Source: a virus. Taken from it: 64,000 bases of DNA. The stretch is taken from the IMG/VR virus record IMGVR_UViG_3300036939_000034, positions 1-64,000 of that record, one strand, 5' to 3'. Below the pieces are notes generated by a model, which ran no database searches, was not told the DNA's origin, and saw only the letters and a program-made list of their open reading frames with translations. A program made the translations under genes and the position numbers. Positions 1 to 64,000 of the stretch are shown one piece after another; the stretch's first letter is position 1, and the number at the start of each line of letters is the position of its first letter.

Positions 1-17
1 GCATAATCGTTAGAGCC

Positions 18-266
18 TCAATCTTCACTTCTGTGGCTCACTTGGCACTGATGCCTTTCATCAGTTGCAGCATCAATTGGCACCCATTTCTCTCCTATCT
101 GGTTGAAATAAATCTTTGCCCCACAGCGATCGCACGGCTTAGAGTCGAAAAGATAAACTATCCCATCCCCGCCACATTCATCACACTCTTCCCACTCATC
201 GCCAAATTCACCAGATTGCGCCATCCCTCCGCAGCAATGAGGGCAATCGAATTCGCGACCATACAA
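18..266 (-). CDS. small zinc-ribbon protein, start damaged
   Basis: The 82-residue frame has three CxxC knuckles (CPHCC, CDECGG, CDRCG), as in DnaJ-type or rubredoxin-like zinc ribbons, so a metal-binding or nucleic-acid-binding role is likely. Specific function is unknown. The usable start is a TTG at 266. The frame is open further upstream and reaches ATG AGC TAA at 320, where the ATG overlaps the previous stop as ATGA. The natural start therefore appears cut off by an in-frame TAA at codon 3, and the intact protein would run 18..320. It is the last gene of the leftward cluster. Confidence 0.55.
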   Translation of the reverse strand: MYGREFDCPHCCGGMAQSGEFGDEWEECDECGGDGIVYLFDSKPCDRCGAKIYFNQIGEKWVPIDAATDERHQCQVSHRSED

Positions 267-316
267 ATTAATGTCGTATTCTTCGTTAACCTCGCAATAG
301 CGTTTGACTTCTTAGC

Positions 317-661
317 TCATCTAAGAAGCTCCTTTTTAGCTGTCTGTGTTGTTGTTTTTGCGGACTTCACGACTTTCTTCTTACTCACAACCTGAATAGT
401 TTCTGTTTCCAGTTCAAACAACCGAGAATCTTGGTAAAAGACCCAAGCCCGAAACATAGAAAACAGGTCTTCTTCCTCTAAACTTGCGTTGCAGCCAGAG
501 TGCATTACTTTTCCCTGTGGGTTGCAGTAGGAATAATGAAGCACTCGGCATCCTGATATTATCTTCCACTGGTAATGTAATACCCAAACGCCCCTGCGTC
601 AATCCGTTTGGGTGCGCGTATAAATTTCACCTTCGTAGGAAAGCTCTTGAATATCTGGCAT
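317..661 (-). pseudogene. small phage gene interrupted by in-frame TGA
   Basis: An ATG at 661 follows a GAGGG ribosome site and opens a frame that reads 20 codons, meets TGA at 601-599, then continues in the same frame without another stop to 317. The post-stop part has a protein-like composition (Trp/Tyr-rich, Lys-rich tail). The two halves read naturally across the stop if TGA replaces TGG or CGA. It joins the next gene by an ATGA overlap. I do not recognise the family. It is either a nonsense mutant, a read-through gene or a sequence error. Confidence 0.5.
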
Positions 662-776
662 ATTAAACCCTCATTAATATCTAACAAAAAAAGCGGCATG
701 AATCATCACCTCATGCCGCAACTCCGATATGCGTCTAGTTATCCACCAATTCTATCGTTTTGTGTGATCGCAAAGC

Positions 777-1169
777 TTAAGCAAGTGCCCCTGCAATTAG
801 AAACGACGCTAAGAACGAGATTCCACTAATGACCAAAACCTTGACCTTCAGGAAAAGACAGCACCACTCATGTGCAATATCCTGGGCTTTGTTTGGATAT
901 CTCCCTTTCTGTTTACCTGCGCTTTTGAAGCCTGACAAAATTCCATGAATGATGAAATCATGAGCGAATGGACAAAGCACTATTACGTCTTGCCATAGCG
1001 TTTCATGTCCTAAGTTTTTGTAAGTCATGTGATGGACTCTATAGGAACGTCCTTTACCGCACTTAATGAACGGGAACATGGAGCAGCGGTAGTCAGACTC
1101 GAAAAGAAAACACTTGTGCTTGTTCAGCCAGTGCGATGAGCGGATGTATGCGTGGTAGTTAAGTTTCAT
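777..1169 (-). CDS. degenerate HNH-like protein with C-terminal membrane segment
   Basis: The protein has 130 residues. Residues 8-77 follow the layout of phage HNH endonucleases: an aromatic Y-x-x-x-W start, C29 and C37, then VHHMTYKNLG (45-54) and LCPFAHDFIIHG (65-76), which match the HH, N and distal H positions of the beta-beta-alpha metal fold. The second knuckle is incomplete, having a single C66. Residues about 109-130 are a hydrophobic membrane-spanning stretch, which is unusual for HNH proteins. The gene overlaps the preceding gene by ATGA, so they are translationally coupled. Nuclease activity is uncertain. Confidence 0.55.
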   Translation of the reverse strand: MKLNYHAYIRSSHWLNKHKCFLFESDYRCSMFPFIKCGKGRSYRVHHMTYKNLGHETLWQDVIVLCPFAHDFIIHGILSGFKSAGKQKGRYPNKAQDIAHEWCCLFLKVKVLVISGISFLASFLIAGALA

Positions 1170-1381
1170 CGCCTTTCTATCAGTGTTTCATCAAACGTCC
1201 AAGTAGTTGGCATTTCTGCTGCGTCTTCAAGTTGCTCAGCATCAGCTTCTAGAACTTCGGCTGTATGAGAATCCCCAAGTCTTCTAGCTCTTTTAGCCTT
1301 GTCACGAGCGATAGCTGCTAGCTCATTTACGACGGCAGAAAAGCCAGAGCTATCTACACAAGTTTCTAATGTATACCTCAT
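1166..1381 (-). CDS. hypothetical small acidic/alanine-rich protein
   Basis: The protein has 71 residues and is mostly alpha-helical by composition, with many Ala and Glu and a central basic RDKAKRARR stretch. No motif is recognised. Its stop overlaps the ATG of the HNH-like gene by 4 bases, which supports real expression in the same transcript. Confidence 0.5.
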   Translation of the reverse strand: MRYTLETCVDSSGFSAVVNELAAIARDKAKRARRLGDSHTAEVLEADAEQLEDAAEMPTTWTFDETLIERR

Positions 1382-1586
1382 CTTTTTGTTTAGTGTCGAA
1401 TGACCAAATTAAAGTTGCTAGAAAGCCTGTCGCATCCGTCAAAAATGGCTTTTTGCGGGCGGCAATTTTCTGTCGCTTGTCGCGTGTCGCGCTTGTCGAA
1501 GCTACGCATTTGCGTTGTCACAGGCGTTTTCGACAAATCTTTTTCGCTGTTTACGCTCTTGTGCGACACGCGACAACACTACCCAA

Positions 1587-3158
1587 TCATGAGCAACAAA
1601 CTCGAAACCTGACGGATGAATCTGACCTGTTTCCCTCGTCTATTTCTCCAAGCCCAGAGTCTGCCATCAATCCTAAGTACTGATGTATTTGCTTTGAAGT
1701 TTTGCCTTTTAGTATCGATAGATTGAGTCGCTGAATTTCTCTCACTGTTATCCAGTCACCATGCTCCGAACATTTTGCAAATAGAGTCTTCATCGGCTCT
1801 TTTAGTCCAGACGACACAGTAAAACCTTTCAGTGTCTCTTCTGCTTCTTCTACCCTCTTGGCTTCTAATTCTTCCTCGAAGTCACTACAATCTTTTTTGT
1901 TTGCACTGAGGTTTGCTGGATTTCCCAACATCCCCAGCAAATAGCTTTCAGTTAGCCAGTCCGGTATCTTACCAGAGTCAGTAGAGCCATCTAAGTAAGT
2001 AACGTGGAATTTGCCCGTGGGACGAATTGTTTCTAGCCCGTCGCTGCCCTCTATCAATTCGCCAATGGTTTCAACCCTGACAGTGCCATTTAAAAACACT
2101 GTGACCAAGCCTTTGCTGCCTGGAAGAAAAGCAGCGGTTTCACCGTGAACAATGAATATTGGATACTCACCAAACTTCATTGTTTCTCTTAAGCAGGAAG
2201 TCAGAACGGACTTAATTTCATCCTCATCCATCACCTTGTCTTGCAGTCCAAACTCATCCCAAATTGTAGTAACAGAGTTGATTTTGCAAGCTTCAACTCG
2301 ACCCGCCAACGCATTCCATTCTCTGCGAATAGCGGGGTAGTCGCGCCGCCCATCTGGAGTTATTCCAGCAACCTTGAACACATCTGGATAAGGGTTGGCA
2401 GGTTCGTAATGAGGAGTTGAAGCAATTACCTCATGACCCTCCAATAAAACCATCCGAAGAAGTGCTAGTAACTTTGCCGCCGTTGACTTTCCTGTACGCT
2501 GTTGTCCAACGAATCGAGCAGGGTGAGACTTGACTAGCCTGAGCAGTGCGGGACACTCATCCTTCAGTCGATTGATTAGTTCTCTTTTTGACCTGTCAGT
2601 TACTTGAGGAAGTTGAGGTATTGCACTGTTCGCCTTCCGGGTTTTTTCCGTCTTTTCTCGTGACCTTCTTGGTATGACTTCCTCTTCGGTTTCGTTACTG
2701 CGTTCTCCCCAAACCCAGCCCGAAGCAGATGGCTCCTCTACTGACTCAGAAGAAGGTTGTGTGTGTTGTTTGGTGGATTCCCTTTTCGTTGCCTTTTCCT
2801 CTCTTCTAGGACGCTCTGAGCGAGGTTTGACGGGTTCCTCGCAGGCATCCTCTACCTCAACGTAATCATCGTATTCATCGCCATAAACCTCCTCTGCTGT
2901 CGTGTTGATAACGGGTGGAGCTTTCTTCCTGTTGGGTTTCACGCCGTCAACGCTCTTTAGGTCATTGACGGCAATGAGCGCAATGATCGCAGCCAGAGGA
3001 GGAGTGATAGTCCAACTCACAAAAGCTAGGGCAATTGAACAGACACCGATGAAGGCTTTGTCATCGGTGAAGCGTCCAACCAAAATAGGTTGTTCGCCGA
3101 AGTCGTTTTCAAACTCAAGCTCGTCAAGAAAGTTGTTCACTTTGGATAGGTTCGACAT
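1587..3158 (-). CDS. membrane-anchored P-loop ATPase with C-terminal winged helix
   Basis: The protein has 523 residues. Residues about 36-67 form a hydrophobic hairpin (two short membrane segments). Residues 80-180 are an acidic/basic low-complexity linker. A P-loop ATPase follows, with Walker A GQQRTGKST (218-226) and Walker B TTIWDEFG (298-305). The last 75 residues look like a winged helix (WITVREIQRLNLSIL, then a GLGEI turn). The layout recalls Zot/FtsK-like or plasmid-transfer ATPases, but I cannot assign it more closely. Its neighbours are membrane and exported proteins, so an envelope-associated assembly or transfer role is possible; that is inference. Confidence 0.6.
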   Translation of the reverse strand: MSNLSKVNNFLDELEFENDFGEQPILVGRFTDDKAFIGVCSIALAFVSWTITPPLAAIIALIAVNDLKSVDGVKPNRKKAPPVINTTAEEVYGDEYDDYVEVEDACEEPVKPRSERPRREEKATKRESTKQHTQPSSESVEEPSASGWVWGERSNETEEEVIPRRSREKTEKTRKANSAIPQLPQVTDRSKRELINRLKDECPALLRLVKSHPARFVGQQRTGKSTAAKLLALLRMVLLEGHEVIASTPHYEPANPYPDVFKVAGITPDGRRDYPAIRREWNALAGRVEACKINSVTTIWDEFGLQDKVMDEDEIKSVLTSCLRETMKFGEYPIFIVHGETAAFLPGSKGLVTVFLNGTVRVETIGELIEGSDGLETIRPTGKFHVTYLDGSTDSGKIPDWLTESYLLGMLGNPANLSANKKDCSDFEEELEAKRVEEAEETLKGFTVSSGLKEPMKTLFAKCSEHGDWITVREIQRLNLSILKGKTSKQIHQYLGLMADSGLGEIDEGNRSDSSVRFRVCCS

Positions 3159-3217
3159 CTTTAATTAAAAGCCCCGCAGTGCGAGGCTAGTGAAGGCTTG
3201 AAGTAGTAGAAGCAATG

Positions 3218-3745
3218 TTATTTTTTGAGAATGTTGTAGATGAATTCAAACGCAAAGGCGCAAACGATGGACATGATCAAGTTCCACCACAGAATCTGAT
3301 CAGGACTCCAGTAGGGAAAATCCTCCATCAGTGCCGTGTAGCCGCCTTCGTAAGGAGGAAAGTGAATGAAGATGATTGCAAACTCCCAGCAGTAAACCAT
3401 CCATCGCTTTTTTCTAATCCACTCAATATCGGTCATTTCGCAGTATTGAGTTAGCGACCAAAGCCCCACCGCGATCGCAGACAACGCATTCTCTTGGTTG
3501 GACAACCACGTAATCCATCCACCTAGCCAAGGAATTTGAGTTAAAGCAGTGAGAAACGGAACAAAAGTAATGGCTGATTTCATCTGCTTGGCTACTGCCA
3601 TCCAGGGTTGAATATTCAGCAACCCAACGAATGTGATTGTAGAAAGGAAAATGAAACGTCCGACTCTGTTGAGTGCCGTCTTTCCACTAACCTTTGAGCG
3701 ATTTGTATTGCTGCGACTACTTCTGCTACTTGTTGGTGCGACCAT
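3218..3745 (-). CDS. multi-pass membrane protein
   Basis: The protein has 175 residues, with a basic Ser/Arg-rich cytoplasmic N-terminus (1-28) and then about four hydrophobic segments near residues 30-48, 60-78, 118-135 and 150-170. It has many Trp residues. No family is recognised. The start overlaps the end of the upstream gene by about 20 bases, which suggests coupling to the exported protein 3726..4187. Confidence 0.55.
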   Translation of the reverse strand: MVAPTSSRSSRSNTNRSKVSGKTALNRVGRFIFLSTITFVGLLNIQPWMAVAKQMKSAITFVPFLTALTQIPWLGGWITWLSNQENALSAIAVGLWSLTQYCEMTDIEWIRKKRWMVYCWEFAIIFIHFPPYEGGYTALMEDFPYWSPDQILWWNLIMSIVCAFAFEFIYNILKK

Positions 3746-4187
3746 TTTTGCCCTCTCTTAATTGACTAAAAAGTTTGTCGTATTCCGCCTTGTCCTTGAG
3801 ATTTACTCGGACAATCTTGGATGTAGCACCACTGGCGTCAATTACAGCCGTCTCACCCACCGCATTGCAGACGAAAGCCCCTTCCCTGATTGGTCGCTTC
3901 AGCCTCATGTCCACAACCACAAGCCCAGGAGTGTAGTAGCTAGGCTGTTTCGTGGCCTTATCGACGGTCTGGATGCAATTACTTTTGAGCCGTTCTAACG
4001 CCACTTTGGAATACCTTTGGGCGTTCTTGGCTTCCTCTCTCATCAGGCGACTTTCGCTAGATGTGGTTGACTCGTTTTGCGTAATAACACTTCCTTGGTC
4101 AACTGTGGCTTTCATCTTGTCGCCTTGACTGAGAATTATTAGAGCGGCTGGAAAGAAAATGAACAAATGTGTTGCTTTAATTCTCAT
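3726..4187 (-). CDS. exported or membrane-tethered protein
   Basis: A start at 4187 (MRIKATHLF) is preferred over 4211 because its ATG overlaps the previous stop as ATGA. The protein has 153 residues: a short basic N-terminus, a hydrophobic segment (LFIFFPAALIILS), then a polar domain with two Cys (one in SNCIQTV, one in FVCNAVG) that could form a disulphide outside the cytoplasm. Family unknown. With the neighbouring multipass protein and the ATPase it forms a small envelope cluster. Confidence 0.55.
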   Translation of the reverse strand: MRIKATHLFIFFPAALIILSQGDKMKATVDQGSVITQNESTTSSESRLMREEAKNAQRYSKVALERLKSNCIQTVDKATKQPSYYTPGLVVVDMRLKRPIREGAFVCNAVGETAVIDASGATSKIVRVNLKDKAEYDKLFSQLREGKNGRTNK

Positions 4188-4435
4188 CGCAGACTCCTTA
4201 CAACCACGCACCCAACTTCTTCATAGTTCTCTGTTAGTGACTGCCATTTAGGGCATTCTTTGATGTCAAAATGGGCTTCCCCGTCAATCTCCAGAGTGTG
4301 TCCATTATCCCTAGGCATAAAGTCCTGGTTCGGCTCAAGTCCTTGCTCTTCTAGGTATGCAGTAATATCAGCAAGTAACTGGTAATAGGCAGAGTTGTAG
4401 ATAAAATTGACTCGTCTTTTCGTCCCTAAAACCAT
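4184..4435 (-). CDS. hypothetical protein
   Basis: The start is placed at 4435 (MVLGTKRR). A GAGGG site lies about six bases upstream, and the longer frame to 4471 would run back into the previous gene. The product has 83 residues and mixed alpha/beta composition, with no recognised motif. It is coupled by ATGA to the exported protein downstream. Confidence 0.5.
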   Translation of the reverse strand: MVLGTKRRVNFIYNSAYYQLLADITAYLEEQGLEPNQDFMPRDNGHTLEIDGEAHFDIKECPKWQSLTENYEEVGCVVVRSLR

Positions 4436-4439
4436 TGCT

Positions 4440-4802
4440 CTACCCTCGCAGTTGCATGGTGAGAGCTTCAATTAGCCCTTCAATATCAGACGAGACAAAG
4501 TTATCTGCAACATCCTGGACGAACTGAGTAAAATCCTCGTCGTCCCACACCTCTAGGTCATCTCCACCAGCGCCAGCGATACAAGCTTCCATGCAAGTAA
4601 GATCGCTGCCTTCCGGTTGCCAGATTGGCTCCATGACTTGATAGGTAGCCAGTGCAGCACGAAAGACTCGCTTGTGGTCGTCCGACAAAGCTTCGAGGCG
4701 ATCGCCATAAGTCTCAACCAAATCTGAAATAAGCTCACGAACCCTGCTATCTCTGTTCCCAATGTAGTAGCCGAGGGGCTTTGCACTATTTGAAACAACC
4801 AT
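4440..4802 (-). CDS. hypothetical acidic protein
   Basis: The protein has 120 residues and is strongly acidic toward the C-terminus (DDLEVWDDEDFTQFVQD). A helical segment, VRELISDLVETYGDRLEALS, lies near residues 21-40. A good AAGGAG site precedes ATG 4802. No domain is recognised. It sits five bases after a tiny gene (4807..4926), so they are probably co-translated. Confidence 0.55.
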   Translation of the reverse strand: MVVSNSAKPLGYYIGNRDSRVRELISDLVETYGDRLEALSDDHKRVFRAALATYQVMEPIWQPEGSDLTCMEACIAGAGGDDLEVWDDEDFTQFVQDVADNFVSSDIEGLIEALTMQLRG

Positions 4803-4806
4803 CGAT

Positions 4807-4926
4807 TCAGTCTCCTTTCTTGATTGGTTTGTCGCGTATTACTGGTTTAGGTTTGCCCGGTTTCGCTTGCTGGGTATTAACTGAACTCGATGTGTGATAC
4901 CCGTCGTAGATAGCCCTAAGATGCAT
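4807..4926 (-). CDS. 39-residue basic small protein
   Basis: The gene begins at ATG 4926, preceded by GGAG seven bases upstream, and ends at TGA 4807. The product is Lys/Pro-rich (QQAKPGKPKPVIRDKPIKKGD at the C-terminus) and starts MHLRAIYDGY. It lies two bases after the 42-residue membrane ORF and five bases before the acidic gene, filling the gap exactly. The basic product next to an acidic one may indicate partners; that is speculation. Confidence 0.45.
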   Translation of the reverse strand: MHLRAIYDGYHTSSSVNTQQAKPGKPKPVIRDKPIKKGD

Positions 4927-4927
4927 T

Positions 4928-5056
4928 TCAATCTCCTCTTGCCATAAGCCCCAGCCCCAGAGCCAGCGCTCCTAAAGCGAATCCGACAGGGGTAGCGAAC
5001 AGGCTGGCTGTAGCGGCTGTTGCTCCGAGGGTTCCGATGATTGCAAGGTGAAGCAT
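4928..5056 (-). CDS. 42-residue single-span membrane peptide
   Basis: ATG 5056 is preceded by AGGAG with good spacing, and the frame ends at TGA 4928. The peptide is almost entirely hydrophobic (MLHLAIIGTLGATAATASLF, then a Gly/Ala/Leu-rich second half) and ends in a positive ARGD tail. It could be a holin-like or membrane-modulating peptide. No family is recognised. It adjoins the next small gene without a gap. Confidence 0.45.
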   Translation of the reverse strand: MLHLAIIGTLGATAATASLFATPVGFALGALALGLGLMARGD

Positions 5057-5163
5057 TGATTTGTCTCCTGATTGATTTTGTTGGTGAATGGCTTTGACTA
5101 GGGAGGTTCTGAGCTTTGGGTCAGACTCTAGAACCTCCGCAAGGTGAACTAGCGAGACTGGGT

Positions 5164-5766
5164 TTAACGACTGAGAACCTGTTTGCGTCGGCTGCTCAGG
5201 TCGTCCAACTTTCCCAGCTCGGTCAATTTTCCCAGTGTCCCCACTCTGCGGCTTGAGCGCTTTTTATCGATTCGCGTCAGCAGGGATTCAACAGACTCGA
5301 ACTCACCACGATGGGCTTGCACAAACTCGCTTAATCGGCGTTGGTCGTTTTGCTCGTAAGCTTCCTCAATGGCGTCCCACTTTTCCTCTGAAAGGGCAGT
5401 GCCTACCATCATTCCGACCTCAAAACCCAACTGAGTCAAAACCGTGGTCAATCCTGAAAGGCGATCGCGATTGTAGTCAGTGTTAGTGGCAAGAACCTCG
5501 GCAGGCTCTTTGCTAACCAAGTCAGTGTTTTCGGTCTTCACTTCGGTTAAGACCGGACGGTCGAGAGCTTCCTGCATTTTGCTGCGTAACAACTTGAGAG
5601 TGTTCGAGTCGATGTCCTCGTACTTGTCCGGGTTAATGAGTTCATCGCCTGGGGTTTGACCTTCGTTAACAAGGTGGTCACCTAGCTCAACTAAGGCAAA
5701 ATTCATGTCATCAACTGAACCGAAATTAAGCAGCGAGAATGCGTCTGATTTTGCGACCTGCGTCAT
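5164..5766 (-). CDS. hypothetical protein, mostly helical
   Basis: The protein has 200 residues. The N-terminal half is acidic; the C-terminal 45 residues are basic (RIDKKRSSRRVGTLGKL and following) and could contact nucleic acid. No motif is recognised. The gene overlaps the end of the upstream HTH gene by 41 bases. The 107 bases to the next gene hold nothing I can identify. Confidence 0.5.
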   Translation of the reverse strand: MTQVAKSDAFSLLNFGSVDDMNFALVELGDHLVNEGQTPGDELINPDKYEDIDSNTLKLLRSKMQEALDRPVLTEVKTENTDLVSKEPAEVLATNTDYNRDRLSGLTTVLTQLGFEVGMMVGTALSEEKWDAIEEAYEQNDQRRLSEFVQAHRGEFESVESLLTRIDKKRSSRRVGTLGKLTELGKLDDLSSRRKQVLSR

Positions 5767-6145
5767 TGTGTTGGACTCCCTTCTTGATGTGTTGGAAATT
5801 GGATTGAGTTAACAACGGTTGATTCTTGATGGAAATGAAAAACTTTTCAGCTTCTGCTCTGTCGCCAGTGAATACAACCAAAAACCTGCAAAGTAGCAGA
5901 AGCCAGATGCGGTAGTGGTTTAGCCTTGCTCTTCCTCCTCTGCCGAGGGGAAGCAAGGGAGTGAATTGGATAGTTTCGCGGTAAGAGTCGCACCAGTCCA
6001 AAAGAATTTGCTCATCCTTGTAAATCGTGTTGGGATGAACGCCTAAAAACTGAGCGAGTGAAACCCTCGTTAACTTGCCTTGACTCATGAAATTAGCCAA
6101 GACAATTTGCGCTCTATCCCATGCAAGCTGCTCCTTTTTGTTCAT
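5726..6145 (-). CDS. helix-turn-helix protein
   Basis: The protein has 139 residues from ATG 6145 (a TTG two codons upstream is less likely). Residues about 25-50 (TRVSLAQFLGVHPNTIYKD) form a clear helix-turn-helix. The central LLPLGRGGRARLNHYRIWLL is reminiscent of cyanobacterial phage/plasmid HTH proteins. It is the first gene of the leftward run down to position 18, so it may regulate it. No obvious Shine-Dalgarno precedes the start. Confidence 0.5.
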   Translation of the reverse strand: MNKKEQLAWDRAQIVLANFMSQGKLTRVSLAQFLGVHPNTIYKDEQILLDWCDSYRETIQFTPLLPLGRGGRARLNHYRIWLLLLCRFLVVFTGDRAEAEKFFISIKNQPLLTQSNFQHIKKGVQHNDAGRKIRRILAA

Positions 6146-6175
6146 GGTCAAAATATGGAATTAGTGATTTTTGTT

Positions 6176-6262
6176 ACTCAAGAGGTGATTCACACCGTTC
6201 TTGAGTGGAAGCTATTGTTTTGTCTAGGTTCTGGGTTTTGGTGTGAGTTGTGTGTAACTCAC
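6176..6262. promoter_or_regulatory. two inverted repeats upstream of the leftward operon
   Basis: ACTCAAGA (6176-6183) pairs with TCTTGAGT (6199-6206), and GTGAGTT (6243-6249) pairs with AACTCAC (6256-6262). Both lie in the 130-base gap upstream of the HTH gene that starts at 6145. They may be operators or leader hairpins. No clear -35/-10 pair was found. Confidence 0.35.
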
Positions 6263-6280
6263 ATCCATGTCTGTAGAATA

Positions 6281-6303
6281 AAAAACCCGCTCAATGGCGG
6301 GTA
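6281..6303 (-). terminator. intrinsic terminator
   Basis: Read leftward, CCCGC-CATTGA-GCGGG is followed directly by TTTTTT. It lies just downstream of gene 6351..6575 and separates it from the leftward operon. Confidence 0.7.
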
Positions 6304-6350
6304 GTCATTTAAGAGACTGATAAGAGACTGAGTTATGGCAAAACTGTGAA

Positions 6351-6575
6351 CTACATATCAAAAAAAATTGAGTAGGTTTTGCCGGACTGCTCCCACTCTT
6401 TGTTAATGCGAACGAGAATCCATTTAACGTAATGAGGTGTTCTATATTCCCAGTTCTTTACCGTCCTAGGATCACGTTCAAACAATCCAGCGATCGCACT
6501 GCGGAGTTTTGCGCATTCTCTGGATTGCTCGGAACTGTCAGCAGACCACTTGTTTATAAATTCGTTGAGCGTCAT
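6351..6575 (-). CDS. small putative regulator
   Basis: The protein has 74 residues. The segment LRSAIAGLFERDPRTVKNWEY (about 25-45) resembles a helix-turn-helix with an aromatic end, as in small phage regulators. It is transcribed divergently from the double-RHH gene at 6757 and has its own terminator, consistent with a regulatory pair. Family not recognised. Confidence 0.5.
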   Translation of the reverse strand: MTLNEFINKWSADSSEQSRECAKLRSAIAGLFERDPRTVKNWEYRTPHYVKWILVRINKEWEQSGKTYSIFFDM

Positions 6576-6633
6576 GATTAAAATGCCTCTTCTGTAGGTA
6601 GCTTCTACGGACGGGGTACGCCTTTGGGCGTGG

Positions 6634-6665
6634 TAGCCGCAAGCCTTCCTAAAACTTTGCGGCTA
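6634..6665. repeat. 9-bp perfect hairpin in divergent promoter region
   Basis: TAGCCGCAA (6634-6642) pairs exactly with TTGCGGCTA (6657-6665). It lies between divergent genes 6351..6575 and 6757..7287, next to a stretch (CTACGGACGGGGTACGCC) typical of cyanobacterial interspersed repeats. It may be an operator, a leader structure or repeat debris. Confidence 0.4.
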
Positions 6666-6756
6666 TCTCCCTTGAGTACCTTTATGTAGGATTATACACT
6701 TCTGGTGCGGTACTGTATCGCTCGTGAGAGAATTGATTAAAAACTCACGAGGAAGA

Positions 6757-7287
6757 ATGACTCAAGACAAGCCGCTAACAAGTCTCAAGCTTCGCCGGTT
6801 CACCGTTTCGCTACCTCAGCAAGACTACGATCGCCTCACCGCACTATGCCTGCGAAACACTGTTTCACGCTCCAGCATGGGCTGGCTGATATTGCATCAA
6901 TGGTTGGATGAAAACGATCAAGACTTGCGTGAATACTATATGCAAGTGTCTTATGGGCAGGATGGCAGAGACATTGCAGAGATAGAACACGAAATCTTAG
7001 GACAGTACAAAAGACTAGCGAAATCAGGGGCGGCCGACTTAGAAGGCGAAGACATCACAAGGCTAACTCTCTCTATCCCGTCGTGGGATAACCGCCGACT
7101 CATTGGTCATGCCTCGCGCCATAAAGTTTCTAAGTCCGAGATGTGGAGACGAGCTGTGCTTCCCTGGCTAAGATCGCAGGATGATGCGATCGCAAGATTC
7201 TGGGAGAATGCTTGCAAGTGGTTAGACAAGCCCCTTGAACAGACAAAAACCTTGCTCATTAATGACTTTGATGAGCAAGGCAGATAA
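6757..7287 (+). CDS. tandem ribbon-helix-helix regulator
   Basis: ATG 6757 is chosen over GTG 6724 because GAGGAAGA lies immediately before it. The 176-residue product contains two copies of a ribbon-helix-helix-like unit. One is FTVSLPQQDYDRLTALC...SRSSMGWLIL near residues 15-50. The other is LTLSIPSWDNRRLIGHA...SKSEMWRRAVLPWL near residues 107-145. Each has the alternating beta strand followed by two helices. A single chain could thus form the DNA-binding fold that RHH proteins normally make as dimers. A terminator follows at 7395. Confidence 0.55.
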   Translation: MTQDKPLTSLKLRRFTVSLPQQDYDRLTALCLRNTVSRSSMGWLILHQWLDENDQDLREYYMQVSYGQDGRDIAEIEHEILGQYKRLAKSGAADLEGEDITRLTLSIPSWDNRRLIGHASRHKVSKSEMWRRAVLPWLRSQDDAIARFWENACKWLDKPLEQTKTLLINDFDEQGR

Positions 7288-7335
7288 CGGGTAATACAAA
7301 TCGATTCGTTCGTTGATTAAAGCTCCCCCTTTCGC

Positions 7336-7356
7336 GACTGACAAATTTTGTCAGTC
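7336..7356. repeat. 21-bp perfect palindrome
   Basis: GACTGACAAA and TTTGTCAGTC flank a single central T. It lies 48 bases downstream of the RHH gene and before its terminator, so it may be an operator or part of a processed 3' end. Confidence 0.45.
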
Positions 7357-7394
7357 AGCATCAGCTTTACTAAAAAGCGATCGCACCAACCAAG

Positions 7395-7423
7395 CCCCTG
7401 GGGTCAATCCCTAGGGGTTTTTT
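7395..7423 (+). terminator. intrinsic terminator
   Basis: CCCCTGGGG pairs with CCCTAGGGG (one G-T pair) around loop TCAAT and is followed by TTTTTT. It ends the RHH gene transcript. Confidence 0.7.
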
Positions 7424-7708
7424 GCTGACGATTATTCACTTCAGAAGAAAGCGGGATAAACAAGAGAGTTCCTATTTCTTGAAGTGCGCGTTTTTCGCAG
7501 TTCCAACTATCAAGTTGACTTCGATTTTTATTGGTGTTTTAATCTCAAAAAGAAAGGCGATCGCATCCACAACTCATGACAGACCCTAAACATAAAGAAT
7601 TCATGTTCCAAGTTTATTCCGCCGCATGGAAAGGAGGTTACGCAACAATTACAGTGAACTGTTAGTAACCCAGCATTTGTAGCGCTTATTTACTGGTAAA
7701 ATAAAAAG

Positions 7709-7740
7709 GCGATCGCAAATTATTGGAGAAGTGCGATCGC
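7709..7740. repeat. HIP1-paired hairpin in 480-base gap
   Basis: GCGATCGCA (7709-7717) pairs with TGCGATCGC (7732-7740) and is followed by ATTTTATT, so it could act as a weak terminator or leader stem before the Rha-like gene. The gap 7424-7767 otherwise holds only a doubtful 29-codon frame (ATG 7576 to TAG 7665) without a well-placed ribosome site. Confidence 0.4.
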
Positions 7741-7767
7741 ATTTTATTATTCATCTCAACAGGAAGA

Positions 7768-8724
7768 ATGGTAGCACAAATGAACGGAATTGAAGTTGTT
7801 ATCAAATTTGAGAGACTAGTTGTTGATTCGCGACTAATCGCACAAAGGCTTGACATTCAGCATAAAAACTTTTTGGTAAACATAGAGCAGTACGAAGAAG
7901 AGGCTGTTGTAGAAGGGTTTTTACCACTCGCGTTTGAAACGCGCCTGGTAAAACGCCCACAGGGAGGGAGTTACGAGGAGCGATGGGCTTGGCTGGATGA
8001 AGAGTGGGCTAACTATGCGATGACCCTTTCTCGCAATACGCCAGAAGTCAGAGCGGCTAAACGAGGATTAATTAAAGCTTTCTCTACTGCAAAGCAAAAA
8101 CTGGCACAAAAGCAACCGCAGGTCGAATTATTGGTTCAGCAACCAGAACCGCTCAACGCAGACATCGAACAACTAGCGGACGAGGTGGTCAAGATTATTT
8201 TTGAAATGATTTGGAAATCTGCGGACTGCATAACCAACGTCAAAGTAAAAACCGCCAGAGAACAGAAGAAACTAAAGAAGGAGTTCGAGAAGGGGATCGA
8301 CCGCAATTTTCTGTTCTCGATAGCGACGGAAGCTATTGGCGACGTAGGTCACAACGCCGAACACCAGCACAAGGAAGTTATCAAACAGATTCGGTTGAGA
8401 GTCGCTCCCTACAAAGAGTACTTCGTCTCCAAGCTTCTGGAATGGCAGGAATTGCAAGCGCTTTCGCAACCCACACAGCCGCTACTGCCGCCCACCGTCG
8501 TCGTCCTTCGACCCAAGGATGTTCGCAAAAAGATTGAAGAGTTCCTCGATAGGTTGCAGAGCATGACCCCGGAAGAACAACGGGCTTTGTTCCTCACCGT
8601 CCCTAATCTTACTCAGAAAGAGAAAAGCTCAGGTCGCTTCAGTAGCCGGATAATTGCCAGATACCTTGAGCTGGCACCCGGACAAGATCGGCTGGTGGCG
8701 GCGATCATGAGCGAAAGGAATTGA
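7768..8724 (+). CDS. Rha/antirepressor-like phage regulator with ParB-type HTH tail
   Basis: ATG 7768 is preferred (CAGGAAGA just upstream); the longer frame starts inside a hairpin. The product has 318 residues. The first 90 resemble Rha-family phage antirepressors: VVDSRLIAQRLDIQHKNFLVNIEQY, then an F-x-x-RLVKR...WAWLDEEWANYAMTLSRNT segment. The last 70 residues (VRKKIEEFLDRL...SGRFSSRIIARYL...GQDRLVAAIM) match the region after the ParB domain in 26419..28620 almost residue for residue. That block looks like a DNA-binding HTH. The protein probably controls lysogeny or early genes. Confidence 0.6.
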   Translation: MVAQMNGIEVVIKFERLVVDSRLIAQRLDIQHKNFLVNIEQYEEEAVVEGFLPLAFETRLVKRPQGGSYEERWAWLDEEWANYAMTLSRNTPEVRAAKRGLIKAFSTAKQKLAQKQPQVELLVQQPEPLNADIEQLADEVVKIIFEMIWKSADCITNVKVKTAREQKKLKKEFEKGIDRNFLFSIATEAIGDVGHNAEHQHKEVIKQIRLRVAPYKEYFVSKLLEWQELQALSQPTQPLLPPTVVVLRPKDVRKKIEEFLDRLQSMTPEEQRALFLTVPNLTQKEKSSGRFSSRIIARYLELAPGQDRLVAAIMSERN

Positions 8725-8814
8725 TAAACAAGGGCTTGAGAGTGCGGAACAAAACACCTGGAAGACCCCGCTTCCAGCCATCCGTATAATCGAGACAACC
8801 TTCTGGAGGAATCA

Positions 8815-9003
8815 ATGACAAACAAAGAACATCGGTTTTTCCATTACGACCTTGACACAGGCAAATCAACCCCTGTTGAGCCTGTAAGGGTGGGCAACGT
8901 CGAATTTCTAGTACCTGTTCAAATTAAAGAGGATTCAGACGATGAAAACGACACAGATCGAAACGACTCAGGTGAAGCTGACCAACAACGGCGAGACTCC
9001 TGA
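8815..9003 (+). CDS. small acidic protein upstream of csx3
   Basis: The protein has 62 residues, with a very strong GGAGGAATCA-ATG start. The N-terminal half is ordered-looking; the C-terminal 25 residues are almost all Asp, Glu, Asn and Arg. No family is recognised. The csx3-like gene begins inside its last 62 bases in another frame, so the two are coupled. Confidence 0.5.
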   Translation: MTNKEHRFFHYDLDTGKSTPVEPVRVGNVEFLVPVQIKEDSDDENDTDRNDSGEADQQRRDS

Positions 9004-9289
9004 CTTTACCGTTGTAGCCGTAGAGCTTTTGGTTGACTCCGTTACTCCCGACTGCCTCAAGGAACTCAAGAACACCGACTTATTGAGCCTTGTTGATACA
9101 ACAAAAGGGGTAGTTATCGACAACGCTAGACCAACCTGGCTTGCGGGCTTCCTAGCCCACGAATTCCATGCAACAGCCTGGGTTGCCGTTAATGACCCTC
9201 GACTAGGCGCAGTTGTAATCGAGTCTCATTCCCCATCACGTCAGGTTTCTCAGGTTCTCGACTGGAAATCTGAACTATACATCTGTTAG
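8942..9289 (+). CDS. csx3: Csx3/Crn3-family ring nuclease homologue
   Basis: The protein has 115 residues, the usual size of the stand-alone Csx3 domain. The diagnostic block is RPTWLAGFLAHEFHATAW (63-80), then VAVNDPRLGAVVIESHSP (81-98). H76, D85 and R87 reproduce the spacing of the H60-D69-R71 catalytic set described for archaeal Csx3 (Crn3), which degrades cyclic tetra-adenylate, the second messenger of type III CRISPR systems. No cas gene or CRISPR array is in the window, and the gene lies among phage genes with a terminator after it. Anti-CRISPR function is therefore a reasonable inference. Family membership is from sequence; activity is untested. Confidence 0.8.
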   Translation: MKTTQIETTQVKLTNNGETPDFTVVAVELLVDSVTPDCLKELKNTDLLSLVDTTKGVVIDNARPTWLAGFLAHEFHATAWVAVNDPRLGAVVIESHSPSRQVSQVLDWKSELYIC

Positions 9290-9316
9290 GTTAATTCCCA
9301 AGTATTCATGTCAACC

Positions 9317-9343
9317 CCCCCAGCCGCAAAGCTGGGGGTTTAT
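9317..9343 (+). terminator. intrinsic terminator
   Basis: CCCCCAGC-CGCAAA-GCTGGGGG is followed by TTTATT, 28 bases after the csx3-like stop. Confidence 0.7.
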
Positions 9344-9379
9344 TACGTCAACTTTCTTGAGATCCAAAAGCATCGCTCA

Positions 9380-9625
9380 ATGACCTGCACCCACAACTGG
9401 CAACCCCTCTACACCAAACCAACTGCGCGAAGTTTTCTGGAAATCTGGGATTCCCTCAACTTGAGCAGTTGGCAGCAGTGCGATGCCTGCCAGCAACTTG
9501 GACGCATCCAAGCGAGCGGTAAGGTGAGGCTTGAGCCAGCGAAGTCGCGAGATCGACGGCTGGCTGATGTCCAAAAATGGAATGACACCATTCGGGTGTA
9601 CCGCCAAAACCTAGAACGCCTGTGA
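9380..9625 (+). CDS. small Cys/His protein
   Basis: The longest frame starts inside the terminator, so ATG 9380 (MTCTHNWQPLY) is used, giving 81 residues. CTHNW...CDACQQLG suggests a single zinc site of the CxH...CxxC type. The C-terminus is basic. It converges with the leftward gene 9611..10192, overlapping by 15 bases. No clear ribosome site is seen and function is unknown. Confidence 0.4.
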   Translation: MTCTHNWQPLYTKPTARSFLEIWDSLNLSSWQQCDACQQLGRIQASGKVRLEPAKSRDRRLADVQKWNDTIRVYRQNLERL

Positions 9626-10192
9626 ATGACTGGCATTGCCTCCCCCCAGCACTACTGCTCGACACTGCCCGTCTGGGTCTAGCGGAGCGTCTACGGCATA
9701 TTTACCACCTAACACAGCACTGCCTGGTTCGGGTGATGCGCCTGGGTACAGAAAGCGAAGTTCATCCTTAGCAAACTGGCAGTGTTTTATGAGGTATCGG
9801 CAATGTCGCTTGACGTAACTTTCCTTGCCTACAGTTTCGGCTTTTAGCGCTGGAAATGTCCCTGCTTCAAACACAGCACAAATATCTTCTATATCCCATA
9901 TTATTTCCTTTAAATAACCAAGAAAGTCTTCCTCAGAAAGCCTCCTTTTCCTCTCCAACTCAGCCTGTTCTTTCTGTTGACGCCGACGCTCTAGATAAGC
10001 TTTCTGCTTCTGTGTTAGCGGGCGCTTATCTGGGCAGACAGAAGGGTCATATAAGTAGCAATCATAGTCCGGTGTCCGAATCACACCGACAGGCTCCCCC
10101 GGTCTTTTGCCTAACTGGGAGAGCTGCTTTCTGGTTTTGAGGTGTTCGGGAGGTTCGTTTTCACCGAACCCCCACCAGCTGTACTCCTGCAT
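9611..10192 (-). CDS. hypothetical protein with basic coiled coil
   Basis: The start at 10192 (MQEYSWWGFGE) is preferred; an upstream GTG at 10225 reads through a HIP1 site. The product has 193 residues. Residues about 70-95 are a highly charged helix (KAYLERRRQQKEQAELERKRR). The C-terminal part has two Cys/His clusters (RHCRYLIKHC). No family is recognised. Confidence 0.5.
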   Translation of the reverse strand: MQEYSWWGFGENEPPEHLKTRKQLSQLGKRPGEPVGVIRTPDYDCYLYDPSVCPDKRPLTQKQKAYLERRRQQKEQAELERKRRLSEEDFLGYLKEIIWDIEDICAVFEAGTFPALKAETVGKESYVKRHCRYLIKHCQFAKDELRFLYPGASPEPGSAVLGGKYAVDAPLDPDGQCRAVVLGGGNASHSQAF

Positions 10193-10260
10193 AAAAGCTT
10201 GGCTAAGAGCGATCGCAAAAACCACTTACACCTTAGAGCAGGATAAGCGATCACGTAACT

Positions 10261-10614
10261 TCAGTTGGGTAAAACCCAGTATTTACCCGTCTGGCTATAG
10301 GTCGCTTGGTTGTCGAACATCACGTAAGGAGCTACAGACAAAACCGTCAAGCTCTGTACGTCCCAACCCTTAAGGGTCTTCTCGCACAACCAAACCCTCT
10401 GCCCTTGTTTGAGCTTGTAACCCGCTACTTGGACAGCTCCTTGAGGAGGCTGGGGCTTTTGGGTTTTCTTCCTTCTGGTCTGACTGGCTTTGAAGGCACC
10501 AGCTTTCTTAGGATCGACACTTCCAGTACCAGAACACAAGAAACAAAATCCAGAATCCAGTGAACTGTGCTTTTGGATGTATTGAGTACCTTTACATTTT
10601 GGGCAAGTAATCAT
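10261..10614 (-). CDS. zinc-ribbon protein
   Basis: The protein has 117 residues. CPKCKGT (4-10) and CFLCSGTGS form a DnaJ-like zinc ribbon of two CxxCxG knuckles. After a basic linker comes a small beta domain (VAGYKLKQGQRVWLCEK...). It probably binds nucleic acid or a protein partner. Its ATG overlaps the stop of the upstream regulator as ATGA. Confidence 0.55.
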   Translation of the reverse strand: MITCPKCKGTQYIQKHSSLDSGFCFLCSGTGSVDPKKAGAFKASQTRRKKTQKPQPPQGAVQVAGYKLKQGQRVWLCEKTLKGWDVQSLTVLSVAPYVMFDNQATYSQTGKYWVLPN

Positions 10615-10865
10615 ACGCTCTCCTCTTCAACCTTCATCAGCTCCTCTAGCGTCACCTCTCTCCCAGCCCAGACGGAAACAATGCGCTGGAGCTTAATCAC
10701 ATGAACAAAAATCCCACGATCAAGACGCCCGTCTAGCGCTAGGCGCAGAGTGTTCCGCCCCACCTCGTTCGGCGTCCCCCGCAGCTGTTCATAGACAGAA
10801 TTAACCGATCGCGCCTCACCCCCCTCCTTGGGCCAGTACTCACTGATATCCAGGCGAACTCGCAT
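10611..10865 (-). CDS. XRE/Cro-like regulator
   Basis: The start at 10865 (MRVRLDISEYW) is more likely than 10895. The 84-residue product shows a helix-turn-helix pattern in the last 55 residues (NTLRLALDGRLDRGIFVHVIKLQRIVSVW, then REVTLEELM), as in small XRE proteins. It is transcribed divergently from the 11089 operon across a region with a palindrome and a promoter-like site, so it may control that operon. Confidence 0.5.
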   Translation of the reverse strand: MRVRLDISEYWPKEGGEARSVNSVYEQLRGTPNEVGRNTLRLALDGRLDRGIFVHVIKLQRIVSVWAGREVTLEELMKVEEESV

Positions 10866-10949
10866 TGACCTTCTCCCTTCCTTGACTGCTAACACATTGT
10901 CTCTCCAATTCCTGACACATCAGCATATTGATAGTCAAAATACTAACAC

Positions 10950-10979
10950 TTGACAGTTGAAAGTCAACTTGCAATGATA
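10950..10979 (+). promoter_or_regulatory. promoter with overlapping palindromic operator
   Basis: TTGACA (10950-10955) is a consensus -35 hexamer; AATGAT begins 17 bases later as a weak -10. The palindrome AGTTGA-AAG-TCAACT (10955-10969) overlaps the -35 and spacer. It is a plausible site for the neighbouring XRE-like protein to control rightward transcription toward 11089. Confidence 0.45.
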
Positions 10980-11011
10980 GAGAAGTTAGCCCACGCAACG
11001 GGCAAACACTA

Positions 11012-11064
11012 GGGAACTAGAGCTGCAAACTCCTTACCCAGGTAACACAGCTCTAGCCCTTCCC
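11012..11064 (+). promoter_or_regulatory. long leader hairpin
   Basis: CTAGAGCTG (11017-11025) pairs perfectly with CAGCTCTAG (11048-11056). GGGAA (11012-11016) extends the stem with TTCCC (11060-11064) after a three-base bulge. The 22-base loop contains TTACC-CA-GGTAA. It lies in the 5' leader of 11089..11271 and has no U-run, so it is a regulatory or stability element rather than a simple terminator. Confidence 0.45.
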
Positions 11065-11088
11065 CTATACACAAGAGGTAATTCAATC

Positions 11089-11271
11089 ATGGCTCAGGAC
11101 AGACCAAAAGGCGCAATTGATCGCCAAATCGAGGAAAGCTTAGGGCGATACCAGCAGCTAATTGAGGACAGGCAGCAGATTAGCAACCAAGTGCAACAGT
11201 CGGTAGACGAATCCAGGCAAATCACTGAACTCCTGAAACAGTCAACAGACGAATCAAAGGGGACACGCTAA
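11089..11271 (+). CDS. small coiled-coil protein
   Basis: The protein has 60 residues, Gln/Glu/Ser-rich, with heptad-like helices throughout (IEESLGRYQQLIEDRQQISN). AGAGG precedes the ATG. Its stop overlaps the next ATG as TAATG. Function unknown. Confidence 0.5.
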   Translation: MAQDRPKGAIDRQIEESLGRYQQLIEDRQQISNQVQQSVDESRQITELLKQSTDESKGTR

Positions 11272-11516
11272 TGCAATACGACATCCCAACAGACATCGCC
11301 CAGTCGGACAGGTTAAGAGCAGCACTGCAACGGCAGAACCAAGCTGCCGAGTGCGATAAGAAAGACCAGTCACCCCCACCCGGTTGTGGACGCAGGCAGG
11401 CAGCAGGCATAGCCCTCCAGTTACATTTGCTGGAACGCGCAGAAACAAGTCCATTCGTTAAGGCGAGATTGAAGGAAGCGATCGCCTCTCTAGGAGAAAT
11501 CCTCACACTCAACTAA
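11271..11516 (+). CDS. hypothetical protein
   Basis: The protein has 81 residues and is helical at both ends, with a central Cys-containing, Pro-rich loop (CDKKDQSPPPGCGRRQ). It is coupled to the preceding coiled-coil gene and may act with it. A 10-bp hairpin follows. Confidence 0.5.
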   Translation: MQYDIPTDIAQSDRLRAALQRQNQAAECDKKDQSPPPGCGRRQAAGIALQLHLLERAETSPFVKARLKEAIASLGEILTLN

Positions 11517-11526
11517 CAAACAACCC

Positions 11527-11567
11527 AGACCTCAGCTTCAGATGACTACCATCTAAGGCTGAGGTCT
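11527..11567 (+). other. two-part hairpin between genes
   Basis: AGACCTCAGC (11527-11536) pairs with GCTGAGGTCT (11558-11567), and an inner AGATG/CATCT pair continues the stem. It is followed by AAAAATTT rather than a clean U-run. It may terminate or protect the 11089-11516 transcript, or structure the leader of the ATPase gene. Confidence 0.45.
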
Positions 11568-11614
11568 AAAAATTTGGTTCACAGATATTTCGACTCAAGC
11601 TTAAGGAGAAACCG

Positions 11615-12499
11615 ATGTTTCAGAAAGCCACCAAAGAGAACGTCTACCTCAAAATCGCCCTCGTTGGCAGTCCTGGCGCAGGTAAGACTTACTCTGCTCT
11701 TGCCATAGCGGCTCAGTTCACAGACAAGATTGCCGTTATTGATACAGAGCGCGGCAGCTCCCGACTGTACGCCGACCAGTTCAGCTTCGATATGTGCGAA
11801 CTGACAAACCACCAGCCAATCAAATATGTAGAGGCAATCAATGCCGCAATCGGCGCTGGATACCAAGCCATCATCATCGATAGCCTCTCTCACGCCTGGT
11901 TCGCTGAACTGGAGATGATTCAGGGGAAAAACACGTTCACGGCATGGGCGAAAGTCCGACCACAAGAGCGGACGCTGATTGAAACCATCATTTCTGCCAA
12001 GGCTCACGTTATCGTAACCATGAGGGAGAAGACCGAGTGGGACACCTCCCAAACTGACGAGTACGGGAAAATGAAGCCCGTGAAGGTCGGCATGAAAGCT
12101 GTCCAGTCATCAGGTATTGAGTACGAGTTCGACATCGTGGGACGGCTCAATCAAGAGCACGTCCTAGCAATCACCAAAACGAGATGCCCTGCGATCGCTA
12201 ACCATGCATTCATTCATCCTGGTCGGCAGCTAGCAACTGAATTAAAGGTGTGGCTAGGGCTGGAAAAACCAGCTCAAGCACCCAGCTTAATTCCCACCCT
12301 TCCAGATATCACCCCATCTGAAGCTAATGAGCGGATTATGAGGGAGCTTAAGCGCATCGGTTGGTCAACATCTGATGCTCAGATGTACTTGAAAAAGGTG
12401 TATAACAAAAGCTCTCGATCGCTGCTGGATGACGACCAGTTACTAAGCTTCCTGACTCATTTGCAGAGCCTTCCCAGCCACACAGGCTCAATAAACTAA
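11615..12499 (+). CDS. RecA-like phage ATPase, Sak4 type (AAA_24)
   Basis: The protein has 294 residues. Walker A is GSPGAGKT (18-25); IDTERGSSR (about 42-50) and a Walker B-like QAIIIDSLSH (about 87-96) follow. This is the layout of the short RecA-core phage proteins called Sak4/AAA_24, which support single-strand annealing recombination. The tail after residue 210 is Pro-rich and then helical. A strong terminator follows at 12525. The gene is expressed alone after two structured leader elements. Confidence 0.7.
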   Translation: MFQKATKENVYLKIALVGSPGAGKTYSALAIAAQFTDKIAVIDTERGSSRLYADQFSFDMCELTNHQPIKYVEAINAAIGAGYQAIIIDSLSHAWFAELEMIQGKNTFTAWAKVRPQERTLIETIISAKAHVIVTMREKTEWDTSQTDEYGKMKPVKVGMKAVQSSGIEYEFDIVGRLNQEHVLAITKTRCPAIANHAFIHPGRQLATELKVWLGLEKPAQAPSLIPTLPDITPSEANERIMRELKRIGWSTSDAQMYLKKVYNKSSRSLLDDDQLLSFLTHLQSLPSHTGSIN

Positions 12500-12524
12500 C
12501 CGAGGCTTTCATCCCTAAACGAAT

Positions 12525-12557
12525 AACCCCCAGCCAGAAGCTAGGGGGTTTATTTTT
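12525..12557 (+). terminator. intrinsic terminator
   Basis: AACCCCCAGC pairs with GCT(A)GGGGGTT around CAGAA and is followed by TATTTTT. It separates the ATPase gene from the convergent gene 12582..13418. Confidence 0.65.
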
Positions 12558-12581
12558 GCTAATCTTCACGGGAAGGCTGAT

Positions 12582-13418
12582 CTACAGAGGGAGAGGAAAC
12601 TCCTGAATCCTTAAGTCCTCCGGAAACTCATCAATGTCCCCACCCTTGCTATTGGAAAGGTGGAAGTGCGGGAAATGGTCAGGATAGTCTGATTCTGAAA
12701 AGACGGGCTTACTACCCAGTTGCTTCACGAACACGGCCGGTCCATTCGCTGCACTTCGGCACTGACGGACGAGCGATCGCATCCAGTCCACCTGACAAGG
12801 TCGCGCCCCCTTGCCCGACTCACCACCAATAATTGCCCAGCTCAAATGGTTGACGTAATCACCCAAGCAGACTTCTTCTAGTAGTGGCTCACAGGAGACA
12901 AATAACACAAAGGTAGGTATTTGAGTCAGGTACGGCAAGCGCTCATTCACTACTCGCTGGTTCTCCACTGTGCAGCCCATCCAGAAGTTACTAGGCAGCA
13001 AATCCCGCCCACGAGCATTTAGCCAGTCAGCGCAGGCTTGCAGCATAATATCGGGGCGCTTGGTGAGGAACTGGAATATCAACTTCGAGTTGAACGCCGC
13101 ATCAAACATCTCGAAGTGCCAATCACGAGGCACCCAATCACCAAAAATATCGGTCATGCTGCCGACAAATACCCTCTTCGTCTCCCTAACCCTCGTCCAC
13201 CGAGCTAACTCTTTGCGGTCTAATTCCAGCTTCGGAGCTTCCCCAGCGTATTTGAGGTGTGAGGCAAAGCTGAAGTAACTATTGTTGTTGATTGCTTCGG
13301 CGTAACAGTTGGCACAGCCTTCAGAAATCTTCTGGCACCAGTGCCCGCCTAGTGTGCCATCTTCCTTAAGGACGCGGACGGGGTTAGAAGTAGCCTTGAT
13401 CCATTGAATTTTACTCAA
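12582..13418 (-). CDS. phage Gp37/Gp68-family (DUF5131) protein
   Basis: The protein has 278 residues. The N-terminus has IQWIKATSNPV, then HWCQKISEGCANCYAEA (C-x6-C-x2-C), FVGSMTDIFGDWVP, QFLTKRPDIM, a WMGCTVENQ block and WAIIGGESGKGARP. These are all hallmarks of the Gp37/Gp68 family common in phages and mobile elements. The three cysteines suggest a metal or iron-sulphur site. The family has no firmly established activity that I can rely on. It heads a short leftward group with the next gene by ATGA overlap. Confidence 0.75.
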   Translation of the reverse strand: MSKIQWIKATSNPVRVLKEDGTLGGHWCQKISEGCANCYAEAINNNSYFSFASHLKYAGEAPKLELDRKELARWTRVRETKRVFVGSMTDIFGDWVPRDWHFEMFDAAFNSKLIFQFLTKRPDIMLQACADWLNARGRDLLPSNFWMGCTVENQRVVNERLPYLTQIPTFVLFVSCEPLLEEVCLGDYVNHLSWAIIGGESGKGARPCQVDWMRSLVRQCRSAANGPAVFVKQLGSKPVFSESDYPDHFPHFHLSNSKGGDIDEFPEDLRIQEFPLPL

Positions 13419-13735
13419 AACGACACCTCCGTATTTCGTTTTTGCTGCAATATCGCCTCTGCAAATAGAACCCCGCTCAAGAAGTCTCTTAGTTGAAAAC
13501 CCAGCAATTCAAGGTAGGCTTTCTTGCTATTGGATAGCTGGAAGATAATTCTGTAAACACAGTCTTCCTCAGGGTTTTCGCCCTGAAAAGTACCAACATC
13601 GACAGCGGAACAGCTGATGATCAGGTTATGAGCAATTGCTTTCTCTATCAGCTCAGGAATTGAATCACATAACTTAAGTCCTGGTAGGTCTTCTTCTAAC
13701 TTGGTAGAACCAGGAAACTGAACAATCTTGCCCAT
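13415..13735 (-). CDS. hypothetical protein
   Basis: The protein has 106 residues and starts MGKIVQFPGS, a style seen in small phage proteins. The core alternates strands and helices, and no motif is recognised. Its stop overlaps the ATG of the Gp37/Gp68-family gene, which suggests the two act together. Confidence 0.5.
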   Translation of the reverse strand: MGKIVQFPGSTKLEEDLPGLKLCDSIPELIEKAIAHNLIISCSAVDVGTFQGENPEEDCVYRIIFQLSNSKKAYLELLGFQLRDFLSGVLFAEAILQQKRNTEVSF

Positions 13736-13853
13736 TACAATACCTCTACTTTCGTGACTGAATTGGGGAAACTTCGGGCAGTGACTACCCGAAGTTAGGT
13801 TGATGAGTATGAGTGGAGTCTCGTGGTTGAGGAAGCGATCGCACTTGTAGAAA

Positions 13854-14201
13854 TTAATCGCTCAAGAAGTCGCTAATCTCACCATCAAGAGAAACGACTT
13901 TCTCTTTAAGGTCTTCGTCCAGTTCCTCACTCCCCAAGCCAATCAAGATGTCCTGGGCTTTTTCTAGGTAACCTACAGCCTGACGAAGACTACGTTTCAG
14001 GCTAGAAACATTCTCCTCCAAACGCTTTAGCCGATACTCGGTGGAGCGCTCCTCAACTGCCTTCAAGATACAATCAACAATCTCGCCGATCTCAGCGTAA
14101 TTGTCGCGCGAAAGTGGCGAATTCGCCGTAACCTCGAAGTAGTTAGCAAGCAGGCATTTAGCGCGTTCTTCTGTTGAGCGATAGCTGTTGTATGGGTTCA
14201 T
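13854..14201 (-). CDS. coiled-coil hypothetical protein
   Basis: The protein has 115 residues. Residues 50-95 (YRLKRLEENVSSLKRSLRQA and following) are a long heptad-patterned helix, and the ends are acidic. No family is recognised. It lies two bases after the broken gene 14204..14410 in the same leftward group. Confidence 0.5.
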   Translation of the reverse strand: MNPYNSYRSTEERAKCLLANYFEVTANSPLSRDNYAEIGEIVDCILKAVEERSTEYRLKRLEENVSSLKRSLRQAVGYLEKAQDILIGLGSEELDEDLKEKVVSLDGEISDFLSD

Positions 14202-14203
14202 AG

Positions 14204-14410
14204 TTAATACGGTAATAGCTCGTCGTGAAGGCGATTAAGCGCACTTTTTGCATAGTGCTGGAGATCTGCCAAATCCCTCAGCAACTCTGCGTCTTCTTCT
14301 GGATCTAACTCCTAGAATTGAACAACATTTTCAATCCGTTACTCAATAAGAGTCAGCTGGTTTCGCAGTTCCAACAGCTCGATAATTCGAGGGCTATCTA
14401 TTGTTACCAC
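14204..14410 (-). pseudogene. 69-codon helical gene with in-frame TAA and TAG
   Basis: From GTG 14410 a single frame runs to TAA 14204, broken only by TAA at codon 24 (14341-14339) and TAG at codon 33 (14314-14312). Between and around the stops it reads as one charged helical protein (RIIELLELRNQLTLIE, RIENVVQF, ELDPEEDAELLRDLADLQHY). Glutamine at both stops (CAA to TAA, CAG to TAG) would restore a smooth coiled coil. It fits exactly between its neighbours, so it was once, or still is, a coding gene. Confidence 0.6.
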
Positions 14411-14882
14411 AGGAGCCTCCGACTGCGTCTTGAACAGCCTTGGCGTGATAGCAGCTGCGCCCGTACCGCCCTGCTTTACAACTACATCGGCTGTAGTTGG
14501 GGGAGTGCATCAGTAGGTAAGGGTTACCCGTTTCCCCAATGACCTGCCAAACAGAGTGGAAACCTTTGGTATCTAGGAGGGTAACTGCCTGAACTTGGCG
14601 ACTACCCTTTCCATCTGCGCGAATCGCGCATATGGACTGTTCCTCGATGTACTGATCTAGTTCCGCCTGCGCCTCAACCTGGATCGCTTCGCCCTTGATC
14701 TCCTCAACCAGCTGGCGGAAGTAGTCTTTTCCCAAGCTGTAAAGAGCATAGGGGGTAACTACAACCACCGTCTCATCCCAGGCTTGTAGCCCCTTGATTT
14801 GGCCAGGGGTAATCTCTGCGCCAAACACCTTGAACATTATTTGGCTGATAATCTCGTTCTCTCGATCTGTAGTGGGTATCAT
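14394..14882 (-). CDS. SWIM zinc-finger protein
   Basis: ATG 14882 is chosen because AGAGGT precedes it. The product has 162 residues. The C-terminus has CSCKAGRYGRSCYHAKAV, a SWIM-type CxCxnCxH zinc finger known to mediate DNA or protein contacts. The body is alpha/beta with no enzymatic motif. It lies opposite the XRE gene at 15054 across an operator-rich gap and may belong to the regulatory module. Confidence 0.6.
   Translation of the reverse strand: MIPTTDRENEIISQIMFKVFGAEITPGQIKGLQAWDETVVVVTPYALYSLGKDYFRQLVEEIKGEAIQVEAQAELDQYIEEQSICAIRADGKGSRQVQAVTLLDTKGFHSVWQVIGETGNPYLLMHSPNYSRCSCKAGRYGRSCYHAKAVQDAVGGSCGNNR
14616..14630. repeat. TGCGCGAATCGCGCA palindrome, copy 1
   Basis: This perfect 15-base palindrome (single central base) lies inside the SWIM gene. 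Related copies lie at 21226, 27477, 41588 and 55390. Confidence 0.5.
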
Positions 14883-14963
14883 TGATTTACCTCTTTTGGG
14901 GAAGAAGCGATCGCTCAGGAGTTTGTCAGGCATCAGGGCGATCGCTTTCTCTGTACTTACTAA

Positions 14964-15011
14964 TGTACACTATTAGCTCGTAGTGTGTAAACCATCAACT
15001 AGTAGTGTACA
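14964..15011. promoter_or_regulatory. triplicated operator half-sites
   Basis: TGTACACTA (14964-14972), TAGTGTGTA (14981-14989) and TAGTGTACA (15003-15011) are related, the last being the exact reverse complement of the first. They fill the gap between the divergent SWIM gene and the XRE gene and probably bind the XRE product. Confidence 0.5.
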
Positions 15012-15053
15012 GTAAAACTATTAATTGACGGTTTACTCTATGGAGGTAACTGT

Positions 15054-15317
15054 GTGCTAGCGGCAAAAATGCGGATTAGACAGATTAGGGAGATTGAAGT
15101 TGAAGGACTGGGGCAGCGTATCAAGCAGGTTCGCTTAAGTTCCAGCAAATCCCTAGAGCAAATATGCAATGAAGTTAAGGTATCGCGGACTTATTGGTAC
15201 GACATCGAAAAGGAAACCCTTAAAGGTGCGCTTTCTGTGGAAAAGCTCCGAAAAATTGAAGAAGTGCTAGGTGTAGACTTCGGCGTGAGGCTTGAGGAGG
15301 ATACGGAAAATGCCTGA
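15054..15317 (+). CDS. XRE-family regulator
   Basis: GTG 15054 has an ideal GGAGG seven bases upstream, so it is used rather than the later ATG. The product has 87 residues. GLGQRIKQVRLSSSKSLEQICNEVKVSRTYWYDIEK is a classic XRE helix-turn-helix (residues about 20-55). The C-terminal LSVEKLRKIEEVLGVDFGV is the usual fourth and fifth helix region. It overlaps the next gene and faces operator-like repeats, so it is probably autoregulated. Confidence 0.75.
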   Translation: MLAAKMRIRQIREIEVEGLGQRIKQVRLSSSKSLEQICNEVKVSRTYWYDIEKETLKGALSVEKLRKIEEVLGVDFGVRLEEDTENA

Positions 15318-15954
15318 CTTATCAGTTTTCAAGGGTGACGACGACGTGGAGATCATCATTGACCAACAGACGGGTGAAAGCTTTTGCTCTGTGTCTGGTT
15401 ATGCTCGAATGAGCGGACGATCGCAGCAAGCCATCAGCAAAAGGGTAAAAAAGCTAGACAACCCAACCGTCATTAAAAACGTTCAGATCGATACAGGATA
15501 TGGCATCAAGCTACACAACCTAATCACAGAGGACTTAATAGCGGACTGGATAATTAAGGACAACCCTGCGAAAGCAAAACAGTTGCTTAAAGCAGGGGTT
15601 AGAGTTTTCCTCCACAAAACAGCCGGATATCAAATCACTTCGACGGCTGTTCCTACTCAACTTCAACCTGACCTCACCCAACCCCCAGAACTTCCTCTTG
15701 TCATGCCGACAACAGAAGAGATCTCGCATCTCAAGGAGATTCAGATAACACGTCCGTGGGAAAAAGCGGAGATGGAAGCTTGGGCAAATGGGAACACAAC
15801 CTCTCATGCCAGCAGCGAGCTGAACGGTCACCTAGAAAAATCTGGCTTCGGTCGCGCAAGGGAAGCAGCGCGAGAGTATCGCCGATCACTGGGAAGCTGG
15901 CGACGGGCAATGCTTCGGCAAAACCCAGCAACCATGCGAAGACTGAAGGGTTGA
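15310..15954 (+). CDS. phage-associated DNA-binding protein
   Basis: ATG 15310 is preferred (GAGGAGG upstream). The product has 214 residues. Residues about 12-50 (VEIIIDQQTGESFCSVSGYA, then RMSGRSQQAISKRVKKL) form a KilA/antirepressor-like N-terminus with an HTH. DNPAKAKQLLKAGVRVFLHKTAGY (about 85-108) is a second conserved block found in cyanobacterial phage regulators. The C-terminus is basic. It is coupled to the XRE gene by an 8-base overlap. Confidence 0.55.
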   Translation: MPDLSVFKGDDDVEIIIDQQTGESFCSVSGYARMSGRSQQAISKRVKKLDNPTVIKNVQIDTGYGIKLHNLITEDLIADWIIKDNPAKAKQLLKAGVRVFLHKTAGYQITSTAVPTQLQPDLTQPPELPLVMPTTEEISHLKEIQITRPWEKAEMEAWANGNTTSHASSELNGHLEKSGFGRAREAAREYRRSLGSWRRAMLRQNPATMRRLKG

Positions 15955-15996
15955 GCGTGGACACGATCATCATTAACAAATACTAAACAGGAATAA

Positions 15997-16455
15997 ATGG
16001 CTAGAACTAAATTCACTCCTCACGAGGAAGATCTGAAAGCTATCAAGCTTTTCCTGAGAACCGTGTCATGGGGTAACGAATGCACCCTATGCACCCTGCT
16101 TGATGGCTCTGCCGCCTACTTGTTAATTCCCAAGCTCTACATACTATGTCCATGCACCTGGGAGAAATATAACGAGTTCAAGGTAGTTATCAAGGAAAGA
16201 GCCGCCCTGCATGGCGTGAGAGCTGGCGTCATCATCACCAATGAGACGGATAAGCAAAATTGTGAGCGAATATGGTGGGATGCTCATCGAAACTCAATCA
16301 TCGTGCGCTGGCTATCCGTAAAAAATGAGTTAGACGCCACAGACCTAATGATGCAGCAGCTTGAGGGGATTGACTGGGAAAAATCACTACTGAACGTCAT
16401 CAACGACGGTGTAGACGCTAAACCTGTTTTTGAATGGGAAGGCGATCGCCCTTAG
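15997..16455 (+). CDS. hypothetical protein
   Basis: The protein has 152 residues with mixed alpha/beta composition. Four cysteines lie in the first half (NECTLCTL, YILCPCTW), which could bind a metal. No family is recognised. It follows the DNA-binding gene by 42 bases in the same direction. Confidence 0.5.
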   Translation: MARTKFTPHEEDLKAIKLFLRTVSWGNECTLCTLLDGSAAYLLIPKLYILCPCTWEKYNEFKVVIKERAALHGVRAGVIITNETDKQNCERIWWDAHRNSIIVRWLSVKNELDATDLMMQQLEGIDWEKSLLNVINDGVDAKPVFEWEGDRP

Positions 16456-16603
16456 AACTTTTTACGGAAAGTTCCGCAAAAATCCACCTCACCATTCAGT
16501 CAAGCCTCACTAACATCAAAGCGATCGCATTGTGCGAGAAATCAGCCACGAGGCAACGCCCTCACATCGACTGGAGGCGATCGCATTAATCTACCAGAAA
16601 TAC

Positions 16604-16825
16604 TCAATCCTGATCGCGTACAACCTTTTGCCTAAACGTCGAAGCTTGCTCACCTCTCGCATAAGCTATCTGCATCAGACCCCACTCAATTTCGGAAGCG
16701 GAAACTCCGCTACTCCCAACAAGAACCTTAAGGCGCTTGCTGGAAACAAACAACGCTTCTCTAGATCTTTCTGTTAATTGCCAAGCCTTGCAAGTGCTTT
16801 TGATTCTTCCGCCAGTTTTTGGCAT
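16604..16825 (-). CDS. hypothetical small basic protein
   Basis: The protein has 73 residues, starting MPKTGGRIKST, a beginning shared with the small gene 33848..34036 (MPKPKTGGRIHSS). An AGGAGG site is upstream but rather far from the ATG. Composition is protein-like; function is unknown. Confidence 0.4.
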   Translation of the reverse strand: MPKTGGRIKSTCKAWQLTERSREALFVSSKRLKVLVGSSGVSASEIEWGLMQIAYARGEQASTFRQKVVRDQD

Positions 16826-16962
16826 TAGCTATTACCACCCCTCCTCTAGCAACCAGAGTACAGCCAAAAATTGCGCAACAGAGCGATATCCGTGATTTCA
16901 CGGATGGATGCTCACCACCAATTCGGCATTCTAGTCAAAAGGTGCCAAGGTTCGGTCGGTGC

Positions 16963-17160
16963 ATGATGGAAGTACAAACGGCAGTCCAAAGAATTTTTTT
17001 TGATCGAGGAGCATGGTGGGGGCGAGTATCTACTCCCTTGTGGAGGGAAACGCTCGGTCCCTATCCTGAACGGCACCTAGCGGTAGAAGCAGTAAGTCTT
17101 CTACGATTGAGGGGTAACAATACTTTTACACCTCCCAATGGGAGAAATAACACTCACTGA
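16963..17160 (+). CDS. hypothetical small protein
   Basis: The ATG at 16963 gives 65 residues with a distinctive core (RIFFDRGAWWGRVSTPLWRE, then GPYPERHLAVEA). The first half of the longer frame (from 16819) looks non-coding. A 7-bp hairpin GTAGAAG/CTTCTAC lies inside the coding region. It overlaps the excisionase-like gene by 23 bases. Confidence 0.4.
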   Translation: MMEVQTAVQRIFFDRGAWWGRVSTPLWRETLGPYPERHLAVEAVSLLRLRGNNTFTPPNGRNNTH

Positions 17161-17443
17161 AGCACTGCAAGCGGTAAATAGCTCCCTTCAAGCCCTAACC
17201 CTAGTGTTGCAGCGTCTTGAAGAGGATCGCGCTTGGCTGCCCATCAAGGAAGCAGCTCCCCGACTGAACGTAAGCGATCGCTGGATTCTGGAGCGCATTC
17301 GTAAACGGGCGTACAAGCACGGCGTTCATTTCGTGAATACGTCGGACGGCGATCGCCCCAACTACCTCGTGTCAGTGGCAGCCATCCGCAAGGAACTAGC
17401 CAAGTCACCAGAGAAGCGAAGGTCAGGGATTGTCCCGAAATAG
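17138..17443 (+). CDS. excisionase-like HTH protein
   Basis: The protein has 101 residues. After a helical N-terminus, WLPIKEAAPRLNVSDRWILE (about 39-58) and the following RIRKRAYKHGVHF form a MerR/excisionase-type winged HTH; VSVAAIRKEL resembles the wing end. It converges on and slightly overlaps the integrase gene, the usual place for a directionality factor that drives prophage excision. The role is inferred from fold and position. Confidence 0.55.
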   Translation: MGEITLTEALQAVNSSLQALTLVLQRLEEDRAWLPIKEAAPRLNVSDRWILERIRKRAYKHGVHFVNTSDGDRPNYLVSVAAIRKELAKSPEKRRSGIVPK

Positions 17444-18505
17444 CCGCTCAAACGCCTCCTCGTGAATCTTCTCAGAAATCCATCGGTGATAAATCTGAGT
17501 GTGAATTCCAACGGAATGACCCATCTGCTGAGAAGCTAGGGTCAAATCAAGCCCTAAATTAAGGGTTCTTACTGCCCAAGCATGGCGCAGGTCATAGGGA
17601 CGAAACGGGCAACCCGATCGCTTGAAGTACTGCTGAACACGGTTCCCGAACTCACTATTACTTCCCGCTGTCACGGCGGGAAGTTCCACCTCCCACAACT
17701 CCCACTCTTTCCACCAATCCAACGGAAACGGAAAAACCAATCGCGCCCCCGTCTTTCCATCTAATACCCTCAATCCCTTCTCCCCCTGCCTCAACCGCTC
17801 CAAATCCAGGTGAAAGACCTCGTGAGGACGTAAGCCATAAACCGCCAACATCCCGTACACCCACTGCCAAGCAGGGTTAACAAGGTGCGATCGCCACTCC
17901 TCAATCACCGAATCCTCTGGCAATTCACGCGCTTGAGCCTTAGCGGCTGAATAGCTGCCCCGAAAAGCCTTTAGGTCTACGTCTATCCCCGCAAACTTCG
18001 CCAAGGCTCCAAGTGCCATACAGTAGCGCACTCGTGTGCGGGTGTCGGGAGAAGTGAGTGCGATCGCTTCCAGCACCAGCTCCTTGGTCAGCGCAGCATC
18101 CGGGTCAAGGTGGCTAAAAGTCAGTCGATAGTCCTTCTCGTAAGTCGTCTCAGACTTTGGATTACGTTGCCGCCGGTTGAAGTAATCCGCCTCAAACTCC
18201 CTGACCCAATCCGCCACGAGCTTAGGCTTAACCACCTCAACCTTGAGGTACGGTTCCCAGGAAAACTGCTTCATTGCCAGGGCAGCCCCTAGTGCGATCG
18301 CCTCTGCCTTCGCTCGTTTAAACCCGGATGGATTGGCATAAATCCCTAGGGCTATTTCCTGCTGGTGCGATCGCTCTACCTTACTCCCTGGCTTCGGTGG
18401 GAGAGTCGCCCGTAGGTACAACCTATTCCCTTTTTGTCGTACTTGGACGCCGATGTTAGCGCTTTTTAGCTGAGTATTAACTTCCCCTAAATAATCCTTT
18501 CCCAA
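17423..18505 (-). CDS. int: tyrosine-family integrase
   Basis: The protein has 360 residues. The C-terminal catalytic domain shows R226 (GLRPHEV), K251 (DGKTGAR), R307-H308 (YDLRHAW), H330 (QMGHS) and Y339 (TQIYHRW), the complete tyrosine-recombinase set. Tyr replaces His three residues before R307. Residues 95-200 form the SAM-like core-binding domain. It would integrate the phage by recombination between attP and a host site. The adjacent tRNA-His 3' half at 18645 is the probable site. Confidence 0.85.
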   Translation of the reverse strand: MGKDYLGEVNTQLKSANIGVQVRQKGNRLYLRATLPPKPGSKVERSHQQEIALGIYANPSGFKRAKAEAIALGAALAMKQFSWEPYLKVEVVKPKLVADWVREFEADYFNRRQRNPKSETTYEKDYRLTFSHLDPDAALTKELVLEAIALTSPDTRTRVRYCMALGALAKFAGIDVDLKAFRGSYSAAKAQARELPEDSVIEEWRSHLVNPAWQWVYGMLAVYGLRPHEVFHLDLERLRQGEKGLRVLDGKTGARLVFPFPLDWWKEWELWEVELPAVTAGSNSEFGNRVQQYFKRSGCPFRPYDLRHAWAVRTLNLGLDLTLASQQMGHSVGIHTQIYHRWISEKIHEEAFERLFRDNP

Positions 18506-18644
18506 GCTTCCCTATTCTTACCCTTACGCGCCTCTGTAGCATGGGGGATTATATCAGGTATTAAAGTAGCTAAAAAAATACTTTAATCTCCACGTATCTC
18601 GCTCACGCGGATTCTCTCTGCCTTCACTGTTAACTGTGTCCTGC

Positions 18645-18686
18645 TTGTGGTTCCACCACTCGCGGGTTCGAGTCCCGTCGTTCGCC
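18645..18686 (+). other. attP: attP core: 3' half of tRNA-His(GUG)
   Basis: The stretch reads as a tRNA from the anticodon loop (TTGTGGT, GTG anticodon) through the 3' anticodon stem TCCAC, a 5-base variable loop, the T stem GCGGG and loop TTCGAGT, and acceptor strand CGTTCGC. It ends with C73, the discriminator typical of tRNA-His. The 5' half is absent (no D arm upstream). A tRNA 3' half next to int is the classic phage attachment core, restoring the host tRNA on integration. Confidence 0.7.
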
Positions 18687-18739
18687 CTCATTTCCCGCCT
18701 TGGCTATAAGGCTTCCCTAAAAACTGTCCTGTACCTAAG

Positions 18740-19396
18740 TTAGCCCCACATCACTAGCTTAGGGGAGCCGTTTCCCAGTTGCTCCCAAAGTTCAACAGAA
18801 CGGAGTTCGTAGGTGCGTGTGGTGTCCAGGTGTGGAACTTCACCCTCAAATTCCGCCTGGTACAACACGGCAGCCAAGGGAGAAGCCCCTGCGATCGAAA
18901 GCTGTACACGGGTTAAGTCCTTCTCACCCTGCATGGTCGCCAATTGGTAGATATAGCGATCTACCCCCGCAAAGACAAATTCTTCTTCTTGCCAGCCTCC
19001 GCGCACAAGGGCAGAAGCTTCAATTAAATTCCGTAGCCGTCGCGCCCCCTTTGGCTCCAGAAGGGGTAAATACTCTTGTGTCATATCACTCACCTGCAAC
19101 TTTCCCATTGCAATTTGAAGTAACTCAGATTCAGAGTATCTCGTAAAAGGAGCCAGGTATTTTAGCCTCCAAAAATTCTTGCCTCCACTGCCTCTCTTGG
19201 GGTCACCGGCGGCCAGGAGATAGTTCAAAGAATGAATATCCAAGACATTATCCTCAGCAGCTTCACAAACGCGGGCAGCAAACGCCACTTTCGTCAGCTT
19301 GCTCTCATCTAAGGCTTTTTGAATAACCTGCCCTAGTTGCTGCAATCCCTCTTCTGTAAAGGGATAGAGGATTCGTTCGCGTGTACGTGCTGTCAT
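18740..19396 (-). CDS. probable phage repressor
   Basis: The protein has 218 residues. The N-terminus (EEGLQQLGQVIQKALDESKLTKVAFAARVCE) has a helix-turn-helix-like start, followed by a conserved-looking LKYLAPFTRYSESELLQIA region and a beta-rich C-terminal half. It is transcribed divergently from the early/replication operon across two palindromic operators. This is the position of a CI-like repressor, and an AAAGGT ribosome site precedes its ATG. I infer control of lysogeny from position; the family is not firmly recognised. Confidence 0.5.
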   Translation of the reverse strand: MTARTRERILYPFTEEGLQQLGQVIQKALDESKLTKVAFAARVCEAAEDNVLDIHSLNYLLAAGDPKRGSGGKNFWRLKYLAPFTRYSESELLQIAMGKLQVSDMTQEYLPLLEPKGARRLRNLIEASALVRGGWQEEEFVFAGVDRYIYQLATMQGEKDLTRVQLSIAGASPLAAVLYQAEFEGEVPHLDTTRTYELRSVELWEQLGNGSPKLVMWG

Positions 19397-19441
19397 TGAT
19401 TTTTACCTTTTTGCGCTGTTCCTATTTTCGCATCTCCGCCA

Positions 19442-19498
19442 TTTGCAAAGTTTACAAATAGCAAGTATATTAATATATAGCAATTCGCAAAGTTTGCT
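19442..19498 (+). promoter_or_regulatory. early promoter between two operator palindromes
   Basis: O1 GCAAAGTTTAC (19445-19455) and O2 GCAAAGTTTGC (19487-19497, a perfect palindrome) are 42 bases apart, four DNA turns. Between them TTTACA (19451-19456), a 17-base spacer and TATATA (19474-19479) form a rightward sigma-70-type promoter. O1 covers the -35 and O2 lies just after the -10, so a dimer of dimers could loop the DNA and shut the promoter. Confidence 0.55.
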
Positions 19499-19510
19499 AA
19501 AGGAAAGAAA

Positions 19511-19753
19511 TTGAGTAGCAACTATACAACCGCCCGAGTAGAGCGATCGCTCTACTTCCAATTTGTTGATCGTGTTCGACGGCTAGAGGGAAGCGTTTCC
19601 CTATCAGAAGTAATGGCACGGCTAATAAAGCGTTACATGAGTGAGACTGAACATCTTATCACCCAGGTACAGCAAGAAGCTCTGACTGAAGTGACTCCGT
19701 GCTTCGGCAAAGCTCAGCAACAATTTGAGAAGCCTCAGAAAGGAGTGGCTTGA
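19511..19753 (+). CDS. ribbon-helix-helix-like early protein
   Basis: TTG start at 19511 preceded by AAAGGAAAG. The product has 80 residues; TTARVERSLYFQFVDRVRRL and SLSEVMARLIKRYM (about 5-45) fit a strand plus two helices of the RHH fold. As the first gene of the early operon it may be a Cro-like counter-regulator; that is inference. Confidence 0.5.
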   Translation: MSSNYTTARVERSLYFQFVDRVRRLEGSVSLSEVMARLIKRYMSETEHLITQVQQEALTEVTPCFGKAQQQFEKPQKGVA

Positions 19754-20115
19754 TGACAGGCAACTTCATTCCAGATCTGCGCCCACTATCCCTCCCAGAG
19801 TGCAAGCACTGCCAAGAATATCTTGCCCGTTGGCAGGGGGGGGTTGCCCTCCACGCCAAAACAGCAGAGCAACTGGCTCTAGCCAATGCCAGTGGCATCG
19901 AAAAAGACCAGGAAATTCAGGCATTAAGAATGGGCTTGATAGAGGCTGTAGCTTCCATCCGCGCCCTTGGCGGCAAAGTTGACCCCAAGCTTCGGCAACT
20001 AGCTGGAATCCAGGCTGGAAAAGGAAAAGTTAGCTCTTTGGCACGTCGCCGTCACTCCAAAGCAGTGCTTCGGCAAGACTCAGCAGGTATGGGAGAGCAA
20101 GGATGCAAACCCTAA
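19753..20115 (+). CDS. hypothetical early protein
   Basis: The start is ATG 19753, overlapping the previous stop. The product has 120 residues. CKHCQEYLARW is a possible single zinc knuckle; the middle is helical and the end basic (SSLARRRHSKAVLR). It overlaps the next gene by 13 bases. Confidence 0.5.
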   Translation: MTGNFIPDLRPLSLPECKHCQEYLARWQGGVALHAKTAEQLALANASGIEKDQEIQALRMGLIEAVASIRALGGKVDPKLRQLAGIQAGKGKVSSLARRRHSKAVLRQDSAGMGEQGCKP

Positions 20116-20426
20116 CACGGAAGGTTTGGCCATCAAGGCAAAGTCCTAAAAAGCAAGCCGTGTTCAGAGCGCTAGAACACAACGGTTACTTGGTACGCCA
20201 AGACTACAGGAACCCTCACATCTACGTCGTCTTGGCATCGTCCAAGAACTTCGGCTGCGAGAACTGGAGAACGACTCAGCCCATCGCCTTACTCTCTTTA
20301 CCTGTAGGCAAGGGGATCTGGAAGCTGGTTCCCCATACTGACATCAAAGCGTCAGGTACTCCCTTTACCTACCTCAAACGCCTCTTAGAAGCAGTAGGAG
20401 GACAAGGTCTTGCCATTCTGGCTTGA
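20103..20426 (+). CDS. hypothetical early protein
   Basis: The protein has 107 residues with a basic N-terminus (RKVWPSRQSPKKQAVFRALE, wHTH-like) and a beta-rich second half. No family is recognised. It overlaps both neighbours, so the whole operon is tightly coupled. Confidence 0.5.
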   Translation: MQTLTRKVWPSRQSPKKQAVFRALEHNGYLVRQDYRNPHIYVVLASSKNFGCENWRTTQPIALLSLPVGKGIWKLVPHTDIKASGTPFTYLKRLLEAVGGQGLAILA

Positions 20427-20655
20427 TGAACAGAAAATCAGCCGACTCTATCAGCTGGCTGAACAGGGCGTTTCGAGGAAGGCGATCGCGGAGCGCTTAG
20501 GAATTCGTACAAGCACAGTAGGTGACTACCTTCGTAAGCGCAAGAAGCACATCACCAGCCTTTCTGAAGGGGGAATGCAACCTCCCGAAATCAGCAAACA
20601 ATTGCGAATCCCTCTCAAGTCTGTAGAAAGCTATCTCTCTTCAAGGAGAATTTGA
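20410..20655 (+). CDS. double HTH small regulator
   Basis: TTG start at 20410 with GGAGG eight bases before it. The product has 81 residues. ISRLYQLAEQGVSRKAIAERLGIRTSTVGDYLRKR is a clear helix-turn-helix of the homeodomain/resolvase type. A second half-repeat follows (ITSLSEGGMQPPEISKQLRI, then PLKSVESYLSSRR). Confidence 0.6.
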   Translation: MPFWLDEQKISRLYQLAEQGVSRKAIAERLGIRTSTVGDYLRKRKKHITSLSEGGMQPPEISKQLRIPLKSVESYLSSRRI

Positions 20656-21116
20656 TGCTTATCACCAAAATCAAAGTCCAAAAAATTGGGATTACCATCA
20701 CCTACACCCAGCCAACCGAGACTGGAGTCCCCGACACTATCACCGTATTCAGCGAAGAGGACGCACGTCCAGCATTTTACGACGCCCTCAACAGCCTGGT
20801 TGATGATGTCGTCAACCTTTGCCTTCTCGACTTAGAAGGATGGGAGAACGTCGCGGTGAGTGGCGTAACCCTTAAGCACAAGGAAGAGATGGGAGTGGTA
20901 ATCACTGCTCAGAACAAGGTTGAGAACGTCAATTCTCCCGTCATCATTAACACCCCCTATTTTATCGCTGACGCAAACCTGACCAAGAAATTGGAAGAGG
21001 TTTCTGAGGAGGCAGTGGCTTTCGTCAGAGGTGCTCGCGCTCAAGCAAGTTTGTTTGACGGAAACGACGGAAAGCTGGATGAAATTGCCAAAGAGTTGGC
21101 GGAGGCGATGTCCTGA
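20655..21116 (+). CDS. hypothetical early protein
   Basis: ATG 20655 overlaps the previous stop. The product has 153 residues; the first two thirds are beta-strand rich (KIGITITYTQPTETGVPDTI) and the end is helical and acidic. It resembles small phage structural or binding proteins in composition only. No function is assigned. Confidence 0.5.
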   Translation: MLITKIKVQKIGITITYTQPTETGVPDTITVFSEEDARPAFYDALNSLVDDVVNLCLLDLEGWENVAVSGVTLKHKEEMGVVITAQNKVENVNSPVIINTPYFIADANLTKKLEEVSEEAVAFVRGARAQASLFDGNDGKLDEIAKELAEAMS

Positions 21117-21271
21117 TGAGCAAGACACGCCGACGCTGGAAGCATAGACCCGCCAGATTTCCGGATAGCCCAAAACACATTGCCGAACCAAAACCTAGGC
21201 TGTGGAATCACAGAGGGAAACTAAGTGCGCGATTTGCGCACGTACAGGATTCCTTTATGGAGGCAGGGTGA
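21116..21271 (+). CDS. 51-residue basic protein
   Basis: ATG 21116 overlaps the previous stop (TGATGA) and the frame ends at TGA 21271, which overlaps the next ATG. The product is very basic at the start (KTRRRWKHRPARF). It contains a copy of the TGCGCG palindrome translated as LSARFAH. The two tight overlaps support it as a real gene. Confidence 0.45.
   Translation: MSKTRRRWKHRPARFPDSPKHIAEPKPRLWNHRGKLSARFAHVQDSFMEAG
21226..21240. repeat. TGCGCG palindrome, copy 2
   Basis: TGCGCGATTTGCGCA, inside the 51-residue gene. Confidence 0.45.
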
Positions 21272-21408
21272 TGAGTCGCAGCATCATTTCTCACAAGCTG
21301 GTTAAAACTCGCAAGACTCACCAATGCTGGGGCTGCACGAAAGAGTTTCCTTCAGGTTTCATGGCACTGATAAAGCTTTTCACCTTAGTCACTGAGATGG
21401 AGGAATAG
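21271..21408 (+). CDS. 45-residue CxxC protein
   Basis: ATG 21271 (MSRSIISHKLVKTRK) overlaps the previous stop. A single CWGC knuckle followed by a hydrophobic tail is typical of small phage zinc-binding proteins that begin with a VKTRK-x-H-x-CWGC pattern. Function unknown. Confidence 0.5.
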   Translation: MSRSIISHKLVKTRKTHQCWGCTKEFPSGFMALIKLFTLVTEMEE

Positions 21409-21410
21409 GA

Positions 21411-22607
21411 ATGGAAACCCAAAACCATGCTGATTTCGGTGCAATCATTCCAGCCTTTCTCGACGAGTATCCTCTAGACCCTTTTGAATTCAGACTTTTT
21501 GCAAGAATTCAACGCCGATCTGGAAGACGGGAGTGCTTTGAATCACTCCCCAACATGGCTAAAGGTTGTCACATGAGCTTAGGCAAAGCTCGACTAGCTT
21601 TTCGAGTTTTAGCTGAGTGCAAAATCATCTCAGTACAAAATAGAGCAACAGAGGGAAAGACATACCTCTGCACTATCAATCCGATTGAGTACTGGGTTCC
21701 TCAAGAGCAGGTAGAAGCCATCCGGAAAAGGTTAGCCCCTACCAAATCTGACAAGGGTACTGAATCCGATACCCCTATCAAATCTGATACCCCTACCCCT
21801 ATCAAATCTGATACCCCTACCCCTATCAAATCTGATACCACCCCCCTATCAGATTTAGTACCACCCCCCCTATCGGATCTGATACCCGAAGGAATACCTC
21901 TTAATGAATCAATCAATGAATCCCAAGTAATCTTAATCCCCCCTACCCCCCGAGGGGGAAACGAGAGCGAATCAACTTCGGTTGTTGAGATTCCTGGAGA
22001 AGAGGTGAACTTACCTCCCTCGACTGACTCATACCTTTACTCAGAAGACAGAGAAGAGGGTGGGCAGCAATCAAAAATTGAAGATCAAGAAATTACGGTT
22101 CAATCTTCTACTTCGCTGTCAGAACAGCCAACTTTGTCAGAAACGATTAAGCCTGATCGTGAGGGCGAATATTCCGCCTCGCCGCTGCGTGATAACAGTG
22201 TTTTTGTAGGCAGCGGCAACTTAGCTCCAGATAGCAAACAAAGACCTTTTGACCAACGTAAGGGGACATGGAAAAGCATTGGGTCTGACCCCTGGATGCA
22301 GAGCGGCTCAAATGTTTTGCCTGAATTCAAGCAGTGGTTATATCAGCGACATCAACGCAAAAACAAAGGTTTGACGTTATCCGATGCCGCGTCAGAGATT
22401 CGCAACGATTACGCTAGGGCGTCCGATCTCTGGTCGGAATACCAAGACGATTTAGCCCGACACCAGCAAGCACATCTGAGGTTGGTTCAGCCAATAGAAC
22501 ACAAAGCACTAGTTAGCAACGAATTACCAGTCTCCGCAGAAGTCAGAGAGCAGTTCAGGCAGAAATTACTTAACAAGAAGGTGAATTCATGTATGCCAAA
22601 AATTTAG
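21411..22607 (+). CDS. replication initiator with winged-helix N-terminus
   Basis: The protein has 398 residues. Residues 10-105 (FEFRLFARIQRRSGRRECFE...MAKGCHMSLGKARLAFRVLAECKIIS) form a winged helix like those of phage O/DnaD-type initiators. Residues about 110-160 are repeats of TPIKSDTP, because iterons lie in the DNA. The rest is a disordered acidic linker and a basic C-terminus. It immediately precedes dnaB with an overlap, as lambda O precedes P. It would bind its own iterons and recruit the helicase. Confidence 0.6.
   Translation: METQNHADFGAIIPAFLDEYPLDPFEFRLFARIQRRSGRRECFESLPNMAKGCHMSLGKARLAFRVLAECKIISVQNRATEGKTYLCTINPIEYWVPQEQVEAIRKRLAPTKSDKGTESDTPIKSDTPTPIKSDTPTPIKSDTTPLSDLVPPPLSDLIPEGIPLNESINESQVILIPPTPRGGNESESTSVVEIPGEEVNLPPSTDSYLYSEDREEGGQQSKIEDQEITVQSSTSLSEQPTLSETIKPDREGEYSASPLRDNSVFVGSGNLAPDSKQRPFDQRKGTWKSIGSDPWMQSGSNVLPEFKQWLYQRHQRKNKGLTLSDAASEIRNDYARASDLWSEYQDDLARHQQAHLRLVQPIEHKALVSNELPVSAEVREQFRQKLLNKKVNSCMPKI
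21739..21945 (+). repeat. ori: iteron array: candidate phage replication origin
   Basis: A 24-base unit (ATCAAATCTGAT then ACCCCTACCCCT) occurs at 21777-21800 and 21801-21824 and partly at 21825. Diverged copies lie at 21739 and 21761, and inverted-type copies (TATCAGATTTAGTACC, TATCGGATCTGATACC) at 21847 and 21871. Each core ATCAAATCTGAT is a near palindrome. A/T-rich TTAATGAATCAATCAATGAATC (from about 21900) follows and could be the unwinding element. The array is inside the initiator gene, as in lambdoid phages. Confidence 0.65.
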
Positions 22608-23947
22608 TAACGGCTGACTTTGGCGGCCTCCAGCTAGTCCCACCGCAAAGCATAGAGACAGAAGAAGCTATCCTCGGCGGCATCCTGCTTGACCCTAACG
22701 CTATTGCGCGAGTTGCAGACATACTTTGTCCTGAAGCGTTCTACATCGGCACTCACAGAGAAATCTATAAAGCCGCCTTAGTTCTTCATGCCGCCGATCG
22801 CCCCGTTGACCTAATGATGATTTCAACATGGCTTTACGACCACGACTTGCTGGAGAGAATCGGGGGTCAGGCAAAGCTAGCCAGCTTGGTAGAGCGCACA
22901 GTGTCCGCCGTCAATATCGACCGATATGCAGCATTGGTGATGGACAAGTACCTCCGTCGCCAACTAATTCACGCAGGAAATGAAATTGTCCAGCTGGGGT
23001 ATGAGGTATCCACTGAACTGGAAGTCGTTCTTGACCAATCAGAGCAAAAAATCTTTAACCTGACGCATTCCGAAGCGACCGCTGTTGACATAGAGCAGCC
23101 AATAGACATCCTGATCCGCATCTACGACCAACTCGGCAGCCCAAAGCTTAAGGGGAGAGCCACCGGGATTCATGATCTAGACAAACTGATTGGCGGATTA
23201 AAACGCAAGAACCTCTATATCGTCGCTGGTCGCTCAGGGATGGGCAAGACACAGTTTGCGGTAAACCTGGCATCGGAAGCCTTAAAGCAGAAAGCCCCTG
23301 TTGTGTTCTTTTCCGCAGAGATGGACAGAGACTCCCTGATGACCCGGATACTTGCCTGGGAATCGGGCGTAGACGCCAAGAAAATTGAAGAACATAGTTT
23401 AGACTCTCCAAACGAGTTTGAGTGCCTTGCTGAAGCAATTGATAGCCTCTCAGATATCCCTTTGTACTTGGATGATACTTCTGGTTCTGCGTTGACTCCT
23501 GCGCGGATTCGTTCTGCTATCCGCCGTGCCACATCAATTTACGGTAAGCCGGCGCTTGTGGTACTGGACTACCTTCAGTTGCTAGGTGATGAATCAGCAA
23601 GTGGTAACCGGGTTGTAGAACTTGATCGGTTGGCTAATGGTTGTAAGTCAATAGCAAAGGAATTTGATGTTCCTTTTGTTGCTCTGGCTCAGATTAATAG
23701 AACAACAGAGAGCCAGTCCAACAAGCGTCCTGTTATATCCCAACTCAGAGAGTCAGGGGCAATAGAGCAGGCAGCAGATGCGATTTTGATGCTGTATCGA
23801 GACGACTATTACAACACGGATACTCCTGATCGAGGAATTTGCGAGGTCATTGTTGGCAAGCAACGAGGTGGCCCGACTGGAACCATAAAGACACTGTTTA
23901 AGCCAGAAACAAGTCGGTTTCTTAATTTAGCTAGCAGGGAGTTCTAG
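22589..23947 (+). CDS. dnaB: replicative DNA helicase DnaB
   Basis: The protein has 452 residues, the normal DnaB length. The N-terminal domain begins PPQSIETEEAILGGILLDPN. The RecA-like motor has Walker A GRSGMGKT (214-221), FFSAEMDRDSL, Walker B LVVLDYLQLL, ALAQINR and ISQLRESGAIEQAADAILML. The ring would unwind DNA at the phage fork, loaded by the upstream initiator. It overlaps that gene by 19 bases. Confidence 0.9.
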   Translation: MYAKNLVTADFGGLQLVPPQSIETEEAILGGILLDPNAIARVADILCPEAFYIGTHREIYKAALVLHAADRPVDLMMISTWLYDHDLLERIGGQAKLASLVERTVSAVNIDRYAALVMDKYLRRQLIHAGNEIVQLGYEVSTELEVVLDQSEQKIFNLTHSEATAVDIEQPIDILIRIYDQLGSPKLKGRATGIHDLDKLIGGLKRKNLYIVAGRSGMGKTQFAVNLASEALKQKAPVVFFSAEMDRDSLMTRILAWESGVDAKKIEEHSLDSPNEFECLAEAIDSLSDIPLYLDDTSGSALTPARIRSAIRRATSIYGKPALVVLDYLQLLGDESASGNRVVELDRLANGCKSIAKEFDVPFVALAQINRTTESQSNKRPVISQLRESGAIEQAADAILMLYRDDYYNTDTPDRGICEVIVGKQRGGPTGTIKTLFKPETSRFLNLASREF

Positions 23948-23950
23948 TCA

Positions 23951-24532
23951 ATGACACAGCACTCTGTAAACAAGTTCAAACTTCTCGAAGAAATTCGTCA
24001 CTTGAACCAAAAAGAACAACAACTAGCAGGACAAAAAGCGGCAATTCACCACGATCAAATATGCTTCCTATTCAGTCTGGGGCAGCGCATTCAGCAGCTC
24101 TATGAGGCTTGTGAGTATGGCGAGTACAAGGCGATGCTCACTCGAATTTCATTTAGCTGGGCAGACGCCGATCGCAAGCGCAAGGTTTGGTTGACGTTTG
24201 GTAAATACCGTAACGAGCCGTGGATTTCCAATTTTGGGAAATCAGCGCTTCAGGAAATGGCTTACGGCAAAAAACCCGATTTAGAGATTATTGAACAGGC
24301 GATCGCCTTAGCAAAAAGCGGCGTAAAAGTTGGCGTTTCCTGGGTCTGGGCTGTGCGGGATAAAAAGCGTTCCTGTGTGCCGTTGGACGCCAATGCGGTC
24401 AGGAATTCAGCCATCAGGAAAACTCGCTTGTCCGCGAAAGTGCGTCAGCTGGTTCATGCCGTTGTTGATGAAATTGGCGAGGAGGAGTTGTTAAAGGTGC
24501 TCCAGAGCGTTCGAGAGGCACGGAGGGCATGA
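23951..24532 (+). CDS. hypothetical replication-region protein
   Basis: The protein has 193 residues, helical, with a coiled N-terminal third and several Trp in the middle. The C-terminal third is basic then acidic. It lies three bases after dnaB and overlaps the next start by ATGA, so it is co-expressed with both. A helicase-loading or accessory role is possible but unsupported by motif. Confidence 0.5.
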   Translation: MTQHSVNKFKLLEEIRHLNQKEQQLAGQKAAIHHDQICFLFSLGQRIQQLYEACEYGEYKAMLTRISFSWADADRKRKVWLTFGKYRNEPWISNFGKSALQEMAYGKKPDLEIIEQAIALAKSGVKVGVSWVWAVRDKKRSCVPLDANAVRNSAIRKTRLSAKVRQLVHAVVDEIGEEELLKVLQSVREARRA

Positions 24533-27500
24533 GCAGTCTACTCACTTTGTCCAATCCTCCTGAGGCAACAGACTCCCCCAAGTCCGGCTTATTCGTCAGC
24601 TTCGGCTACACCTACAACGAGCTAGAGAACTGTGGAAAGTGTGTGACTCGTCGCGACTGGAAAGACTCACACGCCCAGAAATTTATCAAAGCCTATCAAA
24701 AGGGCTTGCTGATTCGAGCGTTTGACAAAGACCCCCGCTATAGAGGCGTCCAAACCGGGTGGTTGAAGCTAACAGTTGCACCTTACCAAGAAGCACTTGC
24801 AGATATGCCAGAGGGCGATGTTGCTCTTGAAGGTTTTCCGGAATTGAGCAAGGAAAAATTCCTCTCTCAATTCTTCAAAAAAACTGACTTGCTAAAACCC
24901 GTTTGGGTTGTGCGGTTCAACTATTCCCCTTTTCCCCTTAAAGACCAATGCCAACAAGTGGACATCTCTTCGCCGGTGGTGGCGGCGACACCGAAGGAGC
25001 AGGCAACGCTGGATACGACTCCTTGTGGGCTATCCAGTACGAGCCAGGAGAAAAGCAGCAATGGGCTGCCGCCATCTACCGCAAGCGATTCCCTAACACA
25101 CGACTCATTGAGCGGGACATCACCCAGCTCACGGACGAGTTTATTCAGTCTCTCCCCGTACCAGACATTCTCATCTGGGGAAGTCCTTGCCCGGATTTCT
25201 CCCAGGCTGGAAAACGTGCCGGTATTGAAGGCGATCGCGGACGCCTGTTTTTTGAAGGAATCCGATTTCTGCAACTTCTCCAGCCTAAATTTTTCCTATT
25301 TGAAAACGTCCAAGGACTGTTCAGCTCAGGGGAAGGAGAAGACTTCAAGCAAGTCATCCAAGCGTTTGCAGAAGTGGGGTATATGGGGACTTGGCAGCTC
25401 AGAAACGGGAGTCGCCATGTCCCACAAAACAGACCCAGAGTCTTCTGTCTGGGCGTTCACCGGCGATGTGCGAATTACGTCCCCGAAGCCTTACAAAAAG
25501 ACGCTGGCTGAATGCTTGGGAGGTAGTGCACCAATAAACTCAGTTAGCGGTGACCCTGTAGATCAGGCTTACACCCTGCGCCAGTCTTCTTTTAAGCAGG
25601 GTACTGGAAACGCCAAGCACCCAAACACTTTTGTTCGGCTGCCTGCTGCTATTAAGGCTTGCGCCAATGAAGTTGAGTTTACGGATGAAGCCCCTAGCTT
25701 GATAGCGGGCAGGTGGCTTGATTCAACCAATAGCAACCACGCTAGAGGCGGGAAGGGCTTTGCCATCCTTGACACACTACAGTCAGCAAGAGAGGGCAAG
25801 CCTCGCATCTATGAATCAGATGCGTGCTCGCTACTTTCCCCCTCTACGGGTGGCTCAAAGCTAAAGGTTGTCCATCGGGCACCAGGCGGCGATCGCCTTT
25901 ACACGGAGAACGCACCCACACTACGTTCTCTCGCCAACACCAACGGTCACCAAGCTGGCAGCGGCGCAATGAAGGTGCGAGAAATCGACGGGGGAGCTTA
26001 CATTGAACGCCCCATGACAGCCCGTGAGTATGAGAACGTGATGGGCTGGGAACCCAATTCCACAGCTATTGGACTAACGGCTGACGGCAGGGAAATCCAG
26101 ATTAGCGAGACACAGAGAAAGCGCGTATTGGGAAACGGGATTGTTCCCCAAGAAATCACAGAGATATTGCTCGCCCTTAAGCCATTTATTGAAGATTCCG
26201 TATTGAGCGGGCATCAAGAGCAAATAGATGAAATTGCCCAGATGGTTCGAGATATCGATCCGGACTGCCCCAACGCTCTGCCAACGATTGAAGCTTCGAC
26301 CCTTCGACAGGCTCAGGGCAACGCCCCGCTCAGCTTTAAAAGCGACTTTGGGCAAGTCAAAGAAAAAGCGACTGTTGACGCAGTCGCCGTAAGCATAAAC
26401 ACATCAGGAGAATACACGATGGTTGCTACAGTTTCGGAGCAATTTGATTTAGAACAAACAATTCAGTCTTACAAGGACAAGCTCAAGCAACTTGACGCTC
26501 AAGCTACTACGTTTCCCGCGAAGTGCGATCGCTCTACCGCTCAAGAGAAGCGGGCCAACACATCTGAACGGAATCGCATTTCTCGCCTTTTGGAAGGTCT
26601 GGCTGTTTGTCGCAAATTTCCTCACAACACAAAAGTGGTTCACGACTTCAACGGTGAGGGTCTAGTTAAAGCCGTGTTCATCGACCATCGTCAAGTGCCT
26701 ATGCTTTCGGTTGTATTTGATGGTTCAGGGTTGGAGGATGTCTCCCCCTATGACGTAAAGGTGGTGAATGGTGTTGAGCAGGGTTCAGACGCCGAAGTTC
26801 GACAGACTGAACAGGCAATCTCGATTGAGGCAGCTATCGAACGGATAGCAGGAGCAGAGCAACAGACTGCCACCAACGACCAATTAGTTGCCGATGGTCA
26901 GGAGTCGGTAAAACGCGATCGCCCATCACCACCAGTTACGGCTTACCTAAACCCCGATGACATCATCATCGACTGTGGAACACAATCGCGAATGTTTGAG
27001 GATGCCCTCAAGATTGAGGACTATAAGCGAGATATGGACAACGGCGAGTGGGATCTAAACCGCCTACCCCTACCTGTTGTTTTCCATAACCCAGATGACG
27101 GACTTCACTACGCTGGCGACTGCCACCAACGAGTAATAGCCGCACGAAGGTCGCCCGCTATCGACAAGCTACTTTTCGAGGTTCGCATCGGCTCATTGGC
27201 AGAGGCAAGGCTTTTCTCTGCAAAAGCCAACACTCAGCACGGACTAGGGGCAGACAACTCACCTGCTGGGGTGCGTAAGCGGATTGAAATGTTTCTTGAC
27301 TCGATCGGGCAGCTGTCACCCGAACGCTACCTTGAAGAATTTCTATCAGTCCCAGATCTGACTCGAAAGGAGCGAGGAACAGGGAGATTCAGCTCCCGCA
27401 CCATTGCTCGTTACCTCCGTCTTCGCCCTGGTCAGGATCGGCTGGTATCAGCCATCATGCACGAGCGGGAATTATCTGCGCGTTTTGCGCAGATGAATCT

Positions 27501-28620
27501 AAAGGAAGGCGATCGCGTTGAAGTAATTACTGGCGCTCCCGACTGGATCAATGTGGGAGAGTTGGGAACCATCATGCAACTGGATAAAAAGTCAGGAGTT
27601 TGGGTGAAGTGGGATGAACGTGAAGGTGCTCCCGTGCCGATTCTTCCCCAATTCGTCCAGCTAACAGATAAACCTAAGCCTGCGCCTGCGCCAAAACCAC
27701 CAGCTTCTCAAGGAGTAACAGGGAGTACGCACGTCGCCAAAACCTTCTCACCACCAACGCCAGAAGACGAGGGGGTTCTGCCGAACGAGGAGGAGCGATC
27801 GCCTGATCACGGCTCCCCTGCAACACAGCCCGAACACCAGTTCACAACTACTACCCCCCAAGAGTACGCATCGGCGGCAGCCACGATAGAGCGAGAGCAG
27901 TTGCCTGCTGTGGTGGAAATTTTGGTGCGCAATATGCCCAAGCAGAGTGTTGAAGTGGTGGAAGCGATCGCCACTTCGTTCAGCGAAGAGCAAAGGCGGC
28001 GTGTCGGCGAGATCTTAGGTTATGAAGCCAGGATTCAAGAGCTAGAAGGTCGAATAATGGAGCTAATGGAGCTAGAAACGAAGCTACAGAAGCCTGCTAC
28101 TCGCACCGACGAATGGTACACACCCCCTGAGTACGTCGAGATGGCACGGGAGGTGCTGGGTGGTATCGACCTCGATCCGGCTAGTAATGAGCTGGCACAG
28201 TCCTGGATTCAAGCTAAGAAATATTTCACAAAGGATGACGAGGGACTGGTTGCCAGCGACTGGTATGCGTGGAATGAAGGCCCCATTACTGTCTGGTGTA
28301 ATCCTCCCTATGGTCGCGATGTTTTTGAGTGGCTTACTACTGCGATTCGAGGATATCAGGACGGCGATATCAAGTCTGCAATGCTCTTGCTCAATCGCAC
28401 GGGTGCCACTTGGTACAAGTCATGCATTAAAGAGGTGACCGCTATCTGCGAAGTACACAAACGCATCGCTTTTCTTGATGAGAATGGCGATCGCCAATCA
28501 TCACCTCGCTACTACAACGACTTCCTCTATCTGGGCGAAGATGTTGAGAAATTCATTGAGGTGTTTTCAGCAATTGGTGATGTTCGAGTGTTGCAGTCTG
28601 AGCAGCGTCGTGCTTCTTAG
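24529..28620 (+). CDS. 4.1-kb open frame: ASCH-like, MTase C-part, ParB-HTH-Dam
   Basis: One frame is open for 1363 codons, but it is a mosaic. Codons 1-140 look like an ASCH-type domain (CGKCVTRRDWKDSHAQKF...WLKLTVAPYQEAL). Codons about 141-325 are a Ser/Thr-rich out-of-frame shadow of the C5-methyltransferase in frame 24948..25511. From about 25512 the frame encodes that methyltransferase's C-terminal part (target region, then RPMTAREYENVMGWEPNST and RKRVLGNGIVPQEI) to about 26200. From 26419 it encodes the ParB-Dam protein. The true products are probably an ASCH protein, a C5-MTase needing a frameshift, and a ParB-Dam protein. Confidence 0.6.
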   Translation: MSSLLTLSNPPEATDSPKSGLFVSFGYTYNELENCGKCVTRRDWKDSHAQKFIKAYQKGLLIRAFDKDPRYRGVQTGWLKLTVAPYQEALADMPEGDVALEGFPELSKEKFLSQFFKKTDLLKPVWVVRFNYSPFPLKDQCQQVDISSPVVAATPKEQATLDTTPCGLSSTSQEKSSNGLPPSTASDSLTHDSLSGTSPSSRTSLFSLSPYQTFSSGEVLARISPRLENVPVLKAIADACFLKESDFCNFSSLNFSYLKTSKDCSAQGKEKTSSKSSKRLQKWGIWGLGSSETGVAMSHKTDPESSVWAFTGDVRITSPKPYKKTLAECLGGSAPINSVSGDPVDQAYTLRQSSFKQGTGNAKHPNTFVRLPAAIKACANEVEFTDEAPSLIAGRWLDSTNSNHARGGKGFAILDTLQSAREGKPRIYESDACSLLSPSTGGSKLKVVHRAPGGDRLYTENAPTLRSLANTNGHQAGSGAMKVREIDGGAYIERPMTAREYENVMGWEPNSTAIGLTADGREIQISETQRKRVLGNGIVPQEITEILLALKPFIEDSVLSGHQEQIDEIAQMVRDIDPDCPNALPTIEASTLRQAQGNAPLSFKSDFGQVKEKATVDAVAVSINTSGEYTMVATVSEQFDLEQTIQSYKDKLKQLDAQATTFPAKCDRSTAQEKRANTSERNRISRLLEGLAVCRKFPHNTKVVHDFNGEGLVKAVFIDHRQVPMLSVVFDGSGLEDVSPYDVKVVNGVEQGSDAEVRQTEQAISIEAAIERIAGAEQQTATNDQLVADGQESVKRDRPSPPVTAYLNPDDIIIDCGTQSRMFEDALKIEDYKRDMDNGEWDLNRLPLPVVFHNPDDGLHYAGDCHQRVIAARRSPAIDKLLFEVRIGSLAEARLFSAKANTQHGLGADNSPAGVRKRIEMFLDSIGQLSPERYLEEFLSVPDLTRKERGTGRFSSRTIARYLRLRPGQDRLVSAIMHERELSARFAQMNLKEGDRVEVITGAPDWINVGELGTIMQLDKKSGVWVKWDEREGAPVPILPQFVQLTDKPKPAPAPKPPASQGVTGSTHVAKTFSPPTPEDEGVLPNEEERSPDHGSPATQPEHQFTTTTPQEYASAAATIEREQLPAVVEILVRNMPKQSVEVVEAIATSFSEEQRRRVGEILGYEARIQELEGRIMELMELETKLQKPATRTDEWYTPPEYVEMAREVLGGIDLDPASNELAQSWIQAKKYFTKDDEGLVASDWYAWNEGPITVWCNPPYGRDVFEWLTTAIRGYQDGDIKSAMLLLNRTGATWYKSCIKEVTAICEVHKRIAFLDENGDRQSSPRYYNDFLYLGEDVEKFIEVFSAIGDVRVLQSEQRRAS
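24948..25511 (+). CDS. C5-cytosine DNA methyltransferase, N-terminal part
   Basis: The 187-codon frame has the conserved methyltransferase motifs: I (HLFAGGGGDTEGAG), IV with the catalytic Cys (GSPCPDFSQAG), VI (FFLFENVQGL) and VIII (SRHVPQNRPRVFCLG). It then stops at TGA 25511, before the target-recognition domain and motifs IX-X. Those are found at once in the overlapping +1 frame (24529..28620). A +1 (or -2) shift between about 25460 and 25511 would rebuild the enzyme. GGC-TGA-A at the stop is one candidate point. The enzyme would add methyl groups to cytosine in DNA, probably to evade host restriction. Confidence 0.7.
   Translation: MPTSGHLFAGGGGDTEGAGNAGYDSLWAIQYEPGEKQQWAAAIYRKRFPNTRLIERDITQLTDEFIQSLPVPDILIWGSPCPDFSQAGKRAGIEGDRGRLFFEGIRFLQLLQPKFFLFENVQGLFSSGEGEDFKQVIQAFAEVGYMGTWQLRNGSRHVPQNRPRVFCLGVHRRCANYVPEALQKDAG
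26300..26319. repeat. dispersed repeat core inside the open frame
   Basis: CCCTTCGACAGGCTCAGGGC is the core of a short palindromic repeat family dispersed in many bacterial genomes. Its translation here is STLRQAQG (opposite strand ALSLSKG). It lies in the linker between the methyltransferase end and the ParB-Dam start, so it was probably inserted in frame without harm. Confidence 0.5.
26419..28620 (+). CDS. ParB-HTH-SH3-Dam adenine methyltransferase fusion
   Basis: ATG 26419 has a strong AGGAG eight bases upstream, so this 733-residue product is likely a separate protein. Order: helical N-terminus and a small beta domain (1-130); ParB/Srx-like domain (about 180-290, IDCGTQSRMFEDALKIEDYK, YAGDCHQRVIAAR); HTH block (about 295-360) shared with gene 7768..8724; SH3-like KEGDRVEVITG (about 362-405); Pro/Glu linker and coiled coil; phage Dam-type N6-adenine methyltransferase (about 560-730, TDEWYTPPEYVE, DLDPAS, catalytic NPPY at 628-631). 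It could read or mark DNA for replication and protection. Confidence 0.7.
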   Translation: MVATVSEQFDLEQTIQSYKDKLKQLDAQATTFPAKCDRSTAQEKRANTSERNRISRLLEGLAVCRKFPHNTKVVHDFNGEGLVKAVFIDHRQVPMLSVVFDGSGLEDVSPYDVKVVNGVEQGSDAEVRQTEQAISIEAAIERIAGAEQQTATNDQLVADGQESVKRDRPSPPVTAYLNPDDIIIDCGTQSRMFEDALKIEDYKRDMDNGEWDLNRLPLPVVFHNPDDGLHYAGDCHQRVIAARRSPAIDKLLFEVRIGSLAEARLFSAKANTQHGLGADNSPAGVRKRIEMFLDSIGQLSPERYLEEFLSVPDLTRKERGTGRFSSRTIARYLRLRPGQDRLVSAIMHERELSARFAQMNLKEGDRVEVITGAPDWINVGELGTIMQLDKKSGVWVKWDEREGAPVPILPQFVQLTDKPKPAPAPKPPASQGVTGSTHVAKTFSPPTPEDEGVLPNEEERSPDHGSPATQPEHQFTTTTPQEYASAAATIEREQLPAVVEILVRNMPKQSVEVVEAIATSFSEEQRRRVGEILGYEARIQELEGRIMELMELETKLQKPATRTDEWYTPPEYVEMAREVLGGIDLDPASNELAQSWIQAKKYFTKDDEGLVASDWYAWNEGPITVWCNPPYGRDVFEWLTTAIRGYQDGDIKSAMLLLNRTGATWYKSCIKEVTAICEVHKRIAFLDENGDRQSSPRYYNDFLYLGEDVEKFIEVFSAIGDVRVLQSEQRRAS
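27477..27491. repeat. TGCGCG palindrome, copy 3
   Basis: TGCGCGTTTTGCGCA, translated as LSARFAQ inside the ParB-Dam gene. Confidence 0.45.
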
Positions 28621-28699
28621 CTTGTCTGGAGGCGATTGCCCCTTCAGAGCAGTTACCATGTATCTAAGGCTTTTTCGCGCAGAGCAAGCAGGAGGCTGA

Positions 28700-29125
28700 G
28701 TGCGCCACGCCCAACTTCATTTTTATCAGCCTTACCACAAGATTACTGAGGGTGTGGTTGCTCCTCAGTCTGAATTTTACGCCAAGATGCCGTTCGAGGG
28801 GGGGCGGGTTTGGGTTTGGGGCAGGCGTCCCGAACCGTCTGATCTGCCACTCCACACCTGTATACAGATTTATAATCCAGCCGTCACAGCCAACCTGTTC
28901 AAGATCATTGCGATTAGTGGTCGCGCAGACATTCACCTGTTGGAGTCATTGACTAATGACCCCAAACAATTCACTTTCTTGAAAGGAAAACCATTAATCA
29001 AGCAGGTTTTAAAAGACGGCGACGTGCTATCTGTTGGATCTTTCCCGTTCAGTCTGACCTACCGGATAGTAGAAGAAGGTAAGGTCAGGGGTGAGGACGA
29101 TACCGTGAGCTTCGTTTTCCCCTAA
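28700..29125 (+). CDS. FHA-like beta protein
   Basis: GTG start; the product has 141 residues, beta-rich throughout. The end, VLKDGDVLSVGSFPFSLTYRI (about 105-125), matches the closing strands of forkhead-associated domains, and SGRADIHLLE (about 73-82) sits where the FHA SR-H motif would be, but the motif is imperfect. FHA domains bind phosphothreonine. It heads a three-gene group with a membrane coiled-coil protein and a receiver domain, which hints at signalling. Family membership is tentative. Confidence 0.4.
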   Translation: MRHAQLHFYQPYHKITEGVVAPQSEFYAKMPFEGGRVWVWGRRPEPSDLPLHTCIQIYNPAVTANLFKIIAISGRADIHLLESLTNDPKQFTFLKGKPLIKQVLKDGDVLSVGSFPFSLTYRIVEEGKVRGEDDTVSFVFP

Positions 29126-29131
29126 AAAAGC

Positions 29132-29758
29132 ATGAATCGATTACGGATTGACCCCAGCCAATTAGTAATAGCTTTCCTCTGTGCTTGTTTAGTCGCCTTT
29201 TTGGTTGTGGAGGCGAAGCGCATGGGTAACGCTCAATGGGCGGCACTCGCTGGGCTTGGTGGCTTTTTCGCTCCGTATTTATTCAAATATTTAAAAGAAT
29301 ACTTCGATAACAAAAATAACCAAATTAAAGAACAGATTAATGAAAAAAACGAACGCATTAAAAAGATAGAGCAGGAGCTGAGAGAAACCCAATCTTCTGT
29401 TGACAGAAGAGTTGACGAAGTTGAGTCGCTCGCCCACACACTACAGGGTATTGTTCAGGACAACAAGGAAGCAATAACTACCGCAACCGCAGCTCTTGAG
29501 CAACTGCGAGGCGAAGCATACAGCGCCCTTGGGTCAGCCCAAAACGCAATTAAGATTTCTGAGGTTTCGCTAGGCATCGGCAGAGATGCCCAGGACAGCA
29601 TCAACCACGTACTGAGGAGCGGGAGCCTGATCCAGATGGCTCAACAAATCACCGAACATGATCTTGAAATTACGATTCTCAAGAGAAAACTGAATTCAGA
29701 AGTTCCACGTGAGGAGAAAACAGCGGACTATGGCGAAAATTCTCCTCATAGAGGATGA
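29132..29758 (+). CDS. membrane-anchored coiled-coil protein
   Basis: The protein has 208 residues. Two hydrophobic segments (about 11-27 and 34-51) form a membrane hairpin. A long heptad helix follows (about 60-130, NNQIKEQINEKNERIKKIEQ and on), then a second helical region. It could be a sensor stalk, a superinfection-exclusion protein or a spanin-like factor; none can be shown. It overlaps the receiver gene by 29 bases, so they are coupled. Confidence 0.5.
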   Translation: MNRLRIDPSQLVIAFLCACLVAFLVVEAKRMGNAQWAALAGLGGFFAPYLFKYLKEYFDNKNNQIKEQINEKNERIKKIEQELRETQSSVDRRVDEVESLAHTLQGIVQDNKEAITTATAALEQLRGEAYSALGSAQNAIKISEVSLGIGRDAQDSINHVLRSGSLIQMAQQITEHDLEITILKRKLNSEVPREEKTADYGENSPHRG

Positions 29759-30101
29759 CCCCGGTATTCTTTCTAATTTGATTGAACTCCTTGAGATGGA
29801 AGAGCATGAAATCTTCTCGGCTAAGAGTGGAAGCCAAGGCATCGAAATCGCGCAGGAAAGGTTACCGGATCTAATCATGTGTGACCTGATGATTCCAGGC
29901 GGGGATGGCTTTGTTGTACTGCGATCGCTCCGCAATGATTCAACGACCGCTAGAATCCCATTTATATTCCTCTCTGCTGCTGCCGACAAAAAGAGTCTAG
30001 CCCAAGGTCTGAGTCTGGGGGCGGATGGCTACATCACCAAACCATTTAAGTCTGAACTATTGCTAAATGCGATCGCTCAGGCTTTGATCAAGAAAGTCTG
30101 A
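29730..30101 (+). CDS. stand-alone response-regulator receiver (CheY-like)
   Basis: ATG 29730 (MAKILLIEDD) is the likely start. The 123-residue product is one receiver domain: acidic pair ED-D (8-10), phospho-acceptor Asp in MCDLMIPGGDG, Ser in FLSAA, and the invariant Lys in GYITKPFKSE. There is no output domain. Receivers are rare in phages; this one may tap a host phosphorelay or work with the adjacent membrane protein. It lies directly before the terminase genes. Confidence 0.75.
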   Translation: MAKILLIEDDPGILSNLIELLEMEEHEIFSAKSGSQGIEIAQERLPDLIMCDLMIPGGDGFVVLRSLRNDSTTARIPFIFLSAAADKKSLAQGLSLGADGYITKPFKSELLLNAIAQALIKKV

Positions 30102-30114
30102 AGTGTAAAGGATT

Positions 30115-30771
30115 ATGACTCAGCCTTGGACGAAGGAACAGTGCCGCGATCGCTATGTTCGCGGCTCCAAAATTAGCTTGAAGCAGCTGGCTGTGGAGTC
30201 GGGTAACTCTTATAAGAACATCAACAACTGGTCACGCTTCGACGAGCCTAAGTGGTCGGTGCAGCGGAAGAGCTTCGAGGCTCAAGTTAGGCTGGAATGT
30301 GATAATGAGATAGTCAAGAAGACAAGCGATCGCACTAGTGACCTAGCCGTTGAACACCTCAACAGTTATCAATCCGCTCGTTCAGTGGTAGACGCTTACT
30401 TCCAGTGGCAGAACCGACGAATAGAGGAAGTCAAAGAAATCCCAGAACGGTTAGAGGCTGAATTAAAGTCAATTCGAGCAAGTAACATCAACTTCTGGCT
30501 GCTGTCGTTGGAAAGGGCAATCAACGGGGAACGGTTAGCAGCTGGCTTAGAGTGGGAGAATGTTCCAAAGGCGATCGCCTTCCTGCAAAAGCTTGGTTAC
30601 GAGATTGTCGATCCAACAATTCCGCCTGGACAATCCACTAAGTTAGAGGAGTCTGGTCTGTCGGACGAGGCTGTAGAGCTTATTAAGACTAAGTTGTTGG
30701 GACTGGATGAGCCGTCTTTGACCGCAGACAACTTAACAGAAATAAGAGAAAAAGTAGGGGATAATAAGTAA
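30115..30771 (+). CDS. terS: terminase small subunit-like protein
   Basis: The protein has 218 residues. The N-terminus (KEQCRDRYVRGSKISLKQLA, then VESGNSYKNINNWSR) is a helix-turn-helix like that of phage small terminases, followed by a central helical oligomerisation region (WQNRRIEEVKEIPERLEAEL) and an acidic tail. It is placed 5' of the large terminase, separated only by an HNH gene. It would recognise phage DNA for packaging. Confidence 0.6.
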   Translation: MTQPWTKEQCRDRYVRGSKISLKQLAVESGNSYKNINNWSRFDEPKWSVQRKSFEAQVRLECDNEIVKKTSDRTSDLAVEHLNSYQSARSVVDAYFQWQNRRIEEVKEIPERLEAELKSIRASNINFWLLSLERAINGERLAAGLEWENVPKAIAFLQKLGYEIVDPTIPPGQSTKLEESGLSDEAVELIKTKLLGLDEPSLTADNLTEIREKVGDNK

Positions 30772-30836
30772 TAGAAATGCCTCTCGCGGATTGAGCAACC
30801 CCAGAGGCTCTACACCTTGAACAAGAAGGTACAGTT

Positions 30837-31616
30837 GTGGACATTTTAACAAAGAACGGAATAGATCCGTTGAAATATGAATTGGGCATCCTATGCCATG
30901 CGAAGCATGATTGGATGGAGACGGGGTACAGCTTAAGGCAAAAGAGGAAAGGTCGAAAGAGTACCAATTGTGTTGAGTGTTCAAGACTAGCGAGTCGTCG
31001 CTACAGAGAGCAAAACCCAGAAAAGGTTAAAGAACACGCAAAGAAAAGCTATCAAGCTCAAATGGCGAAGATAGCTGCTTCCTCTGTAGAATCTCAGGAA
31101 GAATACAGGCAAAGAAGACGGCTTGCCAGCAGCAAATTTTTCTCAAATAACCATGAGTTATGTCTGCAAAGAAATAGAGCATCTAAAGCCAAGCACAAAG
31201 AGAAAGTCCTTCGGTATGGCAGGGAGTATTCCAGAAAGAATTGGAAGATTCAATATCGCAGGCACTGGCAAAGGATAAAGCTTTATACTCAGGAGCGCAA
31301 AGCTAAGAAGCTACTCGGGGGCGAATTCCCTGGTATTCGCACTCTCAGGGAGTGTTTTCAGTATTTTGACAGTTGCTGTGTCTATTGCTCTTGTGAGCTT
31401 GACTTCTGTGTGGGTCAAAACAAGGTGCAATGGGATCATATTGTGCCTGTATCAAAAGGCGGACAAAATAACTTGCACAATTTAGTCCCGTCGTGTAAGT
31501 CTTGTAATTCAAGTAAATACTGTACAGATTGGATTGCTTGGTACTCGTCTCGTCCGTTCTTTTGTTTAGAGCGATTCATGAAAATCAATAACCATACACA
31601 AGGGATTTGGCTTTGA
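30837..31616 (+). CDS. HNH endonuclease between terminase genes
   Basis: GTG start at 30837; 259 residues. The C-terminus has a complete HNH/zinc fold: CVYCSCEL, VQWDHIVPVSKGGQNNLHNLVPSCKSCNSSK. The N-terminus has a second Cys/His pair (LCHAKHDW...CVECSR), and the middle is very basic. It splits the terminase genes, as homing endonucleases do, but HNH proteins can also take part in packaging. Its stop overlaps the terL ATG. Codon use looks more A/T-rich than its neighbours, which favours an invading gene. Confidence 0.75.
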   Translation: MDILTKNGIDPLKYELGILCHAKHDWMETGYSLRQKRKGRKSTNCVECSRLASRRYREQNPEKVKEHAKKSYQAQMAKIAASSVESQEEYRQRRRLASSKFFSNNHELCLQRNRASKAKHKEKVLRYGREYSRKNWKIQYRRHWQRIKLYTQERKAKKLLGGEFPGIRTLRECFQYFDSCCVYCSCELDFCVGQNKVQWDHIVPVSKGGQNNLHNLVPSCKSCNSSKYCTDWIAWYSSRPFFCLERFMKINNHTQGIWL

Positions 31617-33049
31617 TGCTTCCATCCTCTTTAGAGTTGCCGCCAAAGATGAGGCTCAAGATAATTGAGCGTAGTAGCTCTAAGGGGATTTTATCCAAAG
31701 CCTCTCCTTCTGAGGGAATACAAGAGGGAGATCGACTGTTCCGTCGTCTTCCTCCGTTGCTGATGCCGTACCAGGCTCAATGGTTCTCCGATACCAGTCA
31801 AGTAATGGTGTGGGAGAAAAGTCGGCGGATTGGGGCAACCTGGGCTGATGCAGCTAAATCGGCTTTGCAGGCAGCACGTTCAAATGGTAGCGATACTTAT
31901 TATCTTGGAACCTCAAAGGAGATGACTCTTGACTATATTGAGAGCGTCTCTTACTGGGCAAGGGCTTATCAATTGGCGGCAACCCAGATTGAACAGACTG
32001 TTATCAGGGATGAAGACGAAGATATTCTGGTTTTTCGGGTTCGCTTTGCCTCTGGACATAAAGTAGTAGCTCTATCCTCTCGTCCATCCAGCTTGCGGGG
32101 GAAGCAGGGGAATGTCGTCGTTGATGAGTGCGCGTTTCTTCAGGACTTTAACGAAGTTCGTAAGGCTGCTATGGCTCTAACTATGTGGGGCGGACAAATT
32201 AGGTACATTTCAACCCATAACGGTGTAAGCAATCCTTTTAACAAGTTGTGTGAGGAGATTCGATCTGGGGCGCTTTCGTATAGCTTACATCGGACAACAC
32301 TATCTGATGCGATCGCAGACGGACTCTTCAGGCGAATCTGCTTGATAAATGGCGAACAGTGGACGCTTGAGAATGAATTTGCTTGGTATGCCCAGCTGTA
32401 TAGAGACTATGGGATTGGTGCTGACGAGGAGTTAGGTTGTCAGCCATTAGACGTTAAAGGTGGCGGACTCGTATTCAACAGAACCTGGTTTGAAGTTGTT
32501 GACACCCTTCCTCGGTTCTCCACCCAAGTTCGTTTCTGGGATATGGCAGCGACTGCCCAAGAATTCAACTCAGACGCTTTCTACACCGCAGGCTTGCACC
32601 TGGGTCGCTTCGGTTCCGATTATTATGTTGTCCACCTAATCGCCGAGCAAGTAGGACCCGCCGAAGGGGATGACCTGATTGTCACCACAGCCGCTCAAGA
32701 TGGGCGAATCGTCCCAGTGCGCTGGGAGTTAGAGGGGGGTAGTGCAGGGCTAAAGGTTGAAGCAAACTTGCGATCGCGTTTGTCTGGCTTTGATGCTCGT
32801 GGGGTAAAACCATTGGGTGACAAACTGACCCGTGCCAAACCTATTGCAGGAGAAGCCAAGCGCGGTAACGTCAAGTTGCTGCGTGGTATGTGGAATCAGA
32901 TGTTCTTGGATGCGGTTCACGGTTTCGATGGAACCAGCCAGCCACTGATTAATGATGTGACCGACGCTTTAAGTGGCGCTTATGGAGAGATTTCCACCGT
33001 TCGGAATTACCATGTTAGTGGAACGGTGAATCGAGCTAAGTTGAGCTAG
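31616..33049 (+). CDS. terL: terminase large subunit (Mu gp28-like)
   Basis: ATG 31616 overlaps the HNH stop. The product has about 477 residues. The ATPase part has a Walker A-like VWEKSRRIGATWADAAK and Walker B VVVDECAFL. The nuclease part has RFWDMAAT, with further acidic residues toward LINDVTDALSGAY. It is the packaging motor that cuts and translocates DNA into proheads. Order and motifs match phage Mu gp28 and Terminase_6 proteins. Confidence 0.85.
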   Translation: MLPSSLELPPKMRLKIIERSSSKGILSKASPSEGIQEGDRLFRRLPPLLMPYQAQWFSDTSQVMVWEKSRRIGATWADAAKSALQAARSNGSDTYYLGTSKEMTLDYIESVSYWARAYQLAATQIEQTVIRDEDEDILVFRVRFASGHKVVALSSRPSSLRGKQGNVVVDECAFLQDFNEVRKAAMALTMWGGQIRYISTHNGVSNPFNKLCEEIRSGALSYSLHRTTLSDAIADGLFRRICLINGEQWTLENEFAWYAQLYRDYGIGADEELGCQPLDVKGGGLVFNRTWFEVVDTLPRFSTQVRFWDMAATAQEFNSDAFYTAGLHLGRFGSDYYVVHLIAEQVGPAEGDDLIVTTAAQDGRIVPVRWELEGGSAGLKVEANLRSRLSGFDARGVKPLGDKLTRAKPIAGEAKRGNVKLLRGMWNQMFLDAVHGFDGTSQPLINDVTDALSGAYGEISTVRNYHVSGTVNRAKLS

Positions 33050-33101
33050 TCAGGACGTATAGCGCCAATGAAGCGACCAATCAAAGAATGGATGCGATCG
33101 C

Positions 33102-33836
33102 ATGGATGAACCCGAACTAACACAAGCTGATCTGGCAACGAACGCCGAAACATGGAAGCACATCGACCTAGTAATGCAGTTGCTAGCAAACGCCCAGATT
33201 GAGTTAATGCGGCGGCAGTTCACCCATGATCGCTCTAAGCTTACTACCCCTGAAGTGTCTACTTTTACCGAGTACACCCCTAAGTTGGCAGGGAGTACTT
33301 ATGGTAGCGAAGAGTACAAGCAGTTCCTCCAAGGCATGAAGCCCGCGCTTGACCATCACTACAGCAAGAATCGCCATCATCCTGAGTTCCATGCAAAGGG
33401 AAGCAGCAAGAAAGTTTCTCAGATGTTCGCTCAGATTGAAAAATTGGAGCGATTGATTGGTAGTGGATTGGATGATTCTGTTGTTGAGGTATTAAAAGAG
33501 CAAATTAAGTTTTTGCAAGACGAGATAAAAGTTTCAACGAGCAGGGTGTCAAACATGAACCTGTTCGACCTTCTAGAGATGCTGATCGACTGGTATGCAG
33601 CAACCAAGCGACATAATGACGGCAACATCTATCGCTCTGTTGAAATCAATCGCGATCGCTTTGATATGTCAGATCAGCTGGCACGAATCTTTTTAAACAC
33701 GATTCCTTGGATTCAAGTCAACGAATTTGACCGATATCGCAATCAAGCTGACTTGGAATATGAATTATTTCTTAAAACTAATCACATTGACAGAGGGACA
33801 TTTCTCGCGCAGAGAGACTGGAAGAAAGATCCATAG
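33102..33836 (+). CDS. DUF5662-like phage protein
   Basis: The protein has 244 residues. It has an N-terminal helix with HDRSKLTTPEVSTFTEY, then YGSEEYKQFLQGMKPALDHHYSKNRHHPE and DLLEMLIDWYAATKRHNDGN. The spaced His/Asp residues look like a metal-binding helical fold, as in the DUF5662 family common in phage structural regions. Activity is unknown. It lies between terminase and portal, so it may help packaging or head assembly. Confidence 0.65.
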   Translation: MDEPELTQADLATNAETWKHIDLVMQLLANAQIELMRRQFTHDRSKLTTPEVSTFTEYTPKLAGSTYGSEEYKQFLQGMKPALDHHYSKNRHHPEFHAKGSSKKVSQMFAQIEKLERLIGSGLDDSVVEVLKEQIKFLQDEIKVSTSRVSNMNLFDLLEMLIDWYAATKRHNDGNIYRSVEINRDRFDMSDQLARIFLNTIPWIQVNEFDRYRNQADLEYELFLKTNHIDRGTFLAQRDWKKDP

Positions 33837-33847
33837 GAGCGATCGCA

Positions 33848-34036
33848 ATGCCCAAGCCTAAAACTGGAGGAAGAATCCACTCAAGCGACATTTCTCGCAT
33901 AGGGAATGTAGCAGGAGTCAACGGGTTGGAGATACCTGAACCAACTCCACTAGCAAGCAAGGAAACCTGTGCAGATCGTGCCTCTGCAAAAATGGTTCCT
34001 TTCAATATGGACAATCTAGATAGTTCTAACTACTAA
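33848..34036 (+). CDS. small hypothetical protein
   Basis: The protein has 62 residues, with AGGAG eight bases before ATG. It starts MPKPKTGGRIHSSD, similar to gene 16604..16825. It appears disordered. Function unknown. Confidence 0.45.
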   Translation: MPKPKTGGRIHSSDISRIGNVAGVNGLEIPEPTPLASKETCADRASAKMVPFNMDNLDSSNY

Positions 34037-34087
34037 GCGATCGCATTGGAGGTTGGTGGACAAGAGTTGAATGCATAGATAATGTTC

Positions 34088-34115
34088 CCTATCACCTACC
34101 CCCTAAAACCTATTC
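34088..34115 (+). repeat. heptanucleotide CCTANNN array, 4 copies
   Basis: CCTATCA, CCTACCC, CCTAAAA, CCTATTC in register, directly before the portal start. It is the same heptamer family as 62935..63032. There is no Shine-Dalgarno before ATG 34120, so the array replaces the normal leader. Confidence 0.5.
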
Positions 34116-34119
34116 CTAA

Positions 34120-37100
34120 ATGCCCTTTGACCTTCAGACCAAACTAGAAATTGTAAGAACTGACCCCAACCTTGTTACCTGGGTCTTCAATGGCGGCCCC
34201 GAACCGGAAGACATCTATCTTTACCAGCGCTTTGGTGGTGACTTCTTCCGCTACGAAGAGATGCTCATCGATCCACAGGTAGGCGGGAAGTTAGACGAGC
34301 GGGTTGGTGCACTGTTGGGACGAGCGGTTCTAGTTGATGCAGCAAGCGAGGAGAAGGCAGATATAGAGGCAGCCAACCTCGCCAAGAAAATCTTAGACAT
34401 TCACGACGAAGACCAGAAGCAGGGGAAAAAGGACAAAAAGAAAAGACCGCTGATTCCCTACGAACAAATTTGCAGCAATTTCCTCAACAGTGGATTATTA
34501 ATCGGCTTCGCCGTCCAGGCTTTGGAGTGGGTAGAACGGGATAAGCTAATTCTCCCAAATGTGGAATTTGTTCCCCAGCGACGCTTTACCTTCCGCTACC
34601 GGGAACCGGACAACAAAACTATCAAGGTCTGCACAGATGAAGACCTTGACCCAACCAAGGATATTGTCTTAGTCAGTGGCTACGAACTCAGGCTGCTTAC
34701 TAAGCGATCGCCCATCGAAGGAGAACGGTGCCCTCGCAATAGATTCATCTGCTACACCTACGGCAGCATGAAGGGTTTGCCCCAGGGGTTAGGGCTTGGC
34801 TACCGTATTCGCAAGTTTTATGAGATTCGCAAAGAGGTGATTAAGTCAGGGGTGCTAACAGGCGATCGCCTCGGTTCGCCACCCGTTCACGGCACCTACC
34901 CCGTTGACCTTAATCCCCAGAATACTGATGACGCCATTGTCTTAGGCGCTTTCAACCGACTGCTCAAAGCCATCAGTCCCAACGCCAACGCCAGCACTAC
35001 GGACGGATTCAAGATAAACTTCCTTGAACCCCGTGCGGGCGGGCATCAGATCTTAAAGTGGCTGTACGACACAGCAGCAGTGGAAATCTCTCGTGCTATT
35101 TGGGGAGAGGGAAGCTACTCGGAAAAAACTACAGGAAGCTACGCAGCAGAAACCCAGCAGGCTGAGAACCGTAACGAGAACGTAGTTGACGCCGATTGCA
35201 ATTCACTGGACGAAGGTCCATGTGCCCAGTTGTGGCAGTTGATTGGCGAATACAACTGGCCCGATGCCACAAACCCGATAATCCGACGGGAAACCCGGTC
35301 AGAAATCAGGCGACTGGAGCAGGAGCGTCTTGAGGATGAGCAAAGGGAGGCAAAGCGTAATGGCAGAGTGCAGAGCGATCGCACTCTCATCCTAGACATC
35401 GGGTTGAATGTTACAAACGATTACATTAAAGCCACATACGGTGAAGCCTTCTCTCTTCCTGACGCTGAACCTCCACCAGAAGAGGATACAGCAGAGTTAT
35501 CAGAATCAGCATCTCGACAAGGCTCGATGACCGCCGACTTCGGCGCAATCATTGACCGTAAGCTGAAGTGGAACGGTTTAGACATTGGTGTTGAATTTCT
35601 CCCCGGTGCTGTTCGTTTCCCTGGTCGCAAGAACAGCAAGAAGCTTCGTTCGGGCTACGGTCACATCCGAGGATACTTGGGCGCTGATGGCAATGCCCTA
35701 GACTGCTACCTCTACCTCGGTTTAGTTCCCCCCAAGGGTGAAGAACCTCAAGGAAGCGATCGCATCTTTGAGGTTGAGCAAATCTCACCCGAAGACGGCG
35801 ACTTCAATGAGCACAAGTACATGATCGGTTACGACTCGGTAGAAGCTGCTAAAGCTGCCTACCTTACCGAGATGCCGGAGGAGTATTTTGGACGGATTCG
35901 GGAAGTTACTGTTGCAGATCTAGAGCAATACAAGCGTGTGAACTTTGCCGAGTCGGTACTATGGGGCGTGTGGTTCAAGGGACGCAACACCCCAGCCGTT
36001 GTGGACGCAAGTGACAGGGGAGAAGCGATTAAAAAAGCTCGTGCAACCAAGTGCGCTGGGTGGAACCAGGACGTTACCTCCTGTCGCCAGCTCAAAGGCA
36101 AATCCTTGGAGCTGGCGAAGAAAGGAAACTGGGTGAGGGAGCGAGCTAATGGGAGTGAGGAGTGTGGTGCTTTCAAGTACAGACCTCAGCTTAAGCCTGA
36201 GCATTCAGAGGGTGACGACAGTTTTTTTTTAACGAGTGAGGACGCCTACGAGGAGCGCTTCACTGATGCTTTCCACCAAGCCCTCAAGAAAGCGATCGCC
36301 TCTATCAAAGATTCCCTAACCCCCGAACTAAGTTGGGAGTCGCTCTATGCAAAGCTGGATATCACAACTTTAGCCTCAGCCATTGCCGAGGGAAACTCGC
36401 TCAGTTTCCTGGTTGGGATGTACTCGGAGCGACCCGACCGAGGGGAGGTGGAATTTGCCGACGATCCAACTCGGCTGCCATTCGACAAAGCGATCGCCTA
36501 CTTCCGCCAAAAGCTCAACATCCCAACCCAGACCTGGAAAGATATCCAAGGGGCAGAGAATGACTGGGCGTTTGCCGTGGCCGGTGTCACCAGTGCCGAA
36601 ATGCTCCAGGATTTCCGCGCAGCAATGGATCGGTATATTGCTGAGGGAACAGGCTTTGCTCAGTTTGCCAAGGAGTTTGATGCGATCGCCCAAAACTACG
36701 GCTGGCAGCCAAGGGAAGGAGTAGCGAGGAGGGCTGATTTGGTTGCCAAAACTAACTTCCGCATGGCTTACGCGGCAGGGCAGTGGCAGCAACGACAAGA
36801 CCCCGTAGTGAAGCAGCTACGCCCTGGCTTGATGTGGCGACACCGTGACTCTCCACAGGAACGCCCCCACCATAAAGCGATGGATGGCATGGTGTTTGAC
36901 GGCAATGATCCGCAATACTCTGGGCTTGTTGGTTTTTCAGGGTTCGGTTGTCGCTGCCGTACCTTCTCTGTCCCTGCACCAGATGGCGGATTTGATGTGT
37001 TAAGCGATCGCTTGCCTTATCAATTTCCCAATGGTGAAATGGGGGAAGTTCCAGCTATTAAGGTTAAAGAGAAAATTTACCCAGTCGCTGACGAGGGATT

Positions 37101-37251
37101 CTTCTACACCCCTGGTAAATCGCCCATCTCTGCCCGACCTCACCTATTCCAGCAGATGCTTGAGAGGCAGCAACCCACCTGGCAGAAGTTGATTAGAAAG
37201 GTTATTCCTCAAAGGATATTGAGGGCATTTAAGCCCAAAGGATTTGGCTAA
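34120..37251 (+). CDS. portal (DUF935) + InPase-like + MuF head protein fusion
   Basis: The protein has 1043 residues. Residues 1-440 are a DUF935 (Mu gp29-like) portal (VFNGGPEPEDIYLYQRFGGD, LLIGFAVQALEWVE, FVPQRRFTFRY). Residues about 470-610 match the pyrophosphatase-like (InPase) domain of phage polyvalent proteins (GVEFLPGAVRFPG, SGYGHIRGYLGADGNALDCY). A Cys-rich segment follows (KCAGWNQDVTSCRQ...EECGAF). Residues about 720-1043 are a MuF/SPP1 gp7 head-morphogenesis domain (HRDSPQERPHHKAMDGMVF, GFGCRCRTFS). Portal and MuF are normally separate genes. The ring portal would carry the extra domains into or onto the head. Confidence 0.8.
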   Translation: MPFDLQTKLEIVRTDPNLVTWVFNGGPEPEDIYLYQRFGGDFFRYEEMLIDPQVGGKLDERVGALLGRAVLVDAASEEKADIEAANLAKKILDIHDEDQKQGKKDKKKRPLIPYEQICSNFLNSGLLIGFAVQALEWVERDKLILPNVEFVPQRRFTFRYREPDNKTIKVCTDEDLDPTKDIVLVSGYELRLLTKRSPIEGERCPRNRFICYTYGSMKGLPQGLGLGYRIRKFYEIRKEVIKSGVLTGDRLGSPPVHGTYPVDLNPQNTDDAIVLGAFNRLLKAISPNANASTTDGFKINFLEPRAGGHQILKWLYDTAAVEISRAIWGEGSYSEKTTGSYAAETQQAENRNENVVDADCNSLDEGPCAQLWQLIGEYNWPDATNPIIRRETRSEIRRLEQERLEDEQREAKRNGRVQSDRTLILDIGLNVTNDYIKATYGEAFSLPDAEPPPEEDTAELSESASRQGSMTADFGAIIDRKLKWNGLDIGVEFLPGAVRFPGRKNSKKLRSGYGHIRGYLGADGNALDCYLYLGLVPPKGEEPQGSDRIFEVEQISPEDGDFNEHKYMIGYDSVEAAKAAYLTEMPEEYFGRIREVTVADLEQYKRVNFAESVLWGVWFKGRNTPAVVDASDRGEAIKKARATKCAGWNQDVTSCRQLKGKSLELAKKGNWVRERANGSEECGAFKYRPQLKPEHSEGDDSFFLTSEDAYEERFTDAFHQALKKAIASIKDSLTPELSWESLYAKLDITTLASAIAEGNSLSFLVGMYSERPDRGEVEFADDPTRLPFDKAIAYFRQKLNIPTQTWKDIQGAENDWAFAVAGVTSAEMLQDFRAAMDRYIAEGTGFAQFAKEFDAIAQNYGWQPREGVARRADLVAKTNFRMAYAAGQWQQRQDPVVKQLRPGLMWRHRDSPQERPHHKAMDGMVFDGNDPQYSGLVGFSGFGCRCRTFSVPAPDGGFDVLSDRLPYQFPNGEMGEVPAIKVKEKIYPVADEGFFYTPGKSPISARPHLFQQMLERQQPTWQKLIRKVIPQRILRAFKPKGFG

Positions 37252-37253
37252 TT

Positions 37254-39095
37254 ATGTTGACAGAAGAAGCGATCGCATTTGCTGAGTTAGGAAAGCTGGC
37301 AAGAGAGTTTAATTTTGCGGAAGAACAAGCCGTCACTGACCCAGAGGTTTTAGCCTATGTGAACGGAATTGTCCGCTCAATGATTAGTGGTCGAAACCTG
37401 TCTGTTGTGGGTGTGACGGTAGACGGCGACACCTTCAAGGGTGAGGCGAGAGTTAAGGTGTCACCTCGACTGACAAAACGCTTCGGTTTTGAAATTTCAC
37501 CAGACTCCAAGTCTTTTGAGGCGCTCAACGCTGATGATATAGAGAAGTTTGCAGAACCCGTTGAATTTAAAGCGGGTAGCAAAACCCTGAAGTGCAAGGT
37601 TGAACAGTGTGGTGGACGCTGTCTGAAAGGTGGAGAAAAATGCCGCCTCACCATGAAACCTGAGGAGCGGAAGGCTCACGACAAGGCACTTAGGAAGGTG
37701 GGAACTGTTGAAACCTCTCTTGCCAAGAAACGACGGGAGATGAAGGAGGCGAGAGCAAAAGAAGCTGCCACACCTAAAACCGACAAAAAGGCTGGCGTTA
37801 CCTCGCGAACCAAGGAGAAGAGTGGCACAGGTAGGGAGGCAAAAGCTGACAAGAAGAAGGAAGAAAAAAAGTCTTTGACGCCAACGGAGCGTAAAGCCAA
37901 GGAACTCGAAGACCTCAAGCAAGAGAAACATGAGTCTCTCGACAAGCTTTGGGAACGCTCCACAAGATTGAGTGGCGATCGCAAGGATGCTTTCGGTGAG
38001 GCAGTTGATAAGCACTTGTCTCTGAAAGCTGAGTCAAAAGACAAGGAGTGGCTCGATACTGTTGAATCTCAAGCCAACAGTATGTGGAATGCGGCAGGTC
38101 AAAGCCCTGCTATCCCAGAGACAGCACGAGAGCGATTTGCTCGGTTTGTTGGGGATGCCGAAACTAGGGAGATTATTTCGGCAAAGCGAGGGGAGATTTC
38201 TGATGACACCATTCAGAGAACTTTTGGAGAGGAAAACCCAGTTAGCCGAGCGTCACTGCAAGCAAGTTCGCAACCTGAAAAAATGGGCGCAACTGGGAAA
38301 ATTGTTGAGGAGTGGGCTAAGGGATTAGGTCAAACGGCGTGGAATAAAGCAACCCCAGCTCAAAAAGCTGAAATCTTGGAACGGCTGGGTGTTGACGGAA
38401 TTAAAGACTTGGGGATTGAGTTTAAGGCTCAAAAAAAAACTGACAACAGTCCCCCATTTAAGAAAGAACACATAACTTTTCCCGAAAAGATACAAAAAGA
38501 CCTGTTCCTTCGCAGTACCGACAAAGCCGCCGATCACTTGGTCAAAGATTACGGATTTCCCAGCAAGGAGATAGCTAAAAAAGCGATTAATGGAACAATG
38601 TCTTATACATCTAGCAAATATTCTAGTATCAAGTCGGCCGATAGAGGAGACAACTCCGACAAGAGCGCCAAAGAAGCTGCGGAGGGAGTTAATGAATATT
38701 TAAAAAGGATGCCTCGGTATGACGGGGAAGTTCACAGGGGAATGTACTTTTTAAATGAAAACTTTAACGAAAATGCTATTGAAGCTAGTTTGGCTAAAGG
38801 AACGGATTCAATCACTAGTTTCACGACTAACAAGAAAATAGCGGAAAAGTTTTCTACTGGCAACAATGGGATAAGCAGGAGAGACGTTGAAGTTTTTATA
38901 ACTGTCCAAAATAAGACAGGTGTTTCAATCAAGTCTATTTCTCTTAAGCCAAACGAGGACGAGGTGACGGTTCCAAAAGGGGTTCGTTATCAAATTGTTG
39001 GCAAGAGTAAAACAATTAAGGATGTAGATGATATATTTGCTGGCGATGAGCCAAGGAAAGTGACGAGGATTGAATACAGGTTAGAGGAGTTGTGA
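37254..39095 (+). CDS. toxin-like protein: shared N-domain + ADP-ribosyltransferase
   Basis: The protein has 613 residues. Residues 1-150 form an N-domain shared with 39314..40765 (MLTEEAIAFAELGKL, KVSPRLTKRFGFEIS, and a C-x4-C-x3-C-x6-C site at C114, C119, C123, C130). A long Lys/Glu-rich linker follows. The last 190 residues carry an R-S-E class ADP-ribosyltransferase signature: R495 (EVHRGMYF), 522-525 SFTT (ITSFTTNKKIAEKFS), and E568/E570 (NEDEVTVPKG). It would transfer ADP-ribose from NAD to a protein target. Its position beside the portal suggests packaging in the virion and injection, as with T4 Alt, but this is inference. Confidence 0.7.
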   Translation: MLTEEAIAFAELGKLAREFNFAEEQAVTDPEVLAYVNGIVRSMISGRNLSVVGVTVDGDTFKGEARVKVSPRLTKRFGFEISPDSKSFEALNADDIEKFAEPVEFKAGSKTLKCKVEQCGGRCLKGGEKCRLTMKPEERKAHDKALRKVGTVETSLAKKRREMKEARAKEAATPKTDKKAGVTSRTKEKSGTGREAKADKKKEEKKSLTPTERKAKELEDLKQEKHESLDKLWERSTRLSGDRKDAFGEAVDKHLSLKAESKDKEWLDTVESQANSMWNAAGQSPAIPETARERFARFVGDAETREIISAKRGEISDDTIQRTFGEENPVSRASLQASSQPEKMGATGKIVEEWAKGLGQTAWNKATPAQKAEILERLGVDGIKDLGIEFKAQKKTDNSPPFKKEHITFPEKIQKDLFLRSTDKAADHLVKDYGFPSKEIAKKAINGTMSYTSSKYSSIKSADRGDNSDKSAKEAAEGVNEYLKRMPRYDGEVHRGMYFLNENFNENAIEASLAKGTDSITSFTTNKKIAEKFSTGNNGISRRDVEVFITVQNKTGVSIKSISLKPNEDEVTVPKGVRYQIVGKSKTIKDVDDIFAGDEPRKVTRIEYRLEEL

Positions 39096-39295
39096 AAAAA
39101 TTAACTACTGAACAGATAAATGAGAGGGTTGATCGCTTGACTGAGTTGATTAATAAAGAGGACAGGACTCAAGAAGAGGATCAACTCATAGAAAAATTAC
39201 AGATAGAGCTTAGTCGGCATATGCAATTACCCGATGAATTGACGGTGTTCAGGGAGCGATTTGGCTCCACGGACTCAAGCAAACCTTTCGGTTGA
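39092..39295 (+). CDS. small partner of ADP-ribosyltransferase, possible immunity protein
   Basis: GTG 39092 overlaps the transferase stop (GTGA), with GAGGAG just upstream. The product has 67 residues, highly charged and helical (QINERVDRLTELINKEDRTQ). Size, overlap and position suit an immunity or chaperone partner; no known family is recognised. Confidence 0.5.
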   Translation: MKKLTTEQINERVDRLTELINKEDRTQEEDQLIEKLQIELSRHMQLPDELTVFRERFGSTDSSKPFG

Positions 39296-39313
39296 AGCGA
39301 GGTTTATGCCTTT

Positions 39314-40765
39314 ATGTTGACTCAGGAGGCGATCGCATTTTCAGCGTTGGGGCGGTTATGGCGAGGGATTGCGGTAAGTTTTGCCGAGGTTGTCACTGAC
39401 GCTAACACCCTAAGCCTTATTCAGTCTGGACTGCAACAGGGGCTGGGCAGGCGGATTACCAAGATTTTAGGTGTCACAAAAGACGTGAAAGGAACCTTTG
39501 AAGGGGAGTTTCAGCAGTACGTCAGCCCTCGCCTTACCAAGCGATTCAGCTTTATCTTTGGTGAGGAGCAGGTTAGCTTCAAGCCGCTTAACCTTGGGGA
39601 CATTCAGAAGTTTAGCGAAGGTGCTAGTGATACTCCAGAGTTCGCCCGTCAGTCAAAAAGTGGCAGAGCAGGGACTTCCCTAAATTGCAAAATTGAACAG
39701 TGTGGGGGGCGATGCTTGCGAGGAGGAGAATCCTGTCGCCTAACGCCTACAGAAAGCCAGAGAAAGCTGTGGAGTCAAGCAAGTGGGAAGAACTTAGCGA
39801 CCAAACCCGAAACCTCTCTTGCCAAAAAGCGACGGGAGGCGAAGGAGGAGCGTATTGCGATCGCTCGTGAGAAAGAGGCTCGTGAAAAGGCTCAAAAGAA
39901 GGCTGGCAAGAAAACAACTAATTCAGCAACACCTCTCAAGGACAAGATACAAGAGAAGCAAAATCAAGTTAGGCGCAAATATGAGTCAAGACTTGATAAA
40001 AACAAGGCTGACTACGACCAAAAGAAGCAGGCTTTGATTGAGGCATCGAAGGACAGCGAACCTGCCAGAAAAGTGGTTAATGCGGCAGAGAAGAAGTATT
40101 ATGATTTGCTAAAAAAAAGAGAAAAGGAGCTGAATGATATCGCCCCTTCACTCACTTTTGACGAAGTCAAAAAAAGTTACAAACCTCCACAGCCTCAAAC
40201 GAAACACGGAATGCCTCAGAGCGAGGATATGTGGAGCGTTGAATACAATGGAATGAGGTTTCATTCTAGTAGTGAGTTTAATAAAAATAGTGACGCAATC
40301 AGTTTAATTCAGCAGGTAGCAACAAACGAACCATTACCTAGGTCGTTTACAAAACACACTAAAGATGTTTATTTCTCACAAGGAAAGAATAAGTATGACT
40401 CTTACTGGGAAAAAGAATACAACTCGACTGGTTTTGTCTCTGCTGCTACCGGAGGGAATGAAGGGGTTGTTTATTACCAAAGTCGTAATGGAGGGAAAGG
40501 GGACTATAGTACGCTAACCCATGAGATGGGGCACAATTTTGCTCAATCAAGATATGGGCAGCCAACGCCTAGCCCAGTGAGTGATTTTTTTGTAGCCACT
40601 AAAGAGGGCGATCCGATTTCTACCTATGCTAAGAGCAGTCCTGCGGAAGATTTCGCAGAAACAGCCAAGGCTTACTTCTTGGACAAGGAGAAGTTGAAGC
40701 AGAAGTGCCCTGAGCGCTACAAGGTATTTGAAAAGATGTTGAAGGATGAAAGTTATGGCGGATGA
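39314..40765 (+). CDS. toxin-like protein: shared N-domain + zinc metalloprotease
   Basis: The protein has 483 residues. Residues 1-160 match the N-domain of the preceding gene (MLTQEAIAFSALGRL, YVSPRLTKRFSFIFG, and the same Cys spacing at C125, C130, C134, C141). After a Lys/Glu coiled linker, residues about 300-480 form a zincin: HEMGHNFAQ (H403, E404, H407) and PAEDFAETAKAYF (443-455) supplying the third ligand, as in lethal-factor-like peptidases. It would cleave a protein target. It appears to be a paralogue whose C-terminal effector was swapped. Confidence 0.7.
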   Translation: MLTQEAIAFSALGRLWRGIAVSFAEVVTDANTLSLIQSGLQQGLGRRITKILGVTKDVKGTFEGEFQQYVSPRLTKRFSFIFGEEQVSFKPLNLGDIQKFSEGASDTPEFARQSKSGRAGTSLNCKIEQCGGRCLRGGESCRLTPTESQRKLWSQASGKNLATKPETSLAKKRREAKEERIAIAREKEAREKAQKKAGKKTTNSATPLKDKIQEKQNQVRRKYESRLDKNKADYDQKKQALIEASKDSEPARKVVNAAEKKYYDLLKKREKELNDIAPSLTFDEVKKSYKPPQPQTKHGMPQSEDMWSVEYNGMRFHSSSEFNKNSDAISLIQQVATNEPLPRSFTKHTKDVYFSQGKNKYDSYWEKEYNSTGFVSAATGGNEGVVYYQSRNGGKGDYSTLTHEMGHNFAQSRYGQPTPSPVSDFFVATKEGDPISTYAKSSPAEDFAETAKAYFLDKEKLKQKCPERYKVFEKMLKDESYGG

Positions 40766-40961
40766 AACTCAGGAACGCAGGGACGGAGAGACACCAAATG
40801 GTGGTGTTTACTCGATAGCTTACTGGCAAGACGCAGACGGAAACCCAACCACCAAAGATAAGGCAGTTGCTGCTGAAATAGTTGAATTTGATTCAAGCGA
40901 CGAGCAGGTGTTCAGGAACTATTTAACTCTGTCTAAAACCGAGAATGGAAGTTCAAATTGA
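40755..40961 (+). CDS. small acidic partner of metalloprotease, possible immunity protein
   Basis: ATG 40755 (MADETQERRDG) lies inside the last codons of the protease gene in another frame. The product has 68 residues and is acidic with a central beta region (GGVYSIAYWQDADGNPT). It is arranged exactly like the small gene after the ADP-ribosyltransferase but unrelated in sequence, which is what one expects of effector-specific immunity proteins. Confidence 0.5.
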   Translation: MADETQERRDGETPNGGVYSIAYWQDADGNPTTKDKAVAAEIVEFDSSDEQVFRNYLTLSKTENGSSN

Positions 40962-41376
40962 TTTAACCCAGGTCAACACTGCTTTTACAAACCTTGGAAG
41001 CGCCCTAGATGACGCCACTCCACTGTTCAACCTAATTGGTCAGGAATTAGAGCTGTCCATTGACGACAGCTTCCGCACAGAAACCGATCCAGATGGCTCC
41101 CCGTGGGCATCTCTCGACCCCAGCTACGTTGCCCAAAAGGTCAAGAGAGGATTCATCCCCAAGATCAACCAACGACGGGGTGACCTGCGGGCGTCAATCA
41201 GTTACAAGGCTTATAGCGATCGCCTTGAGATTGGCGCAAATGTTCCCTACAGCAAAAATGTTCAGGACAAGCGCCCGTTCCTGTATTCTGAGTCGGGAGG
41301 ATTGGGGCGAAGACGGGAGCTTAGAATTGAAGAGACTGCCAATCAGTACTTCCAAAGGCTAGTTCAGGGTCTATGA
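40945..41376 (+). CDS. virion morphogenesis protein (Mu G-like)
   Basis: The protein has 143 residues. DSFRTETDPDGSPWASLDPSY, then QRRGDLRASISYKAYSDRLEIGANVPYSKNVQ, are the marks of the Phage_tail_S/Mu gpG family, which completes tails or links them to heads. In Mu the gene follows gpF; here the two toxin-like genes have been placed between. Confidence 0.75.
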   Translation: MEVQIDLTQVNTAFTNLGSALDDATPLFNLIGQELELSIDDSFRTETDPDGSPWASLDPSYVAQKVKRGFIPKINQRRGDLRASISYKAYSDRLEIGANVPYSKNVQDKRPFLYSESGGLGRRRELRIEETANQYFQRLVQGL

Positions 41377-41585
41377 AGCTTTCTAATTTGTTCGTTCCCC
41401 TAGTCATAATCCTTTTAGGGGTTTTGACCTGGGTGGGTGGTAACTTGCTTGGCGATCGCCAAGGAGGCACCAACATTGCCCTCACATTGATCGGTATTGG
41501 AGGGGGACTGGCAAAGCAAGACAATAAGTCTGCTGTCACCGGGGGAACAATTGAAACCGTCAACGTTGAAGGCGGCGAGAAATAA
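41373..41585 (+). CDS. small membrane protein
   Basis: The protein has 70 residues, with one N-terminal hydrophobic segment (LFVPLVIILLGVLTWVGGNL) and a second weakly hydrophobic Gly-rich one. It overlaps the G-like gene by ATGA. It could be a holin-like or injection-related membrane protein. No lipobox Cys is present. Confidence 0.5.
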   Translation: MKLSNLFVPLVIILLGVLTWVGGNLLGDRQGGTNIALTLIGIGGGLAKQDNKSAVTGGTIETVNVEGGEK

Positions 41586-41587
41586 AG

Positions 41588-41602
41588 TGCGCGAATCGCG
41601 CA
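41588..41602. repeat. TGCGCG palindrome, copy 4 (intergenic)
   Basis: TGCGCGAATCGCGCA just after the membrane-protein stop. It is identical to copy 1 and free to act as an operator or structured RNA. Confidence 0.5.
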
Positions 41603-41626
41603 TTTGTTGTTTAAGGCGGTTTATTT

Positions 41627-42100
41627 ATGCCCTTTGGTCGCTACGCCCCCAACTCCAAAGAATTTGAAGGCGCGCAGATTGTCTACGTCCGAGACTACAA
41701 TACCGACGGTTCCTTGGTAGGGTTGGGCGGTGGTGATGGCGACGGTGATGCGAGTGTCAGCAGAGTTTTTGCAGGAGCGATCGCACCCCCTTTAATCCTT
41801 GAAGTCGCCAACGAGGAATACCCCTTCAGGCTTGCGAAGGCAAGACGGATTGAATTTTTCTGCCGTACAGATGATGAGGTTCGTTATGCCTATCAGGAGG
41901 GGGGAACCTATCTCCCTAGTATTGGCTACAGGACCCTGCGTCCAGGCAGCGAAAAGGACTTAAACTTTGGAAACGGGTACTTTGACGGCATTATTTACTT
42001 TGCCTCAAGTACCGCAGGCGCTGTTGTAGAGATAGAGGTGTGGAGTGCCGACACGGTCGATTTACAAACAGACGGGGGAAGCACCGAGTTCAGTCCTTGA
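41627..42100 (+). CDS. hypothetical virion protein
   Basis: The protein has 157 residues, beta-rich with a Gly/Asp run (GLGGGDGDGDASVS) and an aromatic second half (YLPSIGYRTLRPG, FDGIIYFASSTAGAVVEIEVW). Composition suits a capsid-decorating or surface protein. It is unassigned and lies in the head region. Confidence 0.5.
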   Translation: MPFGRYAPNSKEFEGAQIVYVRDYNTDGSLVGLGGGDGDGDASVSRVFAGAIAPPLILEVANEEYPFRLAKARRIEFFCRTDDEVRYAYQEGGTYLPSIGYRTLRPGSEKDLNFGNGYFDGIIYFASSTAGAVVEIEVWSADTVDLQTDGGSTEFSP

Positions 42101-42452
42101 ATTACGATCAGGTGCTGTGTTGAGTGGTCATCGCTTAGTTGTTGTGGAATCGAACGGTAATGTAAATTACGCCGACAATCTCGATCTTACGCACCCAGGT
42201 CGCGTCCTAGGGCTGACATTGAGCGCAGCAACCCCAGGGGAATTGGTGTCAGTTCAACGGGCGGGGAGGATAACGGAACCTAGCTGGCAGTGGGAGACAT
42301 CAAAACCGCTATGGTTGGGGCGGAATGGGGCATTGACTCAGTCCAGACCTAGGGCAGGTTTTGTGCTGGTTGCAGGGGTTGCGATCGCCCCCAACACTAT
42401 ACTTATGGCTAATATTCAAGCAAGTCACATTACTTATTTATTCAATGGCTGA
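42045..42452 (+). CDS. hypothetical beta-rich virion protein
   Basis: GTG 42045 follows GAGGTG; it overlaps the previous gene by 56 bases. The 135-residue product has short repeats of the type SGHRLVVVESNGNVNYA and HPGRVLGLTLSAATPGELVSV, like decoration or fibre beta modules. No function is proven. Confidence 0.45.
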   Translation: MPTRSIYKQTGEAPSSVLELRSGAVLSGHRLVVVESNGNVNYADNLDLTHPGRVLGLTLSAATPGELVSVQRAGRITEPSWQWETSKPLWLGRNGALTQSRPRAGFVLVAGVAIAPNTILMANIQASHITYLFNG

Positions 42453-42972
42453 TAAATATTTAATTCTCGATAGTTCTGGCGTTGCTTACCGCGAAGTTGA
42501 GGGCACCGTCCAGAGCCGTGGCGCTCAAGACGGCGGCAAAATTCTCGCCCTTGGTACAGACGGAAAAATTGATCAGTCCATCCTCCCTACTGGAGTTGGA
42601 GCAGACACTCTTGTTGCTCCAGCCTCAGAAACCCTAGCGGCGGGGGATTGGTTGAACGCATGGAACGACAACGGAACGATTAAGTTTAGGAAGGCTGATG
42701 CCTCTGCTGGTATCGGGAAACGGGCAACCCACTTTACCCTTGTGGCGGCGACAGCAGGGCAGAACGCCACAGGCTACCCAGTTGGAAGTGGAACCAACTC
42801 GGCATTATCTGGGCTGACACCCGCTTCTAATTATTTCCTCAGCAACACCATCCCTGGGGGAGTTACCGCAAACATCATCACCACCTCTGGGCATTTAAGC
42901 CAATTCTTGGGATTTGCCCGTAGTGCGACCGCCCTTGAATCTCGTCAAGGCTATGTAGTAGTTAGAGCCTGA
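42445..42972 (+). CDS. hypothetical virion protein
   Basis: ATG 42445 (MADKYLILDSSG) is chosen over the upstream frame. The product has 175 residues, with GTDGKIDQSILPTGVGADTL, a segment common in phage fibre or decoration proteins, then Ala/Gly/Thr-rich beta sequence. It overlaps the previous gene by 8 bases. Confidence 0.5.
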   Translation: MADKYLILDSSGVAYREVEGTVQSRGAQDGGKILALGTDGKIDQSILPTGVGADTLVAPASETLAAGDWLNAWNDNGTIKFRKADASAGIGKRATHFTLVAATAGQNATGYPVGSGTNSALSGLTPASNYFLSNTIPGGVTANIITTSGHLSQFLGFARSATALESRQGYVVVRA

Positions 42973-43409
42973 TGGTAAGACTTCTTTCCGCAGCTTCCGG
43001 CTTCTTTCAGGAGTTTGAGACAGGGCAGGCTTACTTAAATGCAAACACCGTCAACACCGCCACGCTTACCCCTCTTGTTCAGGGCGATGGCAGTCAAATC
43101 GTCATTCCCAACAACGTAGCGATCGCCTTTGATATTTTGATCGGTGGCAGGGGCATAGCTGGAGTGAATATTGGCAAAGTCGGCTATTACCAGCTTTCTG
43201 GCATCGCCAAAAATATCAGCGGAGTTGCCTCTGTTGTGATTGGCGTGGGTGGCTTGGTTGGTGGAGTCATCCAGCTTGTGCAGATCGAGGAGGTGACGGC
43301 GTGGCAGGCAATTGTTACCACTTCTGGGACAAACCTAAGTTTTCAAGTTTCCGGCGACACCGGGACAACGGTTCAATGGAAGGCAACGGGGCAGTTACTT
43401 TATATCTGA
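42972..43409 (+). CDS. hypothetical beta-sandwich virion protein
   Basis: The protein has 145 residues with alternating hydrophobic strands and few charges (VNIGKVGYYQLSGIAKNIS), like TNF-type jelly-roll decoration proteins. Its start abuts the previous stop. It is the last gene before the inverted XRE gene. Confidence 0.5.
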   Translation: MVRLLSAASGFFQEFETGQAYLNANTVNTATLTPLVQGDGSQIVIPNNVAIAFDILIGGRGIAGVNIGKVGYYQLSGIAKNISGVASVVIGVGGLVGGVIQLVQIEEVTAWQAIVTTSGTNLSFQVSGDTGTTVQWKATGQLLYI

Positions 43410-43410
43410 T

Positions 43411-43647
43411 TTAGTTGCACATCCACTTCCAAAATTCGACTAGCGGCAATCCATAAGCTAGTGCGATCGCTTCTGCATATTCCGTTGTCAATGAAGTTCT
43501 GTTCCCCTCTAACCTACGGATTGTGTGATAGCTCACGTTGAGCGCGACAGCAAGTCGCTCTCTACTCCAATGCTTCTCTTCTCGCAGGGCAGTTAAACGA
43601 CTTCCGTAATTTACTTGCAAAACTTGCATATCAATCAACGCGAACAT
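43411..43647 (-). CDS. XRE regulator in reverse orientation inside the late operon
   Basis: The protein has 78 residues. YGSRLTALREEKHWSRERLAVALNVSYHTIRRLE is an unmistakable XRE helix-turn-helix. It runs against the surrounding late genes and starts 44 bases from the protease start, so it may be expressed in the prophage as a separate unit (a moron) or act on the protease-capsid promoter. Translation could begin at the ATG at 43647 or at a nearby TTG. Confidence 0.65.
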   Translation of the reverse strand: MFALIDMQVLQVNYGSRLTALREEKHWSRERLAVALNVSYHTIRRLEGNRTSLTTEYAEAIALAYGLPLVEFWKWMCN

Positions 43648-43690
43648 CTCCTTATTTTAAGAGAGAGAACCACTAATCTGAAAGCTGATA

Positions 43691-45187
43691 GTGCTAGTCA
43701 GAAGCGCGATGCAAGATGGTTTGAAGTGGTTCGAGATATTTAGATCGGGAAAGCGAACCTCGTCCAATGGGGTCACTCGCGATTATTCTCTTTCAGATTT
43801 AGATCAGGCTGTCGAAACTTACAATCCCGACAACTTCAAAGCTCCCCTGATTGTCAGCTATCCAGCGCATCACACTGGGAGCTACTCAGACAGGGATTTG
43901 CACAAGAGTCAGATAGCCTTCGGCTACCCAGAAAAGCTTAAACGAGTGGGCGATAGGCTCATGGGCGGATTCAAGAAAATCTCCCCAAAAATAGGGGAAT
44001 GGATTCGCGATGGAGGAATTCTAGGTTTCAGCGCAAGCTTCTACCTTCCTAACTCTCTCTTCAATCCCTATCCAGGGAATTTGGCACTACGTCACGTTGC
44101 GGCTTGCGGGGTGGACCCTCCAGCCGTCAAGGGGATGAGTTTGCCCGATGACTTTACTGAATTAAATGAACTTGACCCGATTAGGGTTTCTTTTGAGCGG
44201 ATCTATTCCCTTGAAGAATTTGCGGATTATGCGGAAGACCAAGACGATACGGTTGAATTTGGTCTAGAGGCAGAAGCCGACGATGAAACGATTGAGAATG
44301 CACGAATCGGGGTCAGGGTCTGGCAGGCTCTGAAGATGGTTGCTGAGCGTTGTCGAAGCAATGTTGCGAGTTTTTCTCCTGACAGCTCCTTTATGGCAAT
44401 GGGGGACGGTTCTACTCCTATTGCTTCCTTATTTAAAGACTTCTACCAAAGAAGTCGCGATCGCTTCATCGAAGAGAAAGGCGTAGAGGAAGCCGATAAG
44501 ATTTACCCCACCTACGTCCTCGATCAGCTTGCCGTGGTAACTTCCCAGCCTTCCCCCAGTTTCGCGACTTGGGAGGATGTTTCGCGCCTGCAATCCCAGA
44601 TCGACCGCTTGAGCTTTCAACTTCGCTCTGGCGAGGGTGAGGAAGGAGGGAGTGAGGACAATCTGGGGGAATTTTTGAACGATTACAGCGAGGAGGAAGA
44701 GGAATCTATGGGAGTCGATGAAGCAGAATTTGAGGAGATGAAAGAACGCCAAGGCGACCTAGAGACAAAGGTAAGACTACTGACGCTTGAAAACCAACGC
44801 TTAACCCAAGAGCGGGAAAATGATCGAGTCACTGCTTTTTGTGAACAACTGGTGCGCGATCGCAAACTACTCCCCACACAGAAAGATCGGGAAGTTCGCT
44901 TCATCCTTTCTTTGGATAACAACAACACTGCCGACTACGGCGAAGAAGGAGAGCTTACTCCTCGTGTCGCCTACATGAATAAGCTGTCTGGCGGACGGGA
45001 ACTCTGGTCAAACAAGCAAATGCCGATTGGGCCTGAAGATGCCCCAGCTTTTACCGAAAAAGCTCCCAATGGTTTCGATGCCAGAAGCACTGCCCAGAAT
45101 CGGCAAATCCAAGCTTACGCCAAGGAACACAACCTTGAATTCACTGAAGCCTTGGATGCCCTTATTGAATCGGGAGCGTTGAGATAA
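43691..45187 (+). CDS. prohead protease with scaffold domain (Mu I-like)
   Basis: The protein has 498 residues (start at 43691 or 43709). The N-terminal half has FRSGKRTSSNGVTRDYSLSD and the protease signature DGGILGFSASFYLPN with a candidate Ser, then LRHVAACGVDPPAVKG with a candidate His, as in Mu gpI. Residues about 320-400 are an acidic coiled coil, and the C-terminus is the scaffold. The protease would cut scaffold and head proteins during maturation. Confidence 0.75.
   Translation: MLVRSAMQDGLKWFEIFRSGKRTSSNGVTRDYSLSDLDQAVETYNPDNFKAPLIVSYPAHHTGSYSDRDLHKSQIAFGYPEKLKRVGDRLMGGFKKISPKIGEWIRDGGILGFSASFYLPNSLFNPYPGNLALRHVAACGVDPPAVKGMSLPDDFTELNELDPIRVSFERIYSLEEFADYAEDQDDTVEFGLEAEADDETIENARIGVRVWQALKMVAERCRSNVASFSPDSSFMAMGDGSTPIASLFKDFYQRSRDRFIEEKGVEEADKIYPTYVLDQLAVVTSQPSPSFATWEDVSRLQSQIDRLSFQLRSGEGEEGGSEDNLGEFLNDYSEEEEESMGVDEAEFEEMKERQGDLETKVRLLTLENQRLTQERENDRVTAFCEQLVRDRKLLPTQKDREVRFILSLDNNNTADYGEEGELTPRVAYMNKLSGGRELWSNKQMPIGPEDAPAFTEKAPNGFDARSTAQNRQIQAYAKEHNLEFTEALDALIESGALR
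44708..45187 (+). CDS. scaffold from internal start (Mu Z-like)
   Basis: ATG 44708 lies in frame within the protease gene and is preceded by AGGAGGAAGAGG, a strong ribosome site. The product (MGVDEAEFEEMKERQGDLE...) is the coiled-coil scaffold alone, 159 residues. Nested protease/scaffold genes are known in Mu and lambda. Confidence 0.5.
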   Translation: MGVDEAEFEEMKERQGDLETKVRLLTLENQRLTQERENDRVTAFCEQLVRDRKLLPTQKDREVRFILSLDNNNTADYGEEGELTPRVAYMNKLSGGRELWSNKQMPIGPEDAPAFTEKAPNGFDARSTAQNRQIQAYAKEHNLEFTEALDALIESGALR

Positions 45188-45537
45188 TGGCAATTAAACA
45201 ATCAGTTGTAAACCTCAATATTGTTGCTGCGAGTGCGATCACAAAGAAGCGTTTTATCAGTCGCACCGGGGCACAGGCTACAGCCGGTCAAAACACTATC
45301 GGCGTCTGTGACTACACGGTTGCTCCTGGGGAAACTGCGCTCTGCGATCACCTAGGCGTAACGATGGTGGAGGTAGGGGCGGCTATTCCTGCCAACGCCA
45401 CTGAGCGACGATTACAAACCGACGCCGATGGGAAAGCGGTTCCCTTTACGACGGGGCCAGCTGTTGCTCTATTACTGCCCAGTGAATCAGCAAATGCAGC
45501 AGGGCAACTCATCAGCGTAATTTTGATACCGAACTAG
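45187..45537 (+). CDS. head decoration protein (DUF2190-like)
   Basis: The protein has 116 residues: ITKKRFISRTGAQATAGQNTIG, DYTVAPGETALCDHLGVTMVEVGAAI and a final LISVILIP match small capsid cement proteins. It lies between scaffold and capsid genes, the usual place. It would stabilise the mature head. Confidence 0.7.
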   Translation: MAIKQSVVNLNIVAASAITKKRFISRTGAQATAGQNTIGVCDYTVAPGETALCDHLGVTMVEVGAAIPANATERRLQTDADGKAVPFTTGPAVALLLPSESANAAGQLISVILIPN

Positions 45538-45545
45538 GGGGGTTG

Positions 45546-46547
45546 ATGGTAGTAGAGTTTGCCCATGAGGGGATGAACAGGCTGGAGGTTAAGGCTGGGT
45601 ACAATATGGTACTCAGTACTTATGCCACTGGCTACACCAACGCTGAATTTAAAGGGCGCTATCTTTCCCCGTTTGCAGAAGTTCCAGCCCGTTCTGGAAG
45701 CGTCATTCAGTTTGATGATTCAGCTTTCGATCCTGCCGAAGACGATCGCGCCGATGGCGGACCGTTTAACGAAATTCAAGACGGCTACGAAGGGCACCCC
45801 TTCAGCCTGAGGAACAAAGGACTTGCCTACAAGGTTCCTCTCGAGCATGAGGAGGAAGCGGCAACTGCCAACATTAACTTAGGGAAGCGGGCTAGTAATT
45901 CATTGATGCGTCGCTCTGCTCTCAATATCGAGCTGGAGCAAGCCCGAATGGCTCGGAATCCCGCCAACTACAACGGGTTGGTAACCGCTCTCTCTGGTGG
46001 CAGCCAGTTCAACGACCAGGGTTCACGACCTGACCAAGCTATTGAAACTGCCAAGCTTGCGATCGTATCCCGTACCGGACATAAACCAAACGTGATTCTT
46101 GGCGGCGAACAAGTAGTGAGCGCTCTAAGAACTCATCCGTTAGTCCGCGCCAACTTCCAACCCACCTCATCAATGGCAATTAACGATGAGATGCTGGCTC
46201 AATATTTTAATGTGTCTCGCTTTGTCTCTGCTGAAGCAGTCTGGCGAAACAAAGCAACGGGAGCTAAAGGATTCATCTGGGGAAAAGACTTGATCCTTGC
46301 CTACGTCAACCCCAAAGCTTTTGAGGGTGATGCAGACGGACGAATCCCTTACACCGTCAATAACGACATTGATCGCATGACTGAACCCAGCAAATTTTAC
46401 ACCTATGTATTGAAAGGGGTTCCCAAAGTTTCCAATGCCTTCTGGTGGGAAATGAACGACTCTTGGTATTACAAGATTCGTTTTGAACGTGACCATCATG
46501 TAACGGGAATGGATTCTGGCTATTTAATCCAAAATGCGATCGCGTAA
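45546..46547 (+). CDS. major capsid protein
   Basis: ATG 45546 follows a G-run site. The product has about 333 residues: N-terminal arm, RSGSVIQFDDSAFDPAEDDR, DGYEGHPFSLRNKGLAYKVP, TGHKPNVILGGEQVVSALR, then a basic/aromatic end. This fits the major capsid family of Mu-like contractile phages by size, position after the decoration gene and the conserved LAYKVPLEHEE region. Confidence 0.8.
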   Translation: MVVEFAHEGMNRLEVKAGYNMVLSTYATGYTNAEFKGRYLSPFAEVPARSGSVIQFDDSAFDPAEDDRADGGPFNEIQDGYEGHPFSLRNKGLAYKVPLEHEEEAATANINLGKRASNSLMRRSALNIELEQARMARNPANYNGLVTALSGGSQFNDQGSRPDQAIETAKLAIVSRTGHKPNVILGGEQVVSALRTHPLVRANFQPTSSMAINDEMLAQYFNVSRFVSAEAVWRNKATGAKGFIWGKDLILAYVNPKAFEGDADGRIPYTVNNDIDRMTEPSKFYTYVLKGVPKVSNAFWWEMNDSWYYKIRFERDHHVTGMDSGYLIQNAIA

Positions 46548-46598
46548 GCGCTGCCACCAAAGCAGATCGCGTAGTTTGCGTTTTTAGAAGAGGACAAA

Positions 46599-47003
46599 AT
46601 GCCGAAATATTCAGTAATTGAATCAGTTAACCACAACCTCAAGGACTACGCCCCAGGCGACACCTTAGAGCTTGAGGAAAGCCAAGCCAAGCCACTGCTA
46701 GAGCTGGGGAAAATCAAGGAGCCGTTTGGGTCAAGAGAATCCACGCTCCCCCCCACGCAGCCCGTAGGAGGAGGAGTCAGCCCAACACCTGAAGCTGATT
46801 TGCTTCAGAACCCAATATCCCGTGCCGAGCGCGAAGCTCAATTAAGGGAACTATTTGCAACTCAAGGCTGGAAAGGCATCCAACCGATTGCCCAAGAACA
46901 CGGCATTCCGAAGCCGCCTAAAGGGTGGGATGAATGCATTCCGCTCATCTTAGAGAAAGAGTTTCCGCCTAACAATGAACCTCCCTTGACTATCACTCAA
47001 TGA
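46599..47003 (+). CDS. head-associated protein (Mu gp35-like position)
   Basis: The protein has 134 residues. KYSVIESVNHNLKDYAPGDTLELEESQAKPLLELG is a small SH3-like start seen in phage head proteins; a Pro-rich linker and a helical end follow. It overlaps the gp36-like gene by ATGA. Confidence 0.55.
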   Translation: MPKYSVIESVNHNLKDYAPGDTLELEESQAKPLLELGKIKEPFGSRESTLPPTQPVGGGVSPTPEADLLQNPISRAEREAQLRELFATQGWKGIQPIAQEHGIPKPPKGWDECIPLILEKEFPPNNEPPLTITQ

Positions 47004-47449
47004 ACTATGTCACTCCCTCGGAAATGAAGTCTCTCTATAACGAAGAGACTTTAATTCAGGCTACTAACTACAATGACCCAAATACTGAGGCGATTAACGA
47101 GCCTCAGTTAGAGAGTGCCTGTGAGATGGGGAGTGCGATCGCAGACAGTTACCTCTCCTTGCTTCCCTTAGATCCAGCGCAGTTCAACGATCGCTTCAAG
47201 ACGATGCTCAAAGTTCACTGTGCTCGCCTTGCTCTCGACTCCTTGGACGGTGCCAGTGCCGATCCACAGATTCGAGAACACGCTAAGGAGGCGCTGGAAT
47301 GGCTCAAGGCGCTAACAAAGTTAGGGAAGGAAGAATTAAGAAATTTGGCAACCAATACCGACGAAACACCTGATGAGCTGCCTGTCGGTCTTTCTGTCCC
47401 TTCAGTTGGGTTTGTGGAAGAGGGGCGGCGCTGGGAGCTTAGTTTCTGA
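47000..47449 (+). CDS. gp36-like protein (DUF1320), head-tail connector
   Basis: The protein has 149 residues. YVTPSEMKSLYNEETLIQATNY and ESACEMGSAIADSYLS and LKVHCARLALDSL are hallmarks of the DUF1320/Mu gp36 adaptor that closes the portal vertex. Its position after capsid confirms it. Confidence 0.75.
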   Translation: MNYVTPSEMKSLYNEETLIQATNYNDPNTEAINEPQLESACEMGSAIADSYLSLLPLDPAQFNDRFKTMLKVHCARLALDSLDGASADPQIREHAKEALEWLKALTKLGKEELRNLATNTDETPDELPVGLSVPSVGFVEEGRRWELSF

Positions 47450-48138
47450 TGGAGTTTCAAACATTCGTTGCTCAATTACGTCGCTTTAACCCTCAACTCA
47501 CTTCGACTCAAGCGAGGACAGTTTGGGAGGCGTTCCTTCCCTTCCCCCTCCAAGAAGCGATTGAGGAACAGATTGCTGTATTGAAAGCGCGATCGCTTAA
47601 CCTAAACGGCGACCCTTACGGCAGCGAATCACGCACCCGTTCTCAGGCTCAACACTGGGTAGCCTACCAGGGTTCAAGTTATCCCGATGGGGGTAACACT
47701 CCATTCCCAGGGGAAGATTTTAGTCAACTTAGGGAACTGGAGTTTCAGCACTTTGTTGAGGTTGAAGACCTACGGCGAGATTGGGAACGGGCACTGCTAC
47801 TGCACGAGCTAATTAAAGGACTGCTGGCGGGGTTCCGTCCGTGCCAAATCAAGGGAGTACGTGGGGCGCTGAGGTTGATGAGTGATGGGTTAATTAGTGC
47901 GCGTAGCGAGAACGAAACGGTGTATCGCTACAAGGCAACGTACCAAATTAGCTGCATTTGGAAGCCTGCGGACATTCCCCGATTAATTAGGGTTGACCCA
48001 GACGCCGGAGACACGTTCATTCCTGAAGGGCTTGAGGTGGGGGTATTCCGATCGCCTGTCGAGGAAGTAGGGGAACTTTCCAGTCCAAAGTTTGCTGAGT
48101 TAAGAGTAGGGGAGGAAAATGGCACTATTAGTCAATAA
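47449..48138 (+). CDS. gp37-like tail-terminator protein
   Basis: The protein has 229 residues. RDWERALLLHELIKGLLAGFRP, then LRLMSDGLISARSENETVYRYKATYQISC, resemble the Gp37 (DUF1834) tail-terminator family. It overlaps the sheath gene by 20 bases. It would cap the tail tube and sheath. Confidence 0.6.
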   Translation: MEFQTFVAQLRRFNPQLTSTQARTVWEAFLPFPLQEAIEEQIAVLKARSLNLNGDPYGSESRTRSQAQHWVAYQGSSYPDGGNTPFPGEDFSQLRELEFQHFVEVEDLRRDWERALLLHELIKGLLAGFRPCQIKGVRGALRLMSDGLISARSENETVYRYKATYQISCIWKPADIPRLIRVDPDAGDTFIPEGLEVGVFRSPVEEVGELSSPKFAELRVGEENGTISQ

Positions 48139-49633
48139 AGGTACGCCCGGATATGAGTTATTCGTTGACTCCGCCGGCCCGCAAATTCCAGTTGTCGCGG
48201 TCTACTCCCGTTGCTATCTGTTGGTTACGGCAACAGCGACTCTTGTTGACCCACTGGATTTTGCTGCCGTGGGTTCTATGGATGACTTTGTCAATTTATT
48301 TGGCTCATCCGAAGCCCTTATCCTTAATAGCGTTGAGAACTATTTAGAGAATTTCGATCAGGGGCTGTATGTGGCGCGAATTGTACCAGCGGCGATCGCA
48401 ACCGTCACGATTGGCACCCTAACCGCAGGCGCAACCTACACAATAACCATCAATGGAACCGCTATTCCCTTCGTACTTGACGCTACGCCAACAATGGCAG
48501 AAGCGGTTCTTGCCGCCATAACGGCTATCAACAACACCGAGGCAACTAACCTCGCCGTTGAAGCCGAGGCGAACCTGAACATGGACGGCACCCCCAATTA
48601 CACCACTGGTGTGTTTCGCCTACGCTCCAAAAATGGGCAAACCTTCACCGCCACTGGTAGCACCAATGTGACCGTGGGGGCTGTCACCACCCCTGCTACG
48701 CCTCAATACTGGGATTGGGTTGCTGCTTTTAAGGAAATTGCCAGACGATACGATGATGAAGCCTTGGGATTCCTCTGCGCCCCCCAGGCGTTTTACAACA
48801 CGCTCAACCAGTTTGAGCGCACCCAAATTGGCAACAGCATGGCGGAACACGCCCGCACACTCCGTTGGGTCGCTTTAATTGACCCCCATAAACCCAGTGT
48901 CATCGATCACCCGCGCAAAGCCAAAGTTGACGCCGCAGGCTATGTTGCGCCACAAGGTCACGCCTATTACTCCTATCCCTATTTCATCGATCGAGACTCT
49001 GATTTTGTTGCACCTTCAACGGCGATCGCATCCGTGGGACTGAAGCGTTACTTTGAACAAGGTATCCAAGAGCCTCCCTGCGGGCCTCGCTGTGTCCTTA
49101 ACGGAATTTCGGGTGTGGCGTACAAGCTCGACAAAGCCCAAAAGATTGACCTGGCTGAAGCTAGGGTCAACATCAATATTTTTGAGCGGGGGCGGGGGGC
49201 GATGCCCTACGACGACTTGACCCGCTCGACTAATTCCGCATTTGAAGCAATTAACGGGGTTGTAATTCTCAACAGCTTTGTGGAAACAGCGGAAAGAACT
49301 TTTCGAGCGTCTGACCTCGTCCACACCTCGGTAGATAGTCGCGGGAAGTTCTACCTCCAGGTTCAGTTACTGCTCACTGGAGTTTGTCAGCTCTTTTATG
49401 CTGCTGGTTGCCTGTATGGTATCCGCCCAGGGGATGCTTACCAGGTGGAATGCACAGCCGATATGCAAAACCCCACCAACTTGGAGCAACGCATCGTCCA
49501 AGCGCGGGTGTTCATAATCCCGGTGCCAACTGCTAGGAGGTTGCGGATCTATATTTATCGCGTAGCGATTGACCAGATGAATCAAGCGATCGCCATTGTC
49601 GGCGGAAGCACAAGAACACTTGCAGCCGCTTAA
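48119..49633 (+). CDS. contractile tail sheath protein
   Basis: The protein has 504 residues. GTPGYELFVDSAGPQIPVVAVYSRC...VGSMDDFVNLFGSSE is the typical sheath N-terminus. The C-terminal part has WRVALID-like LRWVALIDPHK, a conserved DRDSDFVAPSTAIA region and the IVQARVFIIPVPTARRL end strand. It forms the contracting outer layer of the tail and shows the phage is a myovirus. Confidence 0.85.
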   Translation: MALLVNKGTPGYELFVDSAGPQIPVVAVYSRCYLLVTATATLVDPLDFAAVGSMDDFVNLFGSSEALILNSVENYLENFDQGLYVARIVPAAIATVTIGTLTAGATYTITINGTAIPFVLDATPTMAEAVLAAITAINNTEATNLAVEAEANLNMDGTPNYTTGVFRLRSKNGQTFTATGSTNVTVGAVTTPATPQYWDWVAAFKEIARRYDDEALGFLCAPQAFYNTLNQFERTQIGNSMAEHARTLRWVALIDPHKPSVIDHPRKAKVDAAGYVAPQGHAYYSYPYFIDRDSDFVAPSTAIASVGLKRYFEQGIQEPPCGPRCVLNGISGVAYKLDKAQKIDLAEARVNINIFERGRGAMPYDDLTRSTNSAFEAINGVVILNSFVETAERTFRASDLVHTSVDSRGKFYLQVQLLLTGVCQLFYAAGCLYGIRPGDAYQVECTADMQNPTNLEQRIVQARVFIIPVPTARRLRIYIYRVAIDQMNQAIAIVGGSTRTLAAA

Positions 49634-49645
49634 AGGAGGATAGCG

Positions 49646-50083
49646 ATGCCGACTAGTTACGATGCTGCGTCTGAATCAGAGTTTAGTGTTGCCCTGGGTG
49701 GGGACTTCGGGCAGTACTTCTTCACCAAGTTTTCTGGTGGAGAGCGATCGCGTGATTCATCGAAGTACCCCTTGCCTGACCGAAACCAGATGACCTCAAT
49801 CGTGGGCATGAGAAGTTATGGGGATATCACCCTAGAGGTGGAATACGTTCCCGAAGTTCACGACGACCTAGACGCCAAGCTTTCCCGGTGGTGTGGGGAG
49901 AACTTACTCGTGCAAGTGACTCCTCTGAAACGCTGTAACATCAATCTGGAGCAGCGCGGAAGAATCCGAGTCTACACGGGTTGCAAGCCCAAGTCTGAAA
50001 AGCCGTCAGACGTTGATCGGGCTGGCAATCGTCCGTCCACCTACAGAATTGATTTCACCGTGCAGGACATGGAATATGCCTAA
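49646..50083 (+). CDS. tail tube protein
   Basis: The protein has 145 residues. FSVALGGDFGQYFFTKFSGGE and MRSYGDITLEVEYVP, then RIDFTVQDMEYA at the end, match contractile-phage tube proteins. AAGGAGG precedes the ATG, and the gene follows the sheath gene as usual. Confidence 0.8.
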   Translation: MPTSYDAASESEFSVALGGDFGQYFFTKFSGGERSRDSSKYPLPDRNQMTSIVGMRSYGDITLEVEYVPEVHDDLDAKLSRWCGENLLVQVTPLKRCNINLEQRGRIRVYTGCKPKSEKPSDVDRAGNRPSTYRIDFTVQDMEYA

Positions 50084-50723
50084 GGTCGAGCTGCTGCCTG
50101 AGAACTCTAATTCCGCTACTCCCTCATCTGACAACGGAACTCCACCTGAGCAAGGTTTAGTCACCTTTGAATTCGATCTAGAAGACGGCGGAACAGCTTC
50201 TTTTAGAATGCCCTTGGTGCAGGACTTGATTGATATCGGGATTGCAACAGACAGGGAAGAGAACAACAAAATCGCTCGCACATTGAGTGAACTTTGCCTG
50301 CTCAACTGGAACGGCTCAAGGACTATTCCTGAACAGATTGACGGTGCTGACGACAGTGAGCGCCTGTTGATCTTCCTAGAGCTTCTCGCTCCCCTCGTAG
50401 AGGTGTTCGACCCAGGCAAGGAAAAGCCCTACATAGAACACGCCGATCGCTCACGGGAAATAATCCTTGCAAACGGACACTCTTTCACACTGCGACGGCT
50501 AACAGTTAAAGAAAACCTTGTCCTAGAAGACGGCAAAATTGCCAGCACAGAACGCGCTTGTCGAATCGCCTCCAGTGCCTGTATTAGATGGTGGAAGGAA
50601 CGCCCAATGATGCCTGGGGATTTGTACAGCCTGACGCTTGAAGACTACGGGAAGGTGTTCCAAACCCTCCGCTCCTTTCGTTACAAGCCAGCGGGTAAGG
50701 CTAGACGAAGAATCGTTTCTTGA
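50076..50723 (+). CDS. tail assembly chaperone, upstream product (gp41-like)
   Basis: ATG 50076 overlaps the tube stop. The product has 215 residues: VTFEFDLEDGGTASFRMPLVQDL, LILANGHSFTLRRLTVKENL-type middle, and an ending FRYKPAGKARRRIVS. It lies just before lysin and tape measure. A second open frame overlaps its end and probably extends it by frameshift. Confidence 0.65.
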   Translation: MPKVELLPENSNSATPSSDNGTPPEQGLVTFEFDLEDGGTASFRMPLVQDLIDIGIATDREENNKIARTLSELCLLNWNGSRTIPEQIDGADDSERLLIFLELLAPLVEVFDPGKEKPYIEHADRSREIILANGHSFTLRRLTVKENLVLEDGKIASTERACRIASSACIRWWKERPMMPGDLYSLTLEDYGKVFQTLRSFRYKPAGKARRRIVS

Positions 50724-50868
50724 AGCTGTCTACTGCATCAACGGCAACAGCTTTCAAGGATGGCAAGGATACGAGGAGATGAATTGCGATCGCTTCCTCC
50801 AGATGGTCGAAATTCACAACCGAGCAGTAAAGCGTCAACAACAGGAAATAGAGAGAGGTAATAGGTGA
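50638..50868 (+). CDS. tail assembly chaperone frameshift extension
   Basis: The first 20 codons are a shadow. From about 50700 the frame reads RLDEESFLEAVYCINGNSFQ...MNCDRFLQMVEIHNRAVKR, a helical T-type domain with no start of its own. It is in the +1 (equal to -2) frame relative to 50076..50723, as in phage Mu gp41/42, where a -2 shift is known. TCT-TGA at 50718-50723 with CTT-GAA in the new frame is one possible +1 site. Confidence 0.5.
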   Translation: MKTTGRCSKPSAPFVTSQRVRLDEESFLEAVYCINGNSFQGWQGYEEMNCDRFLQMVEIHNRAVKRQQQEIERGNR

Positions 50869-51662
50869 ACAACAAGGAAATCCAAGAACACCTGATCCGA
50901 TTAAGGCTTCTTGACCCAAAAGCCGATGGGGCGTGGGGGGCACAAAGCAAGCTGGCTCTATCAGTTTTTCAGAAGCTTGCTGGCTTGACTGTAGACGGTG
51001 TGGCTTCTCCTCCTACATTGAAGGCGTTAGAAGAGTTTCCTTCTCCTCAATTGAAGCTTGGAAACGATTTTGCCTCTCGCGTCATTCGCTACATGGTGAG
51101 CAAAAACTACTGGGTGCCAGTAGGGGAGGGGGCTTACACAATTGTCTACGTGGAGGGTTGTGAGCCGAACGGAGTAGTCAACGCCGACGAGCCTAACGAG
51201 TGGAACGATCGCAGAATCGTAATTGAAATCGAAGAACTCGTCCCCCGAATCGTCGGCAACTGGCAAGCGACCACAGAACCAGGCACCTACTACACGGAAA
51301 ATCCACTCAATCCTAGGGGATGTGCTCGTATCGCATTTGGACAGTACCAAGCCTGGATTCAGGGCTATCACGGACGGAGTCAATATCCAGCATTGGAGCA
51401 AGCAGCCCCCGTCAAGATTTTCAGGGATGGGAATGCCGACTATACCCGTACCGGGGATTACTTCGAGGAAGGGGTATTTGGAATCAACCAACACCACGGG
51501 TGGAATTGCCCGTTGGTGGAGGAAAATAGCGCTGGTTGCCTCGTGGGGCAATCAATTGCTGGACATCAAGACTTCATCAAGTTACTGAGGGGCGATCGCC
51601 GTTACCGGGCGAATCCCGGATATCTGTACTACACCGCCATCCTCGACGGCTCAAAACTCTAA
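50865..51662 (+). CDS. endolysin with peptidoglycan-binding domain
   Basis: The protein has 265 residues. Residues 1-60 (IQEHLIRLRLLDPKADGAWGAQSKLALSVFQK) are a PG_binding_1 domain. The C-terminal half has PLNPRGCARIAFGQYQAW, VFGINQHHGWN and SAGCLVGQSIAGHQDF, with the paired His and a Cys-containing motif suggestive of a wall hydrolase. It lies between chaperone and tape measure, so it could be tail-associated or the lysis enzyme. Confidence 0.65.
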   Translation: MNNKEIQEHLIRLRLLDPKADGAWGAQSKLALSVFQKLAGLTVDGVASPPTLKALEEFPSPQLKLGNDFASRVIRYMVSKNYWVPVGEGAYTIVYVEGCEPNGVVNADEPNEWNDRRIVIEIEELVPRIVGNWQATTEPGTYYTENPLNPRGCARIAFGQYQAWIQGYHGRSQYPALEQAAPVKIFRDGNADYTRTGDYFEEGVFGINQHHGWNCPLVEENSAGCLVGQSIAGHQDFIKLLRGDRRYRANPGYLYYTAILDGSKL

Positions 51663-54436
51663 TGGCGGTTGTTGACCTTGTTGTAAAACTGCGCGATCAA
51701 GCGACTGCTGGCATCAGAGGCATCGGCGGCGCTTTGTCTGGCTTGGGGAACTCTGCTGCTGGGGCAGCAACCCAAACCCAAGGACTAGCCGGAGCGCTAA
51801 CCCAGGGAATCCTGCAAGCTAACGCGATTCAGTTTGCGATCGGCAAGGCAACTCAGGCGATTGGCTTCATGAATTCAAAGTTTGATGAGGCTAAAAACTT
51901 GCAGCTTGCCAACGTTACGGCTGCAACTACCTTCAGTAGCCTGACGGGGCAAAGCTACGAAGAGGCGGCTAAGTTCATTGAAAATCTCAACAACCGCCTA
52001 GCCAAAAGCGCCGCGACACTACCCGGTGCCACGCAGGATTACAAGAACTTAGCGATCGCCATCCAAGATAATGTCCTAGAAGCCTTTAAAGACCCCGCAG
52101 GCAAGCTCAATCAAAAGGGCTTTGAAGATACCATTGCATCTATCTCCGAGTCGTTTGGTGCCCTGTCCGCAGCGTCAAACGTTGACACTGGAAACACTAC
52201 CCTAGGCTTGTCTAAAGCTCTGGGAGGTGCATCTACAGGGGAACTGCGGCAGATTCAATTCTTCGAGCAAAATGCGGTCATCCTGAACGAAATAGATAAG
52301 CGCCTGCAAGCGTTGGGTAAATCCGCCCTGAAGGACTTGGATATAAAAGACCGGGTGAAGTTAATTGAAGAAGTTGGCAAAAAATTCATCACCGAGGACT
52401 TCAAGAAAAACGCGGGACAAACAGCTGACGCCCTACTGCAAAGCTTCCAGTCCACACTATTCGACCCCAGCACAGGTGTATTCGGAGTGATGCGCGACCT
52501 CGACGTGAATACAGAGGGAGTGCAGAGTGCGTTCAGCTCATTCAATGAAGTCTTAAACCAAGTTATCGGGCCTCAGGGAGCCTTCACTTTATTAGGTGAG
52601 GTTCTTCAAGCGGCTGGGATAAATTTGCCTGACCCGATGGCGGTGCTTAAGAGTGGGTTAGACATCGTTATCGGAGGATTAAAGCAAATCAATGCCGGAC
52701 TTGCGGGGGCAAGAGATTTATTCAAGGGTGGGGCTGGCATTGGAGATTTTGACTTGAGGTTCTTAGCTGACGCCACAGCAAAATTCATTTTTTCAATTGG
52801 TACTGGGTTTGAAGGGATGCTGCGAAACGCAGGGAGCCAATCAGCTACTCTATTCAATTCAGGAGTAAGTATACTGTCTGAATCTTTGGCAGATCCTCTA
52901 GTTTTCTATAGGTTAGGCGATACGCTAGGTAACGTGCTGGGGAGAGCCTTTGGGGCGTTGTACAACTTCTTGGCACGGGTGGATTACGGTCAATTGCTCA
53001 TGGGAATTGGTCGAGCCGCGATCGCACTATTCGTCGGTCTGGCGGGTTTTGCCAATGGGGCAAATGAGGGTGTCTCCGTAGCTATGCAAGACGCTCTTGG
53101 GATGATGCTTTCGTCCTTGGGTGATAGCCTTAAATATTTAATCCTAAGTTTTACTGACCCCATTGGTGAGCAGTTTAATGCAATGGGAACCTCTCTAGGC
53201 AACTCGGCAAATTCGCTGATTAATGGGCTGAAAACAACAATAGGGGAAACAGTTAACCAGGCGGGAGCTGCCGCAAGTTCTTTTGGAAAGAGTGTATTAG
53301 AAGGAGCTGTTGAACTTGCCTCAGGTATTGGCAGCGCATTAAGTCAAGGATTCCAAAGTTACCTAGGATATCTTCAGCAACAGATTCCCGTCAGAATAGC
53401 GATGGGAACTCTAGCTGTATTAGGAACGTTAGCCCAAGTCACTGGACGAATCATAGATGCACTCGCGACCAATATAGGGCAAGTTGTAGAAGGATGGAAG
53501 AACGAAGCAACGGCTGCCACTACGCAGGCTTTTGATCGACTAACTAGCGATCTTTCCAATCTTTACGCGACCTATATAACCCCAGTCTCCAACAGCGCCA
53601 ACCAGGCAATGAACTCTGCGGGGGCAAGCATTCAGTCCGCGATTGTGGCGTACAACGGATTTATTGATAGTATGTCTGGGTCTGTTTATCTGGCTCTTGA
53701 AGCAGGTGCTGGGTTAGTCTCAGGGTTTGGGGCATCAATCAACGGATACCTCAACCAGGGATTATCACTCCTTAGAGGGGCGTGGGAGACTTACTCTAGC
53801 GGGGTTTCTGTACTAGGTATCGAAATCTCTGCTCAAATCCAACCCCCCATTGATTCGGCAATTAAGCTAGTCACTGATATCGCTAACGCCATTTCTGGGC
53901 TTGTCAATGCCGGAGCAAGAATGGTTCAAAGTGCCCAGAATGCGGTTAATTCTTTCAACCCAGTTCCCGCTATCCAGTCGAACATTGAATCAGCTGGACA
54001 AACAGCAGTAGGGGCAATCAACAACTTCTTTAGTGGGGCAAAGTTCTCCGGTCATGTTGCGGGGAATGCGGCAGGGGGCTTTTTGAGCGATTTGGCAGGA
54101 GCTGCCAGATCGGAAATGGCTGCCATGCCGTCAGGAGCAAAACTTCTCGTTGCAAACACAACAGAGCACATAATTCCCCAAGGAATGCTCGGCCCTCTAG
54201 TTAGTGCTACCGCTCCATCAGTTGCACCTCTCCCTAGGGTTAGCGATACCTTACCTAGAGTCGGGGATACGGCTTCCCCTAGGGCTAGCGCTCCCCCTCC
54301 TCCTCCTAGGGGTGGCGGAAGCATCTTTCACTTGCACTTCCCTAACGCAGGCGGCGACCCACAAGCGATCGCAGATGCGGTGATGGGAGCAATTCAGCAA
54401 AGCTTTGAGACAGAATTGAGCAACCAACTCTCTTAA
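51662..54436 (+). CDS. tail tape measure protein
   Basis: ATG 51662 overlaps the lysin stop (TAATG). The product has about 924 residues: coiled N-terminus (VVDLVVKLRDQATAGIRGIG), long Ala/Gly/Ser-rich helices, several hydrophobic stretches, and a Pro-rich tail near residue 860-900. It sets tail length and probably passes into the host membrane at ejection. Confidence 0.8.
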   Translation: MAVVDLVVKLRDQATAGIRGIGGALSGLGNSAAGAATQTQGLAGALTQGILQANAIQFAIGKATQAIGFMNSKFDEAKNLQLANVTAATTFSSLTGQSYEEAAKFIENLNNRLAKSAATLPGATQDYKNLAIAIQDNVLEAFKDPAGKLNQKGFEDTIASISESFGALSAASNVDTGNTTLGLSKALGGASTGELRQIQFFEQNAVILNEIDKRLQALGKSALKDLDIKDRVKLIEEVGKKFITEDFKKNAGQTADALLQSFQSTLFDPSTGVFGVMRDLDVNTEGVQSAFSSFNEVLNQVIGPQGAFTLLGEVLQAAGINLPDPMAVLKSGLDIVIGGLKQINAGLAGARDLFKGGAGIGDFDLRFLADATAKFIFSIGTGFEGMLRNAGSQSATLFNSGVSILSESLADPLVFYRLGDTLGNVLGRAFGALYNFLARVDYGQLLMGIGRAAIALFVGLAGFANGANEGVSVAMQDALGMMLSSLGDSLKYLILSFTDPIGEQFNAMGTSLGNSANSLINGLKTTIGETVNQAGAAASSFGKSVLEGAVELASGIGSALSQGFQSYLGYLQQQIPVRIAMGTLAVLGTLAQVTGRIIDALATNIGQVVEGWKNEATAATTQAFDRLTSDLSNLYATYITPVSNSANQAMNSAGASIQSAIVAYNGFIDSMSGSVYLALEAGAGLVSGFGASINGYLNQGLSLLRGAWETYSSGVSVLGIEISAQIQPPIDSAIKLVTDIANAISGLVNAGARMVQSAQNAVNSFNPVPAIQSNIESAGQTAVGAINNFFSGAKFSGHVAGNAAGGFLSDLAGAARSEMAAMPSGAKLLVANTTEHIIPQGMLGPLVSATAPSVAPLPRVSDTLPRVGDTASPRASAPPPPPRGGGSIFHLHFPNAGGDPQAIADAVMGAIQQSFETELSNQLS

Positions 54437-55371
54437 TGGACACCAATAGAACTCCCGCAAAGCCCAACCTCTCAACAGCCCCCCACCCCTACAACAACAG
54501 AGCGTGGGCAAAGCTAACTGATATCGCCTCTCCCGAAGGGAAGCCAGTGGAGGCGATTTTGCTGGAGTATGAGCCGGAAGGGAAAGAAGAAAAGCTAGCG
54601 TGGGGCTTTCTGATCAATCCTCAATCCCTCGATTTTGAAAACTCTGCCACCTACGGGGAAGTTGCTCCTCACGCCACAACAGTTACGAGTAGTCAGTACT
54701 CACACACCACCGGGCAGACCCTCACCACACCGGGGATGCAGTTCGCCCTGTGGTGTCACAAGAAGTCTTGCAAGGTTCTCTTGGATGGACTAAGAAAACT
54801 CTTGGAGGCTGACCCGCTCAATAACAAGTTTTCTCCCCCTTTACTACGGTTCTCCTGGGGTTCGTTCAATTTGGGACCACTATCGTTGGTGAAATACAGC
54901 TACAAAATTACTGCGATCGCAGGTGGTGAACCAACCGACGTTAGGGACTTGACGCTGACATTCAAGGAGCAGCCGCGCCCCCTAACCAAGGCAGAGCAGG
55001 AAAAGAGGGCAAGCGATCGCCTTAAGCAACAACAAGAAGCAGCAAAGCTCAGGGGGGAGCCAGCTCTAGAGTTGACCGACAGGCAAAAAACTGACGCCCT
55101 GACCCTTGCCGAGAAGTACTTGAAAGACAATGTGGCTCAGTGGTCAGCTGATGTGCAGGCGATCGTTAAAGGGGCTGACTTAAAGAAAAGCCTCGTGATT
55201 GACACCAAAACCGGAAACGTAACCCTGAACGGAAAGGAGAATAAGGCGATCGGCGTTATCCTGCAATACGTTGGCAATGACGCGATAGCGGGGGCAAAGT
55301 GTACTATTCCGGTAAAACAGGGGGGTAAGGCTCCCGATATTCCTGCCTCGAAAAAAGATCAGATGATGTAG
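54436..55371 (+). CDS. CIS-tube/LysM-like baseplate protein
   Basis: The protein has 311 residues. WGFLINPQSLDFENSATYGEVAPHATTVTSSQYSHTTGQTL and LLRFSWGSFNLGPLSLVKYSYKIT match the contractile injection system tube-initiator (CIS_tube/gp53-like) family. The C-terminal half is a charged helix and beta end. It would join the tube to the hub. Confidence 0.6.
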   Translation: MDTNRTPAKPNLSTAPHPYNNRAWAKLTDIASPEGKPVEAILLEYEPEGKEEKLAWGFLINPQSLDFENSATYGEVAPHATTVTSSQYSHTTGQTLTTPGMQFALWCHKKSCKVLLDGLRKLLEADPLNNKFSPPLLRFSWGSFNLGPLSLVKYSYKITAIAGGEPTDVRDLTLTFKEQPRPLTKAEQEKRASDRLKQQQEAAKLRGEPALELTDRQKTDALTLAEKYLKDNVAQWSADVQAIVKGADLKKSLVIDTKTGNVTLNGKENKAIGVILQYVGNDAIAGAKCTIPVKQGGKAPDIPASKKDQMM

Positions 55372-55389
55372 TTACTTTGTCCCTTCATG

Positions 55390-55404
55390 TGCGCGAATTG
55401 CGCA
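55390..55404. repeat. TGCGCG palindrome, copy 5 (intergenic)
   Basis: TGCGCGAATTGCGCA in the short gap between two baseplate genes. Confidence 0.5.
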
Positions 55405-55417
55405 GATTGTTTATGCC

Positions 55418-55885
55418 ATGCCTGACAACATCACCATAAAACCCGGAGACGCCCTCAACACGATCGCGGCCCGCGTATTTCCTGGCGAGGACGTGTCACG
55501 CTTCACTGAAATACTTGACCAAATCAACGACCCCGAAAAGGCAGTGCAAACTTTGTTGGGCGAACTGATAGAAGGGCAATCTTTAACGCTCCCTTCTGTT
55601 GAACAGATTGAGAGTTTTGCCGAACCCGTATTGCAGGAAGTTGCCAATTCCTTGGGTGGGGCTAAAGGATTCCTGGGGCAACTGGAGGGAACCATCACCG
55701 ACATCAGCCAGAAACTGCCGCCAGAGCTTCAAGGCTACTCCAAGGAAGCCCTAAGATTGATTGGTGAGGCTAATGGGGTACTCGGAAAAGTTGAAGGCGT
55801 CCTGGGTCAAGCTAAGGAGAAACTCAGGGATTACAAGGGACAGGCGACCAATTTGATCGGGTGGCTTCTGTCTGGGAAGTCTTAA
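55418..55885 (+). CDS. LysM-like baseplate protein
   Basis: The protein has 155 residues. NITIKPGDALNTIAARVFPGED...LIEGQSLTLPS is a LysM-like start, as in gpX/gp53 baseplate proteins; the rest is helical. It would bind the wall or connect tube and hub. Confidence 0.6.
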   Translation: MPDNITIKPGDALNTIAARVFPGEDVSRFTEILDQINDPEKAVQTLLGELIEGQSLTLPSVEQIESFAEPVLQEVANSLGGAKGFLGQLEGTITDISQKLPPELQGYSKEALRLIGEANGVLGKVEGVLGQAKEKLRDYKGQATNLIGWLLSGKS

Positions 55886-55921
55886 CTAATTGTTTTTGGC
55901 AAAGAACGCGATCGCATAAGT

Positions 55922-58819
55922 ATGCAGTTAACCGCAAAACTCGCCCGTGTCCGCATCGCTGATGATGTGTTTGTCAGTGGTGACGGGATACTCCTCCCGA
56001 ACATCACCGTTTCCCTAGGGGAAGATCTGCGCTCTTCGACCTGTAGCTTTAGCCTCAATGACCCAGGCTTACTGATTGGGGCAAAGTACCGGGAAATCAG
56101 TGTGAAGGAAGGGGGAATTCAAGTCCCTTCAGAACTGTTAGACGCCCCAAAGCAAGTAGCGGCGACCACTGGGACGGCGACAACGGGCGCAATTCCTTCC
56201 GCTCCACCTCCAGGCGGACTAACGAACTACGCGGCCGGCTCTCAAGGGGAAATCGTACTGGGAATAGTCAAAGAATGCTTAAAAAACGGCATCAATGACC
56301 CCACCAAAATTGCTTTCATGATTGCCGTAGCCGAGGGGGAAAGTTCGCTCAACCATAACGCCAAGGGAGCGAGGAACGAAGGGGCGGGTAACTACTACGG
56401 TCGCTCCCTCGTGCAAATCACCTTCGACTACAACTACAAAGAAGCTAGTAAGGTTGTTGGCGTAGATTTGATAGCTAACCCGGACAGGGTCCATGAGCCT
56501 GCCATCTCTACAGCCCTCTTAATCTGGGGTGTGAAGCGTGGGTGGTGTAGTCGTGGTGGGATCGATAAGTATGTGACCGGTCCTAACTCTGACCTCGCCA
56601 CTGCCTACCGTGCAATTCAAGGGGGCGTGTGGGGCGAACGATACCAAACCTTTTTTAACAAGTGGTTCAAGCAAGTTCCGGCACTTATCCAGCAAGCAGG
56701 GGGGGCTGCTACCCCACCACCACCTCCCCCTCCACCGCCAGCCGATCCAATGAGTACTGCAACACCTGCTGCTGCTACCCCACCAACTACCGAAACTCCT
56801 CCCCCTGTTGAGGCTTCCAAAAAAGGCACTGAAATCATCATTGAGATAGCCGTGGGGTATAGTGCGACGTGGAAAGAAGCGATCGCTTTCCATTTCATCC
56901 ACACCGAAACCAAGACGAGCTGGGATGCTGACGGTAAACAGACCACAACGTTCGGGGGGAAATCTATTCGCTGGTTGCTTACGAGGGTGCCAGTAACCCA
57001 AAGCTTTGAAAATATCAATTTCAAGCAGTTTACCGAGATGCAGGTTTCGGGCTTCAATCTGAAACTGGACATGGAGGGTAGCGGTCTTACATTCCAGCAC
57101 TTAAGTCAGGACGGTCAAACTCCCTTAGATGTACTCTTCCGAGAATCCAAGCGTCTAGGATTTCGGATAGCAGAAGGGATAGGAAAAAAATCAAACACCT
57201 TGATCGTGGAGCCGTTTGCGCGGCCCAACTTTACCAACCTAATCATTGACGAAGAAATTCTAATTAAGCCCGCAATCTTCACCGACAAAGCAAGAGCCTC
57301 GTCATCAAGTGCCCCAGCCGCAACCGTCTCCGCTCCCGAAACAGGAACAGGGGAAGCCAAGAGTGCGATCGCTCGTGACACTGGCGATATGTCCTCAACC
57401 AAGCCAGAATCCAAAGCAGGAACAGGACAAAAGCCCGGTAGTGGTGGAGTAACAGGTGCGACTGCTACCCCTGTCGGAGGGACAGTAAAACCGGACGCGG
57501 TGAAGATGGCTGTGCCAACTGCAACCACCACAACCACTACTCCACCAACTGCAACCACTGCGATTGCTTCTGGTGCTGCCCCTAGTGCGATCGCAACCAC
57601 TTCAAAAGCTGGAGCCAGTCAGGAAAAGAATGCGACAACCAAAGTTGAAGGCCCGGTTAAAATCACCAAGCCGGACGGGACGGTAGTTGAAACCACCATC
57701 ACAACTGAACAGAAACTTGAACCCACTCAGGTGACGCGGAAAAAGACCACAAAAACGGATGTAACTAAGACTGAGGCTGCGACTCAAACCACAACCAAGG
57801 TGGAAGCAGTAACAATAACAGAGGGGAAAACCAAGACCGTCACCACCATCACAGAACCCGGCAAACAGCCCGCCACCACTACCAAGGAAGAGAAGAAGGT
57901 CAGCGCCCAAGACCAGAAACTTTTAGAGCAAGCCAAAGCATCTGTAGGCTCGTCAACCGTTGCAGCGACGGGAGCGGGTGCCCCTGCCAACGCTGACCCT
58001 GTAACCGGGCTGCCTAACCAGAAAGCTGGGTTTATCGATCTTAAAGACGGCAGAGCTGAAGCTGAAGTTATTGCTGACGAAAGCCGAAGGGTGAAGGGAT
58101 ACGAAGACAGCTACACCCTGGTGATGAATTCAGACACATTGCAGTTAGTGCCCGGTCAGATTGTGGCACTATCCAAGCGACTGTTTCCCGACCCCTTCGC
58201 GACAGAGAAGCGAATCGCGACTGTTGACCACAATTTTCAGGCAGGGACAACAACGATTAACACCTACACGCCACAAGCGCAGCTACCAGCAGGTAGTACC
58301 AATGCCGTGGCTGCCGCCTCCCCGTCGTCCCCAACCCAGCTAGCAACGCCGACATCTGCCCCAGGGAAATTTATTTTCCCTGTTCCCAAGGGAGCAACAA
58401 CAATAGGTGACGGCTACGGCACAAGAGCGAATCGCGAACCGGGATACAGGCACAATATCTTAGATATAACCGCACCAAGATCCACGCCAGCGGTGGCCAT
58501 GGCTGACGGGATTGTAACTGATATCGCCCCGAACGCTGGGGGAGCAGGCAATTTGATGACGATCACCCACGGGGGTGGGTATGTCGCTACTTATATGCAT
58601 GGAGTATCAGGGAAGTTTGCGCTCGTTCCTGTTGGTGCTCAGGTCAAGCAAGGTCAAGACGTTTTCTTGATTAACTCCACAGGTGGAAGCACTGGCGACC
58701 ACCTGCACCTCAAGTTCACCTTGAACGGGTCATACTGTCTTTTGTCCAGGGTAGGAATAGACGTACTTAAACTTGGCTTACCACTAGAGCAGTACAACAA
58801 GACGTGCGATAAATACTAG
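55922..58819 (+). CDS. baseplate hub with GH19-like and M23 wall hydrolases
   Basis: The protein has 965 residues. Residues 1-65 begin a gpD/gp44 hub (DVFVSGDGILLPNITVSLGE). Residues about 95-260 are a GH19/lysozyme-like domain (IAFMIAVAEGESSLNHN, YYGRSLVQITFDYNY, TALLIWGVKRGWC). Residues about 310-460 resume the hub. Residues 470-690 are a Thr/Lys-rich linker. Residues about 700-800 are hub again. The last 150 residues are an M23 peptidase (YRHNILDIT, GDHLHLKF). It would both form the hub and cut peptidoglycan in two ways during entry. Confidence 0.75.
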   Translation: MQLTAKLARVRIADDVFVSGDGILLPNITVSLGEDLRSSTCSFSLNDPGLLIGAKYREISVKEGGIQVPSELLDAPKQVAATTGTATTGAIPSAPPPGGLTNYAAGSQGEIVLGIVKECLKNGINDPTKIAFMIAVAEGESSLNHNAKGARNEGAGNYYGRSLVQITFDYNYKEASKVVGVDLIANPDRVHEPAISTALLIWGVKRGWCSRGGIDKYVTGPNSDLATAYRAIQGGVWGERYQTFFNKWFKQVPALIQQAGGAATPPPPPPPPPADPMSTATPAAATPPTTETPPPVEASKKGTEIIIEIAVGYSATWKEAIAFHFIHTETKTSWDADGKQTTTFGGKSIRWLLTRVPVTQSFENINFKQFTEMQVSGFNLKLDMEGSGLTFQHLSQDGQTPLDVLFRESKRLGFRIAEGIGKKSNTLIVEPFARPNFTNLIIDEEILIKPAIFTDKARASSSSAPAATVSAPETGTGEAKSAIARDTGDMSSTKPESKAGTGQKPGSGGVTGATATPVGGTVKPDAVKMAVPTATTTTTTPPTATTAIASGAAPSAIATTSKAGASQEKNATTKVEGPVKITKPDGTVVETTITTEQKLEPTQVTRKKTTKTDVTKTEAATQTTTKVEAVTITEGKTKTVTTITEPGKQPATTTKEEKKVSAQDQKLLEQAKASVGSSTVAATGAGAPANADPVTGLPNQKAGFIDLKDGRAEAEVIADESRRVKGYEDSYTLVMNSDTLQLVPGQIVALSKRLFPDPFATEKRIATVDHNFQAGTTTINTYTPQAQLPAGSTNAVAAASPSSPTQLATPTSAPGKFIFPVPKGATTIGDGYGTRANREPGYRHNILDITAPRSTPAVAMADGIVTDIAPNAGGAGNLMTITHGGGYVATYMHGVSGKFALVPVGAQVKQGQDVFLINSTGGSTGDHLHLKFTLNGSYCLLSRVGIDVLKLGLPLEQYNKTCDKY

Positions 58820-58832
58820 AAAGAGTGCAAAA

Positions 58833-58860
58833 TACCCCTCATCCGAAGACAAGGGGTATA
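58833..58860 (+). other. hairpin after the hub gene
   Basis: ATACCCCT and AGGGGTAT form an 8-bp stem 14 bases after the hub stop, with no U-run. It may stabilise the late mRNA. Confidence 0.45.
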
Positions 58861-58898
58861 GATGCGATGATTTGCGAAAAGATGCGTAGTGACGTGAT

Positions 58899-58923
58899 GA
58901 GAAGAACTGAGGAGAGACGAGGT
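58899..58923 (+). repeat. short degenerate GAGNN run
   Basis: GAGAA GAACT GAGGA GAGAC GAGGT, five units in 5-base register, a first outlier of the arrays at 58986 and 59102. Confidence 0.45.
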
Positions 58924-58937
58924 GCTTCTTTATCTTA

Positions 58938-58976
58938 AACAAGCCGCTCTTGCTTTTTCTTCAAGAACGGCTTGTT
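58938..58976. terminator. strong hairpin between convergent operons
   Basis: AACAAGCCG pairs with CGGCTTGTT, extended by TCTTG/CAAGA after a one-base mismatch, with loop CTTTTTCTT. It separates the rightward late operon from leftward genes 59183..60276 and may act in both directions. Confidence 0.55.
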
Positions 58977-58985
58977 CGTTGTGTT

Positions 58986-59045
58986 GAGGGGAGGTGAGTT
59001 GAGATGAGAAGAGTTGAGCGGAGTCGAGTCGAGTAGAGCGGAGGT
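58986..59045 (+). repeat. pentanucleotide (GAGNN)12 array
   Basis: Twelve consecutive units each start GAG with two variable bases (GAGGG GAGGT GAGTT GAGAT and so on), without interruption. The purine-rich strand is the top strand. Confidence 0.7.
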
Positions 59046-59101
59046 GTATTCACATTCTACTCAAAAGCGATCGCACCCATTGAAGAACGCGATCGCCCGT
59101 T

Positions 59102-59171
59102 GAGATGAGAAGAGGAGAGTAGAGCGGAGCTGAGACGAGTTGAGAAGAGCGGAGCTGAGAAGAGCAGAGAT
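59102..59171 (+). repeat. pentanucleotide (GAGNN)14 array
   Basis: Fourteen consecutive GAGNN units in perfect 5-base register, separated from the first array by 56 bases that contain two HIP1 sites. It ends 11 bases before the end of gene 59183..59677. Confidence 0.7.
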
Positions 59172-59182
59172 GTACACCCATC

Positions 59183-59677
59183 CTACCGAAAACTCTTCCA
59201 ATCCTCCAAAAGCTTCTGCTTATCCAGCATCTGTTCAGGCGACTTAATTACTTTTTGCCTCAGCATCAGGCTTGATTCTGGACTGAAAACAGTCTCTCGC
59301 AAATCAATGTAAGCCATCGATAATCCATACTCTACCCGCTGCGAATGAGTTAACTTCTTTGGATTAACGCACTCTACCTTACGCCTATAACTTGCCGTGT
59401 CACTCCTCATTCTTTTGCTGTGTATACTGTTTGCGTGTTTACTAATCTCAGCATTCAAAAGCCGTCTATATCCTTTGTTGTGTTCGCATACCAAAGATAC
59501 AGAGTATTCAGCCTCGGCTATTTTTATAGCTGCTTCTAGAAAATAGCGCTGACGCCCCCTAATATCACACGCTGCAACCTCTACCAGTTCTTCATAAGTG
59601 ATAAACTCCCCTTCCTTCAAGTCTCGTAACCGTTGCACTAACTGCTGTGTGATTGGCGATCGCTTATCAGTTTTCAT
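59183..59677 (-). CDS. hypothetical protein, possible DNA-binding
   Basis: ATG 59677 (MKTDKRSPIT) overlaps the previous stop by ATGA. The product has 164 residues. LVQRLRDLKEGEFITYEELVE, then AACDIRGRQRYFLEAAIKIAEAEYSVSLVCEHNKGYRRL, reads like a winged helix with a basic wing. It is the second gene of a two-gene leftward unit. Confidence 0.55.
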   Translation of the reverse strand: MKTDKRSPITQQLVQRLRDLKEGEFITYEELVEVAACDIRGRQRYFLEAAIKIAEAEYSVSLVCEHNKGYRRLLNAEISKHANSIHSKRMRSDTASYRRKVECVNPKKLTHSQRVEYGLSMAYIDLRETVFSPESSLMLRQKVIKSPEQMLDKQKLLEDWKSFR

Positions 59678-60258
59678 TCTTCGTTCCACTCCATTTTTAC
59701 TACCTTAAAACGTCCAAAATAACCGTTGTTTCGAGGTCTGAAACGCCCAATTCCAATCAATCGCCCTGCCTGCTCTAAATGCCTGTTCAATACCTCTTCA
59801 GTAATGGTGTCGTCATAAACAATAAACTCTGCTACCCCTTGCCATTTGTACAGCACTGGGTAACACTTCATTACCCGCTTACCACTCCCCCTCACTCCAT
59901 CAGCCGGATAGAATCCCCATTCGCCAATCCAATCATCTTTTAAGATTGGTGTCCCCTCCAAGGACTGGAGAGGCATCGGCTCTATGCAGAGGATGCCAGC
60001 TTCAAAGTGCTTCGTCCAAGTCGCTTTACCCTTCCCCGGTATTTGTTCCCCCAGGAATTTAGCCGCTTCAGACAGGGCGTTCTTCAGTGCCATATTCGGC
60101 ACAAAACTTTTCCCGTCCAAGTCAACGTGTATCCGTTCTTTCCAGGTTCTCTCCTCGTAGGCGTCCGGGAGTTCCTTATTGAGCTTCGGTGTGTTGTGAA
60201 ACTTTGATTGAGAATAAGGCGTTAGCCCCTCAAGATGAGCGATCGCAATCTTGGGCAT
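59674..60258 (-). CDS. hypothetical phage protein, beta-rich, RAMP-like glycine loop
   Basis: ATG 60258 (MPKIAIAHLEG) is used; a TTG at 60276 is possible. The product has 194 residues. LKNALSEAAKFLGEQIPGKGK, then ADGVRGSGKRV and LIGIGRFRPRNNGYFGRFKV near the end, define a conserved phage family of unknown role. The Gly-rich terminal loop resembles those of Cas7-like RRM proteins, but I cannot confirm the fold. Upstream direct repeats (60308-60334) may regulate it. Confidence 0.55.
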   Translation of the reverse strand: MPKIAIAHLEGLTPYSQSKFHNTPKLNKELPDAYEERTWKERIHVDLDGKSFVPNMALKNALSEAAKFLGEQIPGKGKATWTKHFEAGILCIEPMPLQSLEGTPILKDDWIGEWGFYPADGVRGSGKRVMKCYPVLYKWQGVAEFIVYDDTITEEVLNRHLEQAGRLIGIGRFRPRNNGYFGRFKVVKMEWNEE

Positions 60259-60307
60259 AAAATCTGAGCTTTTCAATCAACATATACACCATACATAATA
60301 CAGTGGG

Positions 60308-60334
60308 GCAGTAAGTAAGGCAGTAATGCAGTAG
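60308..60334. promoter_or_regulatory. triple GCAGTA direct repeat upstream of leftward pair
   Basis: GCAGTAA (60308), GCAGTAA (60320) and GCAGTAG (60328) lie 50-75 bases upstream of the start at 60258, in an A/T-rich stretch. They may be activator or repressor sites. Confidence 0.4.
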
Positions 60335-60375
60335 TTAATAGGATTGCGCTCCCTTCGGGGAATGCGATCGCTCCT

Positions 60376-60573
60376 TCACTTCAGCTTAATCCAGTACTCA
60401 ACTTTTCTCCCCGACTCCACAGCCGCAACCCGACTCAGTACAGCGATCAACTCTTCAATTCTGGTTGACTGATTTTGAGGAGTCGTAACAATCACTTCTG
60501 CCCCTGGGACAGACAGGAAAGCATCAACATGGACGGTTTCGCCAATACGGTAGAGTCCTGGTTTTTCGGTCAT
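60376..60573 (-). CDS. small hypothetical protein
   Basis: The protein has 65 residues: KPGLYRIGETVHVDAFLSVPG (beta) then IEELIAVLSRVAAVESGRKV (helix). Well composed, no motif recognised. It is transcribed away from the spike gene, and a GCGCTCCC/GGGGAATGCG hairpin follows it at about 60345-60368. Confidence 0.45.
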   Translation of the reverse strand: MTEKPGLYRIGETVHVDAFLSVPGAEVIVTTPQNQSTRIEELIAVLSRVAAVESGRKVEYWIKLK

Positions 60574-60602
60574 GATCAGGTAAGTTTTTATTTATTCTAC
60601 TT

Positions 60603-61391
60603 ATGGCTTCCTTCACCACAGCACTGGCGGAATTAGTCCGCCTCCTTCCCCAAATCAGAGAACTCTGCACCCGGCAATCACAGATCCAGGAAGCGATCGT
60701 CACTCGTAACAATGATCCAACAGGAATGCGGCGAATTAGGGTCACAAGGGAAGCTCAAGGAGGTCAATCAGAGTCCGACTGGTTCCCATGTGGGCGCTCA
60801 ACCAGTCACAGTGATGAACCGATTCCCCCAGTAGGTACACATTGCTTGGTTGCCCTGGTCAACGGCGACCCGCACAAGCCCTTCTTTTTAAGGACACTGA
60901 GTAACCAAACCAACCCCCCGGACACCACTCAGCTAAAGCCCACCCAGGACAACACTACTCGCATTCCAGGGGATGACAAGGAGATTATTGAGGGCGATCG
61001 CTTCACAGGCATCCAAGGAGCGCTCACTCAAGAGATTGGCAAAGACGTGACCATTACGTGCAAGGGTGAAACGTACCGCCTAGACGCTGAATTTGGGGAA
61101 CTGCTGTTTACTGCCCTCGCCACGGGCGTCGGCACGGTAACGGTACAGGCAGCAGATAAAATCCGATTTGAGCAAGGGGGAGCCTATGCCCAGATGGAGA
61201 ATGGTCAATGGACATTTGGAAACGCTGATGGCATGAGGTGGACGTTTGGGGGAGGAGCCTGGAACTGGGATGCCAACGGTGCTGCGATCAGAATTGCGAA
61301 CGCTTCTGATGTGACGATTTCCGGCAAAAGCGTGGCAACAGTTGGGGCGGTTGATAATAGGGGAGATACCCTAGTTAACCGAGGATGGTAA
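60603..61391 (+). CDS. baseplate spike (gpV/gp45-like)
   Basis: The protein has 262 residues. RRIRVTREAQGG...WFPCGRSTSHSDEPIPPVGTHCLVALVNGDPHKPFFL (about 43-100) is the OB-fold of tail spikes. The C-terminal half is a repetitive beta helix (QMENGQWTFGNADGMRWTFGG). It pierces the outer membrane. Separated from the late operon by leftward genes, it may have its own promoter. Confidence 0.75.
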   Translation: MASFTTALAELVRLLPQIRELCTRQSQIQEAIVTRNNDPTGMRRIRVTREAQGGQSESDWFPCGRSTSHSDEPIPPVGTHCLVALVNGDPHKPFFLRTLSNQTNPPDTTQLKPTQDNTTRIPGDDKEIIEGDRFTGIQGALTQEIGKDVTITCKGETYRLDAEFGELLFTALATGVGTVTVQAADKIRFEQGGAYAQMENGQWTFGNADGMRWTFGGGAWNWDANGAAIRIANASDVTISGKSVATVGAVDNRGDTLVNRGW

Positions 61392-61396
61392 ATAAA

Positions 61397-61811
61397 TGGA
61401 TGCCCTAATTTATGACTGCGAAATCATTCGCTGTATCCCTTCTGGAGAAATTGAGGAGGGCTTGGATTATTGCAAAGGTTTACTTATGATTTACTTTGCG
61501 AAGTACGGGCGGCTTCTGGTCAGCCGCGCCAATACACACCTAGGGTAACTAGGGGCGGCTACAGCTTAGATGCTCTAGCTAAAGCTAATTTAGAAATCAG
61601 TAAATCTGGAAGAGGTGATTTAGCCCCCAAGCTGTGGCAACGGGGGGAGTATGGGGCGGTGATTGACTATTGTTTGCGTGACGTAATGTTAACTAAGCGA
61701 TTATTTGAAAAACGTACTCACCTTGTAGATCCAACCGATGGCTCATCTCTCTGCCTGCGTGAACTAGATGAACCCATACTAGAAGGGGTAAGATTTTTAG
61801 ACTTTGCTTGA
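61397..61811 (+). pseudogene. 3'-5' exonuclease-like gene with internal deletion and frameshift
   Basis: ATG 61397 starts MDALIYDCEIIRCIPSGE, the exo I (D-x-E) start of phage DnaQ-like exonucleases. About 28 codons later the sense moves to another frame at TGCAAAGG, continuing as FTYDLLCEVRAASGQP...YSLDALAKANL...GAVIDYCLRDVMLTKRLF, which is the exo III end. The middle part expected in the family (about 60 codons, with the exo II Asp) is missing. The gene looks inactivated. Confidence 0.6.
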
Positions 61812-61864
61812 GTTCTGTACTACTTAAAAGCGATCGCCCCTTTTTTAGCTAAACCGACAACGTT

Positions 61865-62004
61865 TCCTTTTTTAAAAGTAGTGTTGTAATGGGCGATCGC
61901 TCTTTCATGATATCTCAGCTCAACTGAATGAGCCTGTGTGAAGGAATGAGGCTTTTAGACCTCGTCTAACATTGTTCAGCTCCTTTTTTAAAAGTAGTGT
62001 TGTA
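61865..62004 (+). repeat. 24-base direct repeat, 116 bases apart
   Basis: 61865-61888 and 61981-62004 are identical (TCCTTTTTTAAAAGTAGTGT and four more bases) and remain similar for about 25 further bases. A partial third copy (TTTTTTTAAAAGTA) follows gene 62037..62243 at 62246. They may be promoters or remnants of a duplicated small gene. Confidence 0.5.
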
Positions 62005-62036
62005 GTGGGGCGATTGTTCTTTTAGGATACCTCGGT

Positions 62037-62243
62037 ATGCGGTCAGAAGACGTGGAACGATTCTCTCGCTGGAAAGACGGATTACCTGCATTGGGACTGA
62101 AATCAGAAGAGATAGACTCAACTAACTGGCGACTGCTAGGAAACGATGGTCACCTGATAGCGATAGTTACCTACGACGCTAGTAAGCCTTTTTGTGATCG
62201 CTTTAGCTTTAATCCTCACCAGTCGCCATTGACTGACAACTAA
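62037..62243 (+). CDS. small hypothetical protein
   Basis: The protein has 68 residues: ERFSRWKDGLPALGLKSEEID, then WRLLGNDGHLIAIVTYDASKPF. It is plausibly ordered. Flanked by the direct repeats above and followed by a hairpin. Function unknown. Confidence 0.45.
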   Translation: MRSEDVERFSRWKDGLPALGLKSEEIDSTNWRLLGNDGHLIAIVTYDASKPFCDRFSFNPHQSPLTDN

Positions 62244-62264
62244 CTTTTTTTAAAAGTACAATCA

Positions 62265-62303
62265 CCTACCTCTTGAACTAAAGAGGCAGGCGATCGCTTT
62301 TAT
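62265..62303. terminator. hairpin terminator between convergent genes
   Basis: CCTACCTCTT pairs with AAGAGGCAGG (one mismatch) around GAACTA and is followed by a HIP1 site and TTTTATTT. Confidence 0.5.
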
Positions 62304-62317
62304 TTATTTACGATGAC

Positions 62318-62896
62318 TTAACCAGCTGTTGTAGTCTGCTCTACAGCCTCCTCAAGTTCCGATTGAGTAACGTGACCTACCAGCGCCGAGGCGATTTGGT
62401 GGCGCTTCATGTCGGAGGTGTCGATACCACGCTTAGTTGCCAGCCATCGCAAGGATTTGACAGGCTGCTTGTGAAGCGATTGCGCCGATGCTTGATGACT
62501 TGGCTCGGTACTCTCAGCGCTATCTTCCTTATCTTCCTCAATCGTCGAGGATTCCACTTCTAGGGCTGGTTCCTCACTATCAGTCGGTACTGTATCCTCT
62601 TTGGGCTGTGGCTCTGGGGTGATATCCTCTCCAGCTCCAATCTGGGCAATTGGGGCACCGCAAAACAACCCACTGACCACCTCCTTATAGGCGTTGAGTT
62701 CTTCTGGGCAAACTTCACGAATCTCGGCGATCGCCTCCGCAACCAATGCCGCCGCAGACTCCATCTTGCTCTCGACTGAGCCAATACGTTGAAGTTGAGC
62801 TTGGATGAGGCGCTGCTGCTCTTGAAGAGCTTCGATCTGGATCTGGATGTCTGCGTAGGAAGACTGAAGATTAGCGGTTAATGTGGCGAGTAGCAT
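62318..62896 (-). CDS. coiled-coil protein with SAP-like C-terminus
   Basis: The protein has 192 residues. Residues 5-45 form a coiled coil (SYADIQIQIEALQEQQRLIQ), then a helix, an acidic disordered linker (about 90-140), and LRWLATKRGIDTSDMKRHQI (about 148-167), resembling a SAP or Rho-N motif for nucleic acid. No family is certain. It may be a regulator or DNA organiser. Confidence 0.5.
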   Translation of the reverse strand: MLLATLTANLQSSYADIQIQIEALQEQQRLIQAQLQRIGSVESKMESAAALVAEAIAEIREVCPEELNAYKEVVSGLFCGAPIAQIGAGEDITPEPQPKEDTVPTDSEEPALEVESSTIEEDKEDSAESTEPSHQASAQSLHKQPVKSLRWLATKRGIDTSDMKRHQIASALVGHVTQSELEEAVEQTTTAG

Positions 62897-62934
62897 TTGT
62901 TAATTCCTAATGATGTTTACGTGTCGGGGTGGAA

Positions 62935-63032
62935 TAGGTTGTAGGTTGTAGGGGGTAGGGGGTAGGTTGTAGGTCGTAGGGGAAGATCTCTTCATTAGCT
63001 ACCACCTATCCCCTACCCCCTATCACCTACTT
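62935..63032. repeat. inverted heptanucleotide arrays TAGGNNN / CCTANNN
   Basis: Seven TAGGNNN units (62935-62983) are followed, 21 bases later, by four CCTANNN units (63005-63032), which are the same motif on the other strand. They could fold into a long imperfect hairpin in the gap between two leftward genes. Confidence 0.6.
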
Positions 63033-63447
63033 AGATGTGACGGCTAACGGTCAACCAGATTGATGATTCCCAGATATTCAGCACTGCCCATCCGGTAACA
63101 ACTGGAGCAATGATGTCTTGATGCAGGACAGTGGCTAGAGCTTCACCCCAGCTAACGTCAGGAGTTGTAGGAGCGCTTTCGTCGGTGCGCTCAGATACGA
63201 ATTCCTCGACCGCTTCGTTGGCTTGAGCTACTGCGATCATGAGAACTGAGTGAAGAGCGACAGCGAACCGAACCAATCCTTGAACAGCTGTGACTGTGTC
63301 GTGAGCCAGGGCAGAACCGAAGGTGCCGAAGAACTCAGCCCAGCTGTCAGCATTGTTCTGCCAGTATGCATAAGAATTGTTGATAAGCCACTCTGTAGCG
63401 GTCATGTGGCGGTTAACTTGAATCTGAAAAGCAGCTTGAGAAATCAT
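63031..63447 (-). CDS. membrane-associated hypothetical protein
   Basis: ATG 63447 (MISQAAFQIQVNRHM) is the probable start. The product has 138 residues with two hydrophobic helices (about 55-75 and 112-130) around an acidic loop. A holin-like role is possible but unproven. Confidence 0.45.
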   Translation of the reverse strand: MISQAAFQIQVNRHMTATEWLINNSYAYWQNNADSWAEFFGTFGSALAHDTVTAVQGLVRFAVALHSVLMIAVAQANEAVEEFVSERTDESAPTTPDVSWGEALATVLHQDIIAPVVTGWAVLNIWESSIWLTVSRHI

Positions 63448-63540
63448 TGTGGTTCCCGTGTAGCGATGGGGTGGTGATGTGGGGCGTGTAGCGTTGCCCT
63501 CACATCTATTAGTATGCCTCGCTAGGTGGAATTTTGTCAA

Positions 63541-63810
63541 CTACTGCAATGATTTTATTTTCTCAAGTGCCGCAAGCCGTTGTTTAGCAATGTTTTGGCG
63601 GGTTGTGCCCCCTCCGAGATACAGAGAGATTTCCCGATCAGTCCAACAGTGCAGATAGAACCCCTCGACAATGGTGCGCTCTCTAGAGGTCAGATTGTGC
63701 TTCGCTTCCTCCCAGTGAGGATAAGATTGAGCAAACAGGGTTGGGCGATCGCCTCGCTTGTATTTCCGCTTCCGCTTGCGCTCTCTGTCGGCTTCTTTTG
63801 ATAAGGGCAT
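63541..63810 (-). CDS. sigma-70 region 4-like regulator
   Basis: The protein has 89 residues: a very basic N-terminus (KEADRERKRKRKYKRGDR), then LTSRERTIVEGFYLHCWTDREISLYL...TTRQNIAKQRLAALEKIK, the shape of a sigma region 4 or LuxR-type helix-turn-helix. Phages use such proteins to control late transcription. It is divergent from 63849. Confidence 0.55.
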   Translation of the reverse strand: MPLSKEADRERKRKRKYKRGDRPTLFAQSYPHWEEAKHNLTSRERTIVEGFYLHCWTDREISLYLGGGTTRQNIAKQRLAALEKIKSLQ

Positions 63811-63848
63811 AATAGTTGGTGGAAAATAGTCAACTTTAGTCTATACCC

Positions 63849-64000
63849 ATGAATGAACCAAGAAGCACAGACGCCATACTAGGCGGCAACTCAAGAAGTT
63901 CGTCAGATGCGGTACTAGGGGGTATTGAAGGAGCAAGGCAGCGTTGGGCATCTGCAAAGACGCCTGATGAGCGCTGGGCAGCAATTACTGAGCTTCGGAA
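63849..64000 (+). CDS. hypothetical protein, cut by window end
   Basis: ATG 63849 opens a frame that runs off the right edge (50 codons seen). It begins MNEPRSTDAILGGNSRSSSD, with DAILGG and DAVLGG twelve residues apart, a cyanobacterial repeat-like pattern. Its promoter would lie in the 38-base gap or inside the neighbouring gene. Confidence 0.45.
   Translation, partial: MNEPRSTDAILGGNSRSSSDAVLGGIEGARQRWASAKTPDERWAAITELR

Follow-up and report, generated by a model that had tools for sequence, protein, structure and literature searches.

A phage-borne Csx3/Crn3 protein with an altered ligand loop as a candidate anti-type III CRISPR factor

Among described ring nucleases, the protein reported here stands closest to Crn3/Csx3 from Archaeoglobus fulgidus (AfCsx3, AF1864; PDB 3WZG, 3WZH, 3WZI, 6YUD and 6VJG), a stand-alone protein of about 110 residues whose dimers sandwich cyclic tetra-adenylate (cA4) head to tail, with the H60 and D69 faces of adjacent dimers forming a site that needs Mn2+ (PMC7371418). 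Catalysis requires H60 and D69, R71 and H80 are important and H57 is invariant; the ring itself is contacted by I22, S44, G45, R46, I49 and R71, of which G45, I49 and R71 are absolutely conserved (PMC7371418). Type III immunity that acts through Csx1 is partly relieved when M. mazei Csx3 is expressed in E. coli, and AcrIII-1 has this effect as a viral gene, the M. mazei enzyme being the slower of the two in a published test (PMC7371418). AcrIII-1 (viral Crn2, DUF1874) is, like the product described below, small and virus-encoded, and it is an anti-type III enzyme that destroys cA4; its fold, however, is unrelated and its activity metal-independent, whereas our protein has the Csx3 fold, which in AfCsx3 goes with dependence on Mn.

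Other ring nucleases found in phages (Crn4b, Csx16, Csx20 and AcrIII-2, or vSAVED) belong to families distinct from Crn3. A survey of 28,114 phage genomes by Hoikkala et al. in 2025 recorded AcrIII-1 (36), Csx20 (4) and Csx16 (2) and named no Crn3 (PMC12409355), and Chi et al. added Crn4 in 11 phages, again with no Crn3 reported (PMC12830947). A limited literature search on our side found no publication on a viral Crn3, and our best reading is that of a known enzyme family in a viral setting which we have not found described.

Identity and fold of the csx3 product

Positions refer to the window, that is, the whole stretch of 64,000 nucleotides analysed, which belongs to a virus record of 70,323 bases, a linear metagenomic contig. 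Around csx3 it holds the following features.

7723..8724, plus strand: Rha/anti-repressor-type phage regulator upstream of csx3 (family matches)
8815..9003, plus strand: acidic 62-aa ORF overlapping the csx3 start, with a GGAGGA site at 8805-8810 and no family match, presumed to be co-transcribed
8928..8933, plus strand: Shine-Dalgarno sequence AGAGGA, 8 nt 5' of the csx3 ATG (sequence)
8942..9289, plus strand: csx3/crn3 gene for a 115-aa stand-alone protein of the ring nuclease family (ORF, family and fold matches)
9119..9136, plus strand: residues 60-65, D-N-A-R-P-T, diverged, at the site of the AfCsx3 cA4-binding loop S44-G45-R46-G47-P48-I49 (alignment; roles from PMC7371418)
9158..9169, plus strand: H73-x-x-H76, equivalents of H57/H60, the metal/catalytic face (alignment; roles from PMC7371418)
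9194..9202, plus strand: D85-P-R87, equivalents of D69-P-R71, the second catalytic face (alignment; roles from PMC7371418)
9227..9229, plus strand: H96, equivalent of H80, which contacts the cA4 2'-OH (alignment; roles from PMC7371418)
9317..9348, plus strand: strong intrinsic terminator just 3' of csx3, with an 8-bp stem (7 GC pairs) and a T-rich tail

The csx3 frame is intact over its 115 codons from an ATG start, and the gene is presumed to be the last of a rha-orf62-csx3 transcription unit ending at the terminator. Its product is matched by TIGR02579 at 9.6e-24 (83.5 bits against a curated cut-off of 55.4), by Pfam PF09620 (Cas_csx3) at 7.6e-20 (71 bits, cut-off 21) and by AF1864, whose structure is known, at 3.5e-17 with 49% identity over 80 residues, scores that place the relationship far above chance and bear out a first-pass annotation which had recognised Csx3 from the letters of the sequence. 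The same annotation had set H76-D85-R87 against H60-D69-R71 of the archaeal enzyme, and these residues do align. Structure prediction, which it had proposed as a check, points the same way: an AlphaFold2 model built on a 32-sequence alignment (mean pLDDT 85.5) has as its best Foldseek matches in the PDB 3wzh and 3wzg (AfCsx3) and 6yud (AfCsx3 with cA4), at E values from 3e-9 to 1e-7 and TM scores that reach 0.78 (query) and 0.90 (target), and AfCsx3 structures are its sole strong matches there. No viral structure in BFVD resembles the model with E < 0.001, no PHROG family fits and neither sequence nor fold of DUF1874 is present, Csx3 being the only family matched. By sequence and fold, then, the protein is a true Csx3/Crn3, and it shares with AfCsx3 a stand-alone build but is phage-borne and has the D-N-A-R-P-T loop.

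Phage setting of csx3

Further away from csx3, the window comprises the following landmarks.

777..6151, minus strand: gene block left of csx3, syntenic in the related phage G001 (49-65% aa)
12582..13418, minus strand: DUF5131 gene on the right-hand side of csx3, with 72% aa identity to its counterpart in G001
17423..18505, minus strand: tyrosine integrase (family matches)
31607..49633, plus strand: Mu-type terminase, portal, major head protein and tail sheath, a structural module common to G001-G003

Baseplate genes, a DnaB helicase and a Dam methylase are present as well. Three related virus records (G001-G003) share with the window terminase (67-92%), head (75-93%) and sheath (85-88%) proteins; Csx3 is absent from all three, so that within this lineage csx3 occurs in one phage only among those seen and can be regarded as accessory. 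Since the flanking genes are common to G001 and csx3 is missing in the relatives, the gene is bracketed by phage genes within a variable stretch. The first-pass claim that it lies among phage genes and far from any cas gene thus agrees with what the record holds, in which we found no Cas10 (over 70.3 kb) and no CRISPR-like repeat array, and csx3 has in common with AcrIII-1-like ring nucleases that it is virus-encoded and away from cas genes.

A chimeric contig, or cellular DNA of a type III locus that neighbours a prophage, would be one way to explain such a gene in a linear metagenomic assembly, all the more as the integrase sits between csx3 and the structural genes. We find this scarcely credible, however. 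Genes to the left (0.8-6.2 kb) and to the right (12.6-15.3 kb, including weak similarity at 14.4-15.3 kb) of csx3 occur in G001, the C-terminal domain of the neighbouring Rha-type regulator recurs (62% over 69 aa) in a gene of the central phage region that encodes 1363 aa (24529-28620), and neither Cas10 nor an array is at hand. Moreover, HIP1 octamers (GCGATCGC) are found on both sides of csx3 and throughout the structural module, and it is this spread together with G001 synteny on either side that to our minds largely rules out host DNA or a chimera; host DNA next to a CRISPR locus was one of the outcomes that the annotation had named as fatal to its proposal.

HIP1 is present 97 times against 0.8 expected. 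Abundant HIP1 is a cyanobacterial signature, and the count marks this phage as one with a probable cyanobacterial host, in line with the cyanophage setting first proposed. When 20 kb of the structural region were compared with 386 cyanobacterial genomes, the spacer-like matches were weak and short or host-like, with none convincing, and a megablast search of plasmids with the left-hand 25 kb gave no matches. As for the phage being temperate, integrase and Rha-type gene, the two features from which we judge, suggest lysogeny as the annotation had it, although no prophage copy was found to go with them. Relatives of the Rha-type gene were not seen in the viral contigs searched.

Other parts of the window hold gene arrangements worth recording. 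A C5-cytosine methylase has its N-terminal half in a different open frame (24948-25511) inside the 1363-aa Dam ORF (24529-28620), which itself seems to hold the rest of that methylase, as in a frameshifted or overlapping gene. One 1043-aa ORF (34120-37251) joins portal (Mu), inorganic-pyrophosphatase-like and Mu F domains, and a response-regulator receiver protein (29709-30101) is encoded just 5' of the terminase genes.

Csx3 in other viral records and in cells

Alignment scans and DNA-pattern scans with profile scoring identified Csx3 ORFs in 19 other IMG/VR records of uncultured viruses (L143, L146, L006, L007, L008, L147, L130, L149, L137 and L012 among others). Their Csx3 forms are, like our protein, about 100 aa long, and Cas10 was found in none of the 19 records. 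The csx3 genes often adjoin head, tail or replication genes. Portal, terminase or tape measure genes lie near Csx3 in several of them, with a large terminase in L146, L139, L159, L162 and L006 and tape measure proteins in L147 and L130; DnaB (L149), a UvsX-like recombinase (L012) and a RecT-like protein (L007) are encoded as well, and some records also carry ThyX/NrdB/PhoH-type genes. One (L008) is 272.6 kb long and probably a lytic jumbo phage. In addition, a linear 18-kb sequence deposited as a Pyramidobacter 'plasmid' (NZ_CP133039), which carries crn3 together with Rha, integrase, LexA, holin and DNA polymerase genes, has the appearance of a phage or of part of a prophage. A viral Crn3 would, as the annotation suggested, be a route different from that of AcrIII-1, and these further viral records encode one as well. 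The annotation had called for a search of cyanophage genomes; in viral records at large, the 19 from IMG/VR contrast with none among 50,697 INPHARED phages, where tblastn with five different Csx3 queries retrieved no relative and a single weak match (E 5) to a terminal protein. A scan of viral contigs with the window Csx3 as single sequence likewise gave no close relatives.

In L008 (10025-10978) and in L135, the gene next to Csx3 encodes, unfused, a protein similar to the AAA ATPase of cyanobacterial Csx3-AAA fusions.

These records also bear on whether Crn3 serves the lysogen rather than lytic success, by damping the type III response of the host itself (self-targeting or autoimmunity) and so keeping the lysogen alive. 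Such a role, which we hold to be improbable, would fit an integrase-bearing phage in which csx3 follows a Rha-type regulator gene, and for cellular Crn3 a role in resetting this signal has been proposed (PMC7371418). On the other side, no integrated copy was seen, and Csx3 in the probably lytic jumbo phage and in records of the ThyX/NrdB/PhoH type argues for use during infection, at least there.

In cells, Csx3 is above cut-off in 33 of 386 cyanobacterial genomes. Cas10 is encoded, mostly within about 13 kb, in all 40 cyanobacterial genomes with any Csx3 match (seven with weak matches only included), and in 36 of the 37 genomes from a separate genome scan for Csx3. The usual partner of Csx3, judged by this co-occurrence, is type III CRISPR, a pairing that supports cyclic oligoadenylates (cOA) as the ligand class. 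Cyanobacteria, likely the host phylum of our phage, encode Csx3-AAA fusions (some 300 aa, close to Cas10) with which the window protein has the Csx3 domain in common; they are ATPase-fused and host-encoded, however, and in a tree of 92 domains over about 119 columns, whose deep forks are unreliable, the window Csx3 does not belong to the well-supported clade in which cyanobacterial Csx3 and Csx3-AAA fusions group (97/94). It is placed on a long branch (1.74) among viral lineages with no exact neighbour fixed by the tree. Recent capture from a cyanobacterial host is not favoured by this position.

The cellular searches brought up further variants. In related cyanobacteria (L101, L103, L105, L107, L109), a stand-alone chromosomal Csx3 is conserved away from Cas10 and adjoins repeat-rich calcium-binding-type and sensor-kinase-like genes. 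A divergent Csx3-like family (L110-L115, weak TIGR02579 matches), with an I-N-G-P-x-S-I-P loop and DPK for DPR, lies 2-3 kb from Cas10 in several genomes. One cluster in a Doudnabacteria MAG (L052) with no Cas10 detected combines a Csx3 with an unfused AAA gene and also a Csx3-AAA fusion.

The ligand loop and a proposed role in counter-defence

Equivalents of H57, H60, D69, R71 and H80 are all kept in the window Csx3 (H73, H76, D85, R87, H96) in spite of its long branch in the tree, and so its catalytic machinery is complete. Its loop is unusual: S44, G45, R46 and I49, the part of the loop that binds cA4 in AfCsx3 and a binding feature rather than one that defines the family, are replaced by D60, N61, A62 and T65, residues that as a set (D60-N61-A62...T65) are unique among 98 Csx3 domains compared. 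The G45 equivalent is present in 19/19 viral and 75/76 cellular domains (1 gap), with Asn in the window Csx3 alone. Position 44 is highly variable (S, E, T, N, D), position 46 is Arg in 18/19 viral and 60/76 cellular domains, and Thr at position 49 recurs in a single further viral Csx3 and in a single cellular one. Within the IMG/VR set, H57/H60/D69/R71 are kept in 19/19 and the G-R loop, which the window Csx3 lacks, in 18/19. A frameshift as cause of the odd loop was rejected, as inspection by eye of the other two frames across 9113-9139 revealed no SGR-like motif.

We consider it reasonably probable, and the most likely of the functions discussed, that this phage-encoded Crn3 acts as an accessory ring nuclease against type III CRISPR. 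On entry of the phage genome into a cyanobacterium with a cA4-producing Cas10 complex, Crn3 dimers would stack head to tail around the ring, adjacent dimers would complete the active site between them, one with its H73/H76 (metal) face and the other with its D85/R87 face, and cA4 would be cut to linear di-adenylate, upon which cA4-activated effectors would fall silent. An accessory counter-defence gene is expected in a variable region, and the csx3 stretch is just that, being absent from three relatives. Also in favour are family and fold, the kept catalytic residues, the phage location, the recurrence of csx3 in viral records without Cas10, the tie of cellular Csx3 to type III systems and the precedents of M. 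mazei Csx3 and AcrIII-1. The altered cA4-cradling loop (G45N, R46A, S44D, I49T) weakens this anti-CRISPR reading; the slowness of M. mazei Csx3 beside AcrIII-1, the lack of a convincing spacer match and the occurrence of csx3 in one phage only among those seen of this lineage also count against it. Binding and cleavage of cA4, as well as the timing of expression and a benefit to the phage, are what we infer; cleavage is likely but not certain, and as residues holding cA4 on the D69 face are replaced, neither substrate nor rate should be assumed to be unchanged.

Might the loop changes instead have abolished cOA binding altogether, leaving a drifting accessory gene or one with another role such as RNA deadenylation? 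RNA deadenylation is the first activity that was reported for AfCsx3. Loss of an otherwise invariant glycine, the long branch and the lack of csx3 in relatives would suit decay or repurposing, yet decay should also strike the frame, the ribosome-binding site, the terminator and the catalytic residues, every one of which is intact, and we judge it unlikely. Decay would not spare catalytic residues, and so binding of a cyclic oligoadenylate is probably retained, albeit with an affinity or a choice of ring that may differ.

Substrate specificity may indeed have shifted, and it is a minor possibility that the rebuilt loop binds or cuts cA3, cA5 or cA6, or makes the protein a sponge, still in the service of counter-defence. 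This would agree with the ligand-holding loop being the only functional element changed next to a fully kept set of catalytic residues, with an arginine retained one position later (R63) and with base pockets that show plasticity according to structural work (PMC7371418). On the other hand, Asn can adopt the same backbone conformation as Gly, which may leave the loop functioning normally, and Crn3 enzymes tested to date have been described as cA4-specific (PMC13148439).

Ring nucleases decide the persistence of type III CRISPR signalling, and their known viral families are few. Crn3 has hitherto been known as a host enzyme, the phage surveys cited above having yielded AcrIII-1, Csx20, Csx16, Crn4 and AcrIII-2 and not Crn3. 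As a natural variant of the ligand loop, the protein is of use for studying substrate choice. It is quite unlikely, in our estimate, that phages evolved their own Crn3 branch in which the rebuilt loop of this cyanophage neutralises cOAs other than cA4; if true, such a non-cA4 Crn3 would give a counter-defence of different range, directed at other type III signals or CBASS-type cA3.

Follow-up and report, generated by a model that had tools for sequence, protein, structure and literature searches.

The gene at 34120-37251 (+) raises the question why a phage portal, a pyrophosphatase-like enzyme domain and a MuF head protein should be joined in one polypeptide, and in which form this polypeptide acts in the virus. 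The window is the whole stretch of 64,000 nucleotides that was analysed, i.e., positions 1 to 64,000 of the IMG/VR record IMGVR_UViG_3300036939_000034, which is a virus contig of 70,323 bases. The initial annotation reported portal, InPase-like and MuF domains in a single protein of 1043 residues, and this holds: the gene is one stop-free frame encoding 1043 amino acids (117.8 kDa), and three Pfam matches lie above their curated cut-offs, namely Portal_Mu PF06074 at residues 45-441 (E 7.6e-36; 124.5 bits, cut-off 23.9), InPase PF18823 at residues 475-604 (E 3.8e-26; 92 bits, cut-off 26.8) and Phage_Mu_F PF04233 at residues 831-948 (E 8.1e-12; 46.3 bits, cut-off 29.6). Moreover, a match to PHROG 220 spans residues 712-1023 (E 1.5e-55). 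Domain identities and fusion are thereby confirmed, and the layout is as follows.

34120..37251, + strand: portal-InPase-(Trp/Cys domain)-portal C-tail-MuF fusion gene, 1043 aa (translation, Pfam, PHROG)
34120..35505, + strand: Mu-type portal core module, residues 1-462, predicted fragment of 52.4 kDa (Pfam match 45-441)
35542..35931, + strand: InPase domain, residues 475-604, with a predicted type I pyrophosphatase fold and Asn residues at 525 and 563 (Pfam, AlphaFold, Foldseek/VIA)
35956..36189, + strand: small Trp/Cys domain, about residues 613-690, two conserved Cys (645, 655) (alignment with relatives)
36208..36441, + strand: helical C-tail, residues 697-774, homologous to the Mu-type portal C-terminus (hhalign)
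36463..37248, + strand: MuF module, residues 782-1043 (Pfam match 831-948)

The portal is assigned to the Mu type by its PF06074 match, by its location between the terminase large subunit (TerL) and MuF and by a C-terminal helical tail lying behind an insert. Polyvalent proteins are defined by several effector-type domains in a chain that is linked to genes for head packaging; the fusion protein contains, by its Pfam matches, a single one, the InPase, next to two structural proteins. For the InPase the proposed fold is borne out by structure prediction: the AlphaFold model of this region has pLDDT values mostly above 90 over the domain, and the matches that Foldseek and VIA-align list for it are inorganic pyrophosphatases throughout. 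VIA Z-scores of 6.9-8.0 by themselves could reflect a common arrangement, but the uniform match list together with the Pfam match makes a type I pyrophosphatase fold convincing for the model. Residues 600-1043 are modelled poorly (mean pLDDT 61). The segment between InPase and MuF, described initially as Cys-rich, turned out to hold three cysteines (645, 655, 682), and only 645 and 655 are conserved in the related contigs L001 and L003, so that this description was overstated. An identity of this segment with the CGGxC knuckle of the cargo-like genes described below was ruled out by its different sequence and the lack of a profile match.

Behind the Trp/Cys domain, residues 697-774 align to the C-tail of Mu-type portals with an hhalign probability of 94.3% (E 9.6e-8). 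A first C-tail profile left the window's own C-tail undetected and gave weak matches only, and it was the profile-profile comparison that resolved the homology. As judged by this comparison, the stretch 697-774 is the tail that ends the Mu portal itself; the InPase accordingly lies between the core and the tail of the portal, and MuF behind the tail. The virion structure of Mu lacks the last 124 residues of the portal gp29, a gap that the authors of the structure interpret as a cut made by protease I (PMC11915804), and residues 697-774 correspond to part of the stretch missing there.

An F/L/M-A/S-E/D motif is present at three inter-module junctions of the window protein (ELSE/S, NFAE/S and VEFAD/D, with the slash marking the presumed cut), and a head protease is encoded downstream.

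35494..35508, + strand: candidate protease site ELSE462/S in the acidic portal-InPase linker (from the motif)
35941..35955, + strand: candidate protease site NFAE611/S just after the InPase; at this point L003 stops and restarts with a leader (from the motif)
36451..36465, + strand: candidate protease site VEFAD781/D at the C-tail/MuF border, conserved in L001-L003 (from the motif)
43691..45187, + strand: head maturation protease/scaffold (gpI-like, phrog_976), the presumed processing enzyme (PHROG)

The linker in front of the InPase is variable and acidic; ELSES, ELSEA or ELSEP is kept in the group of the window, and DMSES or DMAET in Nostoc prophages. In the window this site reads LSE and not FAE, which speaks against processing. 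After the InPase follow NFAES in the window, ANFAEQ or SNFTEL in Nostoc and QFAES in L054, and the C-tail/MuF border reads EFAD or DFAD, with SFADV and SFAEP in RcapMu and RR1-B. Among representatives of the Mu-like clades, 12 of 17 linkers contain F[AS][ED] where shuffling predicts 1.4, a count inflated by shared ancestry, which the shuffles ignore, and the broader motif pattern was partly drawn up after the linkers had been seen. The density of F[AS][ED] is 11.7 per 1000 aa in linkers and 1.1 elsewhere in the same proteins. Furthermore, in many phages with motif-bearing junctions the motif is enriched in the protease-scaffold protein (observed versus expected: JBD67 7 versus 0.4, B3 6 versus 0.4, L024 7 versus 0.6, L042 4 versus 0.3, L054 5 versus 0.6). 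As an example, B3-like phages have STEFAEGD or AAEFAERA at the border of portal core and C-tail and several motif copies in the protease-scaffold. In Mu, the portal linker reads AALSAED, the scaffold has repeated AALSA and F[AS][ED] is absent from it. Such a co-variation of junction and scaffold motifs is what the recognition site of a head protease would be expected to give. Also against processing, the enrichment of the strict F[AS][ED] in the scaffold of the window's lineage is weak (L003 2 versus 0.8, L004 1 versus 0.7, L011 0 versus 0.5); the looser F[ASTEGK]E occurs four times in the window's own protease with 1.1 expected. A literature search found no paper with experimentally mapped sites of the Mu protease I. 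In Mu (L207, L213), AALSAED lies at position 427 of gp29, where a cut would remove 82 residues, and the repeated AALSA belongs to the protease I/Z scaffold.

The InPase also differs from its neighbours in its history. Compared with Nostoc prophages, the window protein is 29-30% identical in the portal and 39-41% in MuF, whereas the InPase reaches 68-77%; compared with L004 the pattern is reversed, with 71% for both portal and MuF and 45% for the InPase. Read from these identities, the InPase is exchanged independently of the neighbouring portal and MuF modules and behaves as a cassette. The closest InPase relatives are found in Nostoc-type prophages, and Nodularia phages hold relatives of the cargo and InPase genes, making a cyanobacterium the likely host of the window phage. 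In other cyanobacterial or related elements, it is the Cys-knuckle carrier domain of the cargo genes that is fused to Mu-type portals, with or without an InPase, and the resulting portal proteins reach about 1000-1270 aa:

L042:844-4086, L054:4516-7893, L056:1552-5211, L059:4435-7473 and L219: portal + Cys-knuckle carrier fusions

Taken with the C-tail, these observations suggest an answer to the opening question: the fusion is probably a protease-processed, cassette-bearing Mu-type portal polyprotein that delivers the InPase into the head. Its order would be portal core, cleavable linker, exchangeable InPase, second cleavable junction, Trp/Cys domain, C-tail, third junction and MuF. Since the portal C-terminus faces the head interior, the InPase and MuF parts would enter the prohead together with the portal ring. 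Cuts by the gpI-like head protease at ELSE462/S, NFAE611/S and VEFAD781/D might then yield, inside the head, a portal (about 52 kDa), a free InPase (about 17 kDa) and a MuF protein (about 30 kDa). The freed InPase could be ejected with the DNA and act early in infection on a nucleotide or PPi-type substrate, as was proposed for polyvalent InPases after their injection (PMC5512222). An enzyme on a portal, at first sight an oddity, would thereby become a testable delivery scheme, in which a portal polyprotein brings a removable cassette into the head. Moreover, the little-studied Mu-type head protease gains specific candidate cleavage sites and a candidate recognition motif.

Whether the delivered domain is an enzyme is a separate matter. 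In the window InPase, Asn replaces the usual acidic residue at two positions, 525 (D or E in 43 of 51 homologues) and 563 (D in 47 of 51), leaving the conserved acidic set of the polyvalent-type InPase PF18823 incomplete. With these replacements its catalysis is doubtful, and InPase activity in the window phage may be weak or lost. It is possible, although on balance rather doubtful, that the domain is carried and released but is no active hydrolase, acting as a binding or decoy domain or being a decaying passenger, which would be compatible with processing. The InPase of L004, shortened and diverged, points in the same direction. However, D523, D528, E564, K566, Y513 and R499 are retained in the window, both positions are acidic in the close relatives L001 and L002, and the cassette is exchanged and retained.

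The initial annotation pictured a 12-fold portal with the additional domain on each subunit. If the chain stayed intact, InPase and MuF would remain on the portal inside the head as permanent decorations, serving packaging or ejection at the portal vertex. The single reading frame and the occurrence of InPase fusions in two or more portal families would agree with this, and the C-termini of Pbunavirus portals are unresolved in the virion structures and not shown to be cut. It is nevertheless an unlikely reading, given the enrichment of F[AS][ED] at the junctions, the Mu portal C-tail missing from virions and the relatives, whose gene breaks coincide with the junctions of the window protein and split the chain there. 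Moreover, MuF of SPP1 is present in 1-2 copies per capsid and not in 12 (PMC5576092). Comparative evidence of this kind favours a proteolytic separation over a permanent 12-fold decoration, and thereby backs the check proposed in the initial annotation, which was for processing by the gpI-like protease.

The relatives also bear on the distribution of the fusion. Portal and InPase are fused in all four closely related viral contigs (L001-L004), the InPase is fused to the Trp/Cys domain in L001, the Trp/Cys domain to the C-tail in L003 and the C-tail to MuF in L001, L002 and L003. Where the InPase ends, L003 is interrupted by a stop and, after a short gap, starts anew with the leader MLTSEAIAYAELGRIFRLLNASFTEL; the window reads through as YKRVNFAES. 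That the three-way fusion is an artefact of assembly or sequencing, which deleted stop and start codons, is highly improbable, since every junction is fused in some independent contig, GC and GC3 are fairly even along the 34120-37251 frame and the window's InPase junction is without the whole L003 leader, as is the leaderless junction of InPase and middle segment in L001, even though the exact combination was found in one contig only. The initial annotation had suggested a search for the same fusion in other cyanophages, which was successful for the portal-InPase and the other junctions and not for the full three-way combination. A second portal-InPase-MuF protein was absent from the four related viral contigs, 26 MuF loci and 160 InPase loci (viral and bacterial contigs) and, within the cyanobacterial phylum, from 386 genomes; tblastn matched 628 phage records, none of which covered 80% of the fusion protein, and megablast gave no near DNA relatives among named phages. 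A scan of genome contigs with the portal-InPase alignment returned no relative, and the InPase domain alone was therefore used as query. The three-way combination is thus unique to the window among the sequences searched, and its single junctions are not. In two relatives, genes are inserted exactly between the portal-InPase and MuF parts, i.e., one of peptidoglycan-binding type at L001:5289-6809 and KilA-N-like and GIY-YIG-like genes at L002:10127-12922 (all by eye).

Portals with an InPase are known from other phages, so that the initial view of such a subunit as unusual stands only in part. The available part of Iyer 2017 names the portal-InPase BcepF1.124 among polyvalent proteins, in which an InPase is fused to a packaged head protein and injection is predicted, and does not name a portal-InPase-MuF protein; the paper describes polyvalent proteins as scarce in cyanobacteria (PMC5512222). 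A literature search by words for a portal-pyrophosphatase fusion found no paper, although Iyer 2017 mentions such a fusion. In Pbunavirus (Pseudomonas phages 14-1, E217 and Pa193) the portal gp19 carries a C-terminal InPase (635-753 of 765 aa), and the gene order is portal-InPase, MuF, protease and major head protein, both as in the window. However, this portal belongs to the Phage_portal_3 family, its InPase is about 34% identical and MuF is a separate gene. In the Pa193 virion, residues 529-765, InPase included, have no density (PMC11042391), and the E217 portal was modelled only for residues 97-528 of 765 (PMC10329688); the missing C-terminus fits a flexible or a released domain. As far as these sources go, the fusion of portal and InPase was already known, and the three-way fusion with MuF, found only in the window, is new.

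The Nostoc-type portal-InPase prophage proteins (L127-L131, L050-L052) share with the window the Mu-type portal, a similar linker motif (DMSES/DMAET) and a C-tail after the InPase, but lack the Trp/Cys domain and have MuF as a separate gene several kb downstream. In Mu itself (gp29 (H), gp30 (F)), portal core, C-tail and MuF follow one another as in the window, the portal C-terminus is lost in the virion, and the gene order TerL-portal-MuF-neck-protease-head protein agrees; in contrast to the window these are two genes, there is no InPase and the linker motif is AALSA. In RcapMu and RR1-B (L209, L210) the portal C-tail is likewise fused to MuF, with SFADV/SFAEP in between, whereas the portal core is a separate gene, an InPase is missing and the C-tail opens the MuF gene instead of ending the portal. 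The gene break between portal and MuF thus changes its place within a chain that is perhaps cut in any case. The annotators of RcapMu had remarked on the short portal and the early start of MuF.

The fusion gene lies in an ordinary head module, in which TerL (31607), a DUF5662 gene (33102), the fusion gene, two cargo-like genes and a neck protein (40945) are followed by the protease/scaffold (43691), the major head protein (45543) and the tail sheath (48119).

31607..33049, + strand: terminase large subunit
37254..39095, + strand: cargo-like gene with leader, beta domain, CGGxC knuckle and ADP-ribosyltransferase-like C-terminus
37254..37322, + strand: shared N-terminal leader MLTEEAIAFAELGKLAREFNFAE, candidate head-targeting peptide
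39314..40765, + strand: second cargo-like gene with leader, beta domain, CGGxC knuckle and HExxH metallopeptidase-like C-terminus
45543..46547, + strand: major head protein (phrog_1005; PHROG)

Both cargo genes share the leader ending in an FAE-like motif, the beta domain and the CGGxC knuckle, and differ in their C-termini. Their common N-terminal leader, with a protease-type site behind it, has the arrangement of T4-type capsid targeting. Head-targeting peptides are known from T4 and from P1 DarB, and the cargo leader is similar in position (PMC9024508), which would make it a candidate head-targeting peptide in cyanophages. Across this family (window, L001-L004, L041), the leader MLTxEAIAFAELGRLxRE...FAE, the beta domain and a CxnCGGxCx6C knuckle recur, and the C-termini vary between ADP-ribosyltransferase-like, HExxH peptidase-like, GNAT and kinase-like; relatives carry more such genes.

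Such a leader is also present on the separate, C-tail-bearing MuF proteins of L001-L003, and absent from the fused protein of the window and from the C-tail-less MuF of L004. This distribution suggests that a portal fusion may take the place of the leader. As a tentative generalization, held with somewhat less than even confidence, the portal C-terminus and a detachable N-terminal leader might be interchangeable routes of head loading in cyanophages, with cassettes using either route, all being trimmed at the same type of protease site, and portal-fused modules losing the leader (window versus L003). The cassettes would then comprise the InPase, MuF and the Cys-knuckle carrier with its various ends (ADP-ribosyltransferase, peptidase, GNAT or kinase-like).

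Two further genes of the head module were noted. An HNH-endonuclease-like gene (30837-31616, by eye) lies between the likely small and large terminase genes, and the DUF5662 gene (33102-33836) between terminase and portal has a homologue at the same place in L001, where L003 has a different gene.
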